Position numbers and translations under genes: made by a program. From Alphaproteobacteria bacterium (lineage in GTDB: Bacteria; Pseudomonadota; Alphaproteobacteria; MPNO01; UBA830), in assembly GCA_022822405.1 (NCBI GenBank), contig JAJEBT010000212.1, positions 1 through 64,000 of the forward strand: 64,000 nt of DNA. Reading direction: 5' to 3'. The notes under the pieces are model-generated. The model did not search any database and was not told where the DNA came from. It was given only the letters and a program-made list of their open reading frames with translations. Numbering within the stretch: the stretch's first letter is position 1; every line of letters starts with the position of its first letter. This document shows positions 1-64,000 of the stretch, one piece after another.

Positions 1-673
1 ACATGCCCGCACTATAAGAGCTCCAGCACAGGAAAGCCAGCAAAAACCGTCACAAACCTGCATGCACCAGCCCGAGCCTCGGCAACACCGAGAGGCCGTC
101 AGGAAAAATCCAACCAGAATCTTAGCGTGGGAAAACCCTGCTGTGTGCCGCCCGAGCAGGGCCGTGTCGGGATGCGCAGGACGATCATTGACCATGTTCA
201 GGGGGTGAGATTCCCGCCGATGCTCCCGGTGATCCGTGTGGCGGTGTTTTGGATCGAGTCTCGAGCGAGATGCCCGAATCGGGTAGTCATGTCGACCAGC
301 GCACGAATCCCACATTGTGGGTGAAACAGTCACGGTCTGAGATTTCCGCATATCAAGCGGAAAACCAGCATGTTTCATGACCGGCGATCCACCCGATCAG
401 GCTACGTGAGCGGTTGGCTCTCCACCGGTCGAACGATTTTCACCGTCGGCGACGCCGAGCAGGCGCCCGGCGTCGGGTATCGCGCGTTCGCGGATCCCGG
501 ATCTTGCGGAACGGTTACAGCGTCGCAAGGCTTTGCCCGACCTGCGGGAGGACTTCTGTGTCGTCGTCCCGTCGCTTTGCGAGGTGATTGGCCGGTCCTG
601 CCTTGACGCCGGAGCGCGCTTGGGCAAGGTTTTACGGGGGCCGATAACGCGGCCGGAACCTGGGAGCACGGCG
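1..673. other. Left-end stretch with no supported gene
   Basis: Short open frames exist here (for example 127-324 and 370-606 on the plus strand) but their translations are Arg/Pro/Ser-rich and unlike any family I know, and they lack good ribosome binding sites. The last part presumably carries the promoter of the dioxygenase operon that starts at 674. I see no RNA gene or repeat. Confidence 0.5.
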
Positions 674-1984
674 ATGTATGACGGCACGGAACCGGATTTC
701 GGTAAACTGATCGGACCGGGGCGGGTTCACCGCAGCGTCTACACCGATCCCGCCATCTTCGAGATCGAGATGGAACGCCTTTTCGGGAGGGCATGGGTCT
801 TCGTCGGCCACGACAGCCAGATCCCGGAGCCCGGGGACTACATCACGACGAAGATCGGCCGTCAGCCCGTCATCCTGATCCGCCACGGCGACGGCAAGCC
901 GTATGTGCTCCTGAACCGCTGCGCCCATCGTGGCGCCAAGGTTTGCAATGAGGCCTGCGGCAACGCGAAGCGCCTGGTCTGCCTCTATCACGGCTGGAGC
1001 TACGACACCGACGGGACGCTTCTCGGAGTGACCATGCCGGAGGGCAGCGCGCGGGACTTCGATGTCGCCGAGTTCGGGCTCGCGCGCGCGCCGCGCATCG
1101 CGGCCTATCGGGGCTTCATCTTCGCCAGCCTGTCGGCTGAAGGGGCTGGGTTCGACGAGTTCCTCGGCCCGATGAAGGCGAACATCGACGATCTCGTGGA
1201 TCGTGCGCCCGACGGCGAGATCCTGCTCGACGCCGGCCGCCACCGCTACAGCTATCGCGGCAACTGGAAGCTCCAGATCGAGAACGTGCTCGACTCCTAC
1301 CATGTGCCGTTCAGCCACGCCTCGACCGTCAACGAGAAGGGCGAGCAGTTCTCGCGGCGCGAGGGTGACGAGAAGGGCGCCAAGGTCGTCGAGGGGAGCG
1401 GCAAGAAGGACTCCAAGACATCGGATGCCTGGAAGGGGCGGCGCTCCTATGTCGTGGATTTCGGGCATGGCTGGACGAGCAAGACGGACCTCAACGACAA
1501 GGGGCGCACGAGCCCGGCCTGGGACGCCTACAGGAAGGCGCTGGCGGCCAAGGTCGGCGAGGACCGGATGGAGGAGATCCTGACGCCGCAGTTCCACAAC
1601 TCGCTGCTCTATCCGAACTGTTCCGTCATGGGACTCAACATCCATGTCCGCGTCGTCCATCCCGTCGCCGTCGACCGCACCGAGGTCGTCGTCTACCCGA
1701 TCCGCCTCAAGGGTGCGCCCGACGAGATGAACTTCCGCAACATCCGTCTGCTCAATGTCACCCACTCGGGGGCGTCGTTCGTGCAGACCGACGACCTCGA
1801 ATCCTTCCGCCGCACCCAGGAGGGGCTGCACAGCCTGCAGTCGGACTGGGTCGACATCTCGCGCGGGCTCGGCGAGGAGGAAGCCGACCGGCGCTACAAC
1901 GCGACGTCGGAATCCGCCATGCACGAGATGGCGGTGCGCGCCCAGTACAAGGCCTGGCTTCACTACATGTCCGGCGGAACCTGA
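674..1984 (+). CDS. Aromatic ring-hydroxylating dioxygenase, alpha (Rieske) subunit
   Basis: 436-residue oxygenase large subunit, which inserts both atoms of O2 into an aromatic ring using electrons from a reductase/ferredoxin. The Rieske cluster ligands are visible as C83-x-H85 and C103-x2-H106 (CAHRG and CLYHGW). The catalytic non-heme iron site is D207-x2-H210-x4-H215 in NVLDSYHVPFSH. The ATG at 674 follows GGGAG at good spacing; an in-frame extension upstream to 533 lacks one and is not family-like. The stop overlaps the start of the beta subunit (TGATG). The substrate cannot be read from sequence; benzoate- or anthranilate-like substrates are common in this size class. No ferredoxin or reductase gene is in the window. 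Confidence 0.93.
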   Translation: MYDGTEPDFGKLIGPGRVHRSVYTDPAIFEIEMERLFGRAWVFVGHDSQIPEPGDYITTKIGRQPVILIRHGDGKPYVLLNRCAHRGAKVCNEACGNAKRLVCLYHGWSYDTDGTLLGVTMPEGSARDFDVAEFGLARAPRIAAYRGFIFASLSAEGAGFDEFLGPMKANIDDLVDRAPDGEILLDAGRHRYSYRGNWKLQIENVLDSYHVPFSHASTVNEKGEQFSRREGDEKGAKVVEGSGKKDSKTSDAWKGRRSYVVDFGHGWTSKTDLNDKGRTSPAWDAYRKALAAKVGEDRMEEILTPQFHNSLLYPNCSVMGLNIHVRVVHPVAVDRTEVVVYPIRLKGAPDEMNFRNIRLLNVTHSGASFVQTDDLESFRRTQEGLHSLQSDWVDISRGLGEEEADRRYNATSESAMHEMAVRAQYKAWLHYMSGGT

Positions 1985-2523
1985 TGGGCGCCGCAAACGC
2001 GGACCTCTTCGCGCTCCCGGAGACGTCGCTCCCGGGCGGCGTGCCGGGGATCGACCGCGAGCCCTTCGAACTCTTTCTCATCCATGAGGCGCGCCTTCTC
2101 GACGATCGCAGGTTCGAGGACTGGATGGCGCTGTTCACCGAGGACGGGCTCTACTGGGTGCCCGCCGAGGCCGGCCAGAAGGATCCCTGGCAGAGCGCAT
2201 CGCTGTTCTTTGACGACCGCGACCTCATGGGAACGCGCATCGCGCGCCTGCGCCATCCCCGGATCCACGTCCAGACGCCGCCGTCACGGACGAACCACGT
2301 CGTCGCCAACGTGATCGTCGAGGAGGCAGATGAGGATGCCGGCCGCTATCTCGTGAGTTCGTCATCCTGGGTTGCCGAGTACCGGCTCGACCAGCAGCGC
2401 GTCTTCGCGGCGCGGCAGTACCACCGCCTCGAGCGCGACGGCGGGAGTTTCCGGATCGCGCTCAAGCGCGTCCATCTGATCAACTGCGATTCCGCCTTCG
2501 AGGCGATGGCGGTCCCGATCTGA
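1984..2523 (+). CDS. Aromatic ring-hydroxylating dioxygenase, beta (small) subunit
   Basis: 179 residues, the usual length for the SnoaL/NTF2-like small subunit that packs with the alpha subunit in an a3b3 oxygenase and has a structural role. The central block (FEDWMALFTEDGLYWVP) and the C-terminal segment VHLINCDSAF match the family. The start ATG shares a base with the alpha-subunit stop, so the two are translationally coupled. The gene ends 32 bp before the convergent hslU. Confidence 0.92.
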   Translation: MGAANADLFALPETSLPGGVPGIDREPFELFLIHEARLLDDRRFEDWMALFTEDGLYWVPAEAGQKDPWQSASLFFDDRDLMGTRIARLRHPRIHVQTPPSRTNHVVANVIVEEADEDAGRYLVSSSSWVAEYRLDQQRVFAARQYHRLERDGGSFRIALKRVHLINCDSAFEAMAVPI

Positions 2524-2524
2524 A

Positions 2525-2549
2525 GCCCGGCCCCCGGCCATTGCCGGGC
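2525..2549. terminator. Candidate bidirectional hairpin between dioxygenase beta and hslU
   Basis: GCCCGGC (2525-2531) is complementary to GCCGGGC (2543-2549), giving a 7-bp GC stem with an 11-base loop between two convergent genes. There is no clear T-tract on either side, so intrinsic termination is only a suggestion. Confidence 0.4.
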
Positions 2550-2555
2550 GCGCCG

Positions 2556-3869
2556 CTACAGGATGAATTTCGAGAGGTCGGCGTCCTTCGCGAGGTCAGC
2601 GACATTGGCGCGCACAAGTTCGGCGTCGATTTTCACCGTCTCCCCGCTCCGGTCCGAGGCCGTGAACGAGATCTCCTCCAGCAGCCGCTCCATCACCGTC
2701 TGCAGCCGCCGGGCGCCGATATTCTCCACCGTCCGGTTGATCTCGGCCGTCAGCGCGGCGAGCGCGTCGATGGCGTCGTCGGTGAACTCGAGGGTTACCT
2801 CCTCGGTCGCCATCAGCGCCGTGTACTGGCGGATCAGGTTGGTCTCGGGCTCGGTGAGGATGCGCCGGAAATCCGCCTCGTTGAGCGCCTTGAGCTCGAC
2901 CCGGATGGGAAGCCGCCCCTGAAGCTCGGGCAGCAGGTCGGCCGGCTTGGCGAGGTGGAACGCACCCGACGCGACGAACAGGATGTGATCGGTCTTCACG
3001 GTGCCGTGCTTGGTCGGCACCGTGGTACCCTCGATCAGGGGCAGCAGGTCGCGCTGCACACCCTCGCGGCTGACGTCGGCGCCGACGCGGCCGTCCGAGC
3101 GCGCGCAGATCTTGTCGATCTCGTCGAGGAAGACGATCCCGTTCTGCTCGACGGCGTCGATGGCGGTGCGGACGACGAGGTCGTCGTCGAGGAGCTTGTC
3201 GCTCTCCTCCTCGATCAGGATCTCGTGGCTGTCGGCAACGGTCATCTTCTTGGGCTTGGCCTGGTTGCCGAAGGCCTTGCCGAGCATGTCGTTGAGGTTG
3301 ATCATCCCCATCTGGGCGCCCGGCATGCCCGGGATCTCGAAGGTCGGCAGGCCGCCGCCGCCCGAGTCGGTGATCTCGATCTCGATCTCCCGGTCGTCGA
3401 GCTCGCCGCCGCGGAGCATGTCGCGGAACTTGCGGCGCGTGGCCTCGTTGGCGTTGGCGCCGACAAGCGCGTCGAGGACCCGTTCCTCGGCCGCAAGCTC
3501 GGCGCGCGCGGTGACCTCCTTGCGCATGCGGTCGCGGGTCATCTGGATGGCGATCTCGACAAGGTCGCGGACGATCGATTCGACGTCGCGGCCGACATAG
3601 CCGACCTCGGTGAACTTGGTCGCCTCGACCTTGAGGAACGGCGCCTGGGCGAGGCGCGCAAGGCGCCGCGAGATCTCGGTCTTGCCGACGCCGGTGGGCC
3701 CGATCATCAGGATGTTCTTCGGCAGCACTTCCTCGCGCAGGCTGTCGTCGAGCTGTTGGCGCCGCCAGCGGTTGCGCAGCGCGACCGCGACGGCGCGCTT
3801 GGCATCGTTCTGGCCGACGATGTAGCGGTCGAGTTCGGAGACGATTTCACGGGGAGAGAAGTTGGTCAC
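2556..3869 (-). CDS. hslU: ATP-dependent protease ATPase subunit HslU
   Basis: 437 residues, full length. AAA+ unfoldase that feeds proteins into the HslV chamber in the cytoplasm. It opens with the family hallmark [21 protein letters not shown], has Walker [10 protein letters not shown], Walker B FLDEIDKI and the conserved C-terminal tail ending in KFIL, which inserts into HslV. The start lies 3 bp after the hslV stop, forming an hslV-hslU operon. In many bacteria this operon is part of the heat-shock response; no sigma-32 promoter was identified here. Confidence 0.98.
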
Positions 3870-3872
3870 GGA

Positions 3873-4421
3873 TCAGAGGCTTTCGATGACGACGTTGCGG
3901 TTGGTGTAAATACAGATATCCGCCGCCACTTCCATGGCGCGGCGCGCGATTTCCTCGGCGTCGAGATCGTCCTGGCCGACGAGCGCGCGCGCCGCGGCGA
4001 GCGCGTAGGCGCCGCCGGAGCCGATGCCGATCAGCCCCTCCTCGGGCTCGAGCACGTCGCCGGTGCCGGTCAGCACCAGCGAGACATCGCTGTCCGCGAC
4101 TGCCATCATCGCCTCGAGGCGGCGCAGGTAGCGGTCCGTGCGCCAGTCCTTCGCAAGCTCGACGCAGGCCCGTGTGAGCTGTCCGGGATGCTGTTCGAGC
4201 TTGCCCTCGAGGCGCTCGAAGAGCGTGAAGGCGTCGGCCGTCGCGCCGGCGAACCCGGCGAGGACGGAATCGTCGCCGAGGCGGCGCACCTTCTTCGCGT
4301 TGGACTTCATGACGGTGTTGCCGAAGGTCACCTGGCCGTCGCCGGCAACTACGACGCGGCCGCCCTTGCGTACCGACAGGATGGTGGTGCCGTGCCAGGT
4401 CGGGGGCGTTGTTTCGGTCAT
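3873..4421 (-). CDS. hslV: ATP-dependent protease proteolytic subunit HslV
   Basis: 182 residues. Threonine peptidase forming the double-hexamer core of the HslUV protease. The propeptide is about 11 residues and is expected to be removed before the first Thr of [10 protein letters not shown], which becomes the nucleophile. The [13 protein letters not shown] segment and the C-terminal [14 protein letters not shown] match the family. Translated divergently from hisB, with a 340-bp shared upstream region. Confidence 0.98.
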
Positions 4422-4761
4422 GCTGCCTTCCGTAACAATTGCCGCCGCCGTGGTTCCGGTTTCGCGCCGCCGGGAGCAGCCGGTCTTCGCCGGCTGTGCG
4501 CTGCAGGGGCGTCGGGCCGCGTGCGGGACCTCTTCGCAGGGCTGAGGCGGCGGGCCCCGAACCGGAGACCCGGCCCGGATCCCGATGCGCGGGCGCAGCT
4601 TATAGCATTAACCGGGGCCTGCTCATATTGGCAAAGACGCGTCCGACCTGCTACAAGGCGCCCTGCACAGCCGCCCGGAACAGGCCCGCGGACCTGCGGA
4701 AAAGCCGGTTCCGCGACTGCCGGGCACCTCCGGATTGTTTCTGCCGCGGACAGCATGCGAG
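4422..4761. promoter_or_regulatory. Divergent intergenic region between hslV and hisB
   Basis: About 340 bp that must contain the promoters of both the hslVU operon (minus) and the his genes (plus). No convincing sigma-70 or heat-shock consensus pair stood out, and open frames crossing it look non-coding. Confidence 0.5.
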
Positions 4762-5355
4762 ATGCGCAAGGCCAACGTCACAAGAAAGACCAAGGAGACC
4801 GAGATCGAGGTCGGCGTGAACCTCGACGGGGACGGCAACTACGATGTTGCGACCGGCATCGGCTTTCTTGACCACATGCTCGAACAGCTGGCGCGCCACA
4901 GCCTGATGGACCTCGAGGTGCGGGCGAAGGGCGATCTCCACATCGACTTTCACCACACGACCGAGGACACGGGCATCGCGGTCGGCCAGGCGGTGCGCAA
5001 GGCGCTCGGCGAGAGCCGCGGTATCGTGCGCTTCGCCAGCGCGCTGATACCGATGGACGAGACACTGACCCGCGTCGCCATCGACGTCTCGAACCGTCCC
5101 TATCTGATCTGGAAGGTCGCGTTCTCGCGGCCGAAACTCGGCGAGATGGATACCGAGCTCTTCAAGGAGTGGTTCCAGGCCTTTGCCCAGAACGCCGGGG
5201 TGACGCTGCATGTCGAGAACCTCTATGGCGAGAACAATCACCATATCGTCGAGTCCTGCTTCAAGGGGCTCGCGAGGGCATTAAGGACGGCGGTCGAGAT
5301 CGATCCGCGCGCCGCCGGCTCCATCCCCTCGACCAAGGGCACCCTGGACGACTAG
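4762..5355 (+). CDS. hisB: Imidazoleglycerol-phosphate dehydratase
   Basis: 197 residues from ATG 4762 ([10 protein letters not shown]...). Histidine biosynthesis, converting imidazole glycerol phosphate to imidazole acetol phosphate. Metal-binding histidines are in [22 protein letters not shown] and [10 protein letters not shown]. It is the monofunctional form without the phosphatase domain of E. coli HisB. An upstream in-frame ATG at 4735 would add nine residues unlike the family, so 4762 is preferred. It is the first his gene in the window; hisH follows after 145 bp. Confidence 0.97.
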
Positions 5356-5500
5356 GAGACGGCGCCGCGCGCGGTGCGCGGCCCGGGGCTCGTGCCACCC
5401 GGCGTTCCGGGGCCTGGCTGCGGCGCATTGCGCCGGTCCTGTGCCCGGCCGCCGCCTAAAGAGGCGCGGGCGGTGGCAGGGCCCACGGAAAGGATGATCG

Positions 5501-6208
5501 ATGGACGTTGCCGTGATCGACTACGGGTCGGGCAATCTGAGGTCGGCCGCGAAGGCGCTCGAACGCGCCGCCCGCGAACGCGGTCTCGACGCCGCGATCG
5601 AGGTCACCGGGCAGGCCGCGGCGCTCGACCGGGCCGACCGGATCGTGTTGCCGGGCGTCGGCGCCTTCGGCGACTGCGCCCGCGGGCTCGGCGCGCTTTC
5701 CGGCATGGTCAAGGCGCTCGAGCGCAATGTCCGGGAGCGCGGGAAGCCCTTTCTCGGGATCTGCGTCGGCATGCAGCTGATGGCCGACCGCGGCATCGAG
5801 CACGGCGTCCATGACGGGCTCGGCTGGATCCCCGGCGAGGTGCGCCCGCTGCCCGCCGGCGGCCCGCGGCTGAAGATCCCGCACATGGGGTGGAACGCGG
5901 TGGAGGCGTCGGCGGGTGCTGCCGCACATCCGGTGGTTGCCGGCCTCGGCGCGTCCGCGCACGCTTATTTCGTGCACAGCTATGCGATATACTGCGAGCA
6001 GGACAGCGATATCCTCGCCACGGCCGAACACGGCGACCGGTTTCCGGCAATCGTCGGGCGCGCCAACATGGTCGGAACCCAGTTTCACCCCGAAAAGAGC
6101 CAGGCCGCCGGTCTCCGGTTTCTGGGGGATTTCCTGGCATGGCAGCCGGCGTGGCGCGGAGAGGGGAGTCCGGATGACCAAGGCAAAGACCGCAGTAGAG
6201 CCCCTTGA
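5501..6208 (+). CDS. hisH: Imidazole glycerol phosphate synthase, glutaminase subunit HisH
   Basis: 235 residues. Class I glutamine amidotransferase that supplies ammonia to HisF. The nucleophile Cys is in GICVGMQLM and the catalytic His/Glu are in FHPEKSQ. The 3' end overlaps the next gene by 35 bp, so the last residues (rich in Arg/Gly) may be a run-on past the domain. Confidence 0.96.
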   Translation: MDVAVIDYGSGNLRSAAKALERAARERGLDAAIEVTGQAAALDRADRIVLPGVGAFGDCARGLGALSGMVKALERNVRERGKPFLGICVGMQLMADRGIEHGVHDGLGWIPGEVRPLPAGGPRLKIPHMGWNAVEASAGAAAHPVVAGLGASAHAYFVHSYAIYCEQDSDILATAEHGDRFPAIVGRANMVGTQFHPEKSQAAGLRFLGDFLAWQPAWRGEGSPDDQGKDRSRAP

Positions 6209-6737
6209 GGAGATCTCGGACGAGGATCTCGAGGATCTCTGCGACGCGGCCGAATCCTCGATCGTCGACGGCGGCGGGTTCGGCTGGCTGACGCCGCCGC
6301 CACGCGCGATGCTCGGGCGCTATTTCCGGGGCGTGGTGCTTGTGCCCGAGCGGCATCTCTTCGTCGGCCGGCTCGACGGCCGGATCGCCGCCTCGGCCCA
6401 ACTCCAGGAGCCGCCGCGGAACAACGAGGCGCAGGCGCATATCGCGACCCTGACGGCGCTGTTCGTCGCGCCGTGGGCGCGCGGCCGCGGCATCTCTCCG
6501 AAGCTCGCGTCGGTGGTCGAGGATAAGGCGCGGAAGCTCGGCTACCACATCCTCCAGCTCGATCTCCGCGCCACTCAGACGGCGGCCATCAACCTCTATG
6601 AGCAGCTCGGCTTCGAGCGCTGGGGCACCAATCCCCAGTACGCCCTCGTCGACGGGGAGACCGTGCCCGGCCACTACTATTCCAAGCGCCTTCGCCCGGC
6701 CCCGCGGCGGCGCGCCCGGGCCCGCCCCGCGAAATGA
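6174..6737 (+). CDS. GNAT-family N-acetyltransferase inside the his operon
   Basis: 187 residues from ATG 6174, preceded by GAGGGGAG. The GNAT acetyl-CoA fold is visible: the beta4/P-loop region [18 protein letters not shown] and the later [12 protein letters not shown] motif, followed by a basic tail. It lies between hisH and hisA, overlapping hisH by 35 bp and hisA by 4 bp (ATGA), so it is co-translated with the his genes. The substrate is unknown. Its place suggests a link to histidine or amino-acid metabolism, but it could simply be a passenger. Confidence 0.88.
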
Positions 6738-7462
6738 TCCTGTTCCCGGCGATCGACCTCAAGGACGGAGCCTGCGTCCGCCTCGTGCGCGGCGACATGG
6801 GCAAGGCCACCGTCTTCAACGAGGATCCGGCCGCGCAGGCGCAGGAGTTCGAGGCGGCAGGGTTCGAATGGCTCCATGTCGTCGACCTCAACGGCGCCTT
6901 TGCAGGCCGTCCGGTGAACCGGGACGCCGTCCGTGCCATCATTGGCGCCACGACGATGCCGGTGCAACTCGGCGGCGGCATCCGCGACCGCGAGACGGTC
7001 GAGGCCTGGCTCGAGGCGGGCGTGGCGCGGGTCATTCTCGGCACTGCGGCGGTCCGTGATCCGGAGTTCGCGCGCGACGTCTGCGCGCGCTTTCCCGGGC
7101 GCGTTGTGATCGGCATCGACGGGCGCGGCGGGCGTGCCGCCGTCGAGGGCTGGGCCGAGACCTCCGAGATCAAGGTGCACGAGCTTGCGCTTCACTTCGA
7201 GGACGCCGGAGCGGCCGCCATCGTCTATACTGATATCGACCGCGACGGCGCCCTCGAGGGGCTGAACGTTGAGGCCACGGTGGCGCTCGCGCGGCGCATC
7301 GACACGCCGGTGATCGCCTCGGGCGGCGTGCGCGGCCCCGCGGATCTCGAGGCGATCGCCGGGCACGCCGACGCCGGCATCGAGGGCGTGATCGCGGGGC
7401 GCGCGATCTATGACGGGCGTATCGACGCGGCCGCGGCGCTGGCTCTGATGCGGGGGGTATGA
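6734..7462 (+). CDS. hisA: ProFAR isomerase HisA
   Basis: 242 residues, a (beta-alpha)8 barrel that isomerises ProFAR to PRFAR in histidine biosynthesis. The catalytic aspartates sit in FPAIDLKDG and VYTDIDRDG, and the phosphate-binding loops are QLGGGIRD and IASGGVRG. It starts inside the acetyltransferase stop (ATGA) and overlaps hisF by 4 bp. Confidence 0.98.
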
Positions 7463-8241
7463 GCGTGCTCAAGGCACGCATCATCCCGTGTCTCGACGTC
7501 AAGGACGGCCGCACCGTCAAGGGCGTCAACTTCGTCGACCTGGTTGATGCCGGCGACCCGGTCGAGCAGGCGCGCTTTTACGACGCCGGGGGTGCCGACG
7601 AGCTCTGTTTCCTCGACATCACGGCGAGCCACGAGAATCGTGACACTATTCATGACGTGGTGGCTCGGACCGCCGAGCAGTGCTTCATGCCGCTCACCGT
7701 CGGTGGCGGGGTGCGCACGGTCGCCGACATCCGGAAGCTCCTGCTCTCCGGCGCCGACAAGGTCTCGATCAACACCGCCGCCGTCCACCGCCCCGAATTC
7801 GTCGCCGAGGCGGCCGAGAAGTTCGGCGCCCAGTGCATCGTCGTCGCCATCGACGCCAAGGCCACGGGTCCGGGCAAGTGGGAGATCTTCACCCATGGCG
7901 GGCGCCGGCCGACCGGCATCGACGCGGTCGAGTGGGCGCGGCGCATGACGGCGCTCGGCGCCGGCGAGATCCTGCTCACCTCGATGGATCGGGACGGCAC
8001 GCGGCAGGGTTTCGACATCCCGCTGACGCGCGCGATCTCGGACGCAATCACGGCGCCGGTGATCGCGTCAGGCGGCGTCGGCACGCTCGATCATCTCGCC
8101 GAGGGAATCCTCGAGGGGCACGCGTCGGCGGTGCTTGCGGCTTCGATATTTCATTTCGGGGAGCACACGATTCTCGAGGCGCGGGCGCACCTGGCGGCAA
8201 GCGGCGTCGCCGTGCGGCCGCTCGATGGCGACGCGGCGTAG
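7459..8241 (+). CDS. hisF: Imidazole glycerol phosphate synthase, cyclase subunit HisF
   Basis: 260 residues. Barrel partner of HisH that closes the imidazole ring and releases AICAR. Visible are [15 protein letters not shown] with its catalytic Asp, [23 protein letters not shown] with the second Asp, and IASGGVG. ATGA overlap with hisA. Usual followers such as hisE are not present; the his block ends here and is followed by about 300 bp without a gene. Confidence 0.98.
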
Positions 8242-8541
8242 GCGCTACCGCTTGCCGGCTCGAGTTCCGTGGCCGTCCTCTCTACGATTTTCCCGAAGTG
8301 CGTCAGGGCCCCGCCCGCTCCCCCGAGCTGACCGCGCTCGGACAGGCCCGGAGCGCGATGGCTCCGTCGCGATGCGGAAGCGTTTGCGGTTTTAGGGGAC
8401 GGCCGCTCGGCGCTGCCGTCCCGTTACCGGTTGTGAATCGAGTGGTTAAGGCCGTAGCGGTGCGGAACTGTTCGGGCTGGTGTCCTGCGAGGCTGCGGTG
8501 TTTTGCTGCTTGGGCCTTCGGTGGGTTGTCTTCCGGGGCGT
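8242..8541. other. Gene-free interval between hisF and the heme monooxygenase
   Basis: About 300 bp between convergent genes. Candidate frames on either strand are Arg/Pro/Ser-rich and look like shadows. No hairpin with a T-tract was recognised. Confidence 0.5.
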
Positions 8542-8850
8542 CTACTGCTCGAGGACGGTCTCGAAGCCCTCGAACTCGGGGTGGCCGAGATAGAGATTAC
8601 GCCGGGCACCGGCTCCGGCGTGGGCCTTTCTGAACACTTCGGATTGCGTCCACGCCTCGAAGGATTCGCGATCCTGCCAGGTCGAGTGTGAGGCGTAGAG
8701 CGTATGGTCCTCCGCTTCCGGCCCCTTCAGGAGGCGGAATCCGGCGAAACCGGGAACGCCTTCGAGATGGGAGTTCCGTTCGGACCACAGCCGTTCGAAG
8801 TCGTCTTCGCATCCGCGCACGATGCGGAACCGGTTCATCGCGATAAACAT
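8542..8850 (-). CDS. Heme-degrading monooxygenase, HmuQ/IsdG-like (ABM fold)
   Basis: 102 residues of the antibiotic-biosynthesis-monooxygenase dimeric alpha-beta fold. The pattern MFIAMNRFR, PGFAGFRLLKG, YASHSTWQD, FEAWTQSEVFRKAH and LYLGHPEFEGFE closely follows the rhizobial HmuQ/HmuD and Brucella BhuQ group, which open heme to biliverdin and release iron. The Asn near the N-terminus and the His in FRKAH correspond to expected heme-pocket residues. It stands alone, with no heme-uptake genes nearby. A second ATG at 8838 is possible. Confidence 0.87.
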   Translation of the reverse strand: MFIAMNRFRIVRGCEDDFERLWSERNSHLEGVPGFAGFRLLKGPEAEDHTLYASHSTWQDRESFEAWTQSEVFRKAHAGAGARRNLYLGHPEFEGFETVLEQ

Positions 8851-9037
8851 GCTGTCCGTTCCCGTCTTTTGCGGCGTCCGTCCCGGACCGCCGCCCGGCC
8901 ACGGTTATGCCACAGCCGGGCGGCATGGCGAAAGGCCTTGCGGAACGTGGGCTGCCCGCGGCTGGCCGTTCTGCCGGGATGCGCCGGCGCGGTTCAGCGC
9001 CGCGCCGGCCTTGTCCCATGTCTGGTCCGGGATCCTG

Positions 9038-9066
9038 TTGACCCGGCGGCCGACGTCGCCTATCAC
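9038..9066 (+). promoter_or_regulatory. Sigma-70-like promoter of the trp leader
   Basis: TTGACC at 9038-9043 and TATCAC at 9061-9066 are separated by exactly 17 bases. The predicted start point (about 9073-9077) falls at or just before the leader-peptide ATG at 9077, so the mRNA would be leaderless or almost so, as described for the rhizobial trpL transcript. Confidence 0.6.
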
Positions 9067-9076
9067 TTCGGCCGTT

Positions 9077-9127
9077 ATGCAGGGAACGGCTTCGATCTCG
9101 ACGAATCGGTGGTGGCGCTCCGCTTGA
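9077..9127 (+). CDS. trpL: trp leader peptide TrpL
   Basis: 16-residue reading frame, MQGTASISTNRWWRSA, with two adjacent Trp codons at 9110-9115 shortly before the stop. It is followed after about 32 bp by a terminator hairpin and then by trpE(G), the standard layout of ribosome-mediated attenuation: when charged tRNA-Trp is scarce, the ribosome stalls at the Trp pair and prevents terminator formation. Rhizobial leaders carry three Trp codons; here there are two. Confidence 0.82.
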   Translation: MQGTASISTNRWWRSA

Positions 9128-9159
9128 AGCGGCGGTGGGCATCTCCTGTGTGACATGTG

Positions 9160-9192
9160 CGGCTGCCGGGGTCCGGGCAGCCGTTTTCTTTT
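9160..9192 (+). terminator. trp attenuator terminator
   Basis: CGGCTGCC (9160-9167) pairs perfectly with GGCAGCCG (9176-9183) around an 8-base loop and is followed at once by TTTTCTTTT. It is a textbook intrinsic terminator between the leader peptide and trpE(G). Confidence 0.85.
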
Positions 9193-9257
9193 CCGGAAAT
9201 TGCATGGCTCGGCGCCCGGCCACCCCGGCGAGCGGGGACAGGCGGGAAGGGAACGTC

Positions 9258-11438
9258 ATGACGTGTGCAACGGAACCGGAAGTATTCACCACGGCGGGCG
9301 GCGTGAAGGTGTCCTGCGAGATCGCGCCGGAAACCTACGAGGACGCCCGCATGATCCTGGTCGAGCGGCTCGACAGCCGGCGCGGCGTGCTGCTGTCCTC
9401 TGATTTCGAGTATCCCGGCCGCTATACCCGCTGGGACATGGGCTTTTTCGACCCGGCGCTGGAGATCTCGGCCTCGGGCCGGCTGGCGCGGGTTGCCCTG
9501 TTCGGCCAGCGCGGCGAGGCTCTTGTCGACGCGCTGGCCAGGAAGATCCCGGAATGGGATTTCGTCGCCCGCCACGAAGTTCTCAGCGACGGCTTCTGGG
9601 TGGAGATCCGGCCGCCTGCCGGCCGCTTCCCCGAGGAGGAGCGCAGCCGCCAGCCGTCCGTGTTCTCGCTGGTGCGCGAGATCCTGCATTTCCTGAGAGC
9701 GCCCGAACAGGAGCGTTTCCTCGGCCTCTACGGCGCCTTCGGCTACAACCTCGCCTTCCAGTTCGAACCCCTGGTGCGGAAGCAGAATGTCGACGCCAAC
9801 CAGCGCGATCTCGTGCTCTATCTACCGGACAGGATCCTCGTGGTCGACCATCAGCGCCGCGAGGCAACCTGGAGGAACTACGACTTCGAGATCGACGGCG
9901 CCTCGACCGCCGGCCTTGGGCGTTCCGGGCCGGGCGAGGCCTTCTGCTTCGCGCCGTCCGGCGAGACCGAGAGCGATCACGCCCCCGGCGAGTACGCCGA
10001 GACCGTGCGCCGGGCGAAGGAGCGTTTCAGGGCCGGCGACCTGTTCGAGGCCGTGCCCGGCGTCAACACTTGGCGGCCGGTGGCCGATCCGCCGTCGGTG
10101 ATATTCAGGCGCCTGATGAAGGCCAATCCCGCGCCCTACGGCTTCTTCATGAATCTCGGCGAGCAGGAATATCTCGTCGGCGCCTCGCCGGAGATGTTCG
10201 TGCGGGTCGAGGGCAGGCGGGTCGAGACCTGCCCGATCTCGGGCACCATCCGGCGCGGCGGGGATCCGATTGCCGACGCCCGCCAGATCCAGGCCCTGCT
10301 GAACTCGAAAAAGGACGAATCCGAACTGACGATGTGCACCGACGTCGACCGCAACGACAAGTCGCGCATCTGCGAGCCGGGCTCGGTCAAGGTCATCGGG
10401 CGACGCCAGATCGAGATGTATTCGCGGCTGATCCACACGGTCGACCATGTCGAGGGTGCGCTCCGCAAGGAGTTCGACGCGCTCGACGCCTTCCTCTCCC
10501 ACGCCTGGGCGGTGACGGTCACCGGCGCCCCGAAGAAATGGGCGATGCAGTTTATCGAGGACCATGAGCGCTCGCCCCGGCGGTGGTACGGCGGCGCGGT
10601 CGGGGCAGCGTTCGCCAACGGCAACCTGAACACCGGGCTGACGCTCCGGACGATCCAGTTCCAGGACGGCGTCGCCTCGGTGAGAGCCGGCGCGACGCTT
10701 CTTTTCGATTCGGACCCTGACGAGGAGGAGGACGAGATTCGCGTCAAGGCCTCCGCGTTCGTCGATGTGCTCGCGGAGCGCGAGGAGGCGCCAGCGTTGG
10801 AGGTGGATGCCAGCGCGGGCGTCGGGGAGGGGCTCGACATCCTCCTGGTCGATCACGAGGATTCCTTCGTTCACACACTCGCGAACTATTTCCGCCAGAC
10901 GGGGGCGTCGGTGGAGACGCTGCGCTTCGGCTTCGACCTCGGTCTACTCGACAAGCGCCGTCCCGGCCTGGTGGTCCTTTCGCCGGGTCCGGGCGAGCCG
11001 GGGGATTTCGGGGTGGCGGACACGGTCGGTGCTTGCGTGGAGCGCGGCATACCGCTGTTTGGCGTCTGCTTGGGGCTGCAGGGGATTGCGGAGTATTTCG
11101 GGGCGGAACTGAAGGTTCTTGACTATCCTGTGCACGGCCAGCCGTCCGAGATCGAGGCCGTCGAGACGCCGCTGTTCGAAGGGCTGCCGCGGCGCTACGC
11201 GATCGGCCGCTATCATTCGCTCTATGTCGAGCGAGATGCTGCGCCAGATGAGCTTGAGGTGATTGCTTGGACCGATGATGGGGTTACCATGGCGCTGCAG
11301 CACCAGACATTTCCCGTTTGGGCCGTGCAATTCCATCCTGAATCAATCCTTAATCTTGAGGTAAATCGAGGCTTCACGTTAATCCGAAACGTCATCAAGC
11401 TCGCGGTTGCCGCTGACTATGGGGTCGAACGGGATTAA
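9258..11438 (+). CDS. trpE(G): Anthranilate synthase, fused TrpE-TrpG
   Basis: 726 residues converting chorismate and glutamine to anthranilate, the first step of tryptophan synthesis. Residues 1 to about 510 are the chorismate-binding component (PISGTIRRGG, DVDRNDKSRICEPGSV); a short linker leads to a class I glutaminase (ILLVDHEDSFVHTL, Cys in FGVCLGLQGIAEYFG, His/Glu in QFHPESI). The single-chain fusion is typical of rhizobia and azospirilla. ATG 9258 is preceded by GGAAGGGA and lies after the attenuator; a longer frame opening at 9135 is rejected because it would run through the terminator. The codons in the last 200 bp become noticeably less GC-rich. Confidence 0.96.
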   Translation: MTCATEPEVFTTAGGVKVSCEIAPETYEDARMILVERLDSRRGVLLSSDFEYPGRYTRWDMGFFDPALEISASGRLARVALFGQRGEALVDALARKIPEWDFVARHEVLSDGFWVEIRPPAGRFPEEERSRQPSVFSLVREILHFLRAPEQERFLGLYGAFGYNLAFQFEPLVRKQNVDANQRDLVLYLPDRILVVDHQRREATWRNYDFEIDGASTAGLGRSGPGEAFCFAPSGETESDHAPGEYAETVRRAKERFRAGDLFEAVPGVNTWRPVADPPSVIFRRLMKANPAPYGFFMNLGEQEYLVGASPEMFVRVEGRRVETCPISGTIRRGGDPIADARQIQALLNSKKDESELTMCTDVDRNDKSRICEPGSVKVIGRRQIEMYSRLIHTVDHVEGALRKEFDALDAFLSHAWAVTVTGAPKKWAMQFIEDHERSPRRWYGGAVGAAFANGNLNTGLTLRTIQFQDGVASVRAGATLLFDSDPDEEEDEIRVKASAFVDVLAEREEAPALEVDASAGVGEGLDILLVDHEDSFVHTLANYFRQTGASVETLRFGFDLGLLDKRRPGLVVLSPGPGEPGDFGVADTVGACVERGIPLFGVCLGLQGIAEYFGAELKVLDYPVHGQPSEIEAVETPLFEGLPRRYAIGRYHSLYVERDAAPDELEVIAWTDDGVTMALQHQTFPVWAVQFHPESILNLEVNRGFTLIRNVIKLAVAADYGVERD

Positions 11439-11812
11439 TATTTTATATCCCGATTTATTACTTACACTAATTCCAATAATGCATCCCCGTTTCTTGATCA
11501 CCGACTCATCAGCTAGAATTTTTTTGCTTTTTTTGTCACATTGGCGTTGGCACGGGCCTCTTGAAATTGAAATTCTTGGCTGGTAAATGAAATGGTGTAT
11601 CGGGCGTCGTCGCGGTATTGGCGATATGGGAGTGAACTAGAACCATGACCATGAATCGATCTCTGGTTCCCCACGGTCGGTGTGCAGCATTAGCATCTTC
11701 TGGATGAAGTGAAACGAGCTGTAAAGTCTCGGCTGGACTAGAAGTGTGAGATGCGACCTCTACGAGGGGCTGGCGATCAGGCTGGGGCGAACTAAGACGG
11801 GAGGACTGCACA
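11439..11812. other. AT-rich junction region after trpE(G)
   Basis: About 370 bp with long A/T runs (for example around 11518-11535), a sharp contrast to the GC-rich sequence before it. No gene is supported. It probably marks the left edge of the accessory island, but no tRNA gene, integrase or direct repeat was recognised here. Confidence 0.5.
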
Positions 11813-12340
11813 GTGCCAGATAGGACTTACTGCTTGCAGGGGCCGTTTGAGATTCCGCGTACTGATGATCTGCTGCAGGTTGACCGAACACAGCTAAAGA
11901 AATTTTGGCAAGCGGCAGAGGAAGCGAATAGCGGGATAGCAACGGCGAGCGGTTGCTACATCTTCAGTATTCGGGCAAGGAGAGGAGCAAAGCCGTGGTA
12001 TGTCGGTCAAGCGAAGGCAACATTCAAGCAGGAGTGTTTCAGACCCCACAAACTGCTCCGTTACAACGAGGTGATCAATAGGAACCAAGGAAGGCCAACG
12101 CTGTTCCTTCTGGCGCGAATGACGCCGGGAGGGAAATTCGTGAAAAGATTAGGGAAGAAAGAGGCTGACTGGGTGGAGAGCCTGCTGATTCGCCAGTGTT
12201 TAAGCGCGAACAGGGATCTGGTCAATGTAAGTGGAACCGCGTTCGCCACCGAGGTCGTGATACCTGGGTTGCTCAGAAATCCTCCGGGCAATCCTCGAAG
12301 TGAGGTAAGTGAATTGCGGAATCTTCTCAACCTCCAGTGA
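11813..12340 (+). CDS. GIY-YIG-like nuclease domain protein
   Basis: 175 residues. The segment GCYIFSIRARRGAKPWYVGQAK has the layout of the GIY-YIG core (G-x-Y-x-F then Y-V-G), and E173-like downstream acids plus HKLLRYNE fit a small endonuclease of this fold. Codon use is less GC-biased than the his/trp block. It is the first gene of the island and stands alone with a 130-bp gap to the next gene. Whether it cuts DNA or RNA is unknown; degenerate catalytic positions are possible. Confidence 0.6.
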   Translation: MPDRTYCLQGPFEIPRTDDLLQVDRTQLKKFWQAAEEANSGIATASGCYIFSIRARRGAKPWYVGQAKATFKQECFRPHKLLRYNEVINRNQGRPTLFLLARMTPGGKFVKRLGKKEADWVESLLIRQCLSANRDLVNVSGTAFATEVVIPGLLRNPPGNPRSEVSELRNLLNLQ

Positions 12341-12472
12341 TCGGTAAAGCCACGCAAGGTTATGACGGCCTGATCGATAACCGGATAAACCTCAAATCAG
12401 CAGCCAAGCGGTGCGAAAACGAGAGTTCACATTGCATGATATTCTTTGATCGCATTTCTTAGGAGAGCGAAT

Positions 12473-12946
12473 ATGGCACCAAGAAACAAGCGAACCAAAG
12501 CATGCATACTTGAAGATGTAAAATCGCTCGCGATCGAATATTATGAGACTACCGGACGCCCGCTCGGTGTAACCGGAGAGATTGCAGAGTTCGAGGCGGC
12601 GACAAAGCTGAACTTGGAACTTGCAGATGCTAGAACAGCTGGTTATGACGCTACGCGTGAAGCGGGGGGCTGTAATGAGAAAATCCAGATAAAGGGGAGG
12701 CGGATTGCGGGTGAGGGCTCGCTTTATAAAGGCCGTGTCTCAAAGATCGATCTTAACCAACCGTTCGATTTTGTGGTCTTAGTTCTCATGAACGACAGTT
12801 ACGAGACGAAGGAAATCTGGGAAGCTCCACGCGATAAGGTCGAGAATCGCCTATCGGTTCCCGGCTCAAGAGCTCGCAACGAGCGGGGGTCCTTGGGTAT
12901 CTCCCAATTCAGATCGATTGCCAAACGATTGTGGCCGTTGCAGTAG
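12473..12946 (+). CDS. DUF6998-like protein of unknown function
   Basis: 157 residues from ATG 12473 with AGGAGA just upstream. The arrangement YYETTGRPLGVTGEIAEFEA, LELADARTAGYDA, KIQIKGRR and FDFVVLVLMND is reminiscent of small restriction-like proteins found beside mobile elements, where the Q-x-K in IQIKGR could be part of a nuclease core (E44 in GEIAEFEAA, D in AGYDA, QIKGR). Family assignment is from memory of the pattern. Function is unknown; an R-M-like or nuclease role is an inference. Confidence 0.6.
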   Translation: MAPRNKRTKACILEDVKSLAIEYYETTGRPLGVTGEIAEFEAATKLNLELADARTAGYDATREAGGCNEKIQIKGRRIAGEGSLYKGRVSKIDLNQPFDFVVLVLMNDSYETKEIWEAPRDKVENRLSVPGSRARNERGSLGISQFRSIAKRLWPLQ

Positions 12947-13232
12947 GCTGACGTGGATGTTAATGCCGATCGCGATGCTAATTTCTCAACTTTCAGATGC
13001 GCGATATTGACACTTCTGCGGTCGTGAGCCCTTTCGGCAGAAGCGAGTTCTGGACTGCTTTCCGGTGCGAACACAGCGTGTGGCCTCTCTCCGGCGCTCG
13101 GTCGAAGGCCGGCTCAAACAGAGGATCGGTGCGCAGGGGGTTGCAGTGTCAGCATCTTTTCAGCCACAACGCGACAAGGCTCCGGCGGACTCCGACTAGG
13201 CCGTGGAGGAGTCCACCAGCAACGGAGAGGAG

Positions 13233-14153
13233 ATGACCATGATCACAGGTCTTGCAAAACATTATCTTGCCCTTGATCCGATTTGGCAAACAGAATTCTA
13301 CAGGCCCTGCGAAATGATTCCGTTGCGGGATCATATGAGACGTGTGTACTATGCAGCTGAGGGGCTATTGGATTTGGGCCACTCCTCCGAGTGGATCCAA
13401 TGGCAAGTCGCTAGCAATTATCTTTTTCTTGCTGCCTCGTTGAATGATCTGTCGGCAGACACAGACATTGATGGCAGCAGCATGTGGTGCAATCCCGCTG
13501 CAGAGTTCGAATATTCACACAGCGAAACAGTCGAGAAACATCTTGCAGGCTTTATCGTCTTCAACATGGTGTGGACTGCATACGAGGCAACTGTAAAGGT
13601 CGCGAGCCTACCCTACGGAATGAACGAACCTGCTGGCGCGCGCGGGAAAAAACTACTCGAAGAGCTGATTGGTGGAGGACATTTTCCTTATCTCCGCCAA
13701 GCAGTTTTTGAGGCATTAATTCTAAAGAGTGGTTTTAAATTAAGTGATAGGTGTCAACGTGAGATCGATAAACTGATCAATTTAGGTTTTTTCTCTGCTC
13801 TTGGAGCCGAATATCTACGCGAGTTTCGTAATGCTCTTGTTCACGGAGATCTAAATAAACCTCTACCCACAGATTGGGGCGGACGGTCCAGATTTCGCTC
13901 TGACGACGATCCGGCCATACGTCAGTTCCATGCCAATATCCGTGTAGCCTTGCTCCTGATTCAAATTCTGATGCGAAGCACTGTAAACGTCGACGACGAA
14001 CTCTCTGCTGGGCTCTCATCTCCTCAGCCAGCCGAGACCCTGCTCACGCAACTGCACTGCAAACTCCGAGACCAAAATGGGCAACTTGAGTTGCCTTTTC
14101 AGGATGCCCCTCTGATTATGGGCGAGGATGAAGATTTATTCTATTTATATTAG
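13233..14153 (+). CDS. HEPN-like protein of unknown function
   Basis: 306 residues if started at ATG 13233 (a second ATG at 13239 is better spaced from GGAGAGGAG). The feature that stands out is EFRNALVHGDL near the C-terminal third, an R-x4-H motif set in a helical context as in HEPN ribonucleases and in uncharacterised HEPN/RiboL-PSP proteins. The rest is helical with no known domain; the C-terminus is acidic (MGEDEDLFYLY). Base composition is AT-rich for this genome. It stands alone on the plus strand, and a toxin or defence effector role is only an inference. Confidence 0.6.
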   Translation: MTMITGLAKHYLALDPIWQTEFYRPCEMIPLRDHMRRVYYAAEGLLDLGHSSEWIQWQVASNYLFLAASLNDLSADTDIDGSSMWCNPAAEFEYSHSETVEKHLAGFIVFNMVWTAYEATVKVASLPYGMNEPAGARGKKLLEELIGGGHFPYLRQAVFEALILKSGFKLSDRCQREIDKLINLGFFSALGAEYLREFRNALVHGDLNKPLPTDWGGRSRFRSDDDPAIRQFHANIRVALLLIQILMRSTVNVDDELSAGLSSPQPAETLLTQLHCKLRDQNGQLELPFQDAPLIMGEDEDLFYLY

Positions 14154-14307
14154 TATAAGACGTCTTACATGAAAATCAAAAACTTTCTTTTTGAACAGGT
14201 TGATCCAATTGTGATGTGAAAAAGAAGAGCCAACAGGACATAGAAACTGCCCACCAAAAAAGAGAGTGTTTGCGGTGTGCGCCGAGCTTGCCCGAACTTT
14301 TCTGCCG

Positions 14308-14565
14308 TTAAGGAAAATATTTCATTTTCCAGATTACAGATTTATGATCGTTGATACTTTTCCATGAGCCATTTTTTCCTTTTCTATCGGGAATACGAAC
14401 TTTTTCGCACTTCGGCGTCCACTCAGCTCCCACCTTAACGCGAATCTCGGAAAACGCCTTATCGACGGTACCTCCGCACTGGTACAAGGCCTCCATGAAT
14501 TGAGCATGCACTTTTGCAATAACCTTCGGATCTTGGAACATATTGGGATCTTTCGATACGATCAC
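14308..14565 (-). CDS. Small hypothetical protein
   Basis: 85 residues, Lys-rich, with a protein-like composition (FMEALYQCGGTVDKAF, AEWTPKCEKVRIP) and AT-rich codons matching the surrounding island. There is no recognised family and no convincing Shine-Dalgarno sequence. It may be a real small gene or a remnant. Confidence 0.35.
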   Translation of the reverse strand: MIVSKDPNMFQDPKVIAKVHAQFMEALYQCGGTVDKAFSEIRVKVGAEWTPKCEKVRIPDRKGKNGSWKSINDHKSVIWKMKYFP

Positions 14566-14983
14566 AGCAGGTCTTGTACCTCCGTGGTTTGAGGCTTCAG
14601 CTTTTCTCCCGACCCGACCAGCTCGGGATCATGGTCAAATCACGCCAGAATCTGCACCCGCCATCAAGAAGGTGCTGAGCGTCTGCCAGCCGACATGAAT
14701 ACCATGGCAGATTGCGTTCAGGTTTCGGTCGAGCAATGGCTTGCGTTTTCCTTGCGGGTGCGCCCGCCCAACGACGATAGTTATGCCGATATCGGCATAA
14801 TTCCCGCACTGGTGGTAGCAGCCAGGGCGGGGCTATAGAGGTAACGATATGGTCTGAAGCACTCTGGTGACAAAGGGCCGCATTGGCGGCTCAGCAATCA
14901 TGCGGGCCGGAACGCGAGTGAGCGCCGAACAGGCCTTGATACGGGCATTCCTTGATGCGGTGGGGCAGTTTCCGTTAAACAGT
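14566..14983. other. Gene-poor interval downstream of sspH
   Basis: About 420 bp between a small hypothetical gene and the 3' end of sspH. Short frames on the minus strand (for example 14597-14809) look like decayed coding sequence. It contains the 20-bp palindrome listed separately. Confidence 0.45.
14781..14800. repeat. Perfect 20-bp palindrome
   Basis: TTATGCCGATATCGGCATAA reads identically on both strands. Such a perfect inverted repeat in non-coding DNA suggests an operator, a recombinase core site or a transposon end; the sequence itself does not decide. Confidence 0.85.
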
Positions 14984-17900
14984 TCAAGGAGATTCGCAGA
15001 CAACTCCGACGAGGGTTTCCGCGAAATGAGGGTCGACGAATGGCACCTGTGCAAAGCAGAGTTCCCTTTCTCCCTCCAACTTTGCCAGCATATGGCCTTT
15101 GCCGAGCAGGTGTTCCGCGCCTTTGTCGCCCAGTGAGATTTCGGACGTTCCTTCGGAGTCAACGCGAAGGATGAGGCGATTCCCTAAATTCGCGCGAAGC
15201 TGCATCGGCATAACCGAGGCGTCCGGTCTTTGCGCGGCGAAAACAAGGTAGATGCCCGCAGCTCTGGCCTTGACCCCCAGTCTCTGGACGACCGACGTGA
15301 CCGATTCCTTATAGTCATCCACCAACATCCATTCAGCGAATTCGTCGTGAATAAGCCAAATCGTCGGGAGGCGCTGATCGGGAGTAACCTTTGCGTTGTA
15401 GGCGGCCAGATTTGGGACGCGGATTTCCTTGAAGCACACATAGCGCCGGTCCATCTCGGCAACGAGTTCCGCGAGCCGATGTGAAGCCGTTTCCTGATCA
15501 TCAATGATGCCGCCCTCCAAGTGCGGGAGATCTTCGAAGACAAAATAGTCGACGCCTTGCTTTGGGTCGATCAGGAGGATCTTGGCTTGCTCGGGTGTAT
15601 TGGTCGCTGTGATCCCGAGGATGATGTTCTGCATCAGTACCGATTTACCACTTCCGGTGCTACCGGCAATCAGGGTATGAGGGGCATGTTGGTGGCCGGG
15701 GGAGAGAAATAGCCGGCTACCGTCGTTCTCACGCACGCCAATCAGGATGTCCTGGTTTCCCCACTTCGTGGTTGCCGGCCTCCAAAAACTCCAGAGCTGC
15801 TGAATATTCACAACCTCTCTTTCGGGTCTCTCGACTGCAACCACGACCGCACCGGGCTCAGGGCGGACAGAAATCACGTTCAGTCCATATGTGGTGAGGA
15901 GTTCTGAGCGTCGGCGGAGCACCTGGTCGACTGTCATGTTGGCACTCCCGGCGAACTTCAGTAGCGCACTGTTCGGGGTCATTGCCGATTCAAGAAGCTT
16001 GGCCTGCATCTGAATCTGCTGCAGTGCGCTCTTCGTTGCGGTCGCCAGTCGCGTGAGCCACTCGCGCTGGTCATCTTGATCCGCTTTCTTGAATGACGTT
16101 GAGAGCAGTTGTCTGATAGATGGATAGGCCCATCCGTCCACTTCATCTGGCACATCCGGTTGCGCGTCGGGCTGGACCTTGCTTGTCGTTTTTGAATCTG
16201 ACGCTGGACTTTGTGGGGCCTCCGGAAAGCTGGTGTCCGGAGCAGGCGGCGGCGGGCGTGTCGGGTGTGTGCTGACGGGCATATCCGTCCCGCTGGCACC
16301 GGGCGGTTTCCATTCCGACTCCTGCACCAGGTAGTCGGCGCCCGCTTGGCGGCGTTGGTCGCGGGTGTCATGGTTTCGCCAGTATGCTTGGAGAAGCTTC
16401 TTCAATTCCGGACGGCCATAGGTTTCCTGAAACGCGTTCGGAGCCTCTGGAACCTCGCTGACGTCAGTGCAATCCGCATGGTCACCAGCTGTCGGAACGA
16501 ATATGTGGGAGTAACCTCGGATATCGAACTCGCAATGCCCTTCCCTGATGGCTCGCCGCCATTCGCCGAGATCGATACCACTAGCCGCCGGGAGGCGAAT
16601 TCCATCCAATACTAAGTCGGACAGGCGTGCTAACCAAGATTCTCGCTCAAAATGCTCAGAGTCCCCGAAGATAGCGTCGTTCAACCGACGAATCGTATCG
16701 CGCAGTTGCTTTTGGGACTCCTTTCGCTTTGCGGCAAGGTTTTCCAGTTCAATATACTTGGCTTCTGTAATGACCAAATTAACTCTAAGTTTTTTCTCAA
16801 CTTTTTCTTGAATACTTATAGCGAGAAGATCTGCGATTTGTTGTTCCCGCTGTCCCATCCAAGAGGAATAATCATCAAGAAAATACCAACCGCAATGCTC
16901 ATCGTTATCCAACTCCTGCTTAACCAAGTGCCTGCTCAGTACAACGCCGATCAGCTCGCTCGCACTTTGTCCACGTTTGGCAGCGCGTAGAACGATATCT
17001 CCAGATACGTCATTTGCATCTTCGGTAAGTCGTTCAGCCAAACCTTGAAGGTCTTCATCGGATAGATCTAGACCGAGCACGCGGAGTCGGTGGAGTACCA
17101 TCGACCGCAACAAACCGAGCGGTGCACGTGAGGAGATTATGAGGTTGCGTCCCTGGGTTGCAGATTGCTTGTACCGAATGACGCGGACACCTTGGTTGAA
17201 GAGCTGTCGTCTGTCCATCAGCTCATCGAAATTAACGACCCAGTTTCCGAGATCGTGCGTTTCCTGGAAAATTCGGGCTGTACGTGCGTCTCTGAAATTG
17301 AGTTGACGAACTGGCAGCAGTCGGCGCTGCGGATTTCCGTCCCAGTCGCCGTGGAACATTGTAGCTACAGCGGTCAGATAAGACCAACCCTCAGCGCTTT
17401 GAACCGGGCAACACAGAAAAACCGCGGATTTGAGATCGTCGGCCGCTGCCGGGCGGCGTCGGGACCAACGGGACGGTAAGAGTGTCCGGAATTCTGCCGG
17501 ATCAGCGGACTCTGGATACCAAGCAATTTGCGCATGCCGTGATATGACATCCTGCGAGAAAACAATGTCGTAGGGGCAGCTGTCTTGCGGATCTGGAGAT
17601 GGGGCCTGATCCGCTATCACGGATATTCGGAGTTTCGCCATAAAGTCTTGCGTGGCCTCGCTGGCACTATAGGCATCAGCAGTGGTATCGGAGCGCAAAA
17701 TGGATTGATACACGTTGCGAAGGCGTTGGGCATCTGTATGGCGGAGAAGGACCTGACATCGCGTTTCGTTATCGTCTTCATGGATCCTCCCGACCTTCTC
17801 GACGACGGCTTGGGGAAGACGGCCGGAATCGCAATTGAACAACACGACCGACATGTTGGCGCGCTCGTGAGGGTGAAGTCTCAGGTAACGCCGGATGAGG

Positions 17901-20221
17901 TCGAGAACGCAGGCGCTTCCTTCCGCCGGGCTGTCGTTGGTTTCGTCGTTTCCTTCGGATTCGAGGACGGGTGGTTCGTGCAGGCTATAGTCTTGAACGA
18001 CATCGCTAAGGGACAGTAGGCGAGGGCTGGCCTCAGTCCAGATCACGGCGATTTCAGGGTAGAGCGGATGAGTCAGATCCTGATCTAGGTCCCTGAAAAA
18101 AAGACGCGTGTCTCCGGCGAGTTCCCTAGCACTCAGCAGCCGGTTAATGAGTTCCGAAACCAGTTCCGCTTTACGCCAAATTGCAGCGAGGCGGAGAGGA
18201 TGCCAAGGCGTGACGATGGCGGCCGGTGCCCCTCCGTCGACTGGCGCGGTTCCGATCTGCAGAATCGGCTTCAGCAGAAGGTCGCGATTTCGGTCACCTT
18301 TCGCAAGCGAGACTATCGCTTCAAGGAGTGCGGCATATGCTACGAGTTGCTCCAGATTGGTGGCATTTCCGACGCCCTTCTCGGCAAACTCTTCGATGGC
18401 TCGGCTAAAGGCATCCTCAAAAGCGTCAAACCGAGAGCGGAGCTGATCAACTGTGTCATGAGTGAGCAGACCTCCCGCGAGAGAATCTGAGAGGTTCTTG
18501 CGCCACTGCTTGGCGATATCCCGATCTGGCTTGTAGACAGGGATGAAGGAGCCTCTATCCCGGTCATATGCTGGGACGAATGTCTTCACATCAGAGAGAT
18601 CGACCGTTCTGGCCTTCGTCTTGGCTCCGGCGAATTCACGTGCAGCGCGGCAGGCAATGAATGGGTGCTGTGTCAAACGCTGCCAGTCATCAGCAAGCTG
18701 GCAGGCGGCTGAACTTGGTTCATACTGCCAGACGAGTTGCGCGGAGCAGGTCTGAATGTCTCCGGTGTCGGTCTCCGTTTCCAGTTCCAGGGTGAATTTC
18801 AGCTGCAAAGCTGTCCTGGCGACCGATCGATTGAGGTTCTTTCCGCCCTTCACGCGCCAACCTTCCACGAGCTTCGGAAAATCGAAAAGGTCTCCGACCG
18901 TCCACGTCACTTGACGACTGAACAGGCGCCTCAGACCGGAGTAGCGGTGCGCAAAGTAGAGGCCTGCTTGCACATTCAGTTCGCGAAGATCGCGCTTCGT
19001 CGCACGATCGCACCGGATGTGAAGCTTGCGGTTGCCGCCATCTGGAGCGCGGTTGAGGAGAGGCTCCATAGCGGTTGCAATACCAGATAGAAGATCGACG
19101 GTTTCGATCGGCCGGCCAAAGATGAAGCGATCCCAAGCCGCTTTGAGTTTGCGGTCTTCTTTCAGCTCATGCCGGTGAGCTTCGAAGAAGTTGAAATCCT
19201 CTTCTTCCGCCCCTGTTGTCTTTCTCTTTGTGAGAAGTACTAAGTATTCGCCATCGTCATCCGAAAGAAGATTGGGCTCGCGCTCGTCATAGAAATCGAG
19301 AGTTGCCTGCCCCAAGTTAAACCTTTCACGCTGCAGACCGTCAAAGAGCGGCTTGATTTCTTCCCACTCGCATTCGGCGAGTTTGGCGGCTTGGATGTTC
19401 CAGCCACTCGAAGCAACAGTGAATTCTTTAATAACTTCATGATGAATATCAGGTATGCCGTCGCGAACTCGATTGAATGCAGCAGTCAGCTCGTCTTCGG
19501 TGAGGAAGAGTTGATTGGGTCTCTGTTTGAGCAAGAGGCACCCCCGCCGACGCTGCGCGGTCGTAAAGTGGGTGCGCCAGACCGATGGCCACGTTCGCTG
19601 TCGCTCCTTGATGATGTTGAAATAGTAACTATCGCGCGGCAAACGCAGCGCGGGAAGCGCGGTGCCCAAGGCAAACAATACTGGGTGGCCTTCGGCCTGG
19701 ATGGCCTCTCGCGTCCGGAGAACATAGGTCGCGAACTGGTGAAGAGAGACCACTCGGAGATCGCGGAGACCGGTAAGAGCCCTCTCCCACCATCGGCGAT
19801 GATCTTCGGACAGATGCAACCCGTCGGAGACTGTTTGAATCCAGAGGTCAATCCGATCAAGTAGCTCAGACGGGCTTAGACGGGCGATTTCATTGAACGA
19901 GGCTTCTTCGGAATATTCACCTCCCGCGAGAAGGAAGGCGTCTTTCGGGCAGGTCGCATTGCGGAAGTAGGTCGCGGGATAGTCGGTCAGGACCTCTTTG
20001 GGCAGGCCGTGGCAGCCGACATGGCTCGCAGGCAGTTTGATCTCGATAATGGGGTCCAGATAGGAATCGGCGAGCACCGCTTGGGCAATGGCTGCCGTAT
20101 GGTCAGCGCTGAAATCGAGCAGGAAGCGGCTGGTGCCCTGCTCCGCCTCATCAGCTTTCCCTGAGAGTTCTTCGCGGAGTATTGCTGCGGCTATGGCACC
20201 GACCAGTTCGCGTACATTCAT
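14984..20221 (-). CDS. sspH: Phosphorothioation-dependent restriction protein SspH (DptH/FtsK-like translocase)
   Basis: 1745 residues. The C-terminal 230 residues form an FtsK/SpoIIIE-type motor: Walker A AGSTGSGKSVL (about residues 1519-1529), ILLIDPKQGVDY, Walker B IWLIHDEFAEWM, and FAAQRPD. The large N-terminal part has no domain I can name, with a Pro/Ser-rich linker near residue 1320. Size and architecture match DptH of Dnd systems and SspH of the SspABCD-SspFGH type, which acts on non-phosphorothioated DNA. The ATG at 20221 overlaps the sspG stop (ATGA); a further in-frame start at 20260 is unlikely. It is the last gene of the operon. Confidence 0.85.
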   Translation of the reverse strand: MNVRELVGAIAAAILREELSGKADEAEQGTSRFLLDFSADHTAAIAQAVLADSYLDPIIEIKLPASHVGCHGLPKEVLTDYPATYFRNATCPKDAFLLAGGEYSEEASFNEIARLSPSELLDRIDLWIQTVSDGLHLSEDHRRWWERALTGLRDLRVVSLHQFATYVLRTREAIQAEGHPVLFALGTALPALRLPRDSYYFNIIKERQRTWPSVWRTHFTTAQRRRGCLLLKQRPNQLFLTEDELTAAFNRVRDGIPDIHHEVIKEFTVASSGWNIQAAKLAECEWEEIKPLFDGLQRERFNLGQATLDFYDEREPNLLSDDDGEYLVLLTKRKTTGAEEEDFNFFEAHRHELKEDRKLKAAWDRFIFGRPIETVDLLSGIATAMEPLLNRAPDGGNRKLHIRCDRATKRDLRELNVQAGLYFAHRYSGLRRLFSRQVTWTVGDLFDFPKLVEGWRVKGGKNLNRSVARTALQLKFTLELETETDTGDIQTCSAQLVWQYEPSSAACQLADDWQRLTQHPFIACRAAREFAGAKTKARTVDLSDVKTFVPAYDRDRGSFIPVYKPDRDIAKQWRKNLSDSLAGGLLTHDTVDQLRSRFDAFEDAFSRAIEEFAEKGVGNATNLEQLVAYAALLEAIVSLAKGDRNRDLLLKPILQIGTAPVDGGAPAAIVTPWHPLRLAAIWRKAELVSELINRLLSARELAGDTRLFFRDLDQDLTHPLYPEIAVIWTEASPRLLSLSDVVQDYSLHEPPVLESEGNDETNDSPAEGSACVLDLIRRYLRLHPHERANMSVVLFNCDSGRLPQAVVEKVGRIHEDDNETRCQVLLRHTDAQRLRNVYQSILRSDTTADAYSASEATQDFMAKLRISVIADQAPSPDPQDSCPYDIVFSQDVISRHAQIAWYPESADPAEFRTLLPSRWSRRRPAAADDLKSAVFLCCPVQSAEGWSYLTAVATMFHGDWDGNPQRRLLPVRQLNFRDARTARIFQETHDLGNWVVNFDELMDRRQLFNQGVRVIRYKQSATQGRNLIISSRAPLGLLRSMVLHRLRVLGLDLSDEDLQGLAERLTEDANDVSGDIVLRAAKRGQSASELIGVVLSRHLVKQELDNDEHCGWYFLDDYSSWMGQREQQIADLLAISIQEKVEKKLRVNLVITEAKYIELENLAAKRKESQKQLRDTIRRLNDAIFGDSEHFERESWLARLSDLVLDGIRLPAASGIDLGEWRRAIREGHCEFDIRGYSHIFVPTAGDHADCTDVSEVPEAPNAFQETYGRPELKKLLQAYWRNHDTRDQRRQAGADYLVQESEWKPPGASGTDMPVSTHPTRPPPPAPDTSFPEAPQSPASDSKTTSKVQPDAQPDVPDEVDGWAYPSIRQLLSTSFKKADQDDQREWLTRLATATKSALQQIQMQAKLLESAMTPNSALLKFAGSANMTVDQVLRRRSELLTTYGLNVISVRPEPGAVVVAVERPEREVVNIQQLWSFWRPATTKWGNQDILIGVRENDGSRLFLSPGHQHAPHTLIAGSTGSGKSVLMQNIILGITATNTPEQAKILLIDPKQGVDYFVFEDLPHLEGGIIDDQETASHRLAELVAEMDRRYVCFKEIRVPNLAAYNAKVTPDQRLPTIWLIHDEFAEWMLVDDYKESVTSVVQRLGVKARAAGIYLVFAAQRPDASVMPMQLRANLGNRLILRVDSEGTSEISLGDKGAEHLLGKGHMLAKLEGERELCFAQVPFVDPHFAETLVGVVCESP

Positions 20222-21765
20222 GAGACCGCCCTCCGAAGCGGATTTTCGACGTATGCACACGCATCGGAGAGTCGGCGCAGCATGCCTAGCGTACGCAGCC
20301 GGCTTTCAAGCCTCTCGGAGTTGGCTTGAAAGGCGCGTTTGTCGATTTCCTCGGAAGTCAGAACCTGCTGCGCTTCACGTTCCCCGAAAACGAAGCCATA
20401 GCGCTTAAACAGAAGCGAAAGGAACTGGCCATACTCCATGCGGCTGGGCACGTTCGCTAGGATTAGCGCTTTGAGAAGCTCATCCGTTGGGGCATAGCGC
20501 AGGCGATTGGTGCCGCGGCGCGATACCAAGCCGACGCCACCGCCAAAACTCCGGTGGACCGCTCCAACATGCCGACGATGGCGCTGTAGTGCTGCTCGTC
20601 GGAGTTCCTTAATTAGCTCTTCGGGTTCCGCAGGGCCGTCATAGTCATCCTCGTCTTGAGGCCAGCGGGCGTGATCGCGCGCGAGTTGGCGGCAAGTGGC
20701 GAATGCGGCAGGGTCAGTGGACGCCGTCTTCCATTCCTCGGTACGGCCAAGTTCGCGAACGTACTCATCGACAGCACGTGCAGGGAGTTCATTGTTGCGC
20801 AGGTAGCTCATCACCGAGAGCTCGCGCACCAGCGTCTTGCGAGGCGCGACAACCTCGCACACGAACGTGGGACGCTGGTCCCGGCAAAGTGCCGCAGCCG
20901 TTGTCAATTGATAAAGGGCCAAGTGCAGGGTTCCCAGAGTGACAAGATGCGGGTAGGCATCGAACCTTGGCAACTGGAGCTCGAAGATGTTTAGCCAATC
21001 GCGACCCAAGGCGTCGTAAGTAGGATGGGCTTCATAGGGCAGATAGGTGTCTCCCCTATGCTGCAGGTCATCAGGTATGTCAGGCTGCATGAGAGCGATA
21101 AGTTCATCACACTGGTCCCTCCGTTCGAGAGCAGAAGCAAGATGATGCCGCAAGGAAGGAGCGTGCGGGGATCGCGTAAGCATCAGGTAAAGAAGCTCGC
21201 CGGTCCGGCCGAAATAGATGTACTCGCGGCTTACGGAACTTCCCCGGACATTGAGATCTTCGTAAATCGAATGGCTTCCGAACGGAAAGGAAAAGCGCGA
21301 GCTCCAGCGCTTGTTTGATTCGCTCTCTATCGTCGACGAGCGGAGCATATCGACGAGGGAGGCGAACTCATGGAAGGAATGAAAGCGGCCTCGCAGATAA
21401 GTGAAATTCCGCTCTGGTACTCCTTGGGCGTTGTCCTCCATCCAATTCAGCCACTGTCTCCAGGCTACTTCATTGTCTGCATTTTGCTCGGCGATCTGGA
21501 AGATTATCTCATTGTTGTAGAGAATGTTCCGAAGATAGAGATGTTTATTCGGCCGATACCTCAGTGGGTGGCGGCGACCCTGGTCGTCAAAAAGCCGGCC
21601 CTCCCGGTGGCACGCTTCGGCAACCGTCAGAAACTCAAGGAAAATGAGCCACGGACTCTGGGCGTCCCATAGTCGGTGACCCCAGATCTCCTCGTCCACC
21701 CACATATTGGTGTCGGGGTGGTCGTTAGGGTTGGGTCGCGGAAGTCGGACCATGTCGTCAAGCAC
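20218..21765 (-). CDS. sspG: Phosphorothioation-dependent restriction protein SspG
   Basis: 515 residues, mostly helical, with no catalytic motif I recognise. Assigned from position between the SspF-like ATPase and the SspH-like translocase, and from size. It overlaps sspF by 8 bp and sspH by 4 bp, so the three restriction subunits are co-translated. An alternative start at 21753 (second Met) would avoid the overlap with sspF. Confidence 0.75.
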   Translation of the reverse strand: MLDDMVRLPRPNPNDHPDTNMWVDEEIWGHRLWDAQSPWLIFLEFLTVAEACHREGRLFDDQGRRHPLRYRPNKHLYLRNILYNNEIIFQIAEQNADNEVAWRQWLNWMEDNAQGVPERNFTYLRGRFHSFHEFASLVDMLRSSTIESESNKRWSSRFSFPFGSHSIYEDLNVRGSSVSREYIYFGRTGELLYLMLTRSPHAPSLRHHLASALERRDQCDELIALMQPDIPDDLQHRGDTYLPYEAHPTYDALGRDWLNIFELQLPRFDAYPHLVTLGTLHLALYQLTTAAALCRDQRPTFVCEVVAPRKTLVRELSVMSYLRNNELPARAVDEYVRELGRTEEWKTASTDPAAFATCRQLARDHARWPQDEDDYDGPAEPEELIKELRRAALQRHRRHVGAVHRSFGGGVGLVSRRGTNRLRYAPTDELLKALILANVPSRMEYGQFLSLLFKRYGFVFGEREAQQVLTSEEIDKRAFQANSERLESRLRTLGMLRRLSDACAYVENPLRRAVS

Positions 21766-23620
21766 GGCTGACCTCCAAGACCTTGTCGACAGGGTTTCCG
21801 GATGCGTCTAGGCTCAATCGATGAAATGTCAGGCCGGATTGATCCACGTCGTCGGGGGAGAACAGAATCTGATTGACAACAGATAGCAACGCGCTCTTGA
21901 AGGCGAGGATGTCTTCATAGCATTCGCGAGAGAAATTACCGGGCAGCGCGCCGTCCCCGACGCGCATCAGGAACTCATAGCGGGTCAGGTTGAGGCGAAG
22001 CGAACGACGAGTGCCGTCTGGCAAATACACGTCGAGAGACGGGAATTGGTTTCGGAGAGTGGCGTCGACCCTCTCGGCTCGTCCTCCCCGTGGAGCTACT
22101 GTGATGCGGTCTGCGAGAAGTTCGCTGATCCGAGCTCCGGAGAGGGATAGACTGGTCGCCAAGAGGAGATCACGTTCGGTCTCCACGAGCATGCCGGTAA
22201 AGATACGATTGAGCCCCTTTACCAAGCGTCCGATGATCCGGCTGGAGACGCGCTCACCATCTCCAAGAGGTCCAGCTACTTCCGACAGGTACTCGCCAGC
22301 GCACGTGAACACCGAAAGATCCCATAATCTTAATTCTGCCGCCAGTTCGTCCGGAATCTTGAAGAACAGACCACGGCGCTGCTCGGTCAACAATTCTACG
22401 AAAACATGACGATCGTCGGTCGTTGCTTCTGGTGTTTCAATGTACTCTCGCTGGGCAGATCGGAAGTGCTCAGTGTTCCCGTAAAAGGTGTCGGCCCCGA
22501 TGAGAAGATCGAAATATTCTTTCAGCGCGTCGTCCTGAGAACCGAAGATCAGGATATTGTCGATTCTGTTCGTTGTCTCATGACCGATCCCGAATCGGCC
22601 AAGATAATCGAAAATCTCGAGCGACTCCCGTTTGGTGTTGCTCAAGTTCGCGCCGAACAGATTGCTATAGAGGCTGGATCGGTGTCTCGTCCCCTTACTC
22701 AGGACGTCACGTATATCTCGCGGCCGTAGAAGCCGGTCGCGAGCTTCCGCATGACCCAAGACGGCGTTTGTGAGCAGCATGAGTACGCGGCGGATCGGAG
22801 TGTGCAGCTCGTTGAAGTCACAGAGCCGGAACAAAGAGCGCAGGCGCGATCGGACGAGCGGTGTTTTTAGTAGTTCGTAGTTCTTGCGGATTGGACAATC
22901 CGGGCCAAAAAATCCATCGTCTTCCGTGTCTGCATAACAGTCCTGCCAGCCTTCATGGTTTAGGAATGCGTCCAGTGAGAGGTCAAGGACTGTGGCGCTT
23001 TCCACCCGGCTCAGGTTGAAGAAGGCCAGCCTGGCACTCTCCTCGGGATCGTTGTCGCCCATGAGTCGGGCTTCGAAAACAGCGGCCGCGCGGCCTGCCA
23101 TGGATTCGGAGCCGGCTTTCCGCCAAGACTCGATCAATTGCCCATCGTTCGCAGCGACAAGAAAAACCTCGGCGACGGCTGGGTCGAAAAGAATCGTACT
23201 AAGGTGTTCGAGAAGATCGGTCTTGGTAGTGTAGCGTCCTTTCGGGTCTTTGTCGGGTAAAGCCGTGAGGTCGCGGAGGAAATGCACAAGGGTTGGCTGG
23301 CCGCCTACCGTGCAATGGAGCTGGCAATAGACTTCATCAGTGTCCCACTCTTGGGTGCTGCCTCCCAGACGGTGCCAAATGCGACCGCAAAGGTGACTCT
23401 TTCCGTCGCCGGCGGTACCGGTCAGAACAACATGCTGAGGTAACGTCTCTGTGTCGAATGTAGCGAGAAGCTCATCTTCAAGCGGATGCTTAAAGGAGAT
23501 TGGTTGCACACCCAAGCGACTCGCTGATTTGCGAATGTGCTCATCAAACATGTTGTCGTTGCTCGGTATCGGACCGTATTGACGCAGAAACCTGATCCAC
23601 CGTTCGGACGCTTTTGTCAT
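21758..23620 (-). CDS. sspF: Phosphorothioation-dependent restriction protein SspF (DptF-like ATPase)
   Basis: 620 residues. P-loop ATPase with Walker A GTAGDGKSHL at residues 68-77 and the DptF-like N-terminal YGPIPSNDNMFDEHI. In Dnd systems the DptFGH trio restricts DNA lacking phosphorothioates; SspFGH is the equivalent for single-strand phosphorothioation. It begins 96 bp after the sspD stop, the only sizeable gap in the operon, where a separate promoter for the restriction genes could sit. Confidence 0.83.
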   Translation of the reverse strand: MTKASERWIRFLRQYGPIPSNDNMFDEHIRKSASRLGVQPISFKHPLEDELLATFDTETLPQHVVLTGTAGDGKSHLCGRIWHRLGGSTQEWDTDEVYCQLHCTVGGQPTLVHFLRDLTALPDKDPKGRYTTKTDLLEHLSTILFDPAVAEVFLVAANDGQLIESWRKAGSESMAGRAAAVFEARLMGDNDPEESARLAFFNLSRVESATVLDLSLDAFLNHEGWQDCYADTEDDGFFGPDCPIRKNYELLKTPLVRSRLRSLFRLCDFNELHTPIRRVLMLLTNAVLGHAEARDRLLRPRDIRDVLSKGTRHRSSLYSNLFGANLSNTKRESLEIFDYLGRFGIGHETTNRIDNILIFGSQDDALKEYFDLLIGADTFYGNTEHFRSAQREYIETPEATTDDRHVFVELLTEQRRGLFFKIPDELAAELRLWDLSVFTCAGEYLSEVAGPLGDGERVSSRIIGRLVKGLNRIFTGMLVETERDLLLATSLSLSGARISELLADRITVAPRGGRAERVDATLRNQFPSLDVYLPDGTRRSLRLNLTRYEFLMRVGDGALPGNFSRECYEDILAFKSALLSVVNQILFSPDDVDQSGLTFHRLSLDASGNPVDKVLEVSRA

Positions 23621-23716
23621 GATTTGGTTCGCGAGCCCCGATTAGGAGAGTATGGAAGAGTGCCGCCGCCGACGGCGACGTCTATGACTACCAAGGAGTG
23701 CAGTAAGAAAGGCTGG

Positions 23717-24514
23717 TCAAAGTGAACAAATCAGGCATCCGCTCTCGTCCTCATCGACGACTTCGTTCCCGAAGACTTGTGCGAGCGTCAAGTCTTCGCG
23801 GCGTTCGCGTTTGCGGGCCTTGCGCAACTCATACTCCCTCTTGATCGCCTCCATCCGTTCGGGCTGCTCGAGCTCGGTCAGGCTTTCACGTTCGCTCCAA
23901 GTGAAGATGTTGCCGCTTCCTTCATAGGGCCGCTCATAGGCTTTGGCCCGCTCGAACAGGTCAGGATGCTCCTCCTTCAGCCTCACCCATTCGATCTTTT
24001 GCTGGTAAAAGCAAAAGAAGCAACCTGATCTCGTGCGGCCCCATTTCGTGTAGGGTGGCAAGCCGACTCCCGAGTCGAGGAGAATTTCTCGAATGTCGGC
24101 AAGTTTCAGCCCATCGTTCTGGAACGGGTAGACGGCGGTGATGTTCGGCTTGTGGCTGATGTAGCCGGCGCGCTTCTCATCGGCCCGGAGGCCCACATAG
24201 TTGATGACCGGATCCTCTCCGACGAAATCCTCGAAGGGTTTGAGCTTGAGCATCTTGGTGCACCAGCGGCGATGATTCGACGGTATCATACCGCCATAGA
24301 CATCGTACCAGTGATCGAAGCCAAGTTCGGCGTTGAGCCGGTGGACGCGCTTGCCGAGGTAGTCTTCGATGCGCTCAAGGTATTCATAAGTCTCCGGCAA
24401 CTCCTTGCGCGTGTCCGAGAAGATATACTCCATTTCGGTCACGCGATCCCGCATATAGATCGCGAGGGCGGCAGAGTCCTTGCCGCCGGACAGGCTGAGG
24501 ATGTGACGGGTCAC
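23717..24514 (-). CDS. sspD: DNA phosphorothioation protein SspD (PAPS reductase-like ATP pyrophosphatase)
   Basis: 265 residues. The PP-loop SGGKDS is at residues 9-14. Cysteines expected for Fe-S or sulfur transfer are in CTKMLK, SGCFFCFYQQ and the C-terminal SGCLICSL. It activates DNA backbone phosphate with ATP and, with sulfur from SspA, is thought to insert sulfur into DNA. ATGA overlap with sspC shows translational coupling. Related to DndC, but context places it in the Ssp rather than the Dnd family. Confidence 0.87.
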   Translation of the reverse strand: MTRHILSLSGGKDSAALAIYMRDRVTEMEYIFSDTRKELPETYEYLERIEDYLGKRVHRLNAELGFDHWYDVYGGMIPSNHRRWCTKMLKLKPFEDFVGEDPVINYVGLRADEKRAGYISHKPNITAVYPFQNDGLKLADIREILLDSGVGLPPYTKWGRTRSGCFFCFYQQKIEWVRLKEEHPDLFERAKAYERPYEGSGNIFTWSERESLTELEQPERMEAIKREYELRKARKRERREDLTLAQVFGNEVVDEDESGCLICSL

Positions 24515-27500
24515 TTCACGTTCTCCGGCTCTTCGTCGGTCATGAGTTCGGCGAGGAGTTCAACGAGCAAGGCATCGGGCCGGCGAGCATCTGCTAGCAG
24601 CTTCCGGACCCTTTCGGCGAGGGCTTTGTCGGTATCCGCCCCGTCACGCACGAAGAGCGACCGGTCGGTCCCGTCTGATCTGGTAACGTGGATTGCTGTA
24701 AGGGGCGCTGCGCGGGCCTGGTTTTCGCGGATCATGGCCAAGTGCCGGGCAAGCTTCTGGGCCATGCCGCGTATCTCGAAGCCAAATTGGTCAAGCGACG
24801 CGTCATCCCAACTGTCGAGCCGCTTCCCAACAACCAGTCCGGCAATGCTATCAAGCCAGGTGCTGTCGCTTAGTTCGTCATTGAGCGCACGGCCCACGAA
24901 GGCGCGCAACTCATAGCTTCCGAGTTCGAGCAGGTGGCTCTCATAGTCGAACCTGACCTGTTGGCGCAGATGCTTGAGCGATCTCGTGCCAAAGGCGCTA
25001 CGTGCATGGGCCGTGGCTTGGCTGCGAAGCGCGGGAAGCGCATCGTCGATCTGGGTGAGCGCCGAGTCCAGCACAACGGCGTAACGCTCAACATCGATGC
25101 CGTCGGCGCTCCATGTGCCGCAAGCGCGCGGTAATTGATCAAACACTAGTTCGATAGGCTCCACCGCCTTGCTGAGGACCGTACGCACCTTCTGTGCTGT
25201 CGCATCGATGGTCCGTGTGCTTCGCGCATAGTCGGAAAGTTGCCCCCACCACCGGTACAGAGCCTCTACAATTGGCTTAAACTCGGCGGCCGGCGGTTCG
25301 TCAGCCCAAATCGAGAGCCCCTGGGCCAAGGACCTGAGCGTTGCATCGCCGCCGGTCGGGCTCATCTGGCGCAGGGCGAAATTCTTTGGCGACTTGGCAA
25401 GCCGCATGAAGTGCGCCGGGGTGATTTCAGGCTGGAAACTGCCACGCTCCATCAGTGCGATCGTGGCGCGATGACGGAGCATATAGGCCGCGATTAGCAA
25501 CAGCGCGGGGCCGGCCCGCAATCCGATCGGCGCCGCGCCAAGTTCGGCGATTATGTCGTCGAAGGAGACGCCGTTCCCGCCGCTGACGAGGTCATCGATG
25601 CAGGCCCATGCCGGTGACCAACCCATCGGATCATCCGACGGCGGGCTCGCAAAACGGATCTGTCCGGCTTCTTTTCGATGCATGCCGGAAGCCTGGAACA
25701 TCGAAAGGTAGATCGTGCGTTCGGGCGGCGCACCGTTCAGTTCAAGGCAATCGCATTCCTCTTTGGTCAGCATAAGCTCCAGGAGCCGCATCCGCGCGGC
25801 TGCGACCGCGGTCGATAACCTGTCGCGGTTGATCAGTTCGTTGCGCAAGACGGGCGCGTCCGTGAAGACGCCGTCGCAGATCTCGCTCAAGAACCGGTTG
25901 AGGGCAGCGCGCGAGGCGATGTCTGCTTCCTTCCCCTCGTGGAACCAATGGGCGGCCGCGGCGCCCGTGTCCACCTGTGCGAAGGGGGCGAGGCGGTTAC
26001 GCAGTTCGTTCTCAAGATATCGGACGCGCCGTTCAACCTCGGCCCTGGCGAGGTCATCAATGCGCAGTTCGCGGCAGTTCGTCTGGACCCACTTCCAGCG
26101 GATGAGATCCTGCGCCAAAGCAAGGTCGCTGAGAGAGACGGGTTGCAGCCGGACCAGCGAGAGCGGCCCCCGGCGCTCTGACAGTTGGGCGGCCTCAAGC
26201 TTGACCGCGGCTTGATCTTCATCGGGGTAAACGGGCCGGACCAGTATCAGGCCGTCTGTTTCGCAATACGCGTCCGGCGGCTCGTTGCCGATACTGACTG
26301 CGAAGCTCCGGAGCGTTCCGGTGCGGTGATAGTGCCGTTGCGCCACGATGGGCCGGACTGGCGGGAGTTCGGCGAGATCGTTCTCCAGACGCCGTGCTTC
26401 GGGGAGCGCAACCTTGGCTTCTTCAAACCAGTGCTCGAGGTCGACACTGCTATGCGACCAGAGGCTCCAGTCTCCCTGCGCCGCGCGCCGGTGGATAACG
26501 CCGCGCTCTCCGAGTTCCGCAAGCGCGCCGGCCGCGTCGCCTTCCTCGCATCCCAATAACCAGGCAAGCGCCTGGGCGTCGGCTGCCAGGCCTGGAACAG
26601 GTTCGAGCGTTGCGAGCAGACTAACCGCCTTCAGGACACGCTGGGCGATAACCGGCATGTCTGCGCATACAAGAACCGCGTCTTGCGCAAGCTGCCAACG
26701 GCGCTCTCGATCCCGGCTTTGGAAACGGAACGAACCCTGCGAGGCGAGATAGTCGAAGAGGTCATCGACGCGATACCAGTTGCTGGGCCCGTAGGCCGTT
26801 TGATGCGCGAAATATTGGTAGCCGGCTGGCTCGGAAGATTGCAGGAAGCTGAAGATCGACCGCTCATTCTGGCCGAAACGGCGCGAAGACGATATGAGGC
26901 AGGCGAACGCTCCCGGGTGAAGTGGGTAGAGCTGCCGCGCGGTTGCAAGGAGGTCATCGCTTGAGAGGGTGAAGAGCCCCCGCTGGCCCGCCTCGCGATA
27001 AAGCGTTTGAAGCTCCGTTCGCACGCGCTGGCTGTGTACCCGCCGCGGCGCCAGTGCCTGCCCTACGAGGTGAAGAGACTGCTCGCACGTCTCGTGGAAG
27101 GTGATCTCCTCGTAACGTTCGGAGGAGCGCGCCCACTCCCCCTCGAACCAGCCGCCGAGAGCCGCCGCATAATCGTTGAAGCGATGATGCAGGAAACCGA
27201 CAACCGCGAGCCCCTCATTCTTGGCGCCTCCGGCCCGTTCGGCAAGCTGCTGAAACAGTGAGGGGTCTTCCCGGGCAGGGTTAGTGGCGGCGAATTCAAG
27301 ATAGCGGCCCATCTCATCGATCAGGAGAAGAAGCCCGCATCCCTTCCTGGCGCGCAGCTTCTCCGCGCACGCTGCCAGGCAGTCGAGAACCGGCTTGACA
27401 TCGCCCTGAGTGAAAGCGCTTTCCGTGCCTGTCTTCTCCGCAGCGGTGGCCAGTTCGTCGTCCGCGCCGAATTCGGCCCGGGCTACGTCGCCGACCAGGA

Positions 27501-27873
27501 CAAGCAAGTCTTGGGCAAGGCTGGCGCGGCGCCCGACCAACACCGCTGGACGGTACGCCGGCACCGTTTGCTCGCCGTGCGCTTGCTGCAACAGGTCTTG
27601 GGCAGGGCCGTTCCCGGGCTCTTCGCTGAACAAGCGCGCCAGTAACAGCCCGAAGGAGGATTTTCCTGATCCGTAGGGTCCGGTCACGCGGAACGCGCGT
27701 TGTGAAGATCCTGGCTCCAAGCCTGCGAGCAACCGGCGAAGACCGTCTCGCGCCGATGGCGTCATCACATAGCCTTCGAGCGCCTGTGGGTCGTGAAGGT
27801 CGCGAGAAATGTCAACCGCGCGCGCATAGCGGCGTCGTATGGCGATACGGTCGGCAATCAATTGCATTGCCAT
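24511..27873 (-). CDS. sspC: DNA phosphorothioation ATPase SspC
   Basis: 1120 residues. The N-terminal ATPase domain has Walker A GPYGSGKSSF (residues 65-74) and Walker B LLLIDEMGRYLEF. The long C-terminal region is helical with no named domain. In the Ssp system SspC provides ATPase activity for modification. It could be taken for a BREX BrxC-like ATPase by itself, but its place between a DUF4007 protein and a PAPS reductase fixes it as SspC. The start overlaps sspB by 16 bp; a second Met lies at 27867. Confidence 0.83.
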   Translation of the reverse strand: MAMQLIADRIAIRRRYARAVDISRDLHDPQALEGYVMTPSARDGLRRLLAGLEPGSSQRAFRVTGPYGSGKSSFGLLLARLFSEEPGNGPAQDLLQQAHGEQTVPAYRPAVLVGRRASLAQDLLVLVGDVARAEFGADDELATAAEKTGTESAFTQGDVKPVLDCLAACAEKLRARKGCGLLLLIDEMGRYLEFAATNPAREDPSLFQQLAERAGGAKNEGLAVVGFLHHRFNDYAAALGGWFEGEWARSSERYEEITFHETCEQSLHLVGQALAPRRVHSQRVRTELQTLYREAGQRGLFTLSSDDLLATARQLYPLHPGAFACLISSSRRFGQNERSIFSFLQSSEPAGYQYFAHQTAYGPSNWYRVDDLFDYLASQGSFRFQSRDRERRWQLAQDAVLVCADMPVIAQRVLKAVSLLATLEPVPGLAADAQALAWLLGCEEGDAAGALAELGERGVIHRRAAQGDWSLWSHSSVDLEHWFEEAKVALPEARRLENDLAELPPVRPIVAQRHYHRTGTLRSFAVSIGNEPPDAYCETDGLILVRPVYPDEDQAAVKLEAAQLSERRGPLSLVRLQPVSLSDLALAQDLIRWKWVQTNCRELRIDDLARAEVERRVRYLENELRNRLAPFAQVDTGAAAAHWFHEGKEADIASRAALNRFLSEICDGVFTDAPVLRNELINRDRLSTAVAAARMRLLELMLTKEECDCLELNGAPPERTIYLSMFQASGMHRKEAGQIRFASPPSDDPMGWSPAWACIDDLVSGGNGVSFDDIIAELGAAPIGLRAGPALLLIAAYMLRHRATIALMERGSFQPEITPAHFMRLAKSPKNFALRQMSPTGGDATLRSLAQGLSIWADEPPAAEFKPIVEALYRWWGQLSDYARSTRTIDATAQKVRTVLSKAVEPIELVFDQLPRACGTWSADGIDVERYAVVLDSALTQIDDALPALRSQATAHARSAFGTRSLKHLRQQVRFDYESHLLELGSYELRAFVGRALNDELSDSTWLDSIAGLVVGKRLDSWDDASLDQFGFEIRGMAQKLARHLAMIRENQARAAPLTAIHVTRSDGTDRSLFVRDGADTDKALAERVRKLLADARRPDALLVELLAELMTDEEPENVK

Positions 27874-28796
27874 GCGAACTCTTTGAGTCTTTCTCTCGCT
27901 TCCGGCGCACCGCAGACCAAGTCGATGCCGCCAACTCCATCGCTACGTAACTGCAGGCCGGCAACTCTGGAGATATCCTCAAGGCAGGCGTGCAGCGCTG
28001 GTTCATCCAAGCAAAAGATGACACCTGGCGAGCGTCTGTCAAGGAGCAGGCTCCGCAGTGACAGCGAGCGGCTACCGGGCGCGGTGCCCTGCCAGTAATC
28101 GTAGAGTGCGAAAGCAAAGGCTTCGGTGTCGAGCTGAAGTTTTGCGCCGCGCTTCAACGTCACATAGGTTTCTCCATTGACGAGCGATGTCTCGAGCAGG
28201 TGAAGCTCCCGAAAGGGACAGCCGGAAATATCCTCGCCCGGGGTCGCCTGATCGAAGTGTGTCCAGTCATAGGTCCGCAGGAGCATGTCCACATGAGCCT
28301 TTGCCGTTCCAAGCGCGATCGATTTCTTGGCGGCCCTCGCGCGGCTGCGGACCAGGTCAATCAGGCGTTCGCGCGCGATCTGCGTGTCCTGCAGTTCGAG
28401 AAATGTGGCGACCCATGCGCCCAGGCCCGCGTGGGCTGTGACAACCCAGTGCAGGCGCCATAGCGATCCCATTTCCTCAAGATAGGGATCGCGCCCTGTT
28501 TCGGGATCGAGCATACGCTGTGCGAACCCGGTATTACGGGCTGTGCCGCGCGTAACTTCAAGGAGGCCGAATGCTTGCCCCCAGAACCGGAGCGCTTTCA
28601 CCATGTTCTTGCCGAGCCCGAGCCCCATGATCGCGCGTTCGTCGTCAGAGAAGAGTTCAGGATCGTCGGCGACCGCCTCATAGAGCTTCGGCAGCCAGCC
28701 ATAGCGGCAGGGGAAGGATTCATGCCCGGAATAGATTCGTGCATGCCCCTCCTCCTGTGTCCAGCGATGACCGGTGTCTCCCGTTGCGGTCCGCAT
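27858..28796 (-). CDS. sspB: DNA phosphorothioation protein SspB (DUF4007 family nickase)
   Basis: 312 residues. The DUF4007 signature is visible as SGHESFPCRYGWLPKLYEA near the N-terminus and IMGLGLGKNMVKALRFWGQAFGL. Published work assigns SspB the DNA nicking step that exposes the site for sulfur insertion on one strand. It begins 6 bp after sspA ends. Confidence 0.85.
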   Translation of the reverse strand: MRTATGDTGHRWTQEEGHARIYSGHESFPCRYGWLPKLYEAVADDPELFSDDERAIMGLGLGKNMVKALRFWGQAFGLLEVTRGTARNTGFAQRMLDPETGRDPYLEEMGSLWRLHWVVTAHAGLGAWVATFLELQDTQIARERLIDLVRSRARAAKKSIALGTAKAHVDMLLRTYDWTHFDQATPGEDISGCPFRELHLLETSLVNGETYVTLKRGAKLQLDTEAFAFALYDYWQGTAPGSRSLSLRSLLLDRRSPGVIFCLDEPALHACLEDISRVAGLQLRSDGVGGIDLVCGAPEARERLKEFAWQCN

Positions 28797-28802
28797 CTTC
28801 GT

Positions 28803-29930
28803 TTAGCCTCCCTTCAAGCACCGGATTGCGGCAGATATCTGCGCCGCCGCTTCGCGGGCGTCCTCCTGTCTTGTGTCCCGACCGAAGCCGATTCGAATTG
28901 CGCCGCGAACGCGATCGTCTTCCAAGCCCATTGCGACTAGAACAGGGGACGGCCCGATAGAGCCCGATGAGCAGGCTGAACCGGTGGCAAGCGCGAGGTC
29001 TGGTAGAAAGGCGAGGAGGGCATCGGCCTCCACGCCGTCGAAGCTCACGTTGAGGTTCTGGGCAACACGCTCTTCCAATGTTCCGTTGATCGCGTAGGAA
29101 ACCCCGGAACGGTCGAGCTCCTCAAGAAACAAATTCGCTAGGGCGGCCGCATGGGCCTGGTCCGCTTCGCGTTCATGCGCAGCCAAGGCACAGGCTTCAC
29201 CGAAGCCGACGCAGAGCGCCGTCGGGAGTGTGCCGGGTCTGAGGCTCTCCTGCTGACCGCCACCGGTCATCAGCGGTCGGAGGAGAGGAAGTCCATCAGG
29301 ATGGGCGCAGATAGCGCCGACACCTGGCGGGCCGTAGATCTTGTGCGAGGAGAGCGTGACAAACGTAAAGCCCGCGTTCATGTCGACTGATACCCGGCCC
29401 AGCGCTTGAGCGGCGTCCGTATGAAAAGGAACTCCCTCGGCGGTGCACAGTGCGGCGATTTCTTCAACGGGTTGGATAGTGCCAATTTCGTTGTTGACGG
29501 TCATGACCGAGACCAGATCGGCACCCGCAATCAGGTCCGCCAAGGCTTCCAGATCGACAATACCGTCCTCCCCCGCCGGGGCCGTTGCGCAATCAGCACC
29601 GCCTCGGGCGCAATCTGCCGCGGTGTCGGCGACGCAGGGATGCTCGATAGCGCTGATCAGAAGCCGTTTGCCGCCAGCAGCGAAACTGCGCAGCACGATG
29701 TTGGCAGCTTCGGTCGCGCTTGCCGTAAATATCACGCCGTCTGGGTCGCCATTGACCGCGCCGGCCACCTGAACTCGCGCATGTTCGATCGCGGCAGCCG
29801 CGTCGCGACCGAAACCATGTTCGCTTGAATGTGGGTTCGCAGGTCGGCTTAGCCACGGCAACATGACTTCAAGGACCCGCCGGTCAAGCGGTGTCGTTGC
29901 CTGATGGTCCAGATAGATGCTTGCGCTCAT
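28803..29930 (-). CDS. sspA: Cysteine desulfurase SspA
   Basis: 375 residues from ATG 29930. A NifS/IscS-type PLP enzyme: K197 in SSHKIYGPPGVG is the expected PLP lysine, C320 in TGSACSSG the persulfide cysteine, and H97 in SAIEHPCV stacks on the cofactor. It supplies sulfur from L-cysteine to SspD. First gene of the sspABCD-FGH operon; the promoter should lie to the right of 29930. An in-frame TTG at 29939 is a less likely start. Confidence 0.9.
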   Translation of the reverse strand: MSASIYLDHQATTPLDRRVLEVMLPWLSRPANPHSSEHGFGRDAAAAIEHARVQVAGAVNGDPDGVIFTASATEAANIVLRSFAAGGKRLLISAIEHPCVADTAADCARGGADCATAPAGEDGIVDLEALADLIAGADLVSVMTVNNEIGTIQPVEEIAALCTAEGVPFHTDAAQALGRVSVDMNAGFTFVTLSSHKIYGPPGVGAICAHPDGLPLLRPLMTGGGQQESLRPGTLPTALCVGFGEACALAAHEREADQAHAAALANLFLEELDRSGVSYAINGTLEERVAQNLNVSFDGVEADALLAFLPDLALATGSACSSGSIGPSPVLVAMGLEDDRVRGAIRIGFGRDTRQEDAREAAAQISAAIRCLKGG

Positions 29931-30069
29931 GATCCGCAACGCTGGCCCGCCGCGCGAAAACTCTCAGGTAAAGACAGCGGAAGGCCCTCAGAGATTGTTC
30001 CGCAATAATGGCCCCGTGATCTGGCGCTTAGCAGGCATTGCAGAACTCCTCAAGCAGAGGCAGTTGTGC

Positions 30070-30290
30070 TCGGAGGATGAGGCCATGGGAATTTAATAGA
30101 CGAACGAACGGTGCGAAGCAAAGTGGTCCATCACCATATGCACGTCCAGCCCTTCCGGCACCACCGCCTTGACCTCCTTGAGGAAGCCAAGAAACTCCCT
30201 GGTGCAATGGCGCTTGCTGCACTTCCACCGCCTTGCCTCTCATCGAACCACCACCTCTCGGTGCCATCCACCGCTTTGATAGTAACTGCC
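30070..30290 (-). pseudogene. IS630-like transposase remnant
   Basis: On the minus strand around 30105-30235 the translation reads TREFLGFLKEVKAVVPEGL then MVMDHFASHRSF, matching the DDE region of IS630-type transposases (the Asp in MDHFASHR is a catalytic position). The reading frame is broken on both sides, so only an internal fragment survives. Confidence 0.6.
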
Positions 30291-30673
30291 GTTACAGAGA
30301 TCTAGACGTAGAACGCGCATCAAGACACGATTTATGTCACCCGTTCGGTTCGGCATTACGGCGCGGCGAGCCAGAACGGATATCCCCGGCTGCAGGAAAT
30401 CAGCGCCTTAAAGTCTTTGTTCACGCCAAATGTTCCCCATATGTTCCGTCTTCATGTCGGAACATCTTTCCATCGTGAACGCCTCCGCAGGTCGGGCCGG
30501 TTGGCCGTGTGACCACCCGAACCACCGCGCGCGAAAGCGCGCAGCCTTCTCGGGAAGCGCCCGACGGGCCTCCGGAACGCGGGCGAACGCTGCCGGCGAG
30601 GGCTCCGGTCCGGGTCCGATCAGGCTCTTCGAAACGCCGCTCCCCGGCGCGGTGTCAGGGCGGCACCCAATTC
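30291..30673. other. Gene-free interval between two transposase remnants
   Basis: About 380 bp with no supported gene; frames on the plus strand are low-complexity Arg/Gly/Ala. No inverted repeat that would clearly be an insertion-sequence end was found. Confidence 0.4.
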
Positions 30674-31080
30674 TCAGCTTGACGGGGGCCTGAAGGGTAG
30701 GAGTTCGTCGATGGGGCTGTTGTTGGGATGGCCAGCAGCGATGGCTTCAAGGGTGGCCTTGAGCCAGGCGTAAGGTTTGATGCCGTTCAGTTTCGTGGTC
30801 TCGATGAGTGTGGCGATCCGGGCCCAGGCAGCAACGCCTTCATCGTGGCCGGCGAACAGTGCGTTTTTGCGATTCAAGGGCAATCGGCCGAGCGAGGTTC
30901 TCGACACTGTTGCTGTCCACCTCGACACGACGGTCGGTAAGGAAGTGAACCGCATTTCTGAAGCAGCCAGCGTCGCAAGTGTCCGAGCGACGCCGCTACC
31001 TCGGATATCCAAATGGAGCCGGTCACGGGCTTGCCTTGGCCGCGGTCGGGAACCCTAATCGTAGTTTCGTCCAGCCCCAA
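30674..31080 (-). pseudogene. IS66-family transposase remnant
   Basis: Two frames are needed. The 5' part (30874-31080) reads LDETTIRVPDRGQGKP, the start of the IS66 DDE domain, and the 3' part (30674-about 30880) reads NRKNALFAGHDEGVAAWARI then LKATLEAIAAGHP, the IS66 C-terminus. The middle of the transposase is deleted and a frameshift joins the halves. It ends a few bases from the mkoB stop codon. Confidence 0.75.
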
Positions 31081-31085
31081 TGCCG

Positions 31086-32588
31086 CTATCCGAACAGGGT
31101 TTCTGCGTTCGCTTTCCAGAGCCCAACGTCCCCCGGCCTCTCGGAATACGAGCTCGTCTCCCTCCGGTACCCCTCGTCTCGTTGCCCACGATAGGACAGC
31201 CAGTTGAAGCTCCCCCAGACGCAGAACCTTTCGTCGCAGATCATAAACTTCTCATGCGTCTCGATTCGCTTGACGATTAACCGGCACCTATGGGCCTTCG
31301 GGATCTTGTGCCTCAAATCTGCCAGCGCCTTGTCGCCCTTTACTCTGTTGCGATCTCTTTCGCCCCGCGTTCCGAATCCCCAGGCGATCCGGACCGTCAC
31401 TCCTCTATCGATGGCGGCGGTCAGCGCCTCGCAGAGCTCCTCGTCTAGCGTTCGCGAGTTGACCCATGCAGAGACGATCGTTAGCTCCGAGACTGCGGTC
31501 CGCACTGCGTCGAACAGCAACGGCCGATGTTCTTCCGTCCTTACCAGACGTGCCTCCCCGCCGCTCAAGTCCTCGAGCTGCCGTTCCTTCTCCCGCAGTT
31601 TCGCCCGAAGTTCGTCCCGCTCAGCCTTTGACTCCTTCAAGTCCTCTTCCAGCGTCGCCCGTTCCCGTTCGTCCTGCGTTGCACTCCGGATGGACTCCGT
31701 GTCCGCCACGGCCATCTCGGCCTTCCCGAGCGCCTCGTCCAATTTCCCTATGTCTTGCGCGAGGCGGCTTTCCTCTGGCCGCAACCGCGCCCACGGCGCC
31801 GCCGATCCGTTCTCAGGCCCAACATCCTGCGGGACCAACTTGAACCCGGAAGCCGCCAGGCGCTGAATGGCTTCCGATTCCTGCTCAAGAAACTGCTGCG
31901 CGCGATAAGCCACAAACAGTTCGCTCCGCGACTGGCGGTGCAGCAGCCTAACCAGGATCACATCCCTGCGATACCGAAGCCGCGCGTCCTTGATGTCTAC
32001 GACCTGTAGTATCTCGGCCTTCTGCCCGGCTTTACCAAACTGCTCCTCGTACTCCTGAACCTCGGCCAGCCGAATCTGGCTCAGCCGCGGCCTCCTGGAT
32101 TTTGTCGCCGGAATAAAAAGCCCTTCCTTGCGGGCTTCCTCCCGGTCCAGGAGATCATCCAAGTCCACAGTTGGGATCGTCCGCACAAGCGGATCATATG
32201 GTATTCGGGGGTGTCGGTTTCTGGGGCGGTAGGTCCGACCAGCCTCCCTCAGGACCGCCCGCCCGAGTTCCGTAATCCGGATGCTCTGATCCGGCTTTTG
32301 CTCGATCAGCGCTGCCGAAAGTAATTCTGCAGCCGCCAAGACCACCTCGCCCTCGCGCAGCCCCAGTAACCTGCGGATCTCGGCAACGTCTTCGACCGGC
32401 ACGTTCGCCAGCATGAGGACGAATCGAGCGGTTGTAGACAGCTTGCCTGTTTCGTGTTCCACGATCCGTATGCGCAAGTCGTAGACGGGCAGACACACCG
32501 GGTAGGCCAAGTCGACATCGTAGTCCCGAAACCTCCGCTTCGCTCGCGCGCGAACCGCGGACAGGCCATCAGTTGGCGGGTTCGTCAC
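31086..32588 (-). CDS. mkoB: Mokosh type I protein MkoB, PLD-family nuclease
   Basis: 500 residues from GTG 32588, which overlaps the mkoA stop (GTGA). An N-terminal winged-helix-like region is followed by a long coiled coil (about residues 275-350, EERATLEEDLKESKAERDEL) and a C-terminal phospholipase D-type domain with a single H445-x-K447 and G459-S-x-N462. One HKD half-site implies that two chains form the active site. In type I Mokosh the PLD nuclease is encoded beside the kinase-helicase. Its 3' end abuts an IS66 remnant but the PLD domain looks intact. Confidence 0.82.
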   Translation of the reverse strand: MTNPPTDGLSAVRARAKRRFRDYDVDLAYPVCLPVYDLRIRIVEHETGKLSTTARFVLMLANVPVEDVAEIRRLLGLREGEVVLAAAELLSAALIEQKPDQSIRITELGRAVLREAGRTYRPRNRHPRIPYDPLVRTIPTVDLDDLLDREEARKEGLFIPATKSRRPRLSQIRLAEVQEYEEQFGKAGQKAEILQVVDIKDARLRYRRDVILVRLLHRQSRSELFVAYRAQQFLEQESEAIQRLAASGFKLVPQDVGPENGSAAPWARLRPEESRLAQDIGKLDEALGKAEMAVADTESIRSATQDERERATLEEDLKESKAERDELRAKLREKERQLEDLSGGEARLVRTEEHRPLLFDAVRTAVSELTIVSAWVNSRTLDEELCEALTAAIDRGVTVRIAWGFGTRGERDRNRVKGDKALADLRHKIPKAHRCRLIVKRIETHEKFMICDERFCVWGSFNWLSYRGQRDEGYRRETSSYSERPGDVGLWKANAETLFG

Positions 32589-35500
32589 GGTCGCGCCTCC
32601 ACGATCCGGCATTCCTCCGGATTGGACCGCATGTGCGCCAGCACGTCGGCGAACGGGTTCGACGCGGTGCCGAGGGCCGCGTTCTCCATCATGAAGTCGT
32701 CGCCCACGATTACGAGAAGGTCCCGGGCCCTCGACAGCGCGACATTGAGTCTGCGGTGGTCCCGCAGGAAGCCAATGCGGCGAGACGGATTCGACCGAAC
32801 CGTTGAGTAAATCACCACGTCGCATTCACGTCCTTGGAACGAATCGACGGTTGCGATCTCGATCGTCATCCGGGGCCAACGCCGCGAATCCCCGGTGTCT
32901 ATCGCGCCGCGCAAGCGGCCTACCTGACCTGAGTACCCTGTGATTACTCCGACCTTCAGTAACCCTCTCCATCCGCCGTCGTTGCGGATGCGGTCGAGAA
33001 CTGCCGTCACAACTCCAGCTTCCGCTGGATTCTCGTACGAGTCCCCGCTACGTGATTCACCCCTGTCCTGCAGCCTCGAAGTCGAAATCCAGTTGACAAT
33101 GGCGCCAAACGAGTCGGCGAACTTGCGCCGTCGTGCTGGTTCACCATTGACAAGGGTTCCGTCATAGAACACTTCGCTGATGAGGTTCCCGATGGCGGGG
33201 TGCATGCGATACTGTGTTACCAGCCTCGCCGCGTAGTCTGGGTCCTCCTCATGTTCCAGAAGATCCTGAAATAGGCTCGTCTCCAGAGCCACCGACCTGT
33301 CATCCGTTTGCACCCGTCCAACGCTTTCGTCGACCATCGGCGGCAACTGCCGCTCGTCGCCGACAAGTATCACTCTCTGTGCCATGCCAATAGGGATCAG
33401 CACCTCGGGAACCGTCGCTCGGCCCGCTTCGTCGACGATGACCCACTCGAAGCTCGCACCGTCCGTAGCGAACCGCGGATTGACCTTTGCACTGATACTG
33501 CATGTCGCCGCTACCACCCGGGCCGTCTTGCTGACCAAGTCCTCGAAGTCCTTGCTGCGCCCCACTACATTGGTCCAGTGCCTAAGAATTCGCCGTTTCT
33601 CTTGGATACCGGCCAACTCGGCCGCCTCCGGCGCTTCCGACTTAGAATGTTCGTCCAGTGACGCCGCAGCCACCATGATAGACCCCAGCGCGTCCTGTTC
33701 CGTAGTTCCAGCGAACTCCACGGGCTGCGGCAGCAGTTCGTTCAGCGCCTCAATATGATTCCAAAACTCTGCCTTCGCCTCGTCCACCAGTTGTTCCACA
33801 TCGGCCCGATTCCCAGTCGCCGTGTCCTTACCGAGTTGCGCGCGCTCCTCCTCGTACTCGTTGAGTTGCTCAGCGATATCGCTCGCCTCCGCGATCCACT
33901 GCTCCAGATTGCCGGCCGAGTCCTCGCTCATGATTTCCGCCCGAGTCGCCTCCTTCACGGCTCGGCGCGCTTCCCGCTCCGCCCTCCGCAACTCCTCATC
34001 GACCGGACTGCAACGCCCAAGCACCTCTTCCCGCCAGGCCTGCGTCCTCTCCGCGACCGTCCATTGTTGGCCGCCATGACCGATTCTGTCCGGCCGGCCG
34101 ATCCGTACCATCTCGGGGGGCGACTGGCCCTCGGCGTCAGCGATCCGCGTCAATGCATGATCGACTGCTACGTTTGACTGCGAACTCAACAGAATTCGCG
34201 ACTCCGGGTGTCGCTTGAGGATTTGCAGGACTATCTCCGCAATCACGGACGTTTTCCCAGTCCCCGGCGGTCCCTGAATCAGGAAAAGATCGTTCGTCGA
34301 CACCGCCCGGCGAACCACTTCGCGCTTATCCTCCGACAGCCACTCTTGGAAGAAATCCAATTCGCGCTTCGTCATCTGGGTACAGGCGCTCGGGTCCAAG
34401 ATGACGCCCGCCACCGCAGGGTTCGCCATCTGGTCGAACAGGAACGCGTCCACCGCGCGCTGACGTCGCCGAATCTCAGTGAGCGCTTCCGTTATGTTAA
34501 CCGTCACGTACCCGCTCGCGGGGATCGGCACTTCCTCTCGCTGAAACCGATACCGGTTTCGTGCCACACGCACGTTGCGCCCCTGCACGTCGACCAGATT
34601 TCCGACCGGCACCAATGGCGACTCCCGACTCACCCTGGCAGCAAGCGGCGTGTCATCTTCCCAATCCAGATCGTCCGGTGCCATCTGCGCCAGTTCGAAG
34701 CGGACATACTCCCGATCCACATGAGCTTGACTGTACACGAGTGTCCGCCCCTGCTTCTCGATCTTCGACCTGCTCTCCCGCAAGACCCTTTGCCAATCCT
34801 CAACGTAGTCCCGCCTGCTCCTCCTGCCCTTCTGCGCAGCTGCCTCCACGGCCTCAAACGTGCTGAGCTCGGCCAACAGCGCCTGAATATCCTCGCGCCT
34901 TCCCGGCACCGCTCCTCCGGCGCGAGCCTCTCCCACCACCCACAGCGCGCGACTGCTCAGCGCACGTTGCTTATCCCGCTGCAAGTAGGGGTCGTACGGT
35001 GTTTGCACAGTCTTGCACACCAGTGCGTCCCCGGCGGCGGCTACCGCACAAATCACCCGTATCGAGTCTCCGAGTACGAGAACTTCGCGCTCGCCGTCCC
35101 TAATCCGACTCACCAGGAATACTTCCTCTGCCTCTACACCGCCCAACTCCTCCTGCAGGAACCGCTCCGCCTCCTCAAGGTCTTCGTCGCCGATGTGTCC
35201 GTCCCGGTACAAATCGGTCAATGCGTTCCGAGTTAGCAACAGCGGGTAGGTCGGCAACGGCTCGTTCCGCCGCCCCGCATCAAGCTGAAGCATCAGCGCG
35301 GCACCTGTGGTCGGGCGCTCGTCTGGGTTCGTGGCGAGCATCCGCTGCAACACGCGCCGAAACGGCTGGCCGACCCTCTCCGCGATCAACGACTGCCCAG
35401 GGCCTTCCGCCGGCGGTGGCTCACCCGTCAACATGTGGAAAAACACCGCCCCGAGAGAATACACGTCGCTCGGAAATGACGCGGGTCCTCCCGAGCGTTG

Positions 35501-36043
35501 TTCCGGTGCGGCGTAGCCTCCACTCCAATACCCCGCCAGCGTCTCTCCCACCGTCAGGTTCGCGACCAGCTTGCTGATGCCGAAGTCGGTCAGCAGTGCC
35601 TGGCCCGCGGCATCCACCAGTATGTTCGACGGTTTGATGTCTCGGTGTATCACGCCCTCGGAATGCGCGTGTGCCAGCGCCTCGGCCAGTTGGCGCATGA
35701 CCTGATACGAGTCCACCGCGGCCGTACCCAACTCTCCCCGCAGCACCTGTTCGAGCGAGTGGGGGTAGTAGTCTAAGACAACGTAAAATGCGGCTTCGTC
35801 CGCCCACCAGCCCCGATCCCTCATGCCGACGACGTTGCGGTGCCGCAGCTTTTGGAGCGCAGTCGTTTCGCGCTTGAAGAGTTCACGTTTGATCGCGTCG
35901 CCGTGCGCCGTGTTCAACACCTTCACGGCTACGCGCAAACCGCCGTTCGCCGTGTCTTCCGCCAAGAACACAGTGCTCATTCGTCCGTTGCCGACCTCCT
36001 CCAGCAACACGAACCGATCTTCGATCACGCGAGACCCCAGCAT
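32585..36043 (-). CDS. mkoA: Mokosh type I protein MkoA, Ser/Thr kinase fused to SF1 helicase
   Basis: 1152 residues from ATG 36043, preceded by TTGGAG at 8-base spacing. Residues 1-260 are a Hanks-type kinase: glycine loop EVGNGRMSTV, K41 in VAVKVL, H133-R-D135-I-K-P-S-N, D153-F-G. Residues 580-1150 are an Upf1/COG1112-like helicase: Walker A GPPGTGKTS (591-599), DEAGRA, QYRMHP, VDSFQGRE and NVALSRAR. This kinase-helicase fusion next to a PLD gene is the published layout of type I Mokosh antiphage systems. All core motifs are intact. The operon is GC-rich, unlike the reverse-transcriptase operon at 56.5 kb. Confidence 0.87.
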   Translation of the reverse strand: MLGSRVIEDRFVLLEEVGNGRMSTVFLAEDTANGGLRVAVKVLNTAHGDAIKRELFKRETTALQKLRHRNVVGMRDRGWWADEAAFYVVLDYYPHSLEQVLRGELGTAAVDSYQVMRQLAEALAHAHSEGVIHRDIKPSNILVDAAGQALLTDFGISKLVANLTVGETLAGYWSGGYAAPEQRSGGPASFPSDVYSLGAVFFHMLTGEPPPAEGPGQSLIAERVGQPFRRVLQRMLATNPDERPTTGAALMLQLDAGRRNEPLPTYPLLLTRNALTDLYRDGHIGDEDLEEAERFLQEELGGVEAEEVFLVSRIRDGEREVLVLGDSIRVICAVAAAGDALVCKTVQTPYDPYLQRDKQRALSSRALWVVGEARAGGAVPGRREDIQALLAELSTFEAVEAAAQKGRRSRRDYVEDWQRVLRESRSKIEKQGRTLVYSQAHVDREYVRFELAQMAPDDLDWEDDTPLAARVSRESPLVPVGNLVDVQGRNVRVARNRYRFQREEVPIPASGYVTVNITEALTEIRRRQRAVDAFLFDQMANPAVAGVILDPSACTQMTKRELDFFQEWLSEDKREVVRRAVSTNDLFLIQGPPGTGKTSVIAEIVLQILKRHPESRILLSSQSNVAVDHALTRIADAEGQSPPEMVRIGRPDRIGHGGQQWTVAERTQAWREEVLGRCSPVDEELRRAEREARRAVKEATRAEIMSEDSAGNLEQWIAEASDIAEQLNEYEEERAQLGKDTATGNRADVEQLVDEAKAEFWNHIEALNELLPQPVEFAGTTEQDALGSIMVAAASLDEHSKSEAPEAAELAGIQEKRRILRHWTNVVGRSKDFEDLVSKTARVVAATCSISAKVNPRFATDGASFEWVIVDEAGRATVPEVLIPIGMAQRVILVGDERQLPPMVDESVGRVQTDDRSVALETSLFQDLLEHEEDPDYAARLVTQYRMHPAIGNLISEVFYDGTLVNGEPARRRKFADSFGAIVNWISTSRLQDRGESRSGDSYENPAEAGVVTAVLDRIRNDGGWRGLLKVGVITGYSGQVGRLRGAIDTGDSRRWPRMTIEIATVDSFQGRECDVVIYSTVRSNPSRRIGFLRDHRRLNVALSRARDLLVIVGDDFMMENAALGTASNPFADVLAHMRSNPEECRIVEARP

Positions 36044-36272
36044 CTGTTTCTCCAAGTTTGATCGCGACTGCGCCGATCCCATTCTAGGTGGTCTGGGCCT
36101 AATTCCGACCGTCCATTGTCCCTCGCTACGTCCTCTGTCATTTGGCGTAACGCTTTGGCGCCTCAGAATCCCGCCAGTTTCAATAACCCGTCGCGCTGAT
36201 CGGCGTTGAAACCAGGCGCCGAACCACATTCCTTTGGATTTCAGAAGTTCACGACCGCGCGCATAACAACAG

Positions 36273-36480
36273 TCATACCGGCCCCGATCTCATTGCTCTG
36301 GCAATTCGCTTGTTTACCCTGAACGGCACCTTAACGCCGATCACGAGCCCCTCCCGACCCGTTACCTCCGCTTGGTCGACCTTATCGATCTGTATTGAGG
36401 TGATCGCACCATACCTTAGCTCCGCAGCCACATCTACCGGTCGCATCACCAGGAAATCGCCTGGCACCAGACGTCCGCGG
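36273..36480 (-). pseudogene. Decayed coding remnant, elongation-factor-like barrel
   Basis: The minus-strand translation RLVPGDFLVMRPVDVAAELRY to GLVIGVKVPFRVNKRI has hydrophobic beta-strand rhythm and resembles a small translation-factor-like barrel. No start codon or full domain is present and it joins unrelated sequence near 36470, so it appears to be a truncated fragment. Family assignment is weak. Confidence 0.3.
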
Positions 36481-36610
36481 ACCGCATCACCCGCGACGCC
36501 GACCTCCGCTCGGCCGCCTCGATGCTGCCGCCCGGCGGCCGGCTGGTGACGATCACTTCGGCCCATTGCGCGCCGGGCGACACCGTCGGCCGCCTCGATC
36601 CGCCGGCCCG
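36463..36610 (+). pseudogene. Strawberry-notch-type methylase/helicase fragment
   Basis: Plus-strand frame reads SAASMLPPGGRLVTITSAH with CAPGD following, the conserved block of the methyltransferase-like N-terminal domain of plasmid-borne strawberry-notch proteins. Only about 45 residues survive and the frame is cut on both sides. It suggests plasmid- or ICE-derived DNA at the left end of the pilus operon. Confidence 0.45.
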
Positions 36611-36923
36611 CTGCGCTCGGCGTGGTGCGAGCCGTCGATCACCACGCTGGCCTTTGTCGCCGTGTGCTTCGCGCGCTTGAGAATCGCCTCGGCCACGACT
36701 GCGTCTACCCCCGGTATGATGAGTAGACAGGTCTCTTCCACGCCTGCGATGTGTCAGGCGATATGCTCGCTGGTAAGCCGAGTACCGTGCATGGTCGCTG
36801 TCTCTTTGGACTCGCGCTGGGTACGCACGCCGTCTCACTATGCTCTGGGCTTTAGACCCGCGGTATTCCACGCCTCTTATGACGTAAACCGCAGCATGGG
36901 CCAACGATGCGAGAGGGTCGTCC
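36611..36923. other. Scrambled interval left of the pilus/secretion operon
   Basis: About 310 bp with no intact gene. A minus-strand stretch near 36600-36741 (LLIIPGVDAVVAEAILKRAK) looks coding but is unassigned and frameshifted. Confidence 0.4.
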
Positions 36924-37769
36924 TCAGTCTTCCCGGGTGATGGCGTCCAGCCACGGCTCGACATGCTCGATATCGCCGATGTGCCGGGCGGTGCGGCCGT
37001 CGGCGTTGCGCCACAGGATCAGCGGTACGCTGTTCACGCCCCATGAGCTGAATATCCGGTTGTTCGCGGCAATGGCACTCCTGCCGTCTCCTCCCGTCCT
37101 CTGCGGTCGCGGATCGAACCATGCCAGCGCCGGATCGGCGCTGGCTGCAATAGCTGTCGCTCTGTGCGCCGCCTTGGCGCCGAGGACCGCCACCGGAATC
37201 ACGCGAAGCCGCAGCCTGCCGGCAACCGCAGGCTGGGAAAGTCGCGCGACCGCGGACCGGGACCACGGGCAGGTCGGGTCCGCGAATACGACCGCCAGCG
37301 GCCCCGCCTTCCCGATCTTGAAGCCAAAAGCGTTCGCGGAACGCTGGAACCGCGCCTGGTCCGGAGTGCCGGACAGGCCGCGCGTCTTCTCCGGACCGGT
37401 TGGCCTTCCGTCTTCCGCGGCAGTGTTGGCCGCGGCGCCCGGCGACGCCGGGGCGGCATTGCCATCCGCTCTCGCATTGCCTCGCGCGCTTGCGATCTGC
37501 CGTCCGGTTACCAGCCTCGCGTCCGGCCCGTAGAGGAGGCCGGCGACGGCATGGCCGTCGGCCGTCAGGTAGACGCTGTAGCTGTCGCCCGTTGCCGGCT
37601 CGACGAGGTAGCCGGCCAATCCGCCGCGCTCCCCGAGCGCCACGACCCGGGCGCCTCCGGCGCGCAGCGCGGCGATCATCGGCGATTCCCCGGTATCCGC
37701 TCCGTGGACCGGAAGCGCCGAAGCGGCAGAGGCAAGAATCGCCGCCAGCGCGGCCGCAGTTCGCCTCAT
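36924..37769 (-). CDS. Periplasmic DsbC/DsbG-like thioredoxin-fold protein with CPWS
   Basis: 281 residues with a Sec signal peptide (residues 1 to about 23, ending ALPVHGA). An Ala/Gly-rich linker leads to a thioredoxin fold with ADPTCPWS (C167 to S170) and the cis-Pro loop NSVPLIL. The usual second cysteine of CPxC is Ser, which leaves a single reactive Cys: it could still form or trap mixed disulfides but not do a normal two-Cys cycle. Some conjugation systems carry a DsbC-like protein (such as TrbB) for pilin or core assembly. ATGA overlap with the upstream TcpQ-like gene makes this the last gene of the operon. Confidence 0.75.
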   Translation of the reverse strand: MRRTAAALAAILASAASALPVHGADTGESPMIAALRAGGARVVALGERGGLAGYLVEPATGDSYSVYLTADGHAVAGLLYGPDARLVTGRQIASARGNARADGNAAPASPGAAANTAAEDGRPTGPEKTRGLSGTPDQARFQRSANAFGFKIGKAGPLAVVFADPTCPWSRSAVARLSQPAVAGRLRLRVIPVAVLGAKAAHRATAIAASADPALAWFDPRPQRTGGDGRSAIAANNRIFSSWGVNSVPLILWRNADGRTARHIGDIEHVEPWLDAITRED

Positions 37770-38362
37770 CGTTCCTCTCCGCCGCGCGTCGGCCGATGGG
37801 TCACCGCAAGCGACGCGCCGTCGGGCGAGAGTTCGCCCGCCGGAGGTTCCGGAAGGTGCGAGAGTCCGAAGAAGAGCGTGCGCACGACGTCGGCGAAACT
37901 TCCCTCGAAAACCCGGCTCCGGTGCACCCGGTAGCGGCGGTCCGTGAGAAACAGGATCTCGACCCCGGCCCGCGCGCCCCAGCGCGCGAGAATGTCCGCA
38001 AGCGTCTCCCCAGCCTCGATCCGCCAGCTCGCGCGTCCGCTGCGGCCGCTCACGAACTCGGCGTCGGCCGGGTCCAGCCCCGCGGGGCGGACATGGATCT
38101 CGTCGCCGTGGCGCACATGGTCCAGCCCCTCACCATGGAGGAGGCTTTCCCAGTTCCCGTAACTGCGCGGGATCCGGCGCCCCGTGTCGACGCGGCGGTC
38201 GAACCGCACCGTCAGCGGCTTCGGAACAAGCCGCTGCAGCACAGGGCCGAGCGCGGCGGGGTCGCCGTGTTCGGGCATGGCGAAGCTCGGCCGCGGTCCG
38301 GGCGGGGGGATGTAGCGGAACGCCGCTCCGGCATCAGCCGCGGCGAACGTGGCGGCCAGCAT
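37766..38362 (-). CDS. TcpQ/PilL-like periplasmic pilus assembly protein
   Basis: 198 residues. The C-terminal half (SWRIEAGETLADILARWGARAG to the RVFEGSFADVV block) is the TcpQ/PilL C-terminal domain, which in type IVb pili binds and stabilises the outer-membrane secretin. The N-terminus has a short hydrophobic stretch (MLAATFAAADAGAA), so the export signal may be cut short or begin at a non-standard codon upstream. The ATG at 38362 overlaps the icmT stop (TGATG). Confidence 0.7.
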   Translation of the reverse strand: MLAATFAAADAGAAFRYIPPPGPRPSFAMPEHGDPAALGPVLQRLVPKPLTVRFDRRVDTGRRIPRSYGNWESLLHGEGLDHVRHGDEIHVRPAGLDPADAEFVSGRSGRASWRIEAGETLADILARWGARAGVEILFLTDRRYRVHRSRVFEGSFADVVRTLFFGLSHLPEPPAGELSPDGASLAVTHRPTRGGEER

Positions 38363-38637
38363 CAGCCAAAATCCACAAAACGCCGCACATGTCGAAAATG
38401 AAGCGCCGGCCGGCGTCCCGCGGCGCGGGCGCGTAGCGCGCGCAACGCCGCCTGCGGGCGGTATCCGCGCGCCTCCGCAAGGCGGAACGCGATCATGCCT
38501 GCGGCCGCAAGCGCGGTCGTCCACCAGGCCGGCACGAATATCCAGAGCACCAGCAGCACCAGCAGCCGCGCGTCGAGCCAGTAGAGGCGGACGGGACGCA
38601 TGGTGTCGCGCCAGGCTATCGTTGCGGGATCGATCAT
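38362..38637 (-). CDS. traK: IcmT/TraK family secretion protein
   Basis: 91 residues with one or two N-terminal transmembrane helices (LLVLLVLWIFVPAWWTTAL) after WRDTMRPVRLYWLDAR, and a basic cytoplasmic tail (ALRALRARAAGRRPALH). This is the size and pattern of IcmT in Legionella and TraK in IncI plasmids. It starts 15 bp after the dotB stop. Confidence 0.75.
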   Translation of the reverse strand: MIDPATIAWRDTMRPVRLYWLDARLLVLLVLWIFVPAWWTTALAAAGMIAFRLAEARGYRPQAALRALRARAAGRRPALHFRHVRRFVDFG

Positions 38638-38652
38638 GTGGGCGTGTCCTTG

Positions 38653-39810
38653 TCATTCCGGGGGGATGCCCCCGTGTTTCGGGAGCGGAACTCGCTCGGC
38701 CGCCGGCGCGGCCGCGCCGGCCCGGATGCGTCGAAGATCCGCGGCTCCGAGGCGACCCTCCCGGAACGCCCGCTCGGCCGAAGCCGCGAGATCGTTTCCG
38801 GTGCACGCCAGCGCCCGCGCGATCCGCGTCGGCCAGCGTGCCGGGGGCATCCCGAGAAGCGCGGCCTTGAGCGCGCCGTCGAACACCAGCCATTCCCGGA
38901 CGGCGGTGCGCCCGCCGCGGGGATCGGGAACCAGGAGCTGCGTGACCGCGATGTTCATCGCATCGATCAGCGCCGCGCCGCGCTCGTCGCGCTCGTGGGC
39001 AGGAAACTCCGCCAGCAGCCGCCGGATCGTCGCCGCGACCCCGATGGTGTGCGCCGTGGAAAACACCGCTATGCCGTAATCCGCGGCCCGGAGGACGGCC
39101 TCGACGGTCTCGCGGTCGCGCGCCTCGCCGACGATCACCGCCGCCGGCCGCCGGCGGAGGCTCGAACGGAGCCCGTCGGCAAAGCTCGGGAAATGCCGTG
39201 GAATCTCGGACGAGGACATCATCGCCGCGTCGCCGCCGATGCCGTCAAAGACGAACTCGATCGGCGCCTCGTAGGACTGTATTCGCCCGGCCCCGCGCTC
39301 GAGAAGCCGCCGTGTGCCGGCCGCGAGCAGCGTCGACTTGCCGGAGCCGGGAATGCCGGTGACCAGAGTCAGGCCGCGGCACGCGTCCCACGCCGAGACG
39401 ATCTCGGGTTCGATCCCGAGATCATCCATCGACGGCGGCCTTCCCGGCAGCACGCGCATCGTGATGTTGATCCCGAAACCGCCGGCGACCAGCACCGGGG
39501 CAAGGTTGCAGCGGAACCGGTGATGGAGGCCGCGTCCGCAGGCGACCGCGTGGGAGCAATCGATCGCGCGCCCGGACCGCAGGATCCCGTCGCCGGTGCC
39601 GCCGAATATCCGCTCCACGAGCTGTCCCATCGCGATGCCGTCAAGGCGTGTCGCGGTCGCCTGCCAGAGCACGCCGTCGATCTCGACAAACACCGGGCTG
39701 CCGGTCTGGAAGGAGACATCCGACGCCCGCTGTACCGCCGCCCACGTCAGAAGCCCGTCGAGCCGGTCGGGCTCGAACTGGGCGAGGCCGTCGGGCGCGA
39801 GAGCCGTCAC
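38653..39810 (-). CDS. dotB: Type IVb secretion ATPase DotB/TraJ
   Basis: 385 residues from GTG 39810. A PilT/VirB11-class hexameric ATPase with Walker A GIPGSGKST (152-160), Asp box YEAPIEFVF, Walker B AAVIVGEARDRET and His box FSTAHTIG. It powers assembly or substrate handling of the Dot/Icm-type machine and is distinct from the pilus ATPase PilQ encoded 7 kb upstream in the same operon. GTGA overlap with dotC. Confidence 0.87.
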   Translation of the reverse strand: MTALAPDGLAQFEPDRLDGLLTWAAVQRASDVSFQTGSPVFVEIDGVLWQATATRLDGIAMGQLVERIFGGTGDGILRSGRAIDCSHAVACGRGLHHRFRCNLAPVLVAGGFGINITMRVLPGRPPSMDDLGIEPEIVSAWDACRGLTLVTGIPGSGKSTLLAAGTRRLLERGAGRIQSYEAPIEFVFDGIGGDAAMMSSSEIPRHFPSFADGLRSSLRRRPAAVIVGEARDRETVEAVLRAADYGIAVFSTAHTIGVAATIRRLLAEFPAHERDERGAALIDAMNIAVTQLLVPDPRGGRTAVREWLVFDGALKAALLGMPPARWPTRIARALACTGNDLAASAERAFREGRLGAADLRRIRAGAAAPAAERVPLPKHGGIPPE

Positions 39811-40622
39811 CGCGGATCTCCGTCCGCGAGCGGCGTCCACTGCGCGGGGTCGGGGTCGAGGCGCGCTTCCGCTTGGATTGCTGCCAGCGCCTCGCCGATC
39901 CGCATTGTCCGGCCGCCGCCGCTGACGGAGACGCGCTCGACGGTAATTTCCGGCGCCGACGCCATCCGCGCCAGATGCAGGCGGCGCCACAGGATCACCC
40001 CTTCGAATGTCCGGTTCAGGCGGTCGAGATCGGCTGCGAAGATGTCGTCCGCGAGCGCCTCCCCGCGTTTCCAGCCCTCTTCGAGCCACTGCCGCCACGC
40101 CCCCTCCTCGCCGGCGCTCCGCGGGAACAGCACCGTGGCCGGGGGATCGGGCGCCGGCCACGCGCGGAGCAGGAAGTCGCGCCAGTGCGGCGGCGCGCTC
40201 ACCAGCCGCCCGGGTTCGAGGATGCGGATCACCCGGCGCGCCCGTGCCGCCCGCGCGCCGTCCCTGTCGAGGCGGAAGGCGCGCTCCGTCCGGCCCGCGA
40301 CCGGGGGCATCACCGTGAAGCCGTCCACCTCCAGCATCAGCTCGCGGAAACGGTAGACCCGGGAGAGCTGGGCGGCGAGACGCTCCACCATCGCGGAGAT
40401 CTCGGCGCCGCGCCGCGCGAGGCCGGCACGGGCGGCGAACGCCAGCGCCGCGGTCCGCATCGCGGCATGCCGCTTGTCTTCCGCGATCCCGGCGCCCGCT
40501 TCGCGCTGCGGTGTCATCTCGAGAAGCGCATCGAGCGTTGGCGGGCCGCTGTCTCCGGCAAGCGCCGGAAACGCGGCGAAGAGCGCAGCCGCGGCTGCAG
40601 CCGCCATCAGGCGGGAGGTCAT
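39807..40622 (-). CDS. dotC: Type IVb secretion core protein DotC/TraI
   Basis: 271 residues with a signal peptide (MTSRLMAAAAAAALFAAF). The family motif LDRLNRTFEGVILWRRLHLARMASAP (trimmed here to its key words RTFEGVILWRRL) and the FRLDRDGARAARARRVIRIL region match DotC, an outer-membrane core lipoprotein that helps place DotH. No lipobox cysteine is evident near the signal, unlike classical DotC. ATGA overlap with dotD. Confidence 0.8.
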   Translation of the reverse strand: MTSRLMAAAAAAALFAAFPALAGDSGPPTLDALLEMTPQREAGAGIAEDKRHAAMRTAALAFAARAGLARRGAEISAMVERLAAQLSRVYRFRELMLEVDGFTVMPPVAGRTERAFRLDRDGARAARARRVIRILEPGRLVSAPPHWRDFLLRAWPAPDPPATVLFPRSAGEEGAWRQWLEEGWKRGEALADDIFAADLDRLNRTFEGVILWRRLHLARMASAPEITVERVSVSGGGRTMRIGEALAAIQAEARLDPDPAQWTPLADGDPR

Positions 40623-41110
40623 GATGCCGTTCCGGACGGCGGCAGCCAGTCGAGTTGGATCTGCCGCCGGTCGGCATCGACGGTCAGCAGGGCGTACGTG
40701 CCGGCCTGGAGGCCGGCATCGCGAAGGAGATCGATGAGGCGCCGGCTCTGCCCGCCGACGGCGACGATGACCGGCCGTGCCGGCGTTGCTCCCGCGGTCC
40801 CGAACCGGTAGCCGGCGAACCCGGCAAGCTTCCCGGCGAGAGATTCCAGGGGTCCGATCCAGTCGAGGGTCACCCGCTGCAAAAGCGCCGGCGGGACCAC
40901 GCGCGGCGCCGGCGCGGGCTCTTCCGGCGTTGCGCCGGTGCGGATGCGCGCCAGCGCGGCGAGCGCCGTTTCGGCCCGTACCGCCGCCTCGACCAGGCGC
41001 AACTCGGCGACGTCCGGAGTCGCCGGCGGCGGCGGGGCTTCCCGGGGCGAGACGATGCAGCCCGGGACGAGGATGGCGGCGGCCAGCGCCGCCGCGCGCA
41101 GGCCCGTCAC
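40619..41110 (-). CDS. dotD: Type IVb secretion lipoprotein DotD/TraH
   Basis: 163 residues from GTG 41110. A lipobox ILVPGC puts the lipid-bearing Cys at residue 18. The C-terminal domain (VTLDWIGPLESLAGKLA, GYRFGTAG, LIDLLRDAGLQAGTYA) matches DotD, which has a secretin-N0-like fold and forms the outer-membrane core with DotC and DotH. GTGA overlap with the upstream peptidase fusion. Confidence 0.83.
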   Translation of the reverse strand: MTGLRAAALAAAILVPGCIVSPREAPPPPATPDVAELRLVEAAVRAETALAALARIRTGATPEEPAPAPRVVPPALLQRVTLDWIGPLESLAGKLAGFAGYRFGTAGATPARPVIVAVGGQSRRLIDLLRDAGLQAGTYALLTVDADRRQIQLDWLPPSGTAS

Positions 41111-42324
41111 GGCGCCGTCCCGGCGTCGCCGACGACGAGGTGGCGGTTGGCCCGGTGCGCGGTCGCGACGAGGGCGCGGCGGGTCGCGGGCGCGGCGAGA
41201 AGGAGGTCGACCGCGCCGAGAAACGTCCCCTCCATGCGCGCCTCCGCGTTGACGCTGAAAGCCTGCCGGGCCGTCCAGACGACCGACCAGCCGGCCCTTG
41301 CCGCCCATTCCCTGAGCACATCCTCAACGGTCCCGTGGACTCCGGGATCGACCGTCCACGGCCCGGATTCGGTCGCGCCCGTCTCCTGTTCGGCGTCGCG
41401 ATAGCGGAAGAAGACGATTGCGCCGTCCCGCCATTCCCATGCATAGCCGGTGCGTGTGGCGATGCGGTCGAGGAGTGCCGGGAGGGTGCCCCGGAACTGG
41501 ATCCTGAGCGGCGCCGGCGCCGGCAGATCCACCGCGCCGTCGGCGATGCGCGGCGGGCGGTCCTCGATCTCCACCGGCGCGGCGGCGAGCTCCGAGAGGC
41601 GTCCCGCCAGCGCTGCGAGCGTTGCCGGGCGTTCTTCGCGGAGCGCGAGCTCCTTCGTGGCGAGGTGCGCAGGCAGCGCGCGGGACGGTACCGGAGTCAA
41701 CCGGGTTGCCGGGATGCGGTCGTCATCAGGCGTCTGCGGTTCCGGAACGGCGGCGCCCGGGGCGTCGGCCCTGTCCGCAGCGGTCCCCGCGTGGGTGGGA
41801 TCTGCGCCGGAGGTCGCGGCCTTGCCGAGTCCGCCCGCTTCGACGATGCCGGCGTTGAGGCCGACGAACACCACCATCGCGCCTGCCGCCATTCCGGGAC
41901 CGAGCGGGCAGTAGCCGCGGCATACGGGCCGGCCGCGGCGGCGCTGCAGAAGGATGCGGTAGGCGAGAGCGAGAAGCGAGCCCAGCAACAGCGCCCAGCC
42001 GAGGCCGAGGGGGCCGAGCACGGCGCCGAAAGCTCCGAACATCATCGCATCGCCCGGGAATATCGGCCACTTGCGCCGCCGCCGGTGTGCGATGGCGATC
42101 GGGATCGCGACGATCGCGGCGCCGATTGCGGCGCCGGCCAGCGCTTCTCCGGCCGACCCTGGCGTGGTTACCCCGTCCGATGCGAGCAGAAGCCACAGGA
42201 GCCCGGCGCTCAGGAGGAGGGCCACATGGCCGGGCTCGACGGTCATGTGGCGCGCGTCGTTCACCGCGATCGCGGCCATCGCCGCCAGCACCGGCACCAT
42301 CAGAAAGAGATCATTGGCGTTCAT
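41107..42324 (-). CDS. Prepilin peptidase fused to STN and TcpQ-like periplasmic domains
   Basis: 405 residues. Residues 1-160 form a compact A24 aspartyl peptidase with four or more membrane helices and the catalytic aspartates D23 (NDARHMTVE) and D92 (PGDAMMFGAFG), which should process PilS and perhaps PilV. A Pro/Ala linker leads to a secretin-STN-like segment (about 235-310) and a TcpQ/PilL C-terminal domain (about 322-400, GTVEDVLREWAARAGWSV). In R64 these are two proteins, PilU and PilL. The fusion ties the peptidase to the secretin assembly. ATGA and GTGA overlaps join it to both neighbours. Confidence 0.8.
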   Translation of the reverse strand: MNANDLFLMVPVLAAMAAIAVNDARHMTVEPGHVALLLSAGLLWLLLASDGVTTPGSAGEALAGAAIGAAIVAIPIAIAHRRRRKWPIFPGDAMMFGAFGAVLGPLGLGWALLLGSLLALAYRILLQRRRGRPVCRGYCPLGPGMAAGAMVVFVGLNAGIVEAGGLGKAATSGADPTHAGTAADRADAPGAAVPEPQTPDDDRIPATRLTPVPSRALPAHLATKELALREERPATLAALAGRLSELAAAPVEIEDRPPRIADGAVDLPAPAPLRIQFRGTLPALLDRIATRTGYAWEWRDGAIVFFRYRDAEQETGATESGPWTVDPGVHGTVEDVLREWAARAGWSVVWTARQAFSVNAEARMEGTFLGAVDLLLAAPATRRALVATAHRANRHLVVGDAGTAP

Positions 42325-42692
42325 CGTTTTCCTTTCCCCGGGATCCGGGTTCCGCCGAAGGTTGTCCGAAGGAGCGGGCACCACGCCGCGATCGCGGCCT
42401 CGCGGCAGAGCGCGGGAGACAATGCTGCGGGAGGCATGCCGGTCCCGGCGCGCGCGCGGTTCCATGCCAGCAGCGCAATCTGGGCGTCGCGGAGTGCCGC
42501 GAGCCTCGCGATCTCGGCGCGCATGTCCTCGATCGCACCGAGAGCCCGCCGCTGCGCCGGCGCCGGTTCCGGATCCACGTGAGCTTCCTTGGCCCCGATG
42601 CCCTCGGCGTCCGCTGCCGGGGCCGGGCCGAGGACGGCGAGAGCGAGTGCCGCCGCGCCGCCCGCGCGGAGCATTCTCAGCATCCCGTGCAT
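42321..42692 (-). CDS. Small exported protein of the pilus operon
   Basis: 123 residues with a signal peptide (ALALAVLGPAPAADA) and a helical, charged body with two conserved-looking cysteines (ALCREAAIAAWCPLL). No family recognised. It could be a pilus accessory or a shortened PilT-like protein, but no transglycosylase motif is seen. It overlaps the second PilV by 16 bp and the peptidase fusion by 4 bp. Confidence 0.6.
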   Translation of the reverse strand: MHGMLRMLRAGGAAALALAVLGPAPAADAEGIGAKEAHVDPEPAPAQRRALGAIEDMRAEIARLAALRDAQIALLAWNRARAGTGMPPAALSPALCREAAIAAWCPLLRTTFGGTRIPGKGKR

Positions 42693-43801
42693 GAGCCTAC
42701 CCGGAGCGTGCTGAACCCCGCCTCCTGGGCCTCGATGCGCTGGCTGGCGCGGACGCTCCGGACCGTCGCCGACGATGCCGAAACGGTGCCCGCGGTGACG
42801 GTGCGGGCGGTGACGCCGGTGCTCTGGAGAGACGCGACCGTGGCGCTTCCGGAGGCGATCGCGCCGGCGGCGCCGATCGATGCCGCCGTCACCGCGCCGG
42901 TGGCGGTTATCGAAGCCGCCCGCACGTCTCCGGTAGCTGTGAGCGAAGCGCTTTCGACGGCCCCCGCGAACCGCGCGGCCCCCGCCCGCACTTCGCCCGC
43001 GATCGCGGCCGCGCCGGAGGTGCGCACCGCCTGTCCGACGATGAGGTCGCCGGTGACCGAGATGTCGCCGCCGATCTCGAGGTCGCCCGAGACCGCGAGG
43101 CTCCGGGTCTCGAATGCAGCAGCGTTGTTGATGTCGTGGCCGCCCATGTCGAGATCGGTTTCCATGCGGTTGGCCTCGGGAAAACCCGCGACCGGGACGC
43201 GGTAGAGCTGGCTGCCATAGACAGAGCCATGGTCGAAGCGGCGGAGAACCGCGAGGGCGCCCGCAGCCGGCGCGCCGGAGAAGACCGACTGGAAGCGCCG
43301 GATGTCGGCGCGGATCGCGGGACCGGCAAGGCGGGTCGGCGCGTCGGGCGCCACGAGACCGAGCCGGGCATCGCCACGGCTCTCGAGAAGGCCGGGCCAG
43401 GGGAGAGCGCCGTCGCCTGCGGGGACCGTTTCCGTGACGACGATGTCGAACGCGTCGCCGGCCGCAGCGTGTACCAGGATGCGATAGCCCCGTCCGAGCG
43501 CGTCGATGTCGGCGAATCCGTCGGCGAGCGCGCCCGCCGTTCGAAGGTCCGCCAGCGTCAACTCGAACGGCGCCGACCGGGCGCGGGCCAGGAGGTCCGG
43601 GAACTCGGCCGAGGCATAGCTTTTCACTGCCGCGGCGAGGGCAAGAACCTGGGTCGCGGCCAGCCGGGCGCGCCTGTCCTGGGTCCGTGACTCGAAGAAC
43701 GCGGCTGCTGCGAGGACCATCATGCCGAGAAGGCCGAGGGCGAGCAGCGAGCCGAAGAGGCCGAGGCCGCGGCGGTGCCGCACCCTCAGCATCCGAAACA
43801 C
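42677..43801 (-). CDS. pilV: PilV-like minor pilin / tip adhesin, copy 2
   Basis: 374 residues. A prepilin-type N-terminus (RRGLGLFGSLLALGLLG) is followed by a pilin domain and the shufflon-PilV hallmark NRMETDLDMGGHDINNA at about residue 214. Residues 230-355 are short Thr/Ala/Gly/Ser repeats (such as ITATGAVTAASIGAAG) that look like a beta-solenoid stalk. It ends in LRVGSCTGC, matching the end of the neighbouring paralogue. It overlaps the first copy by 16 bp. Confidence 0.83.
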   Translation of the reverse strand: MFRMLRVRHRRGLGLFGSLLALGLLGMMVLAAAAFFESRTQDRRARLAATQVLALAAAVKSYASAEFPDLLARARSAPFELTLADLRTAGALADGFADIDALGRGYRILVHAAAGDAFDIVVTETVPAGDGALPWPGLLESRGDARLGLVAPDAPTRLAGPAIRADIRRFQSVFSGAPAAGALAVLRRFDHGSVYGSQLYRVPVAGFPEANRMETDLDMGGHDINNAAAFETRSLAVSGDLEIGGDISVTGDLIVGQAVRTSGAAAIAGEVRAGAARFAGAVESASLTATGDVRAASITATGAVTAASIGAAGAIASGSATVASLQSTGVTARTVTAGTVSASSATVRSVRASQRIEAQEAGFSTLRVGSCTGC

Positions 43802-44874
43802 CTTCCGACGCGCATGGCGCCGTGGATCTCGGCATGCGGCCCGTAAATGCCCTGGAGGCTGGCGCTTCCGATGGAGAGGTCACCGGTCGAGGTCACGCTC
43901 TCCCCGTCGAGCCCGTCGACCGAGAGCGCGCCGGCAATCCCGGTGTCCGTCGACACCGCCAGCGTGGTTGCGGTGAGCGCTCCGGACGCCGCCATGGAGG
44001 CGGCTTCGAGCCGGCCCGTACTGCGGACGACACCCGCGCCGAGGGCGCCGGTGATGGCCTGGCCGACCACGAGCGCGCCAGTGACCGTGAGCCCCGAACT
44101 CGTGAGTTCGCCGGCGGCAAGCTCGGCCGCCGAAAGGTCCCGCGCCACGACGCTGCCCGACACCTCCGCGGAGGCGGCCGTGGCGCCCGCCGACCGCGCC
44201 GATCGCGCCGTGGCCGTGCCGCCGGCCGTGACAGCCCGTCCGCCGGCATCGAGCCCGGTTTCCATGCGGTTGAGCCACGGGCGCCCCGGCTGCGGACGCC
44301 GATGGAGGACGCGGTCGTCGAGCCGCACGCCCGCATCGGCGGTCACGTAGGCTGCGTCGCGAAGCAGCGGCCGGCCAAGTATGGTGTCGATGGTCGGCCT
44401 GTGCGCCTCGATCGCCGATCCCGGCCGGTGGGGTGCCGCGAGTTCCTCCAGCCCGTTGGCGAGAGCGCCGTTCTGCATCGCGGCGGCGAGGCCGTCATCG
44501 TCTGGTTCGAGAACGCCGAAGGCCATGGCGACGCCGTTGCCGTCTGTCATGATACCGACGGTGACGGCCCCGCCGATCCCCGCCGGGCCGGGAAGGCCGG
44601 GCGCGACGGTCCCGAGGGCGCGGAGTTCGGCCGGCGAGACCACGAATCCGGGAGCGGTGGCAAGGCGCGCCGAGAAGTCCCGCTCCTGGCTCACCCTGTG
44701 CGCGGCGAGGAACCATGCGGCGAAGACGCCGCCCGCGGCCTGCGCGCGGGCTTCGCGCCCGGCCCGGTGTTCGGCCGCGTAATGGAACGACAGCGCGGTT
44801 CCCGCGAAGGCCGCGAGGAGAAGCACGGCCACCAGCGCTCCGGCACCGCGGCAATGTCGGCGGGTGCGCATCAT
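43786..44874 (-). CDS. PilV-like minor pilin / tip adhesin, copy 1
   Basis: 362 residues. The N-terminus (GAGALVAVLLLAAFAGTALSF) is hydrophobic but lacks a clean G-F prepilin site. A diverged PilV marker LNRMETGLDAGGRAV is followed by a repeat-rich stalk (ASGALTATTLAVSTDTG) and the C-terminal RVGRCFGC. It differs enough from copy 2 in the N-terminal domain to suggest old duplication, with the C-terminal cysteine motif kept. ATGA overlap with pilS. Confidence 0.72.
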   Translation of the reverse strand: MMRTRRHCRGAGALVAVLLLAAFAGTALSFHYAAEHRAGREARAQAAGGVFAAWFLAAHRVSQERDFSARLATAPGFVVSPAELRALGTVAPGLPGPAGIGGAVTVGIMTDGNGVAMAFGVLEPDDDGLAAAMQNGALANGLEELAAPHRPGSAIEAHRPTIDTILGRPLLRDAAYVTADAGVRLDDRVLHRRPQPGRPWLNRMETGLDAGGRAVTAGGTATARSARSAGATAASAEVSGSVVARDLSAAELAAGELTSSGLTVTGALVVGQAITGALGAGVVRSTGRLEAASMAASGALTATTLAVSTDTGIAGALSVDGLDGESVTSTGDLSIGSASLQGIYGPHAEIHGAMRVGRCFGC

Positions 44875-45452
44875 CCGAAGGTGAAGCCGATGTCGTTGGC
44901 GGCGTCGCCGTCATCGCAGTTGGCGGTGACCTGGGCGATGGTCACCGGTGCGTTGAGTGTCGTGCCGTTGATCGTCAGTGAGACGATCCCGGCGCGTGCG
45001 CGGCTGCGGCCGGCATAGGCGTCGCCCATCGCCGCGCACACCTCGTCGTCGATGTCCGCGAAGGTGATCCGGAACCGGTTGGTTGCCCCTCCGGGACCGC
45101 CGGTGATGGTCACCAGGCCGCCGAAGGCGTGGCGTATCCGGGTCACGCCGCCGGTCACGACGCGGGCGTGGTCGGGTATGCCGCCGCGCCGGTCGACGGT
45201 CGGAATGAGATCGGCGGCGTTGCCGTAGCTCGGCGCTGCTGCATAGACCGATTCGACGTTCGCCCGGAGCGCGTTCAGGAGCGCGAGGCTCTCCGAGCGG
45301 TTGGCGGACTCGCGGGCCGAGTTGTAGATGCCGATGGCCCCGACGGTCACCACCGCGGCCAGCGTCAGCCCGAGGAGGACTCCGAACAGGCTGAAGCCGC
45401 GCCGATAGCGGCGCTGGCGAAATCGGGAAGCGGGCGGGATGACGTGTCTCAT
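44871..45452 (-). CDS. pilS: Type IVb major prepilin PilS
   Basis: 193 residues. The leader MRHVIPPASRFRQRRYRRG is followed by FSLFGVLLGLTLAAVV, so cleavage is expected after Gly. Position +5 of the mature pilin is Gly rather than the Glu of type IVa pilins, as in the R64 PilS family. Two Cys (EVCAAMG and TANCDDGD) could form the C-terminal disulfide. A strong AAGGAGA site lies just upstream, the only gene of this operon with its own gap and strong site, which fits a need for high expression. Confidence 0.83.
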   Translation of the reverse strand: MRHVIPPASRFRQRRYRRGFSLFGVLLGLTLAAVVTVGAIGIYNSARESANRSESLALLNALRANVESVYAAAPSYGNAADLIPTVDRRGGIPDHARVVTGGVTRIRHAFGGLVTITGGPGGATNRFRITFADIDDEVCAAMGDAYAGRSRARAGIVSLTINGTTLNAPVTIAQVTANCDDGDAANDIGFTFG

Positions 45453-45468
45453 GGCTTGTCTCCTTGTG

Positions 45469-46521
45469 TCAGCGGCGTGCCGTGGCCTGCTCGAGGATGG
45501 AGAACATCGCGTCGATGCCGGCCGCCATGACCAGCGTCACCGCGATGAGGAGTGCTCCGTTCAGCGCCGCGGCGCGTGTCCTGAGCGTTGTCTCGGACCG
45601 CGCTATCCAGCGGTCGACGAAGCGTGAAAGCTTGCGTTCCCAGTTCCTGGTGCCGTCGAGCGCGGCGATCACGGGGATCAGCGCCGGATCCGGAAAGCCA
45701 TGGCCGGCGAGCGCCATGCTCTCGCCGAGCCCGGCGCCGCGCGCCATGTGGGCCTGGATGCGGCCGATGCGGTGACGGACATAGGGTGACGTTGCGCGCT
45801 TGAGCTCCCCGAAGGCGCGTTCGTTGAGGTCGATCCCGGCGCGCAGGAACTCGAGAACGACGAACAGGAAGGCCGAGCCGGTCAGCATGCGGTAGAGCGA
45901 GAACGGCGCCACCCGGTCGCAAAAGGCGCGGCCAGGGCCGGTCCAGGCCACGGTTGCCGCCGCCAGCAACGCGCCGAGCACGCCGCAGAGCGCGGCGAAG
46001 CGGAGCGGATTGGCATGGAGCCAGGTCGCGGAGGCGCGGAACAGGCGCGCGGCCGGACTCCAGCTCTCGGGCGGGCTCACGGTCTCGAGGACCGGTATGA
46101 AGTGCCCGCCCGCGGCCCACAGCAGCACGGTCACGCCGGCGGCCAGGACCAGCGGCATCGCCATCGCCTTCCACACTGCCGAGAGCTGGCGGTCGCGCAG
46201 CTCGGCGACCCTGGCCGCGGCCGCGAACAGCAGCGCGGCGTCTATGCGGCCGTAGGCGCGGAAGATCATCGCCTCGGCGGCCGGAACCCATCGGCCGGCA
46301 GTGTCGGCGAAGCGGTCGGCGAGGAGCGCGCGGCGCCAGTGCGCGAGAATCCGCGCGCGCACGGCGTGTCCCTCGTCGCGCGCCGTCCGCGCCGCGATCT
46401 CGAGCGCGCGCTCGAGCGCGAAATCCGCCTCGAGGAGGTCCGCTATCAGGCGGTAGCAGTCGACCCGCGCCCTGCGTCCTAGCGCGATCGCGAGCCACGT
46501 CCTGCGCCAGAGCCCCGTCAT
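45469..46521 (-). CDS. pilR: Type IVb pilus inner-membrane platform protein PilR
   Basis: 350 residues, GspF/PilR type: two related helical cytoplasmic domains and three membrane helices (LVLAAGVTVLLWAA, FAALCGVLGALLAAATVAW, GALLIAVTLVMAAGI). It forms the inner-membrane base that couples to the ATPase PilQ. ATGA overlap with pilQ. A longer in-frame opening up to 48372 is a shadow of pilQ and is rejected. Confidence 0.82.
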   Translation of the reverse strand: MTGLWRRTWLAIALGRRARVDCYRLIADLLEADFALERALEIAARTARDEGHAVRARILAHWRRALLADRFADTAGRWVPAAEAMIFRAYGRIDAALLFAAAARVAELRDRQLSAVWKAMAMPLVLAAGVTVLLWAAGGHFIPVLETVSPPESWSPAARLFRASATWLHANPLRFAALCGVLGALLAAATVAWTGPGRAFCDRVAPFSLYRMLTGSAFLFVVLEFLRAGIDLNERAFGELKRATSPYVRHRIGRIQAHMARGAGLGESMALAGHGFPDPALIPVIAALDGTRNWERKLSRFVDRWIARSETTLRTRAAALNGALLIAVTLVMAAGIDAMFSILEQATARR

Positions 46522-48119
46522 CGCGGATCCCCGCTGGGGACGCCGCCGTCCGGGCCACCGTCCGCGGTTTCGAGGTGCGCGCCCTTGAGCGCCGCGTCGA
46601 AGGGATCGGCGAGGCCGCCGGCGACAAGATCGCGGATCCGGTTGCCGATCGGCACACCGCCGAGGGTGCTCTGCCAGTACTCCCAGGCGCCGGCGGGGTC
46701 GCGGGCGCGGACGAACGAGAGATAGCCGGCGTCGGGCCGTATCATCTCGGCAACGGCGGTCTGGCGCTCGTAGCCGTTCCAGGCGCGGCGCGCGACGGCG
46801 CCGCGGTCCTCGCGGCTGCAGGCGGCGCAGCCCGCGGGGTTGCGGAACCGCACCGACGGCCACTGTTCGAGCCGCGCCGCGAGACGGGACGGCAGCGGCC
46901 GGCCGCCGGCCGGCGCCGTGAGCGCGCAAGCGCTGCAGAGGCGGGGGATCAGCGTCTGCTTCATCAAGAGCTTGATGTTGCCCGGCTTGCACACCTCCGC
47001 GGTTCCTACCCCCATGTCTAGCAGGCGGAACAGGATGGCGTTCGCCGAGTGGACGTGGATCGTCGTCCACACCTGGTGGCCGGTGTCGATGAACTGAAGG
47101 ACCTGGCGCGCGGCGTCGGCATCGCGGATCTCCGAGACCATGCCGCTCGCCGGATGGACGCGGCAGAAATGCATCAGCGCTTCCTTGAAGTGGCGGCCGC
47201 GCTCGTCGCCCGATCCGGTGGTCGGCACCGCGATCTGGAGGGCGCCGTCGATCGGGTATTCGACCGGATCCTCGATCGTCACCACGTTGAGCTGGCCGCC
47301 CATCTCGGCCATCTGCAGCATGAGGTTGGTCGCCAGCGTCGTCGACTTGCCGTCGCCGGCGGTGCCGCCGAGGAAGATGCCGCCATGGAGCGACATGCGG
47401 ATCTCGGCGAACGTCGCGGCCTCGGCGGGCGACAGCCCGAGCTCCTCGAGCGTCATGCCGGGCCGGATCTGGTCGCGGTAGAACAGGCGCGCGAACAGGT
47501 GATCGCCATCGGGCTCGTGCGGGCCGCGCTGGCAGCGGAGCGCCGTGACGCCCGCGGGCAGGGGCACACGGCCGCCGGCGCGCACCGAGAATCCCTGGAA
47601 GGCGGCGCGCTGATAGCTGGTCTGGGCCGAACCCTCGTCCTTGCTGTGGAACAGGAAGCCGGTCATTTCTCGTCCCTGCTCGGCGGGAACGGGAGACGCC
47701 AGTTCGAGCTTGCGGTCGTTGACGATGCCGTGGATCCGGCAAATTCCGCCCGTGGTCTCGAACACGATGTCGCTCGCGCGCGCCGCAGCCGCCTCCCCGA
47801 GGAGGCGCCCGAGACGCCGGGCGATGGCGTCGTTCCCGCCCCCGGTAGCCCCGGCCGGCGACCTGTTCCAGCAGGCGGCGATCTGCTCCGGCGTTGCCGT
47901 CTCCTCGGCGAGATGCTGGGCTATGGCGCCTTCCTCGCGGAGCGCGAGAAGCGTTGCGCGCAGACGGCCGTCGGCCTCGTAGCCTGGCGCGATCAGGCAG
48001 CGGCCGTCGGCGAACACGGCGCAGACCCGCCGGAAGCGTTCGTCCATCGCAGCCGCGCGTACGGGGAGATCTGCTCCGCCGGACGCCGCGCCGGAGCCGT
48101 TGCGGGCGAGGAGTCTCAT
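46518..48119 (-). CDS. pilQ: Type IVb pilus assembly ATPase PilQ
   Basis: 533 residues. A GspE/PilB-class ATPase with Walker A GGTAGDGKST (251-260), Asp box VVTIEDPVEYP, Walker B SEIRDADAA, His box TTIHVHSA, and a zinc-knuckle-like CSAC/CAAC pair in the C-terminal part. It drives pilus polymerisation with PilR. ATGA overlaps with both pilP and pilR. Confidence 0.86.
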   Translation of the reverse strand: MRLLARNGSGAASGGADLPVRAAAMDERFRRVCAVFADGRCLIAPGYEADGRLRATLLALREEGAIAQHLAEETATPEQIAACWNRSPAGATGGGNDAIARRLGRLLGEAAAARASDIVFETTGGICRIHGIVNDRKLELASPVPAEQGREMTGFLFHSKDEGSAQTSYQRAAFQGFSVRAGGRVPLPAGVTALRCQRGPHEPDGDHLFARLFYRDQIRPGMTLEELGLSPAEAATFAEIRMSLHGGIFLGGTAGDGKSTTLATNLMLQMAEMGGQLNVVTIEDPVEYPIDGALQIAVPTTGSGDERGRHFKEALMHFCRVHPASGMVSEIRDADAARQVLQFIDTGHQVWTTIHVHSANAILFRLLDMGVGTAEVCKPGNIKLLMKQTLIPRLCSACALTAPAGGRPLPSRLAARLEQWPSVRFRNPAGCAACSREDRGAVARRAWNGYERQTAVAEMIRPDAGYLSFVRARDPAGAWEYWQSTLGGVPIGNRIRDLVAGGLADPFDAALKGAHLETADGGPDGGVPSGDPR

Positions 48120-48868
48120 GGCGTGCCCCGCCACGGCCGGTAGGGAAGGCGGGCCGCGCGCCTGCCGCCGGTGCGGACGCCGGGCGGACGCGCCCTGATC
48201 TCCTCGATCCGCGTCTTCCCGGGAAGCTCGTCGCCCTCGCGGACGAACCAGGTTTTCGCACCATCGCTGATGCCGGCCTGGAGCCGGCCCGGGCTGCCGA
48301 TGATCGAGAACCAGGCATAGGCGGGCGCGGCCGGGCGCGCGGCCGGCTTCGCCCGGGTGCCGGCCACGACATCGGTGTCTGCCCGGACCGGTGGAGCGGC
48401 CCGGGGGACGGGCCTCTTCGCCGGCGGCGGCGGCTCCGCGGCCCGGGCGGCCGACCGGAGCTCGGCCTCGAGACGGAGGATCTCGCCGATCACCTTCTGG
48501 CGGTCGCGGCACATCGCGAGGACCTCGCGCTCGATCGCGAGCGCGGAAACAGTGTCTGCCCGGCCCGCCGCCTCGGCAAACAGCGCGCCGAGAAGGTCGC
48601 GCGGACATTCGGGGAGCGTGGGCGCGCGGTTTTTCGCTTTTCGTGCGTTGTCGGGGGTCCGCGCCGGGCGCTCACGGAGAAGGCGCACGAGGGGGTTTTC
48701 GTGGCCGGCACCGGTCGCGGTCGGCAGGTCCCGGGCGCCCGACGCGGAGTCCGCGGACGTCTCCGGCGCTGCCGGGGCCAATGGCGGGTCTGCGGCTTGG
48801 GCCGCCGCCGTGATCGGTTCGGCGAGCAGCGCCGCCGCGCAGGCCGCGATGCGAAGGCCGGTCCTCAC
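48116..48868 (-). CDS. pilP: Type IVb pilus assembly protein PilP
   Basis: 250 residues from GTG 48868. A signal peptide (AACAAALLAEPITAAAQA), a charged central helix, a Pro-rich linker, and a C-terminal PilP-type beta domain (AYAWFSIIGSPGRLQAGISDG, TWFVREGDELPG). It probably links PilO in the inner membrane to the secretin PilN. GTGA overlap with the CFI-box gene and ATGA with pilQ. Confidence 0.75.
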   Translation of the reverse strand: MRTGLRIAACAAALLAEPITAAAQAADPPLAPAAPETSADSASGARDLPTATGAGHENPLVRLLRERPARTPDNARKAKNRAPTLPECPRDLLGALFAEAAGRADTVSALAIEREVLAMCRDRQKVIGEILRLEAELRSAARAAEPPPPAKRPVPRAAPPVRADTDVVAGTRAKPAARPAAPAYAWFSIIGSPGRLQAGISDGAKTWFVREGDELPGKTRIEEIRARPPGVRTGGRRAARLPYRPWRGTP

Positions 48869-50691
48869 CGGGAGGCTCCCTGATCCGCGCTGGCGCCCTT
48901 GACGCGCGAAGCGCCGGGACCTGTCTGTGGCTGTCCGCCATCCGCGGAATCGAGCCAGCGCGCAGTCAGCCCGGCGACGAGTTCTACATAGATGGCGCAG
49001 GCAAGCACGTCCCGGCCGCCGCGGATCGCGGAGGCCGCAGCGTCAATCCGGGAACCGATCCACGTCCATTCCGCGGCGTCGGACCCGATGGCGGCCACGA
49101 TCCGCGGCGCGATGTCGTAATACTGCCGCACCAGGCGGCGGCGCTCCGGCGTTTGCGCCATGTAGCCGTCACGAAAACCGCGGAGCGCGGTCAACGTCGG
49201 CCCGTCATCGCCTTCCGAGCCCCTCATGTCGACGATCGCGGTGGTCAGGAAGCATCCACCGTCGCCATCGTCGCCACCATCATCGCCATCGTCACCTTCG
49301 CCGGGTTCCCCCGAGCCGTCCGTGGCCTCGTCTTCGTCCCCATGGTCCATGCCGTCATCGCCATCTTCTCCATGGTCGCCGCCGTCGTCGTTCTGTTCGT
49401 CGCCATCTCCGTCCTCTCCGTCGCCAGGCTCTTCGGGATTGGTGCTGGTCTCGTCATCATCGGCGGTGTCGTCATCGCCGTTGTCCGGACCGTCAGTCCC
49501 GTCGTCGGCATCGTTTTCGTCCTGTTCCTCGGCGGGCTCCCCGGGATCGGTGTCTTCGTCTTCGTCATCGCCGTCGTCGACCGGAGGCAGGATCGGTACG
49601 CAGCCGGTGGCGTCGACAGTCCAGCCGCTCGCCGATACCCGTATCGTGGGCGAGTCGTCCCACGGCCACAGGGTCGAACGAGTGGTTACCGTCCGCGACA
49701 GTTCCTGTCGGCCGGCCTGTCCGGCCGGGCAGGGCAGGGACGCGGTCTCCTGGCGGTGGTTCACGGTGACCACCGGAACGGGCGTCTCCGGGACCGTACC
49801 GGTCCAGCAACTGCTCGAGACGAATTCGGGTGCGCCGAGCGTCGTGCCGTCCGCGGAGACCGTCTTCAGCCGGCGCCATATCTCTTGGCCGGTCATCTCG
49901 CGGTCGTGCGGCGGGCCCTGCTGCCACCGACAGGCAAGTGTGTAGTGCTCCCATTCGGAATAGTCGGCGCGGCAGTCGTCGACGAGGATCCGCCACGGCC
50001 CGTGCACCGGCCCGCCCACCGGATTGCCGCGCCCGTCATGCTCGCGCCGGACGGTACGGGTCATGGTCCGTCCGCCGCCGTGCCGGCCGGGAGGGCAGGG
50101 GGCCGCGCGCTCCTCGTGGCCGGTGCGCGCGCGGATGTCGAGAAACGGGTCCGGCACCGGCCCGGCAAGCGCGGCGCGCCCGGTGGGAAGCGGGCTGCCG
50201 AAGCGCGGTCCCGACAGGCAGGCGGGCAAGGTGACGGTGGCGCGGCCGATGGTCCCCCGCGCGCGGCCGGCCTCGAGCCAGTGGAGGCCGGCAAGGCGGT
50301 TGCCGCCGCCATCCCCGGCGAAGAGGTAGGGCGCGGCCTGAACCGCGCGGTGGTCGCGTCCCACACCCTTGAGTTCTGCTGGAGCGAGATAGACGAGAAG
50401 CATGTCGTCGCAGTAGCGCGCCTCGACGCCGCGCAGGGTCCACGATTGGAGCCAGCCGGTCACGGCCGGCGGGACGGCGCCGGACCACGAGGTGGCGGCG
50501 GTCGAATCGGTCAGGATGTGTGTCTCGAGGCGCCGGTAGGCGGCAATGACCGCCCTGGCATGGGCCAGCGCCTCGATCTCGTCGATGCCCGCCTGCGCGC
50601 CCGCAGCCTCAGGCATGGCGGCGGCTGCGGCGAGGGCGAGGAACGCCGGACGGCGCTTCCGGCGCCTACCGGTCTTGCATTGCCGGGGCAT
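48865..50691 (-). CDS. Exported protein with acidic linker and C-terminal CFI-box
   Basis: 608 residues from ATG 50691, with AAGGAGAT upstream. A basic N-terminus and signal peptide (1 to about 32) precede a Cys-containing exported domain of about 330 residues with no known fold. Residues 365-479 are almost purely Asp/Gly/Glu (runs such as DDGDDEDEDTDPGEP), then C480-FLTTA begins a CFI-box domain (LRGFRDGYMAQTPERRRLVR, YYDIAPRIVAAI). CFI-box tails are small hydrophobic C-terminal domains on secreted proteins of unknown function. Lying between pilO and pilP, it probably belongs to the pilus, perhaps as a surface component that binds calcium through its linker (inference). Confidence 0.75.
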   Translation of the reverse strand: MPRQCKTGRRRKRRPAFLALAAAAAMPEAAGAQAGIDEIEALAHARAVIAAYRRLETHILTDSTAATSWSGAVPPAVTGWLQSWTLRGVEARYCDDMLLVYLAPAELKGVGRDHRAVQAAPYLFAGDGGGNRLAGLHWLEAGRARGTIGRATVTLPACLSGPRFGSPLPTGRAALAGPVPDPFLDIRARTGHEERAAPCPPGRHGGGRTMTRTVRREHDGRGNPVGGPVHGPWRILVDDCRADYSEWEHYTLACRWQQGPPHDREMTGQEIWRRLKTVSADGTTLGAPEFVSSSCWTGTVPETPVPVVTVNHRQETASLPCPAGQAGRQELSRTVTTRSTLWPWDDSPTIRVSASGWTVDATGCVPILPPVDDGDDEDEDTDPGEPAEEQDENDADDGTDGPDNGDDDTADDDETSTNPEEPGDGEDGDGDEQNDDGGDHGEDGDDGMDHGDEDEATDGSGEPGEGDDGDDGGDDGDGGCFLTTAIVDMRGSEGDDGPTLTALRGFRDGYMAQTPERRRLVRQYYDIAPRIVAAIGSDAAEWTWIGSRIDAAASAIRGGRDVLACAIYVELVAGLTARWLDSADGGQPQTGPGASRVKGASADQGASR

Positions 50692-51937
50692 TAGCGGATC
50701 TCCTTGCAAGCATCTTGAACCGGGAGCGCGGCATCGCTGCCGGCGCGGCGGGCCGCGCCGTGAGGCGCCAATGACCTTCCTCGGCATGGAAGATGCGCGT
50801 GATCTCGAGGTCGGGAATGTCGGCGGCCAGCCTGGCGATGTCCTTGAGAGGGCGGACCGTAGCGATGGCGACGATCTCGGCCGCGCCGCTTGTGCCGGGT
50901 GCCGCTTGCCATGCGATCCGGGCGCCGCGGGCGCCGAAGCCGCGGTCGACATCGCGGCGGAAGGCGATCGTCGAGCGCGCGGGCTCCTGCCAGGCCCGGA
51001 GCACTGGAACCAGGGGAGCCACCGCCCAGGCGTGGTCACCGGTGACCGAGGCGGCGTACCAGCGCGACAGGTGCCGTTCGGCAATCCGGCGGTGCAGCGG
51101 CTCGGAAAGGCCGGACTCGAGCCGCCATCGCGCGAGCAGCACGGCGCGGCCCGAGAGTTCGGGCCGCACCGCGATCAGGGCCTGCTCGGCGAAGCGTGCG
51201 TCGCAGGAGACGAGGCTGGTGCGCCAGGCCGGCAGGTAGGGCGGCCGGCGGACGAGCGCCTGCCGGCATGCCGCGATCAGGGCGGCGCTGTCGATGGTCG
51301 CCGGAACCGACGGCTCCGGCGCTGCGGCCCGTTCGACGGCCGGTGCTGCGCCCGCAACAAGCGCGAGGAGTGTGTCGCGATTCTGCCATGCGGCAAGCGC
51401 GGCGGCGCCGGCGGCGGCGAGACACAGGGCGGTGGCGGCATGGCGGCGGTGCAGGCGGGCGAACGGCACCGGGGCGAGCAGCATCGAGTCCCGGACGCCG
51501 ATAGCGGCCGGGTCGATGGCATTGACCCGCTCGGGGCAGGCGGTTTCGGCGCAGAGCTCTGGGCTGGCATGGAGCGTCCATCCGATGTCGCGCGCCCGAT
51601 CGAAGGCGGCGAGCGCGTCGGCGCGGTCCTCGAAGAGTTCGTCGCCGTCGGCGAGGATGGCGCCGTCCCGGACCTTGATGAGCGCAATCCGGCCATCGTC
51701 GCCCTCCATCAGCGCCATCCAGAAATCCGAGCCGATATGCGCCTGGAGGGCCGCGGCGAGGCTTGGCGTGTCGGCGGGGTCGCCGCCGCCGTCGGCATAG
51801 CCGGTCTGCGCGTCGAGATGGATGAAGAAGGGCCGGGAAAACCTCCGGGCGTTGCGGACGTGCCGCGCCCCGCCGGTGCGTTCGAGCCAGTAGAGGCCGG
51901 CCGCGAACCGGCGCCCGCCCAAGGTGAGGATGCTCAA
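50666..51937 (-). CDS. pilO: Type IVb pilus assembly protein PilO
   Basis: 423 residues from TTG 51937, which overlaps the pilN stop (TTGA). The N-terminal cytoplasmic domain (residues 1-160) has FAAGLYWLER and IGWTLHASPEL, as in PilO2 of R64-like pili. One membrane helix (about 167-184) is followed by a periplasmic part that should contact PilP and PilN. It overlaps the next gene by 26 bp. Confidence 0.78.
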   Translation of the reverse strand: MSILTLGGRRFAAGLYWLERTGGARHVRNARRFSRPFFIHLDAQTGYADGGGDPADTPSLAAALQAHIGSDFWMALMEGDDGRIALIKVRDGAILADGDELFEDRADALAAFDRARDIGWTLHASPELCAETACPERVNAIDPAAIGVRDSMLLAPVPFARLHRRHAATALCLAAAGAAALAAWQNRDTLLALVAGAAPAVERAAAPEPSVPATIDSAALIAACRQALVRRPPYLPAWRTSLVSCDARFAEQALIAVRPELSGRAVLLARWRLESGLSEPLHRRIAERHLSRWYAASVTGDHAWAVAPLVPVLRAWQEPARSTIAFRRDVDRGFGARGARIAWQAAPGTSGAAEIVAIATVRPLKDIARLAADIPDLEITRIFHAEEGHWRLTARPAAPAAMPRSRFKMLARRSANAPAMQDR

Positions 51938-53535
51938 AACTTCGCCCCGCGCGCTTCCGTCACGCCGAGCGGCGCGCCGACCTCGGCCGTGATCAGGAGG
52001 AGCTGTTCAGTGCGCGCCGTCGCGGCCCTCCGATGGCCTTCGGGAAACGGCACCGCCGGATCGAAGGTGCCGCCCTGGTCCGATGCCGCGCTGCGGTCGC
52101 TGAACCCGGTGACGACCAGGGTCTCTCCGCGCCCGATCTTCTGCGTGACCTGGATGGCCCGGCTGCCGAAGGCCGGAAGCTGGATGGTCTGGCGGTCGGA
52201 CGTGAAGGTGGCGAAGGCGGGGCGGTCCCGGAGGCTGGCGAACAGGCGCACAAGGACCTCGTCCGGCCCGGTGACGCGGGGCAGGTAACTCATCGCGAAT
52301 CCCGACGACACGGTGCCGGGGACGAGCTGGGTCTGGGCGTGCCCGTCGCTGATCGTGGTGCGATGCTCCTTGAGATAGGCCTGGTTCACCAGTTCGAAGA
52401 ACTGCGCGGGCTTGCCGTTGAGGCTGGGCACGTCGGCACTGAGGACGCGCGACACCGTGCCGGCCTTCTGCAGCGCGCGCACCGTGGCCGCGAGGGTGTC
52501 GTCGCTGCCGGCGGCTTCCGGCCGGACGATGGCGATAGCGCTGTCGGCGACCTCGAGCGCGGCCGAGGTGCCGAACAATCGCGGGATCGAGAACCGGAGC
52601 CCGAGCCCGTAGTCGCTGTTGCGGTCGAGGCGCACCGCGTAAACGTGGACCGACAGGGTCACCGGGCGCAGAACCTCGCGGTTGAGATAGCCGAGATAGC
52701 GGCGTACGCGGCCGAGGTCGCGGGCGGAGCCGCTGACCATTACCGACGCGCTCGACGGGGCCACCGAAACCGTGGTGCCGGGGCCTGCAAACGCCTTCAA
52801 CTGCTCCCGAATTTCGGGCCACGGATCGTAGGTCATGCTGGAGGTGATCGACTGGTGGGTGAGGTTGTCGGATCCGGCCTTGCCCTCGCGCCCCTGTGTC
52901 GACGAGGAGACGCGGTATTCCTGTTCGCCGGCCAGCGCATGGATGCGGAAGACCGCCGATCCCGAACGGGTAATGTCGATGCGCTCGCTGGCGCCGTCGT
53001 AACGCCACTCGTAGCCGGCGGCTGCGGCCCAGGCGTCGAGAAGACGGTCAAGAGATCCCGTCCAGACGCCCTGCGCCGGCCTGAGCCGGTCGCCGGCGGC
53101 GAAGATGTCCCTGATTGCGGTCGGGCCGGCCGCGGCGGACCCCGCAAACCGAATGGCAATGCCTGTCGCGGCCTCGATCCGCGCCGCGAGCGTCGCGTCG
53201 TCGTCGGCCCCGGCGACCGGCACGGTCACGGCGTCGGCGCGGCGCCATTCTCCGGGGAGCCTGGCTGCGTCTTCGTCCGCGAGCGGCTTTACGCCGAGAT
53301 AGGGCCGGTCGCTGACCCGTACCGTGGTGAGCCGGGGCTCCGCCCCACCCTTTCGCAGGGTCGGCATGGTCTCGCTGATGTCGCTGGCATGGGTCCGGAC
53401 ACGGTCGAGATCGCCGAAAGAACAACCGCCGGCCGCCGCGAGCAGCAGGAAGGGAGCGACGGTGAGATGCAGCCGCGCGCCGATCCGGCTGCGGCCGTTA
53501 TCGAGATCGCCGCGCCGCCGCGTTGCGGTATTCAA
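51934..53535 (-). CDS. pilN: Type IVb pilus secretin PilN
   Basis: 533 residues if started at TTG 53535, whose TGA-overlapping position (TTGA) couples it to the upstream regulator. Lipobox AAAGGC gives a lipidated C38 after the hydrophobic TVAPFLLLAAA. The secretin core is recognisable (GSARDLGRVRRYLGYLN, SVHVYAVRLDRNSDYGLG, FFELVNQAYLKEHRTT, LVVTGFSDRSA). It forms the outer-membrane pilus channel. TTG starts at pilN and pilO both read as weak, coupling-dependent starts. Confidence 0.84.
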   Translation of the reverse strand: MNTATRRRGDLDNGRSRIGARLHLTVAPFLLLAAAGGCSFGDLDRVRTHASDISETMPTLRKGGAEPRLTTVRVSDRPYLGVKPLADEDAARLPGEWRRADAVTVPVAGADDDATLAARIEAATGIAIRFAGSAAAGPTAIRDIFAAGDRLRPAQGVWTGSLDRLLDAWAAAAGYEWRYDGASERIDITRSGSAVFRIHALAGEQEYRVSSSTQGREGKAGSDNLTHQSITSSMTYDPWPEIREQLKAFAGPGTTVSVAPSSASVMVSGSARDLGRVRRYLGYLNREVLRPVTLSVHVYAVRLDRNSDYGLGLRFSIPRLFGTSAALEVADSAIAIVRPEAAGSDDTLAATVRALQKAGTVSRVLSADVPSLNGKPAQFFELVNQAYLKEHRTTISDGHAQTQLVPGTVSSGFAMSYLPRVTGPDEVLVRLFASLRDRPAFATFTSDRQTIQLPAFGSRAIQVTQKIGRGETLVVTGFSDRSAASDQGGTFDPAVPFPEGHRRAATARTEQLLLITAEVGAPLGVTEARGAKF

Positions 53536-54005
53536 TGGACCAGTTCCGTGAGCGTCGGCGGCGCCAGCGCGCGCGTCGGCAGCCGATGCCCCGGTGCGCC
53601 GTTCTCCGCAAGGAGCCGGCCGACCGTCTCGCGTTCGGTCCGGCTCGAATGGCGCGCCATCCACAGGCGCACGTCGTCCGCGGTCTCGAGGCGGGTCGAG
53701 AGGCCGCCCCGCACCCGGCTGACGAACGCCGTGTTACCGGTGGCCTCGATGCCGAGAATGCTGGGCTTGATCCGGGTGACGGCGAGGAAAAGCTGGATCT
53801 CGCGAAGAAAGACCGGGCTGATGGGCTGATAGGACATGAAAGCGAGGACGCGGTCGGTGGTTCTGAGCCGTGGTGACCGTCCGCGCTTGAGCGACGACAG
53901 GAAACCGGGGTCACGGAGCGCCTGTTGTCCGAAGCGCCGCGGGCTGATCCCGTGGTCGGCGATGAAGCCGTGGATGGCGGCGGCAAATGTTTTTGAGTAG
54001 CTCAT
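53532..54005 (-). CDS. Tandem HTH-like protein at the head of the pilus operon
   Basis: 157 residues from ATG 54005. Two similar halves (about residues 12-57 and 72-116) each run from a helix through FLSSLKRGRSPRLRTTDRVL or FVSRVRGGLSTRLETADDVR, with the shape of a Cro/XRE helix-turn-helix carrying a strongly basic recognition segment. The C-terminal 40 residues are Leu/Thr-rich. First gene of the operon and translationally coupled to pilN, so it is probably an autoregulator of the pilus genes. There is no strong Shine-Dalgarno sequence; the first ATG at 54032 is also possible. Confidence 0.6.
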   Translation of the reverse strand: MSYSKTFAAAIHGFIADHGISPRRFGQQALRDPGFLSSLKRGRSPRLRTTDRVLAFMSYQPISPVFLREIQLFLAVTRIKPSILGIEATGNTAFVSRVRGGLSTRLETADDVRLWMARHSSRTERETVGRLLAENGAPGHRLPTRALAPPTLTELVH

Positions 54006-54070
54006 TATGGAAAAAGAACATATGTAGAACATTTGTGCCGGACAAACGCTTTTTCACGCAGACTTCCTGC

Positions 54071-54106
54071 ACCGGCCCGGCACCGGCCCGGCACCGGCCC
54101 GGCACC
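54071..54106. repeat. 11-bp tandem repeat between divergent regulators
   Basis: The unit ACCGGCCCGGC is repeated three times in tandem (54071-54103) and followed by a partial ACC. Each unit contains the near-palindrome CCGGCCCGG. It lies in the 138-bp region between the pilus regulator and the LysR gene, a place suited to regulator binding. Confidence 0.75.
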
Positions 54107-54143
54107 ATGGGCAGCCATCACAAGCCGCGGATTGCGCCATGCC

Positions 54144-55061
54144 TTGTCTCCGGTCACGCTGCGGCAGCTCGAAGTGTTCAGAAGCGTCGTCGACACTGGT
54201 TCGTTCGGCGCCGCGGCTGCGGCGCTCCGGATCTCCCAGCCGTCCGTCAGCATGCATATCCGGGCGCTGGAGATACATCTGTGCCAGGCCGTCTTCGAGC
54301 GCCGCCGCGGTCGCCCTCCGGTACTCACCGGCATTGGGCGCCAGATCTACGACCATGCCGAAAATGTGCTCACCGAGGCCGCGCCGATGGTCCGCGATAT
54401 GCGCGCGCTCCAGGCTGCCCGCGAAAACGTCCTGTCCTTCGTGGCGCAGCGCTTCGTCGGCAACTATCTCCTTGTGAAGCCGCTCGCGGCGTTTGCCCGG
54501 GAAAATCCGGGCGTCGAGATCATCGCCAACATCGGTCCGCTCGACCAGGCGATCGAGAAGATCCGCCATCGCGACGTCGATCTCGGGCTGTTTCTCGCCC
54601 GCGGCGACGTCGAGGGGATCGAGTCCAGAATCCTCGGCCACCAGAAGCTGGCCTTCGTTGTCGGAAGGGACAATCCACTGGCGTCCCGGCGGCGGCTGGC
54701 GTTCAGGGACCTTGCCGGCCATCCCCATATCGGCCCGGTTCGGGGCACGGGCTACGAACGGCTGCTTCGCGATGCCTTCGGTGACATCGGGTTCGCCGGC
54801 TACAGTACCGTCACCCAGTCCCAGAACACGCTGATCCGGCGCGAACTGCTGCTGTCGGGAACCGGGTTTTCCTGTGTGCTGCGCTCGGCGTGGGCCGAGG
54901 ATCTGGAGAGCGGCGACCTTGTCGAACTTCGGATTCCCGGGAAGCCGCCGTCGCTCGAGGTGCGCATCGGCTGTCCGGCCGACCGCCCGACGAGCGCGGC
55001 GTCCGAGAGATTCGCCGAGTATCTCGACACCCTGAGCACCGCCGGGACGTTCGACGGCTGA
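54144..55061 (+). CDS. LysR-family transcriptional regulator
   Basis: 305 residues from TTG 54144 (LSPVTLRQLEVF); no ATG is in frame nearby, and another TTG lies at 54132. The N-terminal winged helix (SFGAAAAALRISQPSVSMHIRALE) is complete, though the segment AVFERRRGRPPVLTGIGRQIYDHAE is the usual linker. The effector domain spans the rest. Divergent from the pilus operon, with a 255-residue isomerase-like gene convergent on the right: it could control either. Its effector is unknown. Confidence 0.85.
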   Translation: MSPVTLRQLEVFRSVVDTGSFGAAAAALRISQPSVSMHIRALEIHLCQAVFERRRGRPPVLTGIGRQIYDHAENVLTEAAPMVRDMRALQAARENVLSFVAQRFVGNYLLVKPLAAFARENPGVEIIANIGPLDQAIEKIRHRDVDLGLFLARGDVEGIESRILGHQKLAFVVGRDNPLASRRRLAFRDLAGHPHIGPVRGTGYERLLRDAFGDIGFAGYSTVTQSQNTLIRRELLLSGTGFSCVLRSAWAEDLESGDLVELRIPGKPPSLEVRIGCPADRPTSAASERFAEYLDTLSTAGTFDG

Positions 55062-55087
55062 GGCCGCTTTGCGGAGGCCGCAGGCGC

Positions 55088-55855
55088 TCACGGGAAGCGC
55101 GCTGTGAGCCGCTCCGACCAACCCTCGCCCCGGCTCCAGGCGGCAACGCTGCCGGCGTCGGACGGCGCGCCCTCGACCTGCCGGACGCAGCGCCACGCGA
55201 GGCACAGCATGCAGGAGAGCGTCGGCGGTCCCGGCATGTCGGCCGCCTCCGCGAGCGGCCGCAATGTCGGCATGCCGGTGCCGAGCATGAGGATCGCGTC
55301 GTGGTCCTGCTGGCCAAGATCCGAGAGCGCCTCCGCCGCGTCGCAGCCGCTCAGGCTGTAGATCGGATGAAAGCCGCTCTCCGCGTTGAAGCTCGTGGCG
55401 ATCTCCCCGATCCCGAAACCGTGGCTCTGCCAGTAGGCTGAACTCGCCTCGGTCAGGGCCGGCGGATAGCAGGAGACGAGCGCGATCCGCCGTGCGCCGA
55501 TGGCGTTCAGCGCGTCGACCACGGCGAGCGCGGAGGTGATGACGGGACATCCGGCACGGGCCGACCACCGCGCCGCGAGTTCGGCTTCCCGGTCCCTGCC
55601 GACCAGGTAGGACGAGCCGGTGCAGCCCACCGCGATCGCACCTAGAGGCGCGTTCGCGAACTGTCCGAGCGCTGCCTCAAGCCCGTCATAGTAGTCGACC
55701 AAGCGCTCCTCGATAGTGCTGCGGGCGCTTGTCAGCCGCGCGTTCACGAAGCCGAAACCGGGCGGGAGGAGGATTGACATTTCCGCCTCGACGGTCGTGT
55801 TTGCCTGCGGCGTCAGCACGCCGATCAGGCCCCTGGACGCGTATTCGAGGCGCAT
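55088..55855 (-). CDS. Maleate isomerase / arylmalonate decarboxylase-like enzyme
   Basis: 255 residues. The N-terminal GVLTPQANTTVEAEMSILLPPG and C78 in AIAVGCTGSSYL fit the Asp/Glu racemase superfamily. The second catalytic Cys, expected near residue 194, is Gly in ILMLGTGMPTL, so the normal two-Cys acid-base pair is broken and racemisation is unlikely. A decarboxylase or isomerase with one Cys is possible, but AMDase keeps the second Cys rather than the first. Monocistronic, convergent with the LysR gene. Confidence 0.75.
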   Translation of the reverse strand: MRLEYASRGLIGVLTPQANTTVEAEMSILLPPGFGFVNARLTSARSTIEERLVDYYDGLEAALGQFANAPLGAIAVGCTGSSYLVGRDREAELAARWSARAGCPVITSALAVVDALNAIGARRIALVSCYPPALTEASSAYWQSHGFGIGEIATSFNAESGFHPIYSLSGCDAAEALSDLGQQDHDAILMLGTGMPTLRPLAEAADMPGPPTLSCMLCLAWRCVRQVEGAPSDAGSVAAWSRGEGWSERLTARFP

Positions 55856-56472
55856 GTCTGCTCTTCGTCCGTTGTTTCTGCTCCATTGTGGTTTACGGTA
55901 TGCAGCGGTTTAGGAAGGCGTGGCCACCATCTGAACTGCATCGGTGCAGCGTGGCGAATCACATCGGACAGTGGCGATTGGGATCAAGAGGTATCCACGC
56001 ACCAAGCTGTGGAAGTCTAGGGATTTCTATCAAGTGCTCGGCGACGTTCAACAGAGACTGTACGCTGAAGGTATTGCGCTAAGCGTGATTGGCATGACTC
56101 CCATCATCATCGAGCTTGCCGAACGGTTTGCTCTTGAATGTTCTCGCTATGCCACACTCCTCTCCATTTACCCCGCCGATACATGCCGATTCCAAGAGAT
56201 CGAGGCTGTCGGCAATTGTTGGAGCATCCTTAAACAGAATTTCATGGAGGGTTGGAAGTTTTTTGCCCCGGCTATAGCGCAGAAGCCTCCGCGATGAATT
56301 TGCTGGCAGGTATGTCCACGTTTTCGTCCAGTCACTAGATAGAGGGCAAGTAGAATCGAATTCTCTCCACGGATGTCAGCGAATTCAACATTGTGACCTA
56401 AACCGAAGAACATGGTACTTTGATCTGTTCGCGTCGACTTTTGGGCGAATCGCTGTTCTGGGTGCTAAACTT
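55856..56472. other. Low-GC interval upstream of the reverse-transcriptase operon
   Basis: About 620 bp. A plus-strand frame 55944-56297 (117 residues, GIALSVIGMTPIIIELAERF) has protein-like composition but no family, and could be real. The 170 bp before the primase start (56298-56472) is non-coding; a promoter or a small RNA for the reverse transcriptase could lie there. I cannot predict the structure by eye. Confidence 0.4.
55944..56297 (+). CDS. Hypothetical small protein
   Basis: 117 residues, with a hydrophobic helical middle (SVIGMTPIIIELAERFALECS) and no recognised family. Start-codon choice is uncertain and there is no clear ribosome binding site. It might be a remnant or an unrelated small gene beside the reverse-transcriptase operon. 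Confidence 0.3.
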   Translation: MQRGESHRTVAIGIKRYPRTKLWKSRDFYQVLGDVQQRLYAEGIALSVIGMTPIIIELAERFALECSRYATLLSIYPADTCRFQEIEAVGNCWSILKQNFMEGWKFFAPAIAQKPPR

Positions 56473-57531
56473 ATGGGCTTTCGAGAAGACACGGCAGAAC
56501 TCAATCGGATGACGATCCAAGCGGTAGGGAGTCTACTGGGTCTACGGCTACCTCTAAGTGGGATGATCCGCTGTCCGTTCCCGGATCACAATGATAGCAC
56601 CCCATCATTCCAAGTCAGAAAATCGGAGAACCAGTGGATATGCTACGGTTGCCAGCGACGCGGCGGATCCATCGACTTCGTCAAGATATATCACGGTATA
56701 GATTTCTTGGAGGCTAAACGATGGCTCGCTGCTCGCGCGGGAATGAGTACGACCTCCCAGCGGTCGACAAGCAGCCATACCAAAGTTGGATCGATGGCTG
56801 CCTCGTCTCCGCCAGCAATGAATGATGCTGTTGAGCCTCCACCGGACAGCGAGCTGTACGAAGCACTGCTTCAGCACACGCCGTTGAAGTCAACTGGATT
56901 GCAATACTTGCTCAAGCGAGGCCTTTCAAAGGAAACCATTTTGGACTTTCGTATTGGACAGTTGTCGGACTCTGCGAACTTGATAAAAAAAATGATATCA
57001 AATTATGGTTATCAAAGAGTTAAGGCAGCGGGGTTGCTCACTACTAGGTCAAATAATAGGAATTGGAAATTGATTTTTCTTCCACATAGCATAATATTCC
57101 CTTATATTGAAAATGGTTCCATTGTGTACTTGCAAGCTCGGCAGCTAATTGATTCTCCAACCCAAGGGAAGTGGCGGAACCTCAACCACCGAAAGCATCG
57201 CATCTATAATTTTGACGCCATTTTCAAGAGTAAGCGTACGCCCTTCGCCATATGCGAGGGTACCGTGGATACGCTATCAGCTATTGAGCTTGGGTATGAC
57301 GCTATCGGCTTAATCGGCGTCAACATGCAGTTGAAGAGAGAGTACTTGCAACGATTGCGTGGCAAGCAGGTCGTTATCCTCTTGGATTGGGACTCGGCTG
57401 GGGAAAAGCGCGCTGCTGAACTTCAGCGTGAATTACGCAGTTTTGGTATAGCGTCGACCCGCAAGAGATGTCCTTCGCCTGGAGTCAAAGACGTCAATGA
57501 ATATCTGATGATGGCGAGGGCTCAAGCATGA
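56473..57531 (+). CDS. CHC2/Toprim DNA primase-like protein
   Basis: 352 residues. N-terminal CHC2 zinc ribbon with C34-H39 and C57-C60 (CPFPDHNDSTPSF then CYGCQRRGGS), a Ser/Thr linker, and a Toprim domain with E262 in ICEGTVDTLSA and the metal-binding DWD (305-307) in ILLDWDSAGE. It is shorter than DnaG and lacks the helicase-binding C-terminal domain, as in phage and plasmid primases. It overlaps the reverse transcriptase start by 4 bp (ATGA), so the two are made together. Probably primes or binds nucleic acid for the RT module (inference). Confidence 0.86.
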   Translation: MGFREDTAELNRMTIQAVGSLLGLRLPLSGMIRCPFPDHNDSTPSFQVRKSENQWICYGCQRRGGSIDFVKIYHGIDFLEAKRWLAARAGMSTTSQRSTSSHTKVGSMAASSPPAMNDAVEPPPDSELYEALLQHTPLKSTGLQYLLKRGLSKETILDFRIGQLSDSANLIKKMISNYGYQRVKAAGLLTTRSNNRNWKLIFLPHSIIFPYIENGSIVYLQARQLIDSPTQGKWRNLNHRKHRIYNFDAIFKSKRTPFAICEGTVDTLSAIELGYDAIGLIGVNMQLKREYLQRLRGKQVVILLDWDSAGEKRAAELQRELRSFGIASTRKRCPSPGVKDVNEYLMMARAQA

Positions 57532-60500
57532 TGGCCTACGACCGTCTTTTGCTCCCAGAGAACCTCAACTACGCTTGGAACAAAGCCAAGAGACTCTATT
57601 CCATGCTTGACGGTTATGTTGACAACAGCGAACTTGCAGAATTTGAACTTAATTTAGAGGAGCGGCTAACCCGAATTCAAAGGCAGTTTAAAAAGTGCGT
57701 CTGGCGTCCCAAAAGATTGCGTCCTCTACCACGTCCAAAGAAAGTTGAAAACAACGTTCCTATAGATCGTCAATACTATCATATTGCCGTTGAAGATCAA
57801 GTTGCTTGGATCGCCGTTGCAAATGCACTTGGGCCCGAATTGGATCGACGCATGCCGCCGTGGAGTTACGGCAATCGGATCTATCGTCCGGCTTGGTATG
57901 AGCAGCGCGAAGACCGACTGTCGACCTTGGAAATTGGTCCTTATAGGCATGCCAGTGGCCATCTGTATCGTAAGTTTCAACATAGCTGGCCACTCTTTCG
58001 GAGGCATGTGGCACTAACGGCGCGCGCAATGGCACGGGCCTTGCCTGCTGATCGCGAAGAGCTTGATCATGCAGACCAGTTGGCCACCATTTCTGCTGAA
58101 AGAGAGGGTTTGCGTTACTTGCAGGACAGTTTCTGGTTGCCGAAAAGCCAATCCAGTACCAAGCTCTATCATGCTTCGGTTGACCTGAAGAGCTTTTATC
58201 CGAGCCTTCGAACCGATGCAGTGCTGAAAGGACTCGCCTTATCTGGAAGCCTTGATCAGCGGATGCAAAATTTACTCACACAAATGCTGAGTTTCAGACT
58301 CGATATATCCAATATGCCGACAGATACTCTAAAACAAGTTGAGCCAAAATATGGCCGTGGGCAAGTACAAGGGGTTCCGACGGGGCTTTTCGTAGCTGGC
58401 TTCCTTGCGAATACAGCTATGCTTCCTGTCGACGAAATCGTCAACAGTCGTATTGAAGAGAAGCGCCGTCTTGCGCATTTTCGGTTTGTGGACGATCACA
58501 TAGTTCTTTCTTACGAATTCGATGAGCTTTGCGAGTGGTTAGATTTCTACCAACAATTATTGGGTGAGTGCGATACGGGCGCGTGTGTGAATCCAGAAAA
58601 ATACGATCCCATCAGCCTCGGCGGTTGGATGGACCAACGGTCCAAAAACTTGACGGTAACTAGCGTACCATCGGAGAAAGACGAGGAAGACCGTAATCTA
58701 AAGGAGGTTGTAATCCACGAAACAGAATTTGACGGCGCAAATCCCACCCAACTCCTTACGAAAACACTCGCACAAATTTCCGCGATAGCAGCGGTAAATG
58801 TTGATATTTTGGATGATGAAGATATAGAGGAACGTTTGAAGATTCTTGAATGGTTATTGCTGGCGAATATCCCCGAGCGAGAGATTCGGCCTGATACGCG
58901 CGCTGCATTCGCGGCCGGTCGGATTGCCATTTTGGCCCCTATCCTCGTGCGGGAGACCGATGGCCTTGTGGAGGCCGCGCGATCTCTGGAAACGCTCAAA
59001 GCTCGAGCGCCTAAAGAAAATTCATCCACGCCAGACGAAATCACGGATTACGAAGCCATTCTAGAAGAGAAGAGAAAGCAATTGGCGCTGTTGCAGGCAG
59101 AGCAAGAACAGGAAGAAGAACGCCAGTTGCGCCATTGTTTTAACCTTCTACTTCAATCATTTCGTGAACACCCGGGAAAGCCGCGCCTCTTTTACAGAAT
59201 ACATCAGTATTGTAGGGTCACGGGCTTTAGAGGGTTGAATGACATTGCAAAGTGGATAGAGAATAGTCGTGTCAACGACTATAACATATGGGCTGACTAT
59301 TACGCTGGATTATCGCTTCACATTCTTGCAAGAGGCACCCTCTTGGCTGTCAGGGCGTGCCTCATGGATAATGCACTAAGGTCGGATCAGGAGGCAGCGC
59401 TGCGCTATCTTAAGGATGTGTGCCAAATCGATACCAAGTCATTCATGGTACAGAAGGAGAATGAAGCTTGGTTTCATGCAAATAGTCGAATAGAATTCGG
59501 GGTTGCACTGTTATCGGCTGCAGAAGTCGTCGGTGGTACGATCGCGAATACGAGCCTCGGAGCAGATTTAGCCCGTTTGGCTGGTCACTATATATGCGTT
59601 TCATTTGATGATTCTGCTGAAGCATGGGAGCGTGAGACTGGTAGGCGGCCAGGCATTTGGGCGCATCTGACTGAATCTGTCCTAAGCATCGATGGTTGCC
59701 CGACTGCTTCGTGGAAGCAGTTCGGGACACTCTTTTCTTCTCCTCAAATTGCCGAGGTTCGAGCCGTACGGCGATATCCTGAGTTCCTGTCGGATGCGGA
59801 TTGGTATCAACTGCTGCACTCCAAGAAACCATTACCCGAAACGGATTCCGGCTGGTTGCACGAGGCCATGTCTGGTAACGAAGAGCGGGTGCAAGCTGCT
59901 CTGCTCTCCAAGAAAGTAGCCTTTAAACGTGCCGCCAAATCGCTTAGTCCCCCACTCAATGGATGGGTAACGCTTGCTCAATGGACGCAAATAATTGCCC
60001 AAGAACTTAGTCCGTTCGACCCGCGGCGAAGTGAATGGACCGCACTTGAGGTCGTCCGCCAACTTGTTTCGCCAATTGTCGATGAGATAGACATTGACGA
60101 AACGCGCCTGGACCGTCTCCATCCCAACAATGTTCTAGTACCAGAAGCGTGGAAGACAAAATTTCCTAATGACCGTGATCGGGCTGGAATGAGTTGGGAC
60201 GATTGGCGACGATTCGTAGGCGACCAACAGACCGCGCGAATCGAGTTGCGACGTTCCGCGACTTCGGTAATGGACTACCGATATTTCGCGGAGACTCAAG
60301 GCGGGCCACATTTAAAGGAATGGGACAAACGACTTGTCGGCGTAGGGCGTTTGCTCCTAGGCCAGCTGCGACTCAAACATGAAGCGCCAAGGATATGGAA
60401 CATTCGAGGTAATGAACAGATTTTTCCTTTACCACGGACGGATTGGTTCCGGTCTCTTTCAATCTCGTCGCCTACGCTTCTGCTTGTTGAAGGCTGCCTT

Positions 60501-60773
60501 GGTGCTCGCAGTACGGAGACACGATCTATTGCTCGCAATCCGGAATTCTTCGGTTGGATCGATGGCCAAGAGCCTAATGACGCTGACTTCGATCCGCCTT
60601 TGTTGTTCGGGCCTAATGAGCTTCTGACCGCTATAACGAGTGCCCAAAGGGTCCTTATTGAGAACCAATTGGCTGTAGCGATGAACCAGCCACGCCAAAT
60701 AGTCCCTTTTCGGCTGAGTGACTTTGCCACAGGTCCAACAAACGACGAAGAGGCGAACAACGATGGTGAGTGA
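57528..60773 (+). CDS. Large defence-type reverse transcriptase (UG/DRT class)
   Basis: 1081 residues. The RT palm is in residues 60-330: PIDRQYYHIAVEDQVAW and SYGNR, motif A VDLKSFYPSLR (D219), motif B QGVPTGLFVA (281-290), and the catalytic box RFVDDH (D322, D323) where most RTs have YxDD. A long insertion (about 120-210) precedes motif A. The C-terminal 700 residues are helical with a coiled coil near 560-590, as in abortive-infection and UG RTs. No maturase, HNH or CRISPR domain is present. Starts at ATG 57528 or 57531 inside the primase stop. Confidence 0.88.
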   Translation: MMAYDRLLLPENLNYAWNKAKRLYSMLDGYVDNSELAEFELNLEERLTRIQRQFKKCVWRPKRLRPLPRPKKVENNVPIDRQYYHIAVEDQVAWIAVANALGPELDRRMPPWSYGNRIYRPAWYEQREDRLSTLEIGPYRHASGHLYRKFQHSWPLFRRHVALTARAMARALPADREELDHADQLATISAEREGLRYLQDSFWLPKSQSSTKLYHASVDLKSFYPSLRTDAVLKGLALSGSLDQRMQNLLTQMLSFRLDISNMPTDTLKQVEPKYGRGQVQGVPTGLFVAGFLANTAMLPVDEIVNSRIEEKRRLAHFRFVDDHIVLSYEFDELCEWLDFYQQLLGECDTGACVNPEKYDPISLGGWMDQRSKNLTVTSVPSEKDEEDRNLKEVVIHETEFDGANPTQLLTKTLAQISAIAAVNVDILDDEDIEERLKILEWLLLANIPEREIRPDTRAAFAAGRIAILAPILVRETDGLVEAARSLETLKARAPKENSSTPDEITDYEAILEEKRKQLALLQAEQEQEEERQLRHCFNLLLQSFREHPGKPRLFYRIHQYCRVTGFRGLNDIAKWIENSRVNDYNIWADYYAGLSLHILARGTLLAVRACLMDNALRSDQEAALRYLKDVCQIDTKSFMVQKENEAWFHANSRIEFGVALLSAAEVVGGTIANTSLGADLARLAGHYICVSFDDSAEAWERETGRRPGIWAHLTESVLSIDGCPTASWKQFGTLFSSPQIAEVRAVRRYPEFLSDADWYQLLHSKKPLPETDSGWLHEAMSGNEERVQAALLSKKVAFKRAAKSLSPPLNGWVTLAQWTQIIAQELSPFDPRRSEWTALEVVRQLVSPIVDEIDIDETRLDRLHPNNVLVPEAWKTKFPNDRDRAGMSWDDWRRFVGDQQTARIELRRSATSVMDYRYFAETQGGPHLKEWDKRLVGVGRLLLGQLRLKHEAPRIWNIRGNEQIFPLPRTDWFRSLSISSPTLLLVEGCLGARSTETRSIARNPEFFGWIDGQEPNDADFDPPLLFGPNELLTAITSAQRVLIENQLAVAMNQPRQIVPFRLSDFATGPTNDEEANNDGE

Positions 60774-61671
60774 CAGTCTGCGAGTAGGTGTTATTCAGAC
60801 ATCGCTTCACGACGAAGCGGCATGGGTTGACGACATGTCGGGCGATTGGAAACGCTGCGTACAGATGTCTTCCCACGAGGAGCGGCGAGCGAAGAAGGAA
60901 ATTCGGCACTATCTTGCATCGTTAAAGGGCATGGAACGCCGGCCCGATATCGTGCTCTTTCCTGAGCTATCCGTACCAATCGGTTTCCAACCTCAACTCA
61001 AGGGGGCAGCGGAAAAACTGGAAGCTATAATCATAGCAGGCCTTGACTATCGTATAAAACCCGACCAGTTGGGGCCAGCAGTATCGAACGAAGCTATCGT
61101 GATTGTTCCTAGGAAATTAAGGGGGCAGATTATCGCTCTTCGCACCGAGATTCGACGCGTAGGCAAGACCTATCCGGCACCTGGAGAGAAAAGAAGACTT
61201 CTCGAAATAACTGGCTCAAGCGTAGAATTTGTATCAGATCCCACTGTCTGGATATTTGAAAGCGTAGATTATGGGAAATTCGCTGTCGCAGTGTGCTACG
61301 ACTTTATGGATCTGGATCGGATTGTCATGTATAGAAACAAGATACAGACGCTATTTGTTCTCTCCTATAACAAAGATACAACGTCCTTCAACCATCTATC
61401 TGAGGCGCTTGGCCGGATGTTATTTTGTAATGTAGTGGTATGTAATTGCGGTAAATTTGGAGGTTCTCATGCAGTCAGCCCTTTTCGGGAACCCTACAGG
61501 CGTACGATCTATCGACACTCGGGCCAAAATCTGCCCAATGCACAGCTCATAGAACTACCACTCAAGAATCTCGTCTCGCATCAGGAGGGCAATCAAGACC
61601 AAGAGTTCAAGAGCTTGCCGCCCGGCTTCTCCGATCACATTGTGATGAACTTACGAAACGCGACAGTTTAA
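60763..61671 (+). CDS. Stand-alone nitrilase/carbon-nitrogen hydrolase of the RT operon
   Basis: 302 residues from ATG 60763, overlapping the RT stop by 11 bp. The catalytic triad of the superfamily is E68 (LFPELS), K135 (RVGKTYP) and C178 (VAVCYDFMD), all intact. In known RT-nitrilase defence systems (DRT type 1/UG1) this domain is fused to the RT; here it is a separate polypeptide. Its substrate is unknown; in defence it may act as an amidase on a nucleotide or cofactor (inference). Confidence 0.85.
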   Translation: MVSDSLRVGVIQTSLHDEAAWVDDMSGDWKRCVQMSSHEERRAKKEIRHYLASLKGMERRPDIVLFPELSVPIGFQPQLKGAAEKLEAIIIAGLDYRIKPDQLGPAVSNEAIVIVPRKLRGQIIALRTEIRRVGKTYPAPGEKRRLLEITGSSVEFVSDPTVWIFESVDYGKFAVAVCYDFMDLDRIVMYRNKIQTLFVLSYNKDTTSFNHLSEALGRMLFCNVVVCNCGKFGGSHAVSPFREPYRRTIYRHSGQNLPNAQLIELPLKNLVSHQEGNQDQEFKSLPPGFSDHIVMNLRNATV

Positions 61672-62190
61672 ACCGCTGCAACGATCATGAATGTTGGTAT
61701 CGGTGAGCAGTCCCGAAGTTTTTGCAAGAAGCGCTTGGGGGGCATGTCTCGCGCCAGATACACATGTGGACGACAGCCCATCGGAAGCGGCCTTCTCTCG
61801 ACATTCTCGCGGTCGCTGCAGCAAACGACCCCTCCCTGCGCTACATGGTGGGTAATTCATCCTCGGCTTCGGTGAAGATATTGGGCAGGGGCAAATCGCC
61901 GCCAGCGCCGGAGCACACGGTCGGGGTCGAGGTTCGTGCGAGTTGGTAAACGGTTTTGCAGGGCGTTTTGCCCTTGCTCTACGCGCGACAGACCGTGAGC
62001 CCTATCTCTGCGACTATGCGTGCCTGAAATGACGCGTCCGACTGCATTTGCGGGCGATCTGTGGTTTTCTCCGGTGCGGACCGAGCGGTCAGGGTGGTCA
62101 GCGGAGCCGCAGGCGCCGTCCGATCCTGTTAGGCGCCCAACGTGACGAGCATAATCGCCCAGGCTGTGAGCCGGCACAGTGGGAGCGTCA
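61672..62190. other. Gene-free interval after the RT operon
   Basis: About 520 bp of degraded sequence; short frames on both strands are inconsistent with each other. It is higher in GC than the RT operon, so the composition changes again here. Confidence 0.45.
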
Positions 62191-62398
62191 GGATCAGTTC
62201 GTGGTCGGCGCGCGATTCGTCTGGCCCAGCGTGAAGCTATTCGCCGACTACATTCGAACCGAGGGCTATCCGCTGCCCAACTTCATCAGTGGAGACAGCA
62301 TCCGGAACGATCGGAGCGAAATCGTCCGCTACCGCACCCGCAGCGACCGGTCGACCCGCTCGGATGTGTTCTTGATCGGCGCAAACCTCGCGTTCTGA
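62191..62398 (+). pseudogene. C-terminal fragment of an outer-membrane protein
   Basis: Frame reads FVVGARFVWPSVKLFADYIRTEGY to RSDVFLIGANLAF, with alternating beta-strands and a final aromatic Phe, the usual signature of the last strands of a beta-barrel. Only about 68 residues survive with no start. Confidence 0.5.
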
Positions 62399-62700
62399 AG
62401 CGCCGACTGCACGTGCTCACCTATCCGGCTCTCCTGGTGCTCGACTGAGATCGGCTACCTGCCGGTCAACTAGGACGGCGCCGTGCCTTCTACCAGTTCA
62501 TCAACCCAAGGCACGAGAGGGCGTCAACCGTACTCACCTCCAACAAGGGCTTCGAAGACTGGAGCGGTGTGCTCGGCGACGAGGTAATGGCGGTCGCTCT
62601 AATCGACTGGCTGGTCTACCACTGCCACATCGTCAACATCCGCGGGAACAGCTATCGCATGGGCAATCATCAGAACCTGCTGCAGTCCGCCCAAGAGCGC
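62399..62700 (+). pseudogene. IS21 istB-like ATPase remnant
   Basis: The pieces LHVLTYPALLVLD, IGYLPVN, LTSNKGFEDWSG and CHIVNIRGNSYRMG match the C-terminal half of IstB, the ATP-binding helper of IS21. One inserted base after CTCGAC near 62445 and a stop codon show that it is broken. It directly follows the outer-membrane remnant. Confidence 0.75.
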
Positions 62701-62937
62701 CGCCGCAAAAGGACCGTGGCATGGCCGCTAGGCAAACCGGATGCAGAAATGGCGCAGCCCAACCCAGCCCCACGCGGCAAACCTTGTGTCTGGGCAGAGG
62801 GGGCCCAAGGCCAAAGTGGAAAATTTTCAGTCGGCAGAGGTGAGAAGATTTCAGTCGGAATTGACATCCTTCCACAACTTCACTAGCACTCAAGCAACGG
62901 GAGGTCCCTAACTCTGCATTGAAAAGGCTAGCATCCA

Positions 62938-63825
62938 ATGTGGCCAAACATTCCCGAAGACGTTATCGACTATGTTCGAATGATCGTGCGTCAAGCATCC
63001 GAGGAAACTACTGAACGCTTATCCAACCAACCAAACTCTCGTGAGACAGCGCTGGATGATACGCTCGTAAATGCTGTTGCCAGATTCGCCGCTCCTACGC
63101 GCCTTTCATCCGACACGATCGTAACGATTGACGTCCACAATATAGGGGGGCTCCGCCAATGGGGGAGGTGGGAGCTTGCCGACATCGCCTTTCTCGTTCA
63201 CGTATCTACTAGCGGAAAGCCGGTGGTCCAGAAAATCGGACTTCTACAATCTAAGCGGCTATACCCGGAGAACCTTGATGTTGACGCTGATGACCCCGTC
63301 GCTTTTGGATATGGCTTGAACGGCCTGATAGATCCTCCGGAAACCGCGACGCCGACCTTTCGGAGGACGACTTACAAATTCTCTGAGCAATCTGTCTACG
63401 GTGCTATTGACCCCCATGATGAACAGTTGGGGCGTATTGGAGAATTTCAAAAGCAATTTGGAGAATCGGTTTTCTATCTCCTCTATCACCCACCGGAACT
63501 TCCTTTTGAACGCACCTTACCGGCGGTCACCTATCATTCGGTCCGACTTCCTCCCTTGGGACCGCGGGTAGTACGATCCGCCGCCGTAGGAAATGTTCTC
63601 GATAATCCTTCGAGACCTAAACGTAGTCCCAGCTTTCGGGAAATTCAGTTGTCGGCAACTTCTGACAATTGGCGTCTTGAAACCTGGACAGCGGATTTTC
63701 TATTGCGATGCAAAGTGGGGAGGCAATACACAAAGGAAGACCAAGAGCTGATAACCCAACTAATCGAACGTCGGACGGGCCCAATCGGCGCTGCTATTCG
63801 TATCAACGTCGCCCTTTCCGATTGA
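62938..63825 (+). CDS. Putative PD-(D/E)XK nuclease-like protein
   Basis: 295 residues. The segment WELADIAFLVHVSTSGKP then IGLLQSKRLYPE has the D...QxK arrangement of PD-(D/E)XK nucleases of the Mrr/restriction type, in which Q-x-K replaces E-x-K. The rest (a long beta-rich region and FREIQLSA) is unassigned. It stands alone, with AT-rich composition like the RT operon. A restriction-like defence role is an inference. Confidence 0.5.
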   Translation: MWPNIPEDVIDYVRMIVRQASEETTERLSNQPNSRETALDDTLVNAVARFAAPTRLSSDTIVTIDVHNIGGLRQWGRWELADIAFLVHVSTSGKPVVQKIGLLQSKRLYPENLDVDADDPVAFGYGLNGLIDPPETATPTFRRTTYKFSEQSVYGAIDPHDEQLGRIGEFQKQFGESVFYLLYHPPELPFERTLPAVTYHSVRLPPLGPRVVRSAAVGNVLDNPSRPKRSPSFREIQLSATSDNWRLETWTADFLLRCKVGRQYTKEDQELITQLIERRTGPIGAAIRINVALSD

Positions 63826-64000
63826 CTGTGAAAACGTTGAAATGGGACGAGTGGCTGAGCCTCAGTGAACTGCTCGAACGATCATGACCCAAACGGCTTT
63901 TTTGGCTTGCTTAGGCGGTCAGCGGGAGAAGGCGCATCGACGCCTCAGCATACGGTGACACCCCTAGCAGATATGGTCGGCTATTCGGCAATTGACGCAG
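63826..64000. other. Right end with no supported gene
   Basis: Only 175 bp to the window edge. A possible gene start may lie near 63880-63890, but too little is visible to say. Confidence 0.4.

What the first reader, a model, noticed from the sequence alone, without database searches (positions are those of the whole stretch)
56473..61671. Three-gene primase - reverse transcriptase - free nitrilase operon, possibly a new class of RT defence system
The sequence directly shows CHC2/Toprim primase-like, large UG-type RT (FVDD box) and nitrilase genes, with 4- and 11-bp overlaps at the two junctions. Established knowledge: RT-nitrilase fusions (DRT type 1/UG1) protect against phage. Here the nitrilase is a separate protein and a primase is added. 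I do not know a described system with this exact set, so it may be an unclassified relative. Inference: the primase makes or binds an RNA or DNA primer for the RT, and the nitrilase acts downstream as an effector.
Basis: partly seen in the sequence, partly recalled or inferred. Interest (0 to 1): 0.88.

Follow-up and report, generated by a model that had tools for sequence, protein, structure and literature searches.

The report
Primase–reverse transcriptase–nitrilase defence operon (UG6)
This is an intact bacterial operon of a primase, a reverse transcriptase and a nitrilase, a gene set already catalogued as the "UG6" class of probable anti-phage systems but never mechanistically studied; relatives keep the trio together, often add a DNA-trimming exonuclease, and share a switch-like nitrilase tail with the known DRT1 defence system.

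Summary
In detail: three ORFs at 56473-61671, with 4-bp and 11-bp overlaps, encode a DnaG-type primase, a 1081-aa RT and a free nitrilase. The novelty claim does not hold. PADLOC-DB (2023) already has models for all three: RTasDnaG-like (1.7e-112), RT_UG6 (E=0) and RTasNitrilase (1.4e-118). UG6 carries no DRT number there, and I found no mechanistic paper. I recovered 20 relatives. All keep RT+nitrilase in this order, and 19/20 keep the primase; the exception has a deleted one. Catalytic residues of all three enzymes are invariant and dN/dS is 0.03-0.16.

New here: (i) the nitrilase is closest to DRT1's nitrilase domain and ends in K-x-x-P-x-G in 21/21, aligned with DRT1 lid residues known to be essential; (ii) 14/20 relatives carry an active-looking 3'-5' exonuclease (DEDDh or SbcB-like) beside the operon, though the window does not; (iii) DRT1's priming serine is not conserved; (iv) no conserved ncRNA. 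The window is a defence island (Ssp, Mokosh, UG6, NACHT).

Best reading: a split, multi-subunit relative of DRT1, where RT-made DNA controls a nitrilase death effector. The primase (primer supply) and exonuclease (trimming) roles are inferred. Known kind, uncharacterised, testable.

The parts
56473..57531 (+). DnaG-type primase (CHC2 zinc finger, DNAG_N core, Toprim; no helicase-binding domain); PADLOC RTasDnaG-like
56572..56652 (+). CHC2 zinc finger of the primase (C34, H39, C57, C60)
   Evidence: H39/C57/C60 20/20, C34 18/20 (the two others have a C one residue downstream)
57250..57507 (+). Toprim domain with invariant E262, D266, D305, D307, D340
   Evidence: Pfam Toprim_2; invariance
57528..60773 (+). 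UG6 reverse transcriptase: N-terminal RT (about 1-450) + alpha-helical repeat region (about 480-1060)
   Evidence: RT_UG6 E=0, 1171 bits; model pLDDT 82.3, pTM 0.85; hhalign to DRT1 prob 99.7, E=1.7e-25 over residues 4-469
58182..58184 (+). RT catalytic D219 (motif SVDLKSFYPS)
   Evidence: invariant 20/20
58491..58496 (+). RT catalytic D322-D323 (FRFVDDH)
   Evidence: invariant 20/20
58758..58781 (+). T411/T413/S418: invariant hydroxyl residues just downstream of the position aligned with DRT1 priming S402; candidate priming region
60763..61671 (+). Stand-alone nitrilase (carbon-nitrogen hydrolase); PADLOC RTasNitrilase
60964..60966 (+). nitrilase catalytic E68
   Evidence: invariant 21/21
61165..61188 (+). 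nitrilase K135 and E142
   Evidence: invariant 21/21
61294..61296 (+). nitrilase nucleophile C178, aligned with DRT1 C1116
   Evidence: invariant 21/21; alignment
61609..61626 (+). C-terminal lid motif K283-S-L-P286-P-G288, aligned with DRT1 K1219/P1222/A1223/G1224
   Evidence: DRT1 mutants K1219A and A1223F in PMC13275509

Best explanation
A UG6-class defence operon, best understood as a split, multi-subunit relative of DRT1. Proposed working: the RT subunit (RT plus helical repeat) makes non-genomic DNA without an ncRNA template. That DNA, bound to or carried by the complex, holds the separate nitrilase subunits in an assembled but closed state through their C-terminal K-x-x-P-x-G lid. Phage replication disturbs the DNA (in DRT1 a phage helicase is needed), the lid opens, and the nitrilase destroys or converts an essential small molecule so the infected cell stops growing before phage is released. 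The DnaG-type primase most likely supplies or primes the 5' end of the RT product, in place of or beside DRT1's priming serine. In most relatives a dedicated 3'-5' exonuclease trims the product. Shown here: gene set, conservation, active sites, kinship to DRT1, lid motif, exonuclease linkage, no conserved ncRNA. Inferred: all activities, the assembly, the trigger, the primase and exonuclease roles.
For: Class: RT_UG6, RTasDnaG-like, RTasNitrilase. Conserved cassette: RT+nitrilase 20/20, primase 19/20, coupled junctions. Purifying selection: dN/dS 0.03-0.16 for all genes in three close relatives. Kinship to DRT1: hhalign E=1.7e-25 for the RT; the nitrilase profile hits only DRT1 in the PDB (2.6e-25). 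Lid: K-x-x-P-x-G in 28 of 30 class tails, 0.64 expected by shuffling, aligned with DRT1 residues whose mutation abolishes defence (PMC13275509). Priming: no conserved hydroxyl at the position aligned with DRT1 S402 while primase metal and zinc residues are invariant. Exonuclease: 14/20 loci; DRT1 adducts are 17-30 nt natively and after exonuclease I (PMC13275509), and DRT4 DNA is kept in check by exonuclease until a phage protein protects it (PMC13213688). No ncRNA: flanks not conserved, no room upstream in L002/L011/L021, no Rfam hit. Island: Ssp, Mokosh, NACHT.
Against: No phage-protection data for UG6 found. In DRT1 the nitrilase is covalently part of the RT protein, and the assumed RT-nitrilase contact here is untested. 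L003 has lost the primase yet keeps intact-looking RT and nitrilase, so the primase may be dispensable. S402 is also not conserved in other class 3 DRTs, and DRT5 is still protein-primed (PMC13275509), so its absence does not prove RNA priming. The window itself has no linked exonuclease.
Confidence: 0.55

Rival explanations
1. The RT is protein-primed exactly like DRT1/DRT5, using a different residue (e.g. T411, T413 or S418), and the primase does something else: second-strand synthesis on the RT product, or a decoy/sensor of phage replication proteins.
For: DRT1, DRT5S and DRT5L all synthesise DNA protein-primed and template-free (PMC13275509); S402 is not conserved in other class 3 DRTs either; invariant T411/T413/S418 lie next to the aligned priming site; a primase-less relative persists (L003).
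Against: The primase is kept in 19/20 with all metal and zinc residues and dN/dS 0.13-0.14, so it has a catalytic job closely tied to the RT.
Confidence: 0.3
2. The Toprim/primase protein is the toxic effector (nicking DNA or making toxic RNA) and the nitrilase is a regulator.
For: Toprim domains serve as effectors in retron-Eco2 RT-Toprim (noted in PMC13275509 and the abstract of PMC12405507).
Against: The protein carries the full CHC2 zinc finger and DNAG_N primase core and is not an OLD-type nuclease; the nitrilase is the most constrained gene of the operon (dN/dS 0.03-0.05) and in DRT1 it is the required effector.
Confidence: 0.08
3. Not defence: a domesticated or mobile-element replication module.
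For: Integrases and IS66/IS91 transposases near several relatives; the primase resembles replication primases.
Against: All three proteins match defence-library RT-associated families; the window lies among Ssp, Mokosh and NACHT genes; the nitrilase is DRT1-like; no match in 50,697 phage or 72,556 plasmid records with the RT.
Confidence: 0.07

Closest known systems
UG6 class of UG/Abi reverse transcriptases (PADLOC RT_UG6 + RTasDnaG-like + RTasNitrilase)
   Same: All three proteins match their PADLOC models with E<1e-110; a published UG6 RT in Cohnella has a nitrilase neighbour (PMC8934634; the genus is from my own knowledge of the record).
   Different: Nothing basic: this is a member. The RTasSbcB partner seen in some relatives is absent here.
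DRT1 (UG1, RT-nitrilase fusion; PDB 9yfd)
   Same: RT N-terminal half homologous (hhalign E=1.7e-25), nitrilase homologous (2.6e-25), same catalytic Cys, same C-terminal K-x-x-P-x-G lid, helical repeat region after the RT, no ncRNA.
   Different: Nitrilase is a separate protein; a DnaG-type primase is added; priming S402 not conserved; PTG instead of PQG in the RT motif; no drt1b.
UG5-nitrilase (DRT5S/L in PMC13275509)
   Same: Nitrilase with the same tail motif (L027, L029); class 3.
   Different: Fused; no primase.
DRT7 (UG10, RT with primase-polymerase)
   Same: An RT coupled to a priming enzyme.
   Different: DRT7 uses a fused AEP-type primase-polymerase (PMC8934634, PMC13213688); UG6 uses a separate DnaG/Toprim primase and adds a nitrilase.
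UG29 (PADLOC RT_UG29)
   Same: Its 2280-position profile contains the same DnaG-like primase (2.2e-21).
   Different: Primase apparently fused; the window RT (25 best hits listed) and nitrilase do not match it.
DRT4 (UG15)
   Same: Balance between RT-made DNA and exonuclease degradation (PMC13213688) parallels the exonuclease-linked UG6 relatives.
   Different: Single gene, no nitrilase or primase; the exonuclease is not part of the locus.

Membership tests
UG6 RT class | RT matches the RT_UG6 profile over its length and better than any other UG class | tested here: met
   E=0, 1171.5 bits, profile 2-921/925; next best Drt1a 2.3e-15
UG6 RT class | accompanied by DnaG-like and nitrilase partners | tested here: met
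   present in the window; 19/20 and 20/20 relatives
UG6 RT class | shown to protect against phage | not testable with these tools
   no paper found
Class 3 DRT / DRT1 | RT and nitrilase in one polypeptide | tested here: not met
   separate ORFs with 11-bp overlap
Class 3 DRT / DRT1 | nitrilase catalytic residues incl. nucleophilic Cys | tested here: met
   E68, K135, E142, C178 invariant 21/21; C178 aligns with DRT1 C1116
Class 3 DRT / DRT1 | C-terminal lid residues (K1219, A1223 region) | tested here: met
   K283-x-x-P286-x-G288 aligned; position 287 is P or A
Class 3 DRT / DRT1 | priming serine S402 | tested here: not met
   aligned positions 402-406 lack a conserved hydroxyl
Class 3 DRT / DRT1 | RT falls in the class 3 clade | tested here: inconclusive
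   closest other PADLOC model is Drt1a and hhalign to DRT1 is strong, but the 28-row tree leaves the join open
Class 2 DRT / retron | conserved ncRNA next to the RT | tested here: not met
   no Rfam hit, no conserved or unusually folded flank, <40 bp upstream room in three relatives
DRT7 / UG10 | AEP-type primase-polymerase fused to the RT | tested here: not met
   separate DnaG/Toprim primase; UG10 model not among the 25 best RT hits listed

The most novel reading that the evidence does not exclude
UG6 is a primase-primed, exonuclease-gated defence RT: a dedicated DnaG-type primase starts a non-genomic strand that the RT extends, replacing the protein priming of other class 3 DRTs. A 3'-5' exonuclease (linked or host) sets its length, and the strand gates a free DRT1-type nitrilase. 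That would be the first DRT known to use a cellular-type (Toprim) primase, and a four-enzyme 'make, trim, sense, kill' circuit.
Probability: 0.25. Interest if true: 0.75.

Novelty: new member of a known kind. Interest (0 to 1): 0.46.

Why it matters
Class 3 defence RTs are the least understood DRTs, and the nitrilase substrate is unknown. A naturally split system, with priming enzyme, polymerase, effector and (in relatives) trimming nuclease as separate proteins, lets each step be removed or swapped singly, which the DRT1 fusion does not. The shared lid motif gives an immediate test of whether the DRT1 switch is general, and the recurrent exonuclease predicts that product trimming is part of the mechanism.

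Tried and rejected
Single-protein scans of genome contigs and viral contigs with the RT found nothing, because automatically chosen 8-mers were not conserved. I then steered the patterns with alignments whose other rows were X except at guessed RT motifs (A1-A3); the hits were confirmed by tblastn and by full-length comparison. So the 20 relatives are those sharing an exact 8-mer (SWPLFRRH or DLKSFYPS); more distant UG6 (e.g. the published nitrilase-linked BBI33370.1) are not sampled. Surveys of 398 phylum, 27 order and 385 class genomes found UG6 only in the window's genome: it is rare. Phages, plasmids and IMG/VR gave no UG6. ncRNA: rejected. Foldseek vs PDB (entries to April 2026) gave generic RTs and generic nitrilases/amidases; DRT1 9yfd did not appear among the listed hits, so the DRT1 comparison rests on sequence and profiles. 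The tree with DRT1/UG5/UG17 is long-branched and does not settle class membership. The key classification paper (Mestre et al. 2022, doi 10.1093/nar/gkac467) is not held.
Full report
**Observation.** The window holds three same-strand ORFs: 56473-57531 (352 aa), 57528-60773 (1081 aa) and 60763-61671 (302 aa), overlapping by 4 and 11 bp. Pfam gives CHC2 zinc finger, DNAG_N and Toprim for the first, RVT_1 for the second, and only a sub-threshold CN_hydrolase match for the third. No helicase-binding domain follows the Toprim domain.

**Classification.** PADLOC-DB assigns all three proteins to defence-RT families: RTasDnaG-like (1.7e-112), RT_UG6 (E=0, 920 of 925 positions) and RTasNitrilase (1.4e-118). 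UG6 keeps its UG name there while Drt1, Drt2, Drt3, Drt6, Drt8 and Drt9 have been renamed, which suggests that UG6 had not been validated experimentally. Literature searches found UG6 only in a classification paper, which lists a UG6 RT (BBI33370.1) beside a nitrilase (PMC8934634). The 2022 UG/Abi survey that founded the classes is not held, so what it says about UG6 is not verified here.

**Relatives.** A steered scan of GTDB contigs returned 20 UG6 relatives, L002-L021. Most are Alphaproteobacteria; L008 (Leucothrix), L019 (Candidimonas) and L020 (a deltaproteobacterial MAG) are not. Every one has the nitrilase directly downstream of the RT, and 19 have the primase directly upstream. Junctions are coupled almost everywhere, typically 4, 8 or 11 bp of overlap. 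L003 (Mesorhizobium tianshanense) has lost the primase: only about 27 residues of its Toprim end remain in front of the RT. L016 has a frame break in the RT. In three close relatives dN/dS is 0.03-0.05 for the nitrilase, 0.07-0.11 for the RT, 0.13-0.14 for the primase and 0.12-0.16 for the exonuclease.

**Active sites.** Invariant or nearly so: primase H39, C57, C60 (C34 18/20), E262, D266, D305, D307, D340, R223 (R149 18/20); RT D219, D322, D323, with PTG in place of the usual PQG; nitrilase E68, K135, E142, C178. All three enzymes look active.

**Kinship to DRT1.** A profile of the 21 nitrilases finds one PDB sequence at E<0.001: DRT1, at 2.6e-25. hhalign of 20 UG6 RTs against four plasmid-borne DRT1 proteins gives probability 99.7, E=1.7e-25, over UG6 residues 4-469. 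The RT model (pLDDT 82, pTM 0.85) has an RT fold followed by a long helical region; DRT1 is described as RT, helical repeat and nitrilase (PMC13275509). So UG6 looks like DRT1 cut between the repeat region and the nitrilase, with a primase added.

**The lid.** The UG6 nitrilases end in K-x-x-P-x-G (window K283-S-L-P286-P-G288) in 21 of 21. The motif is also in all five DRT1-type tails examined and both UG5 tails: 28 of 30 in all, against 0.64 expected from shuffled tails. It aligns with DRT1 K1219, P1222, A1223 and G1224. In DRT1 residues 1218-1221 close over the neighbouring nitrilase pocket, and K1219A or A1223F cost protection like tail deletions (PMC13275509). The lid thus survives when the nitrilase is a separate protein. 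This is the strongest mechanistic link found.

**Priming.** DRT1 primes DNA on S402 within GTSSIPERN. The aligned UG6 stretch, residues 402-406 (DGANP), has no conserved hydroxyl; T411, T413 and S418 just downstream are invariant. This fits either another priming residue or priming by the primase. S402 is also not conserved in other class 3 DRTs, and DRT5 is still protein-primed (PMC13275509), so the test does not decide.

**A recurrent fourth gene.** Flanking genes were clustered. Nine relatives carry a roughly 300-aa DEDDh 3'-5' exonuclease: L009, L010, L012, L013, L014 downstream (directly abutting or overlapping the nitrilase in four), and L011, L016, L018, L021 upstream. Five carry RTasSbcB, an exonuclease I relative: L003, L004, L007 downstream, L005, L006 upstream. 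Catalytic motifs are kept; the stretch before the first SbcB block reads X in L004. Four loci of other RTs found in the same scan (L022-L025) have none. A DEDDh exonuclease with the same C-terminal domain also follows an unclassified RT-nitrilase fusion on Leptospira plasmids (L030). RTasSbcB is already a PADLOC family, so an RT-SbcB link was known; the DEDDh link I have not seen described. DRT1 adducts are 17-30 nt natively and after exonuclease I, and shorter in vivo than in vitro (PMC13275509). DRT4 DNA is degraded by exonuclease until a phage protein protects its 3' end (PMC13213688). Product trimming is therefore a natural role. The window lacks a linked exonuclease: no RTasSbcB in its genome, only weak unlinked DEDDh matches.

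**No ncRNA.** No Rfam family hits the window. The DNA outside the ORFs is not conserved even with the nearest relatives, flanks fold no better than shuffles, and L002, L011 and L021 have under 40 bp between the preceding gene and the primase.

**Context.** The same window encodes SspA, B, C, D, F, G and H (14984-29939, minus strand) and Mokosh MkoA/MkoB (31086-36229); a NACHT NTPase lies at contig positions 64002-68063. This is a defence island. Integrases and transposases flank several relatives.

**Mechanism, step by step.** Shown: gene set, conservation, intact active sites, kinship, lid motif, exonuclease linkage, absence of an ncRNA. Inferred by homology to DRT1: untemplated DNA synthesis, nitrilase assembly and lid gating, abortive infection. 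Inferred from anatomy only: the primase starting the strand, the exonuclease trimming it. Unknown: nitrilase substrate, phage trigger.

**Verdict.** A real, intact member of a catalogued but uncharacterised class. The novelty claim as stated fails; the mechanistic question is open and the split architecture makes it unusually easy to test.

Noticed in passing
L009-L014, L016, L018, L021 (DEDDh) and L003-L007 (RTasSbcB): A 3'-5' exonuclease sits beside the UG6 operon in 14 of 20 relatives, upstream or downstream, from two subfamilies.
   Followed up: yes
L030:1268-5499 (Leptospira interrogans plasmid): An RT-nitrilase fusion not well matched by any PADLOC RT class, followed 12 bp later by a DEDDh exonuclease of the same subfamily as in UG6 loci; its tail reads KQLPPD instead of K-x-x-P-x-G.
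   Followed up: partly
window 14984-29939 (-): Complete-looking Ssp phosphorothioate defence cluster: SspA, B, C, D, F, G, H.
   Followed up: partly
window 31086-36229 (-): Mokosh-like pair (MkoB 31086-32825, MkoA 32585-36229).
   Followed up: partly
L035:4002-8063 (-), i.e. contig 64002-68063: 1353-aa NACHT NTPase just beyond the window, weakly like PADLOC PDC-M54A.
   Followed up: partly
window 62938-63825 (+): 295-aa ORF between the UG6 operon and the NACHT gene with no Pfam, NCBIfam or PADLOC match.
   Followed up: no
L003:7247-7764: Natural UG6 operon whose primase has been deleted down to a Toprim remnant, next to an SRAP-like (HMCES) gene (SRAP named from its sequence, not tested).
   Followed up: partly
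L028:4966-6843 (Bradyrhizobium plasmid): RT-less 625-aa protein with two nitrilase-like stretches, overlapping a small upstream ORF, in a region with a helicase, dCTP deaminase and HNH endonuclease.
   Followed up: no
PADLOC profile PDLC03767 (RT_UG29): The 2280-position UG29 model carries the same DnaG-like primase, suggesting a fused primase-RT class related in design.
   Followed up: no
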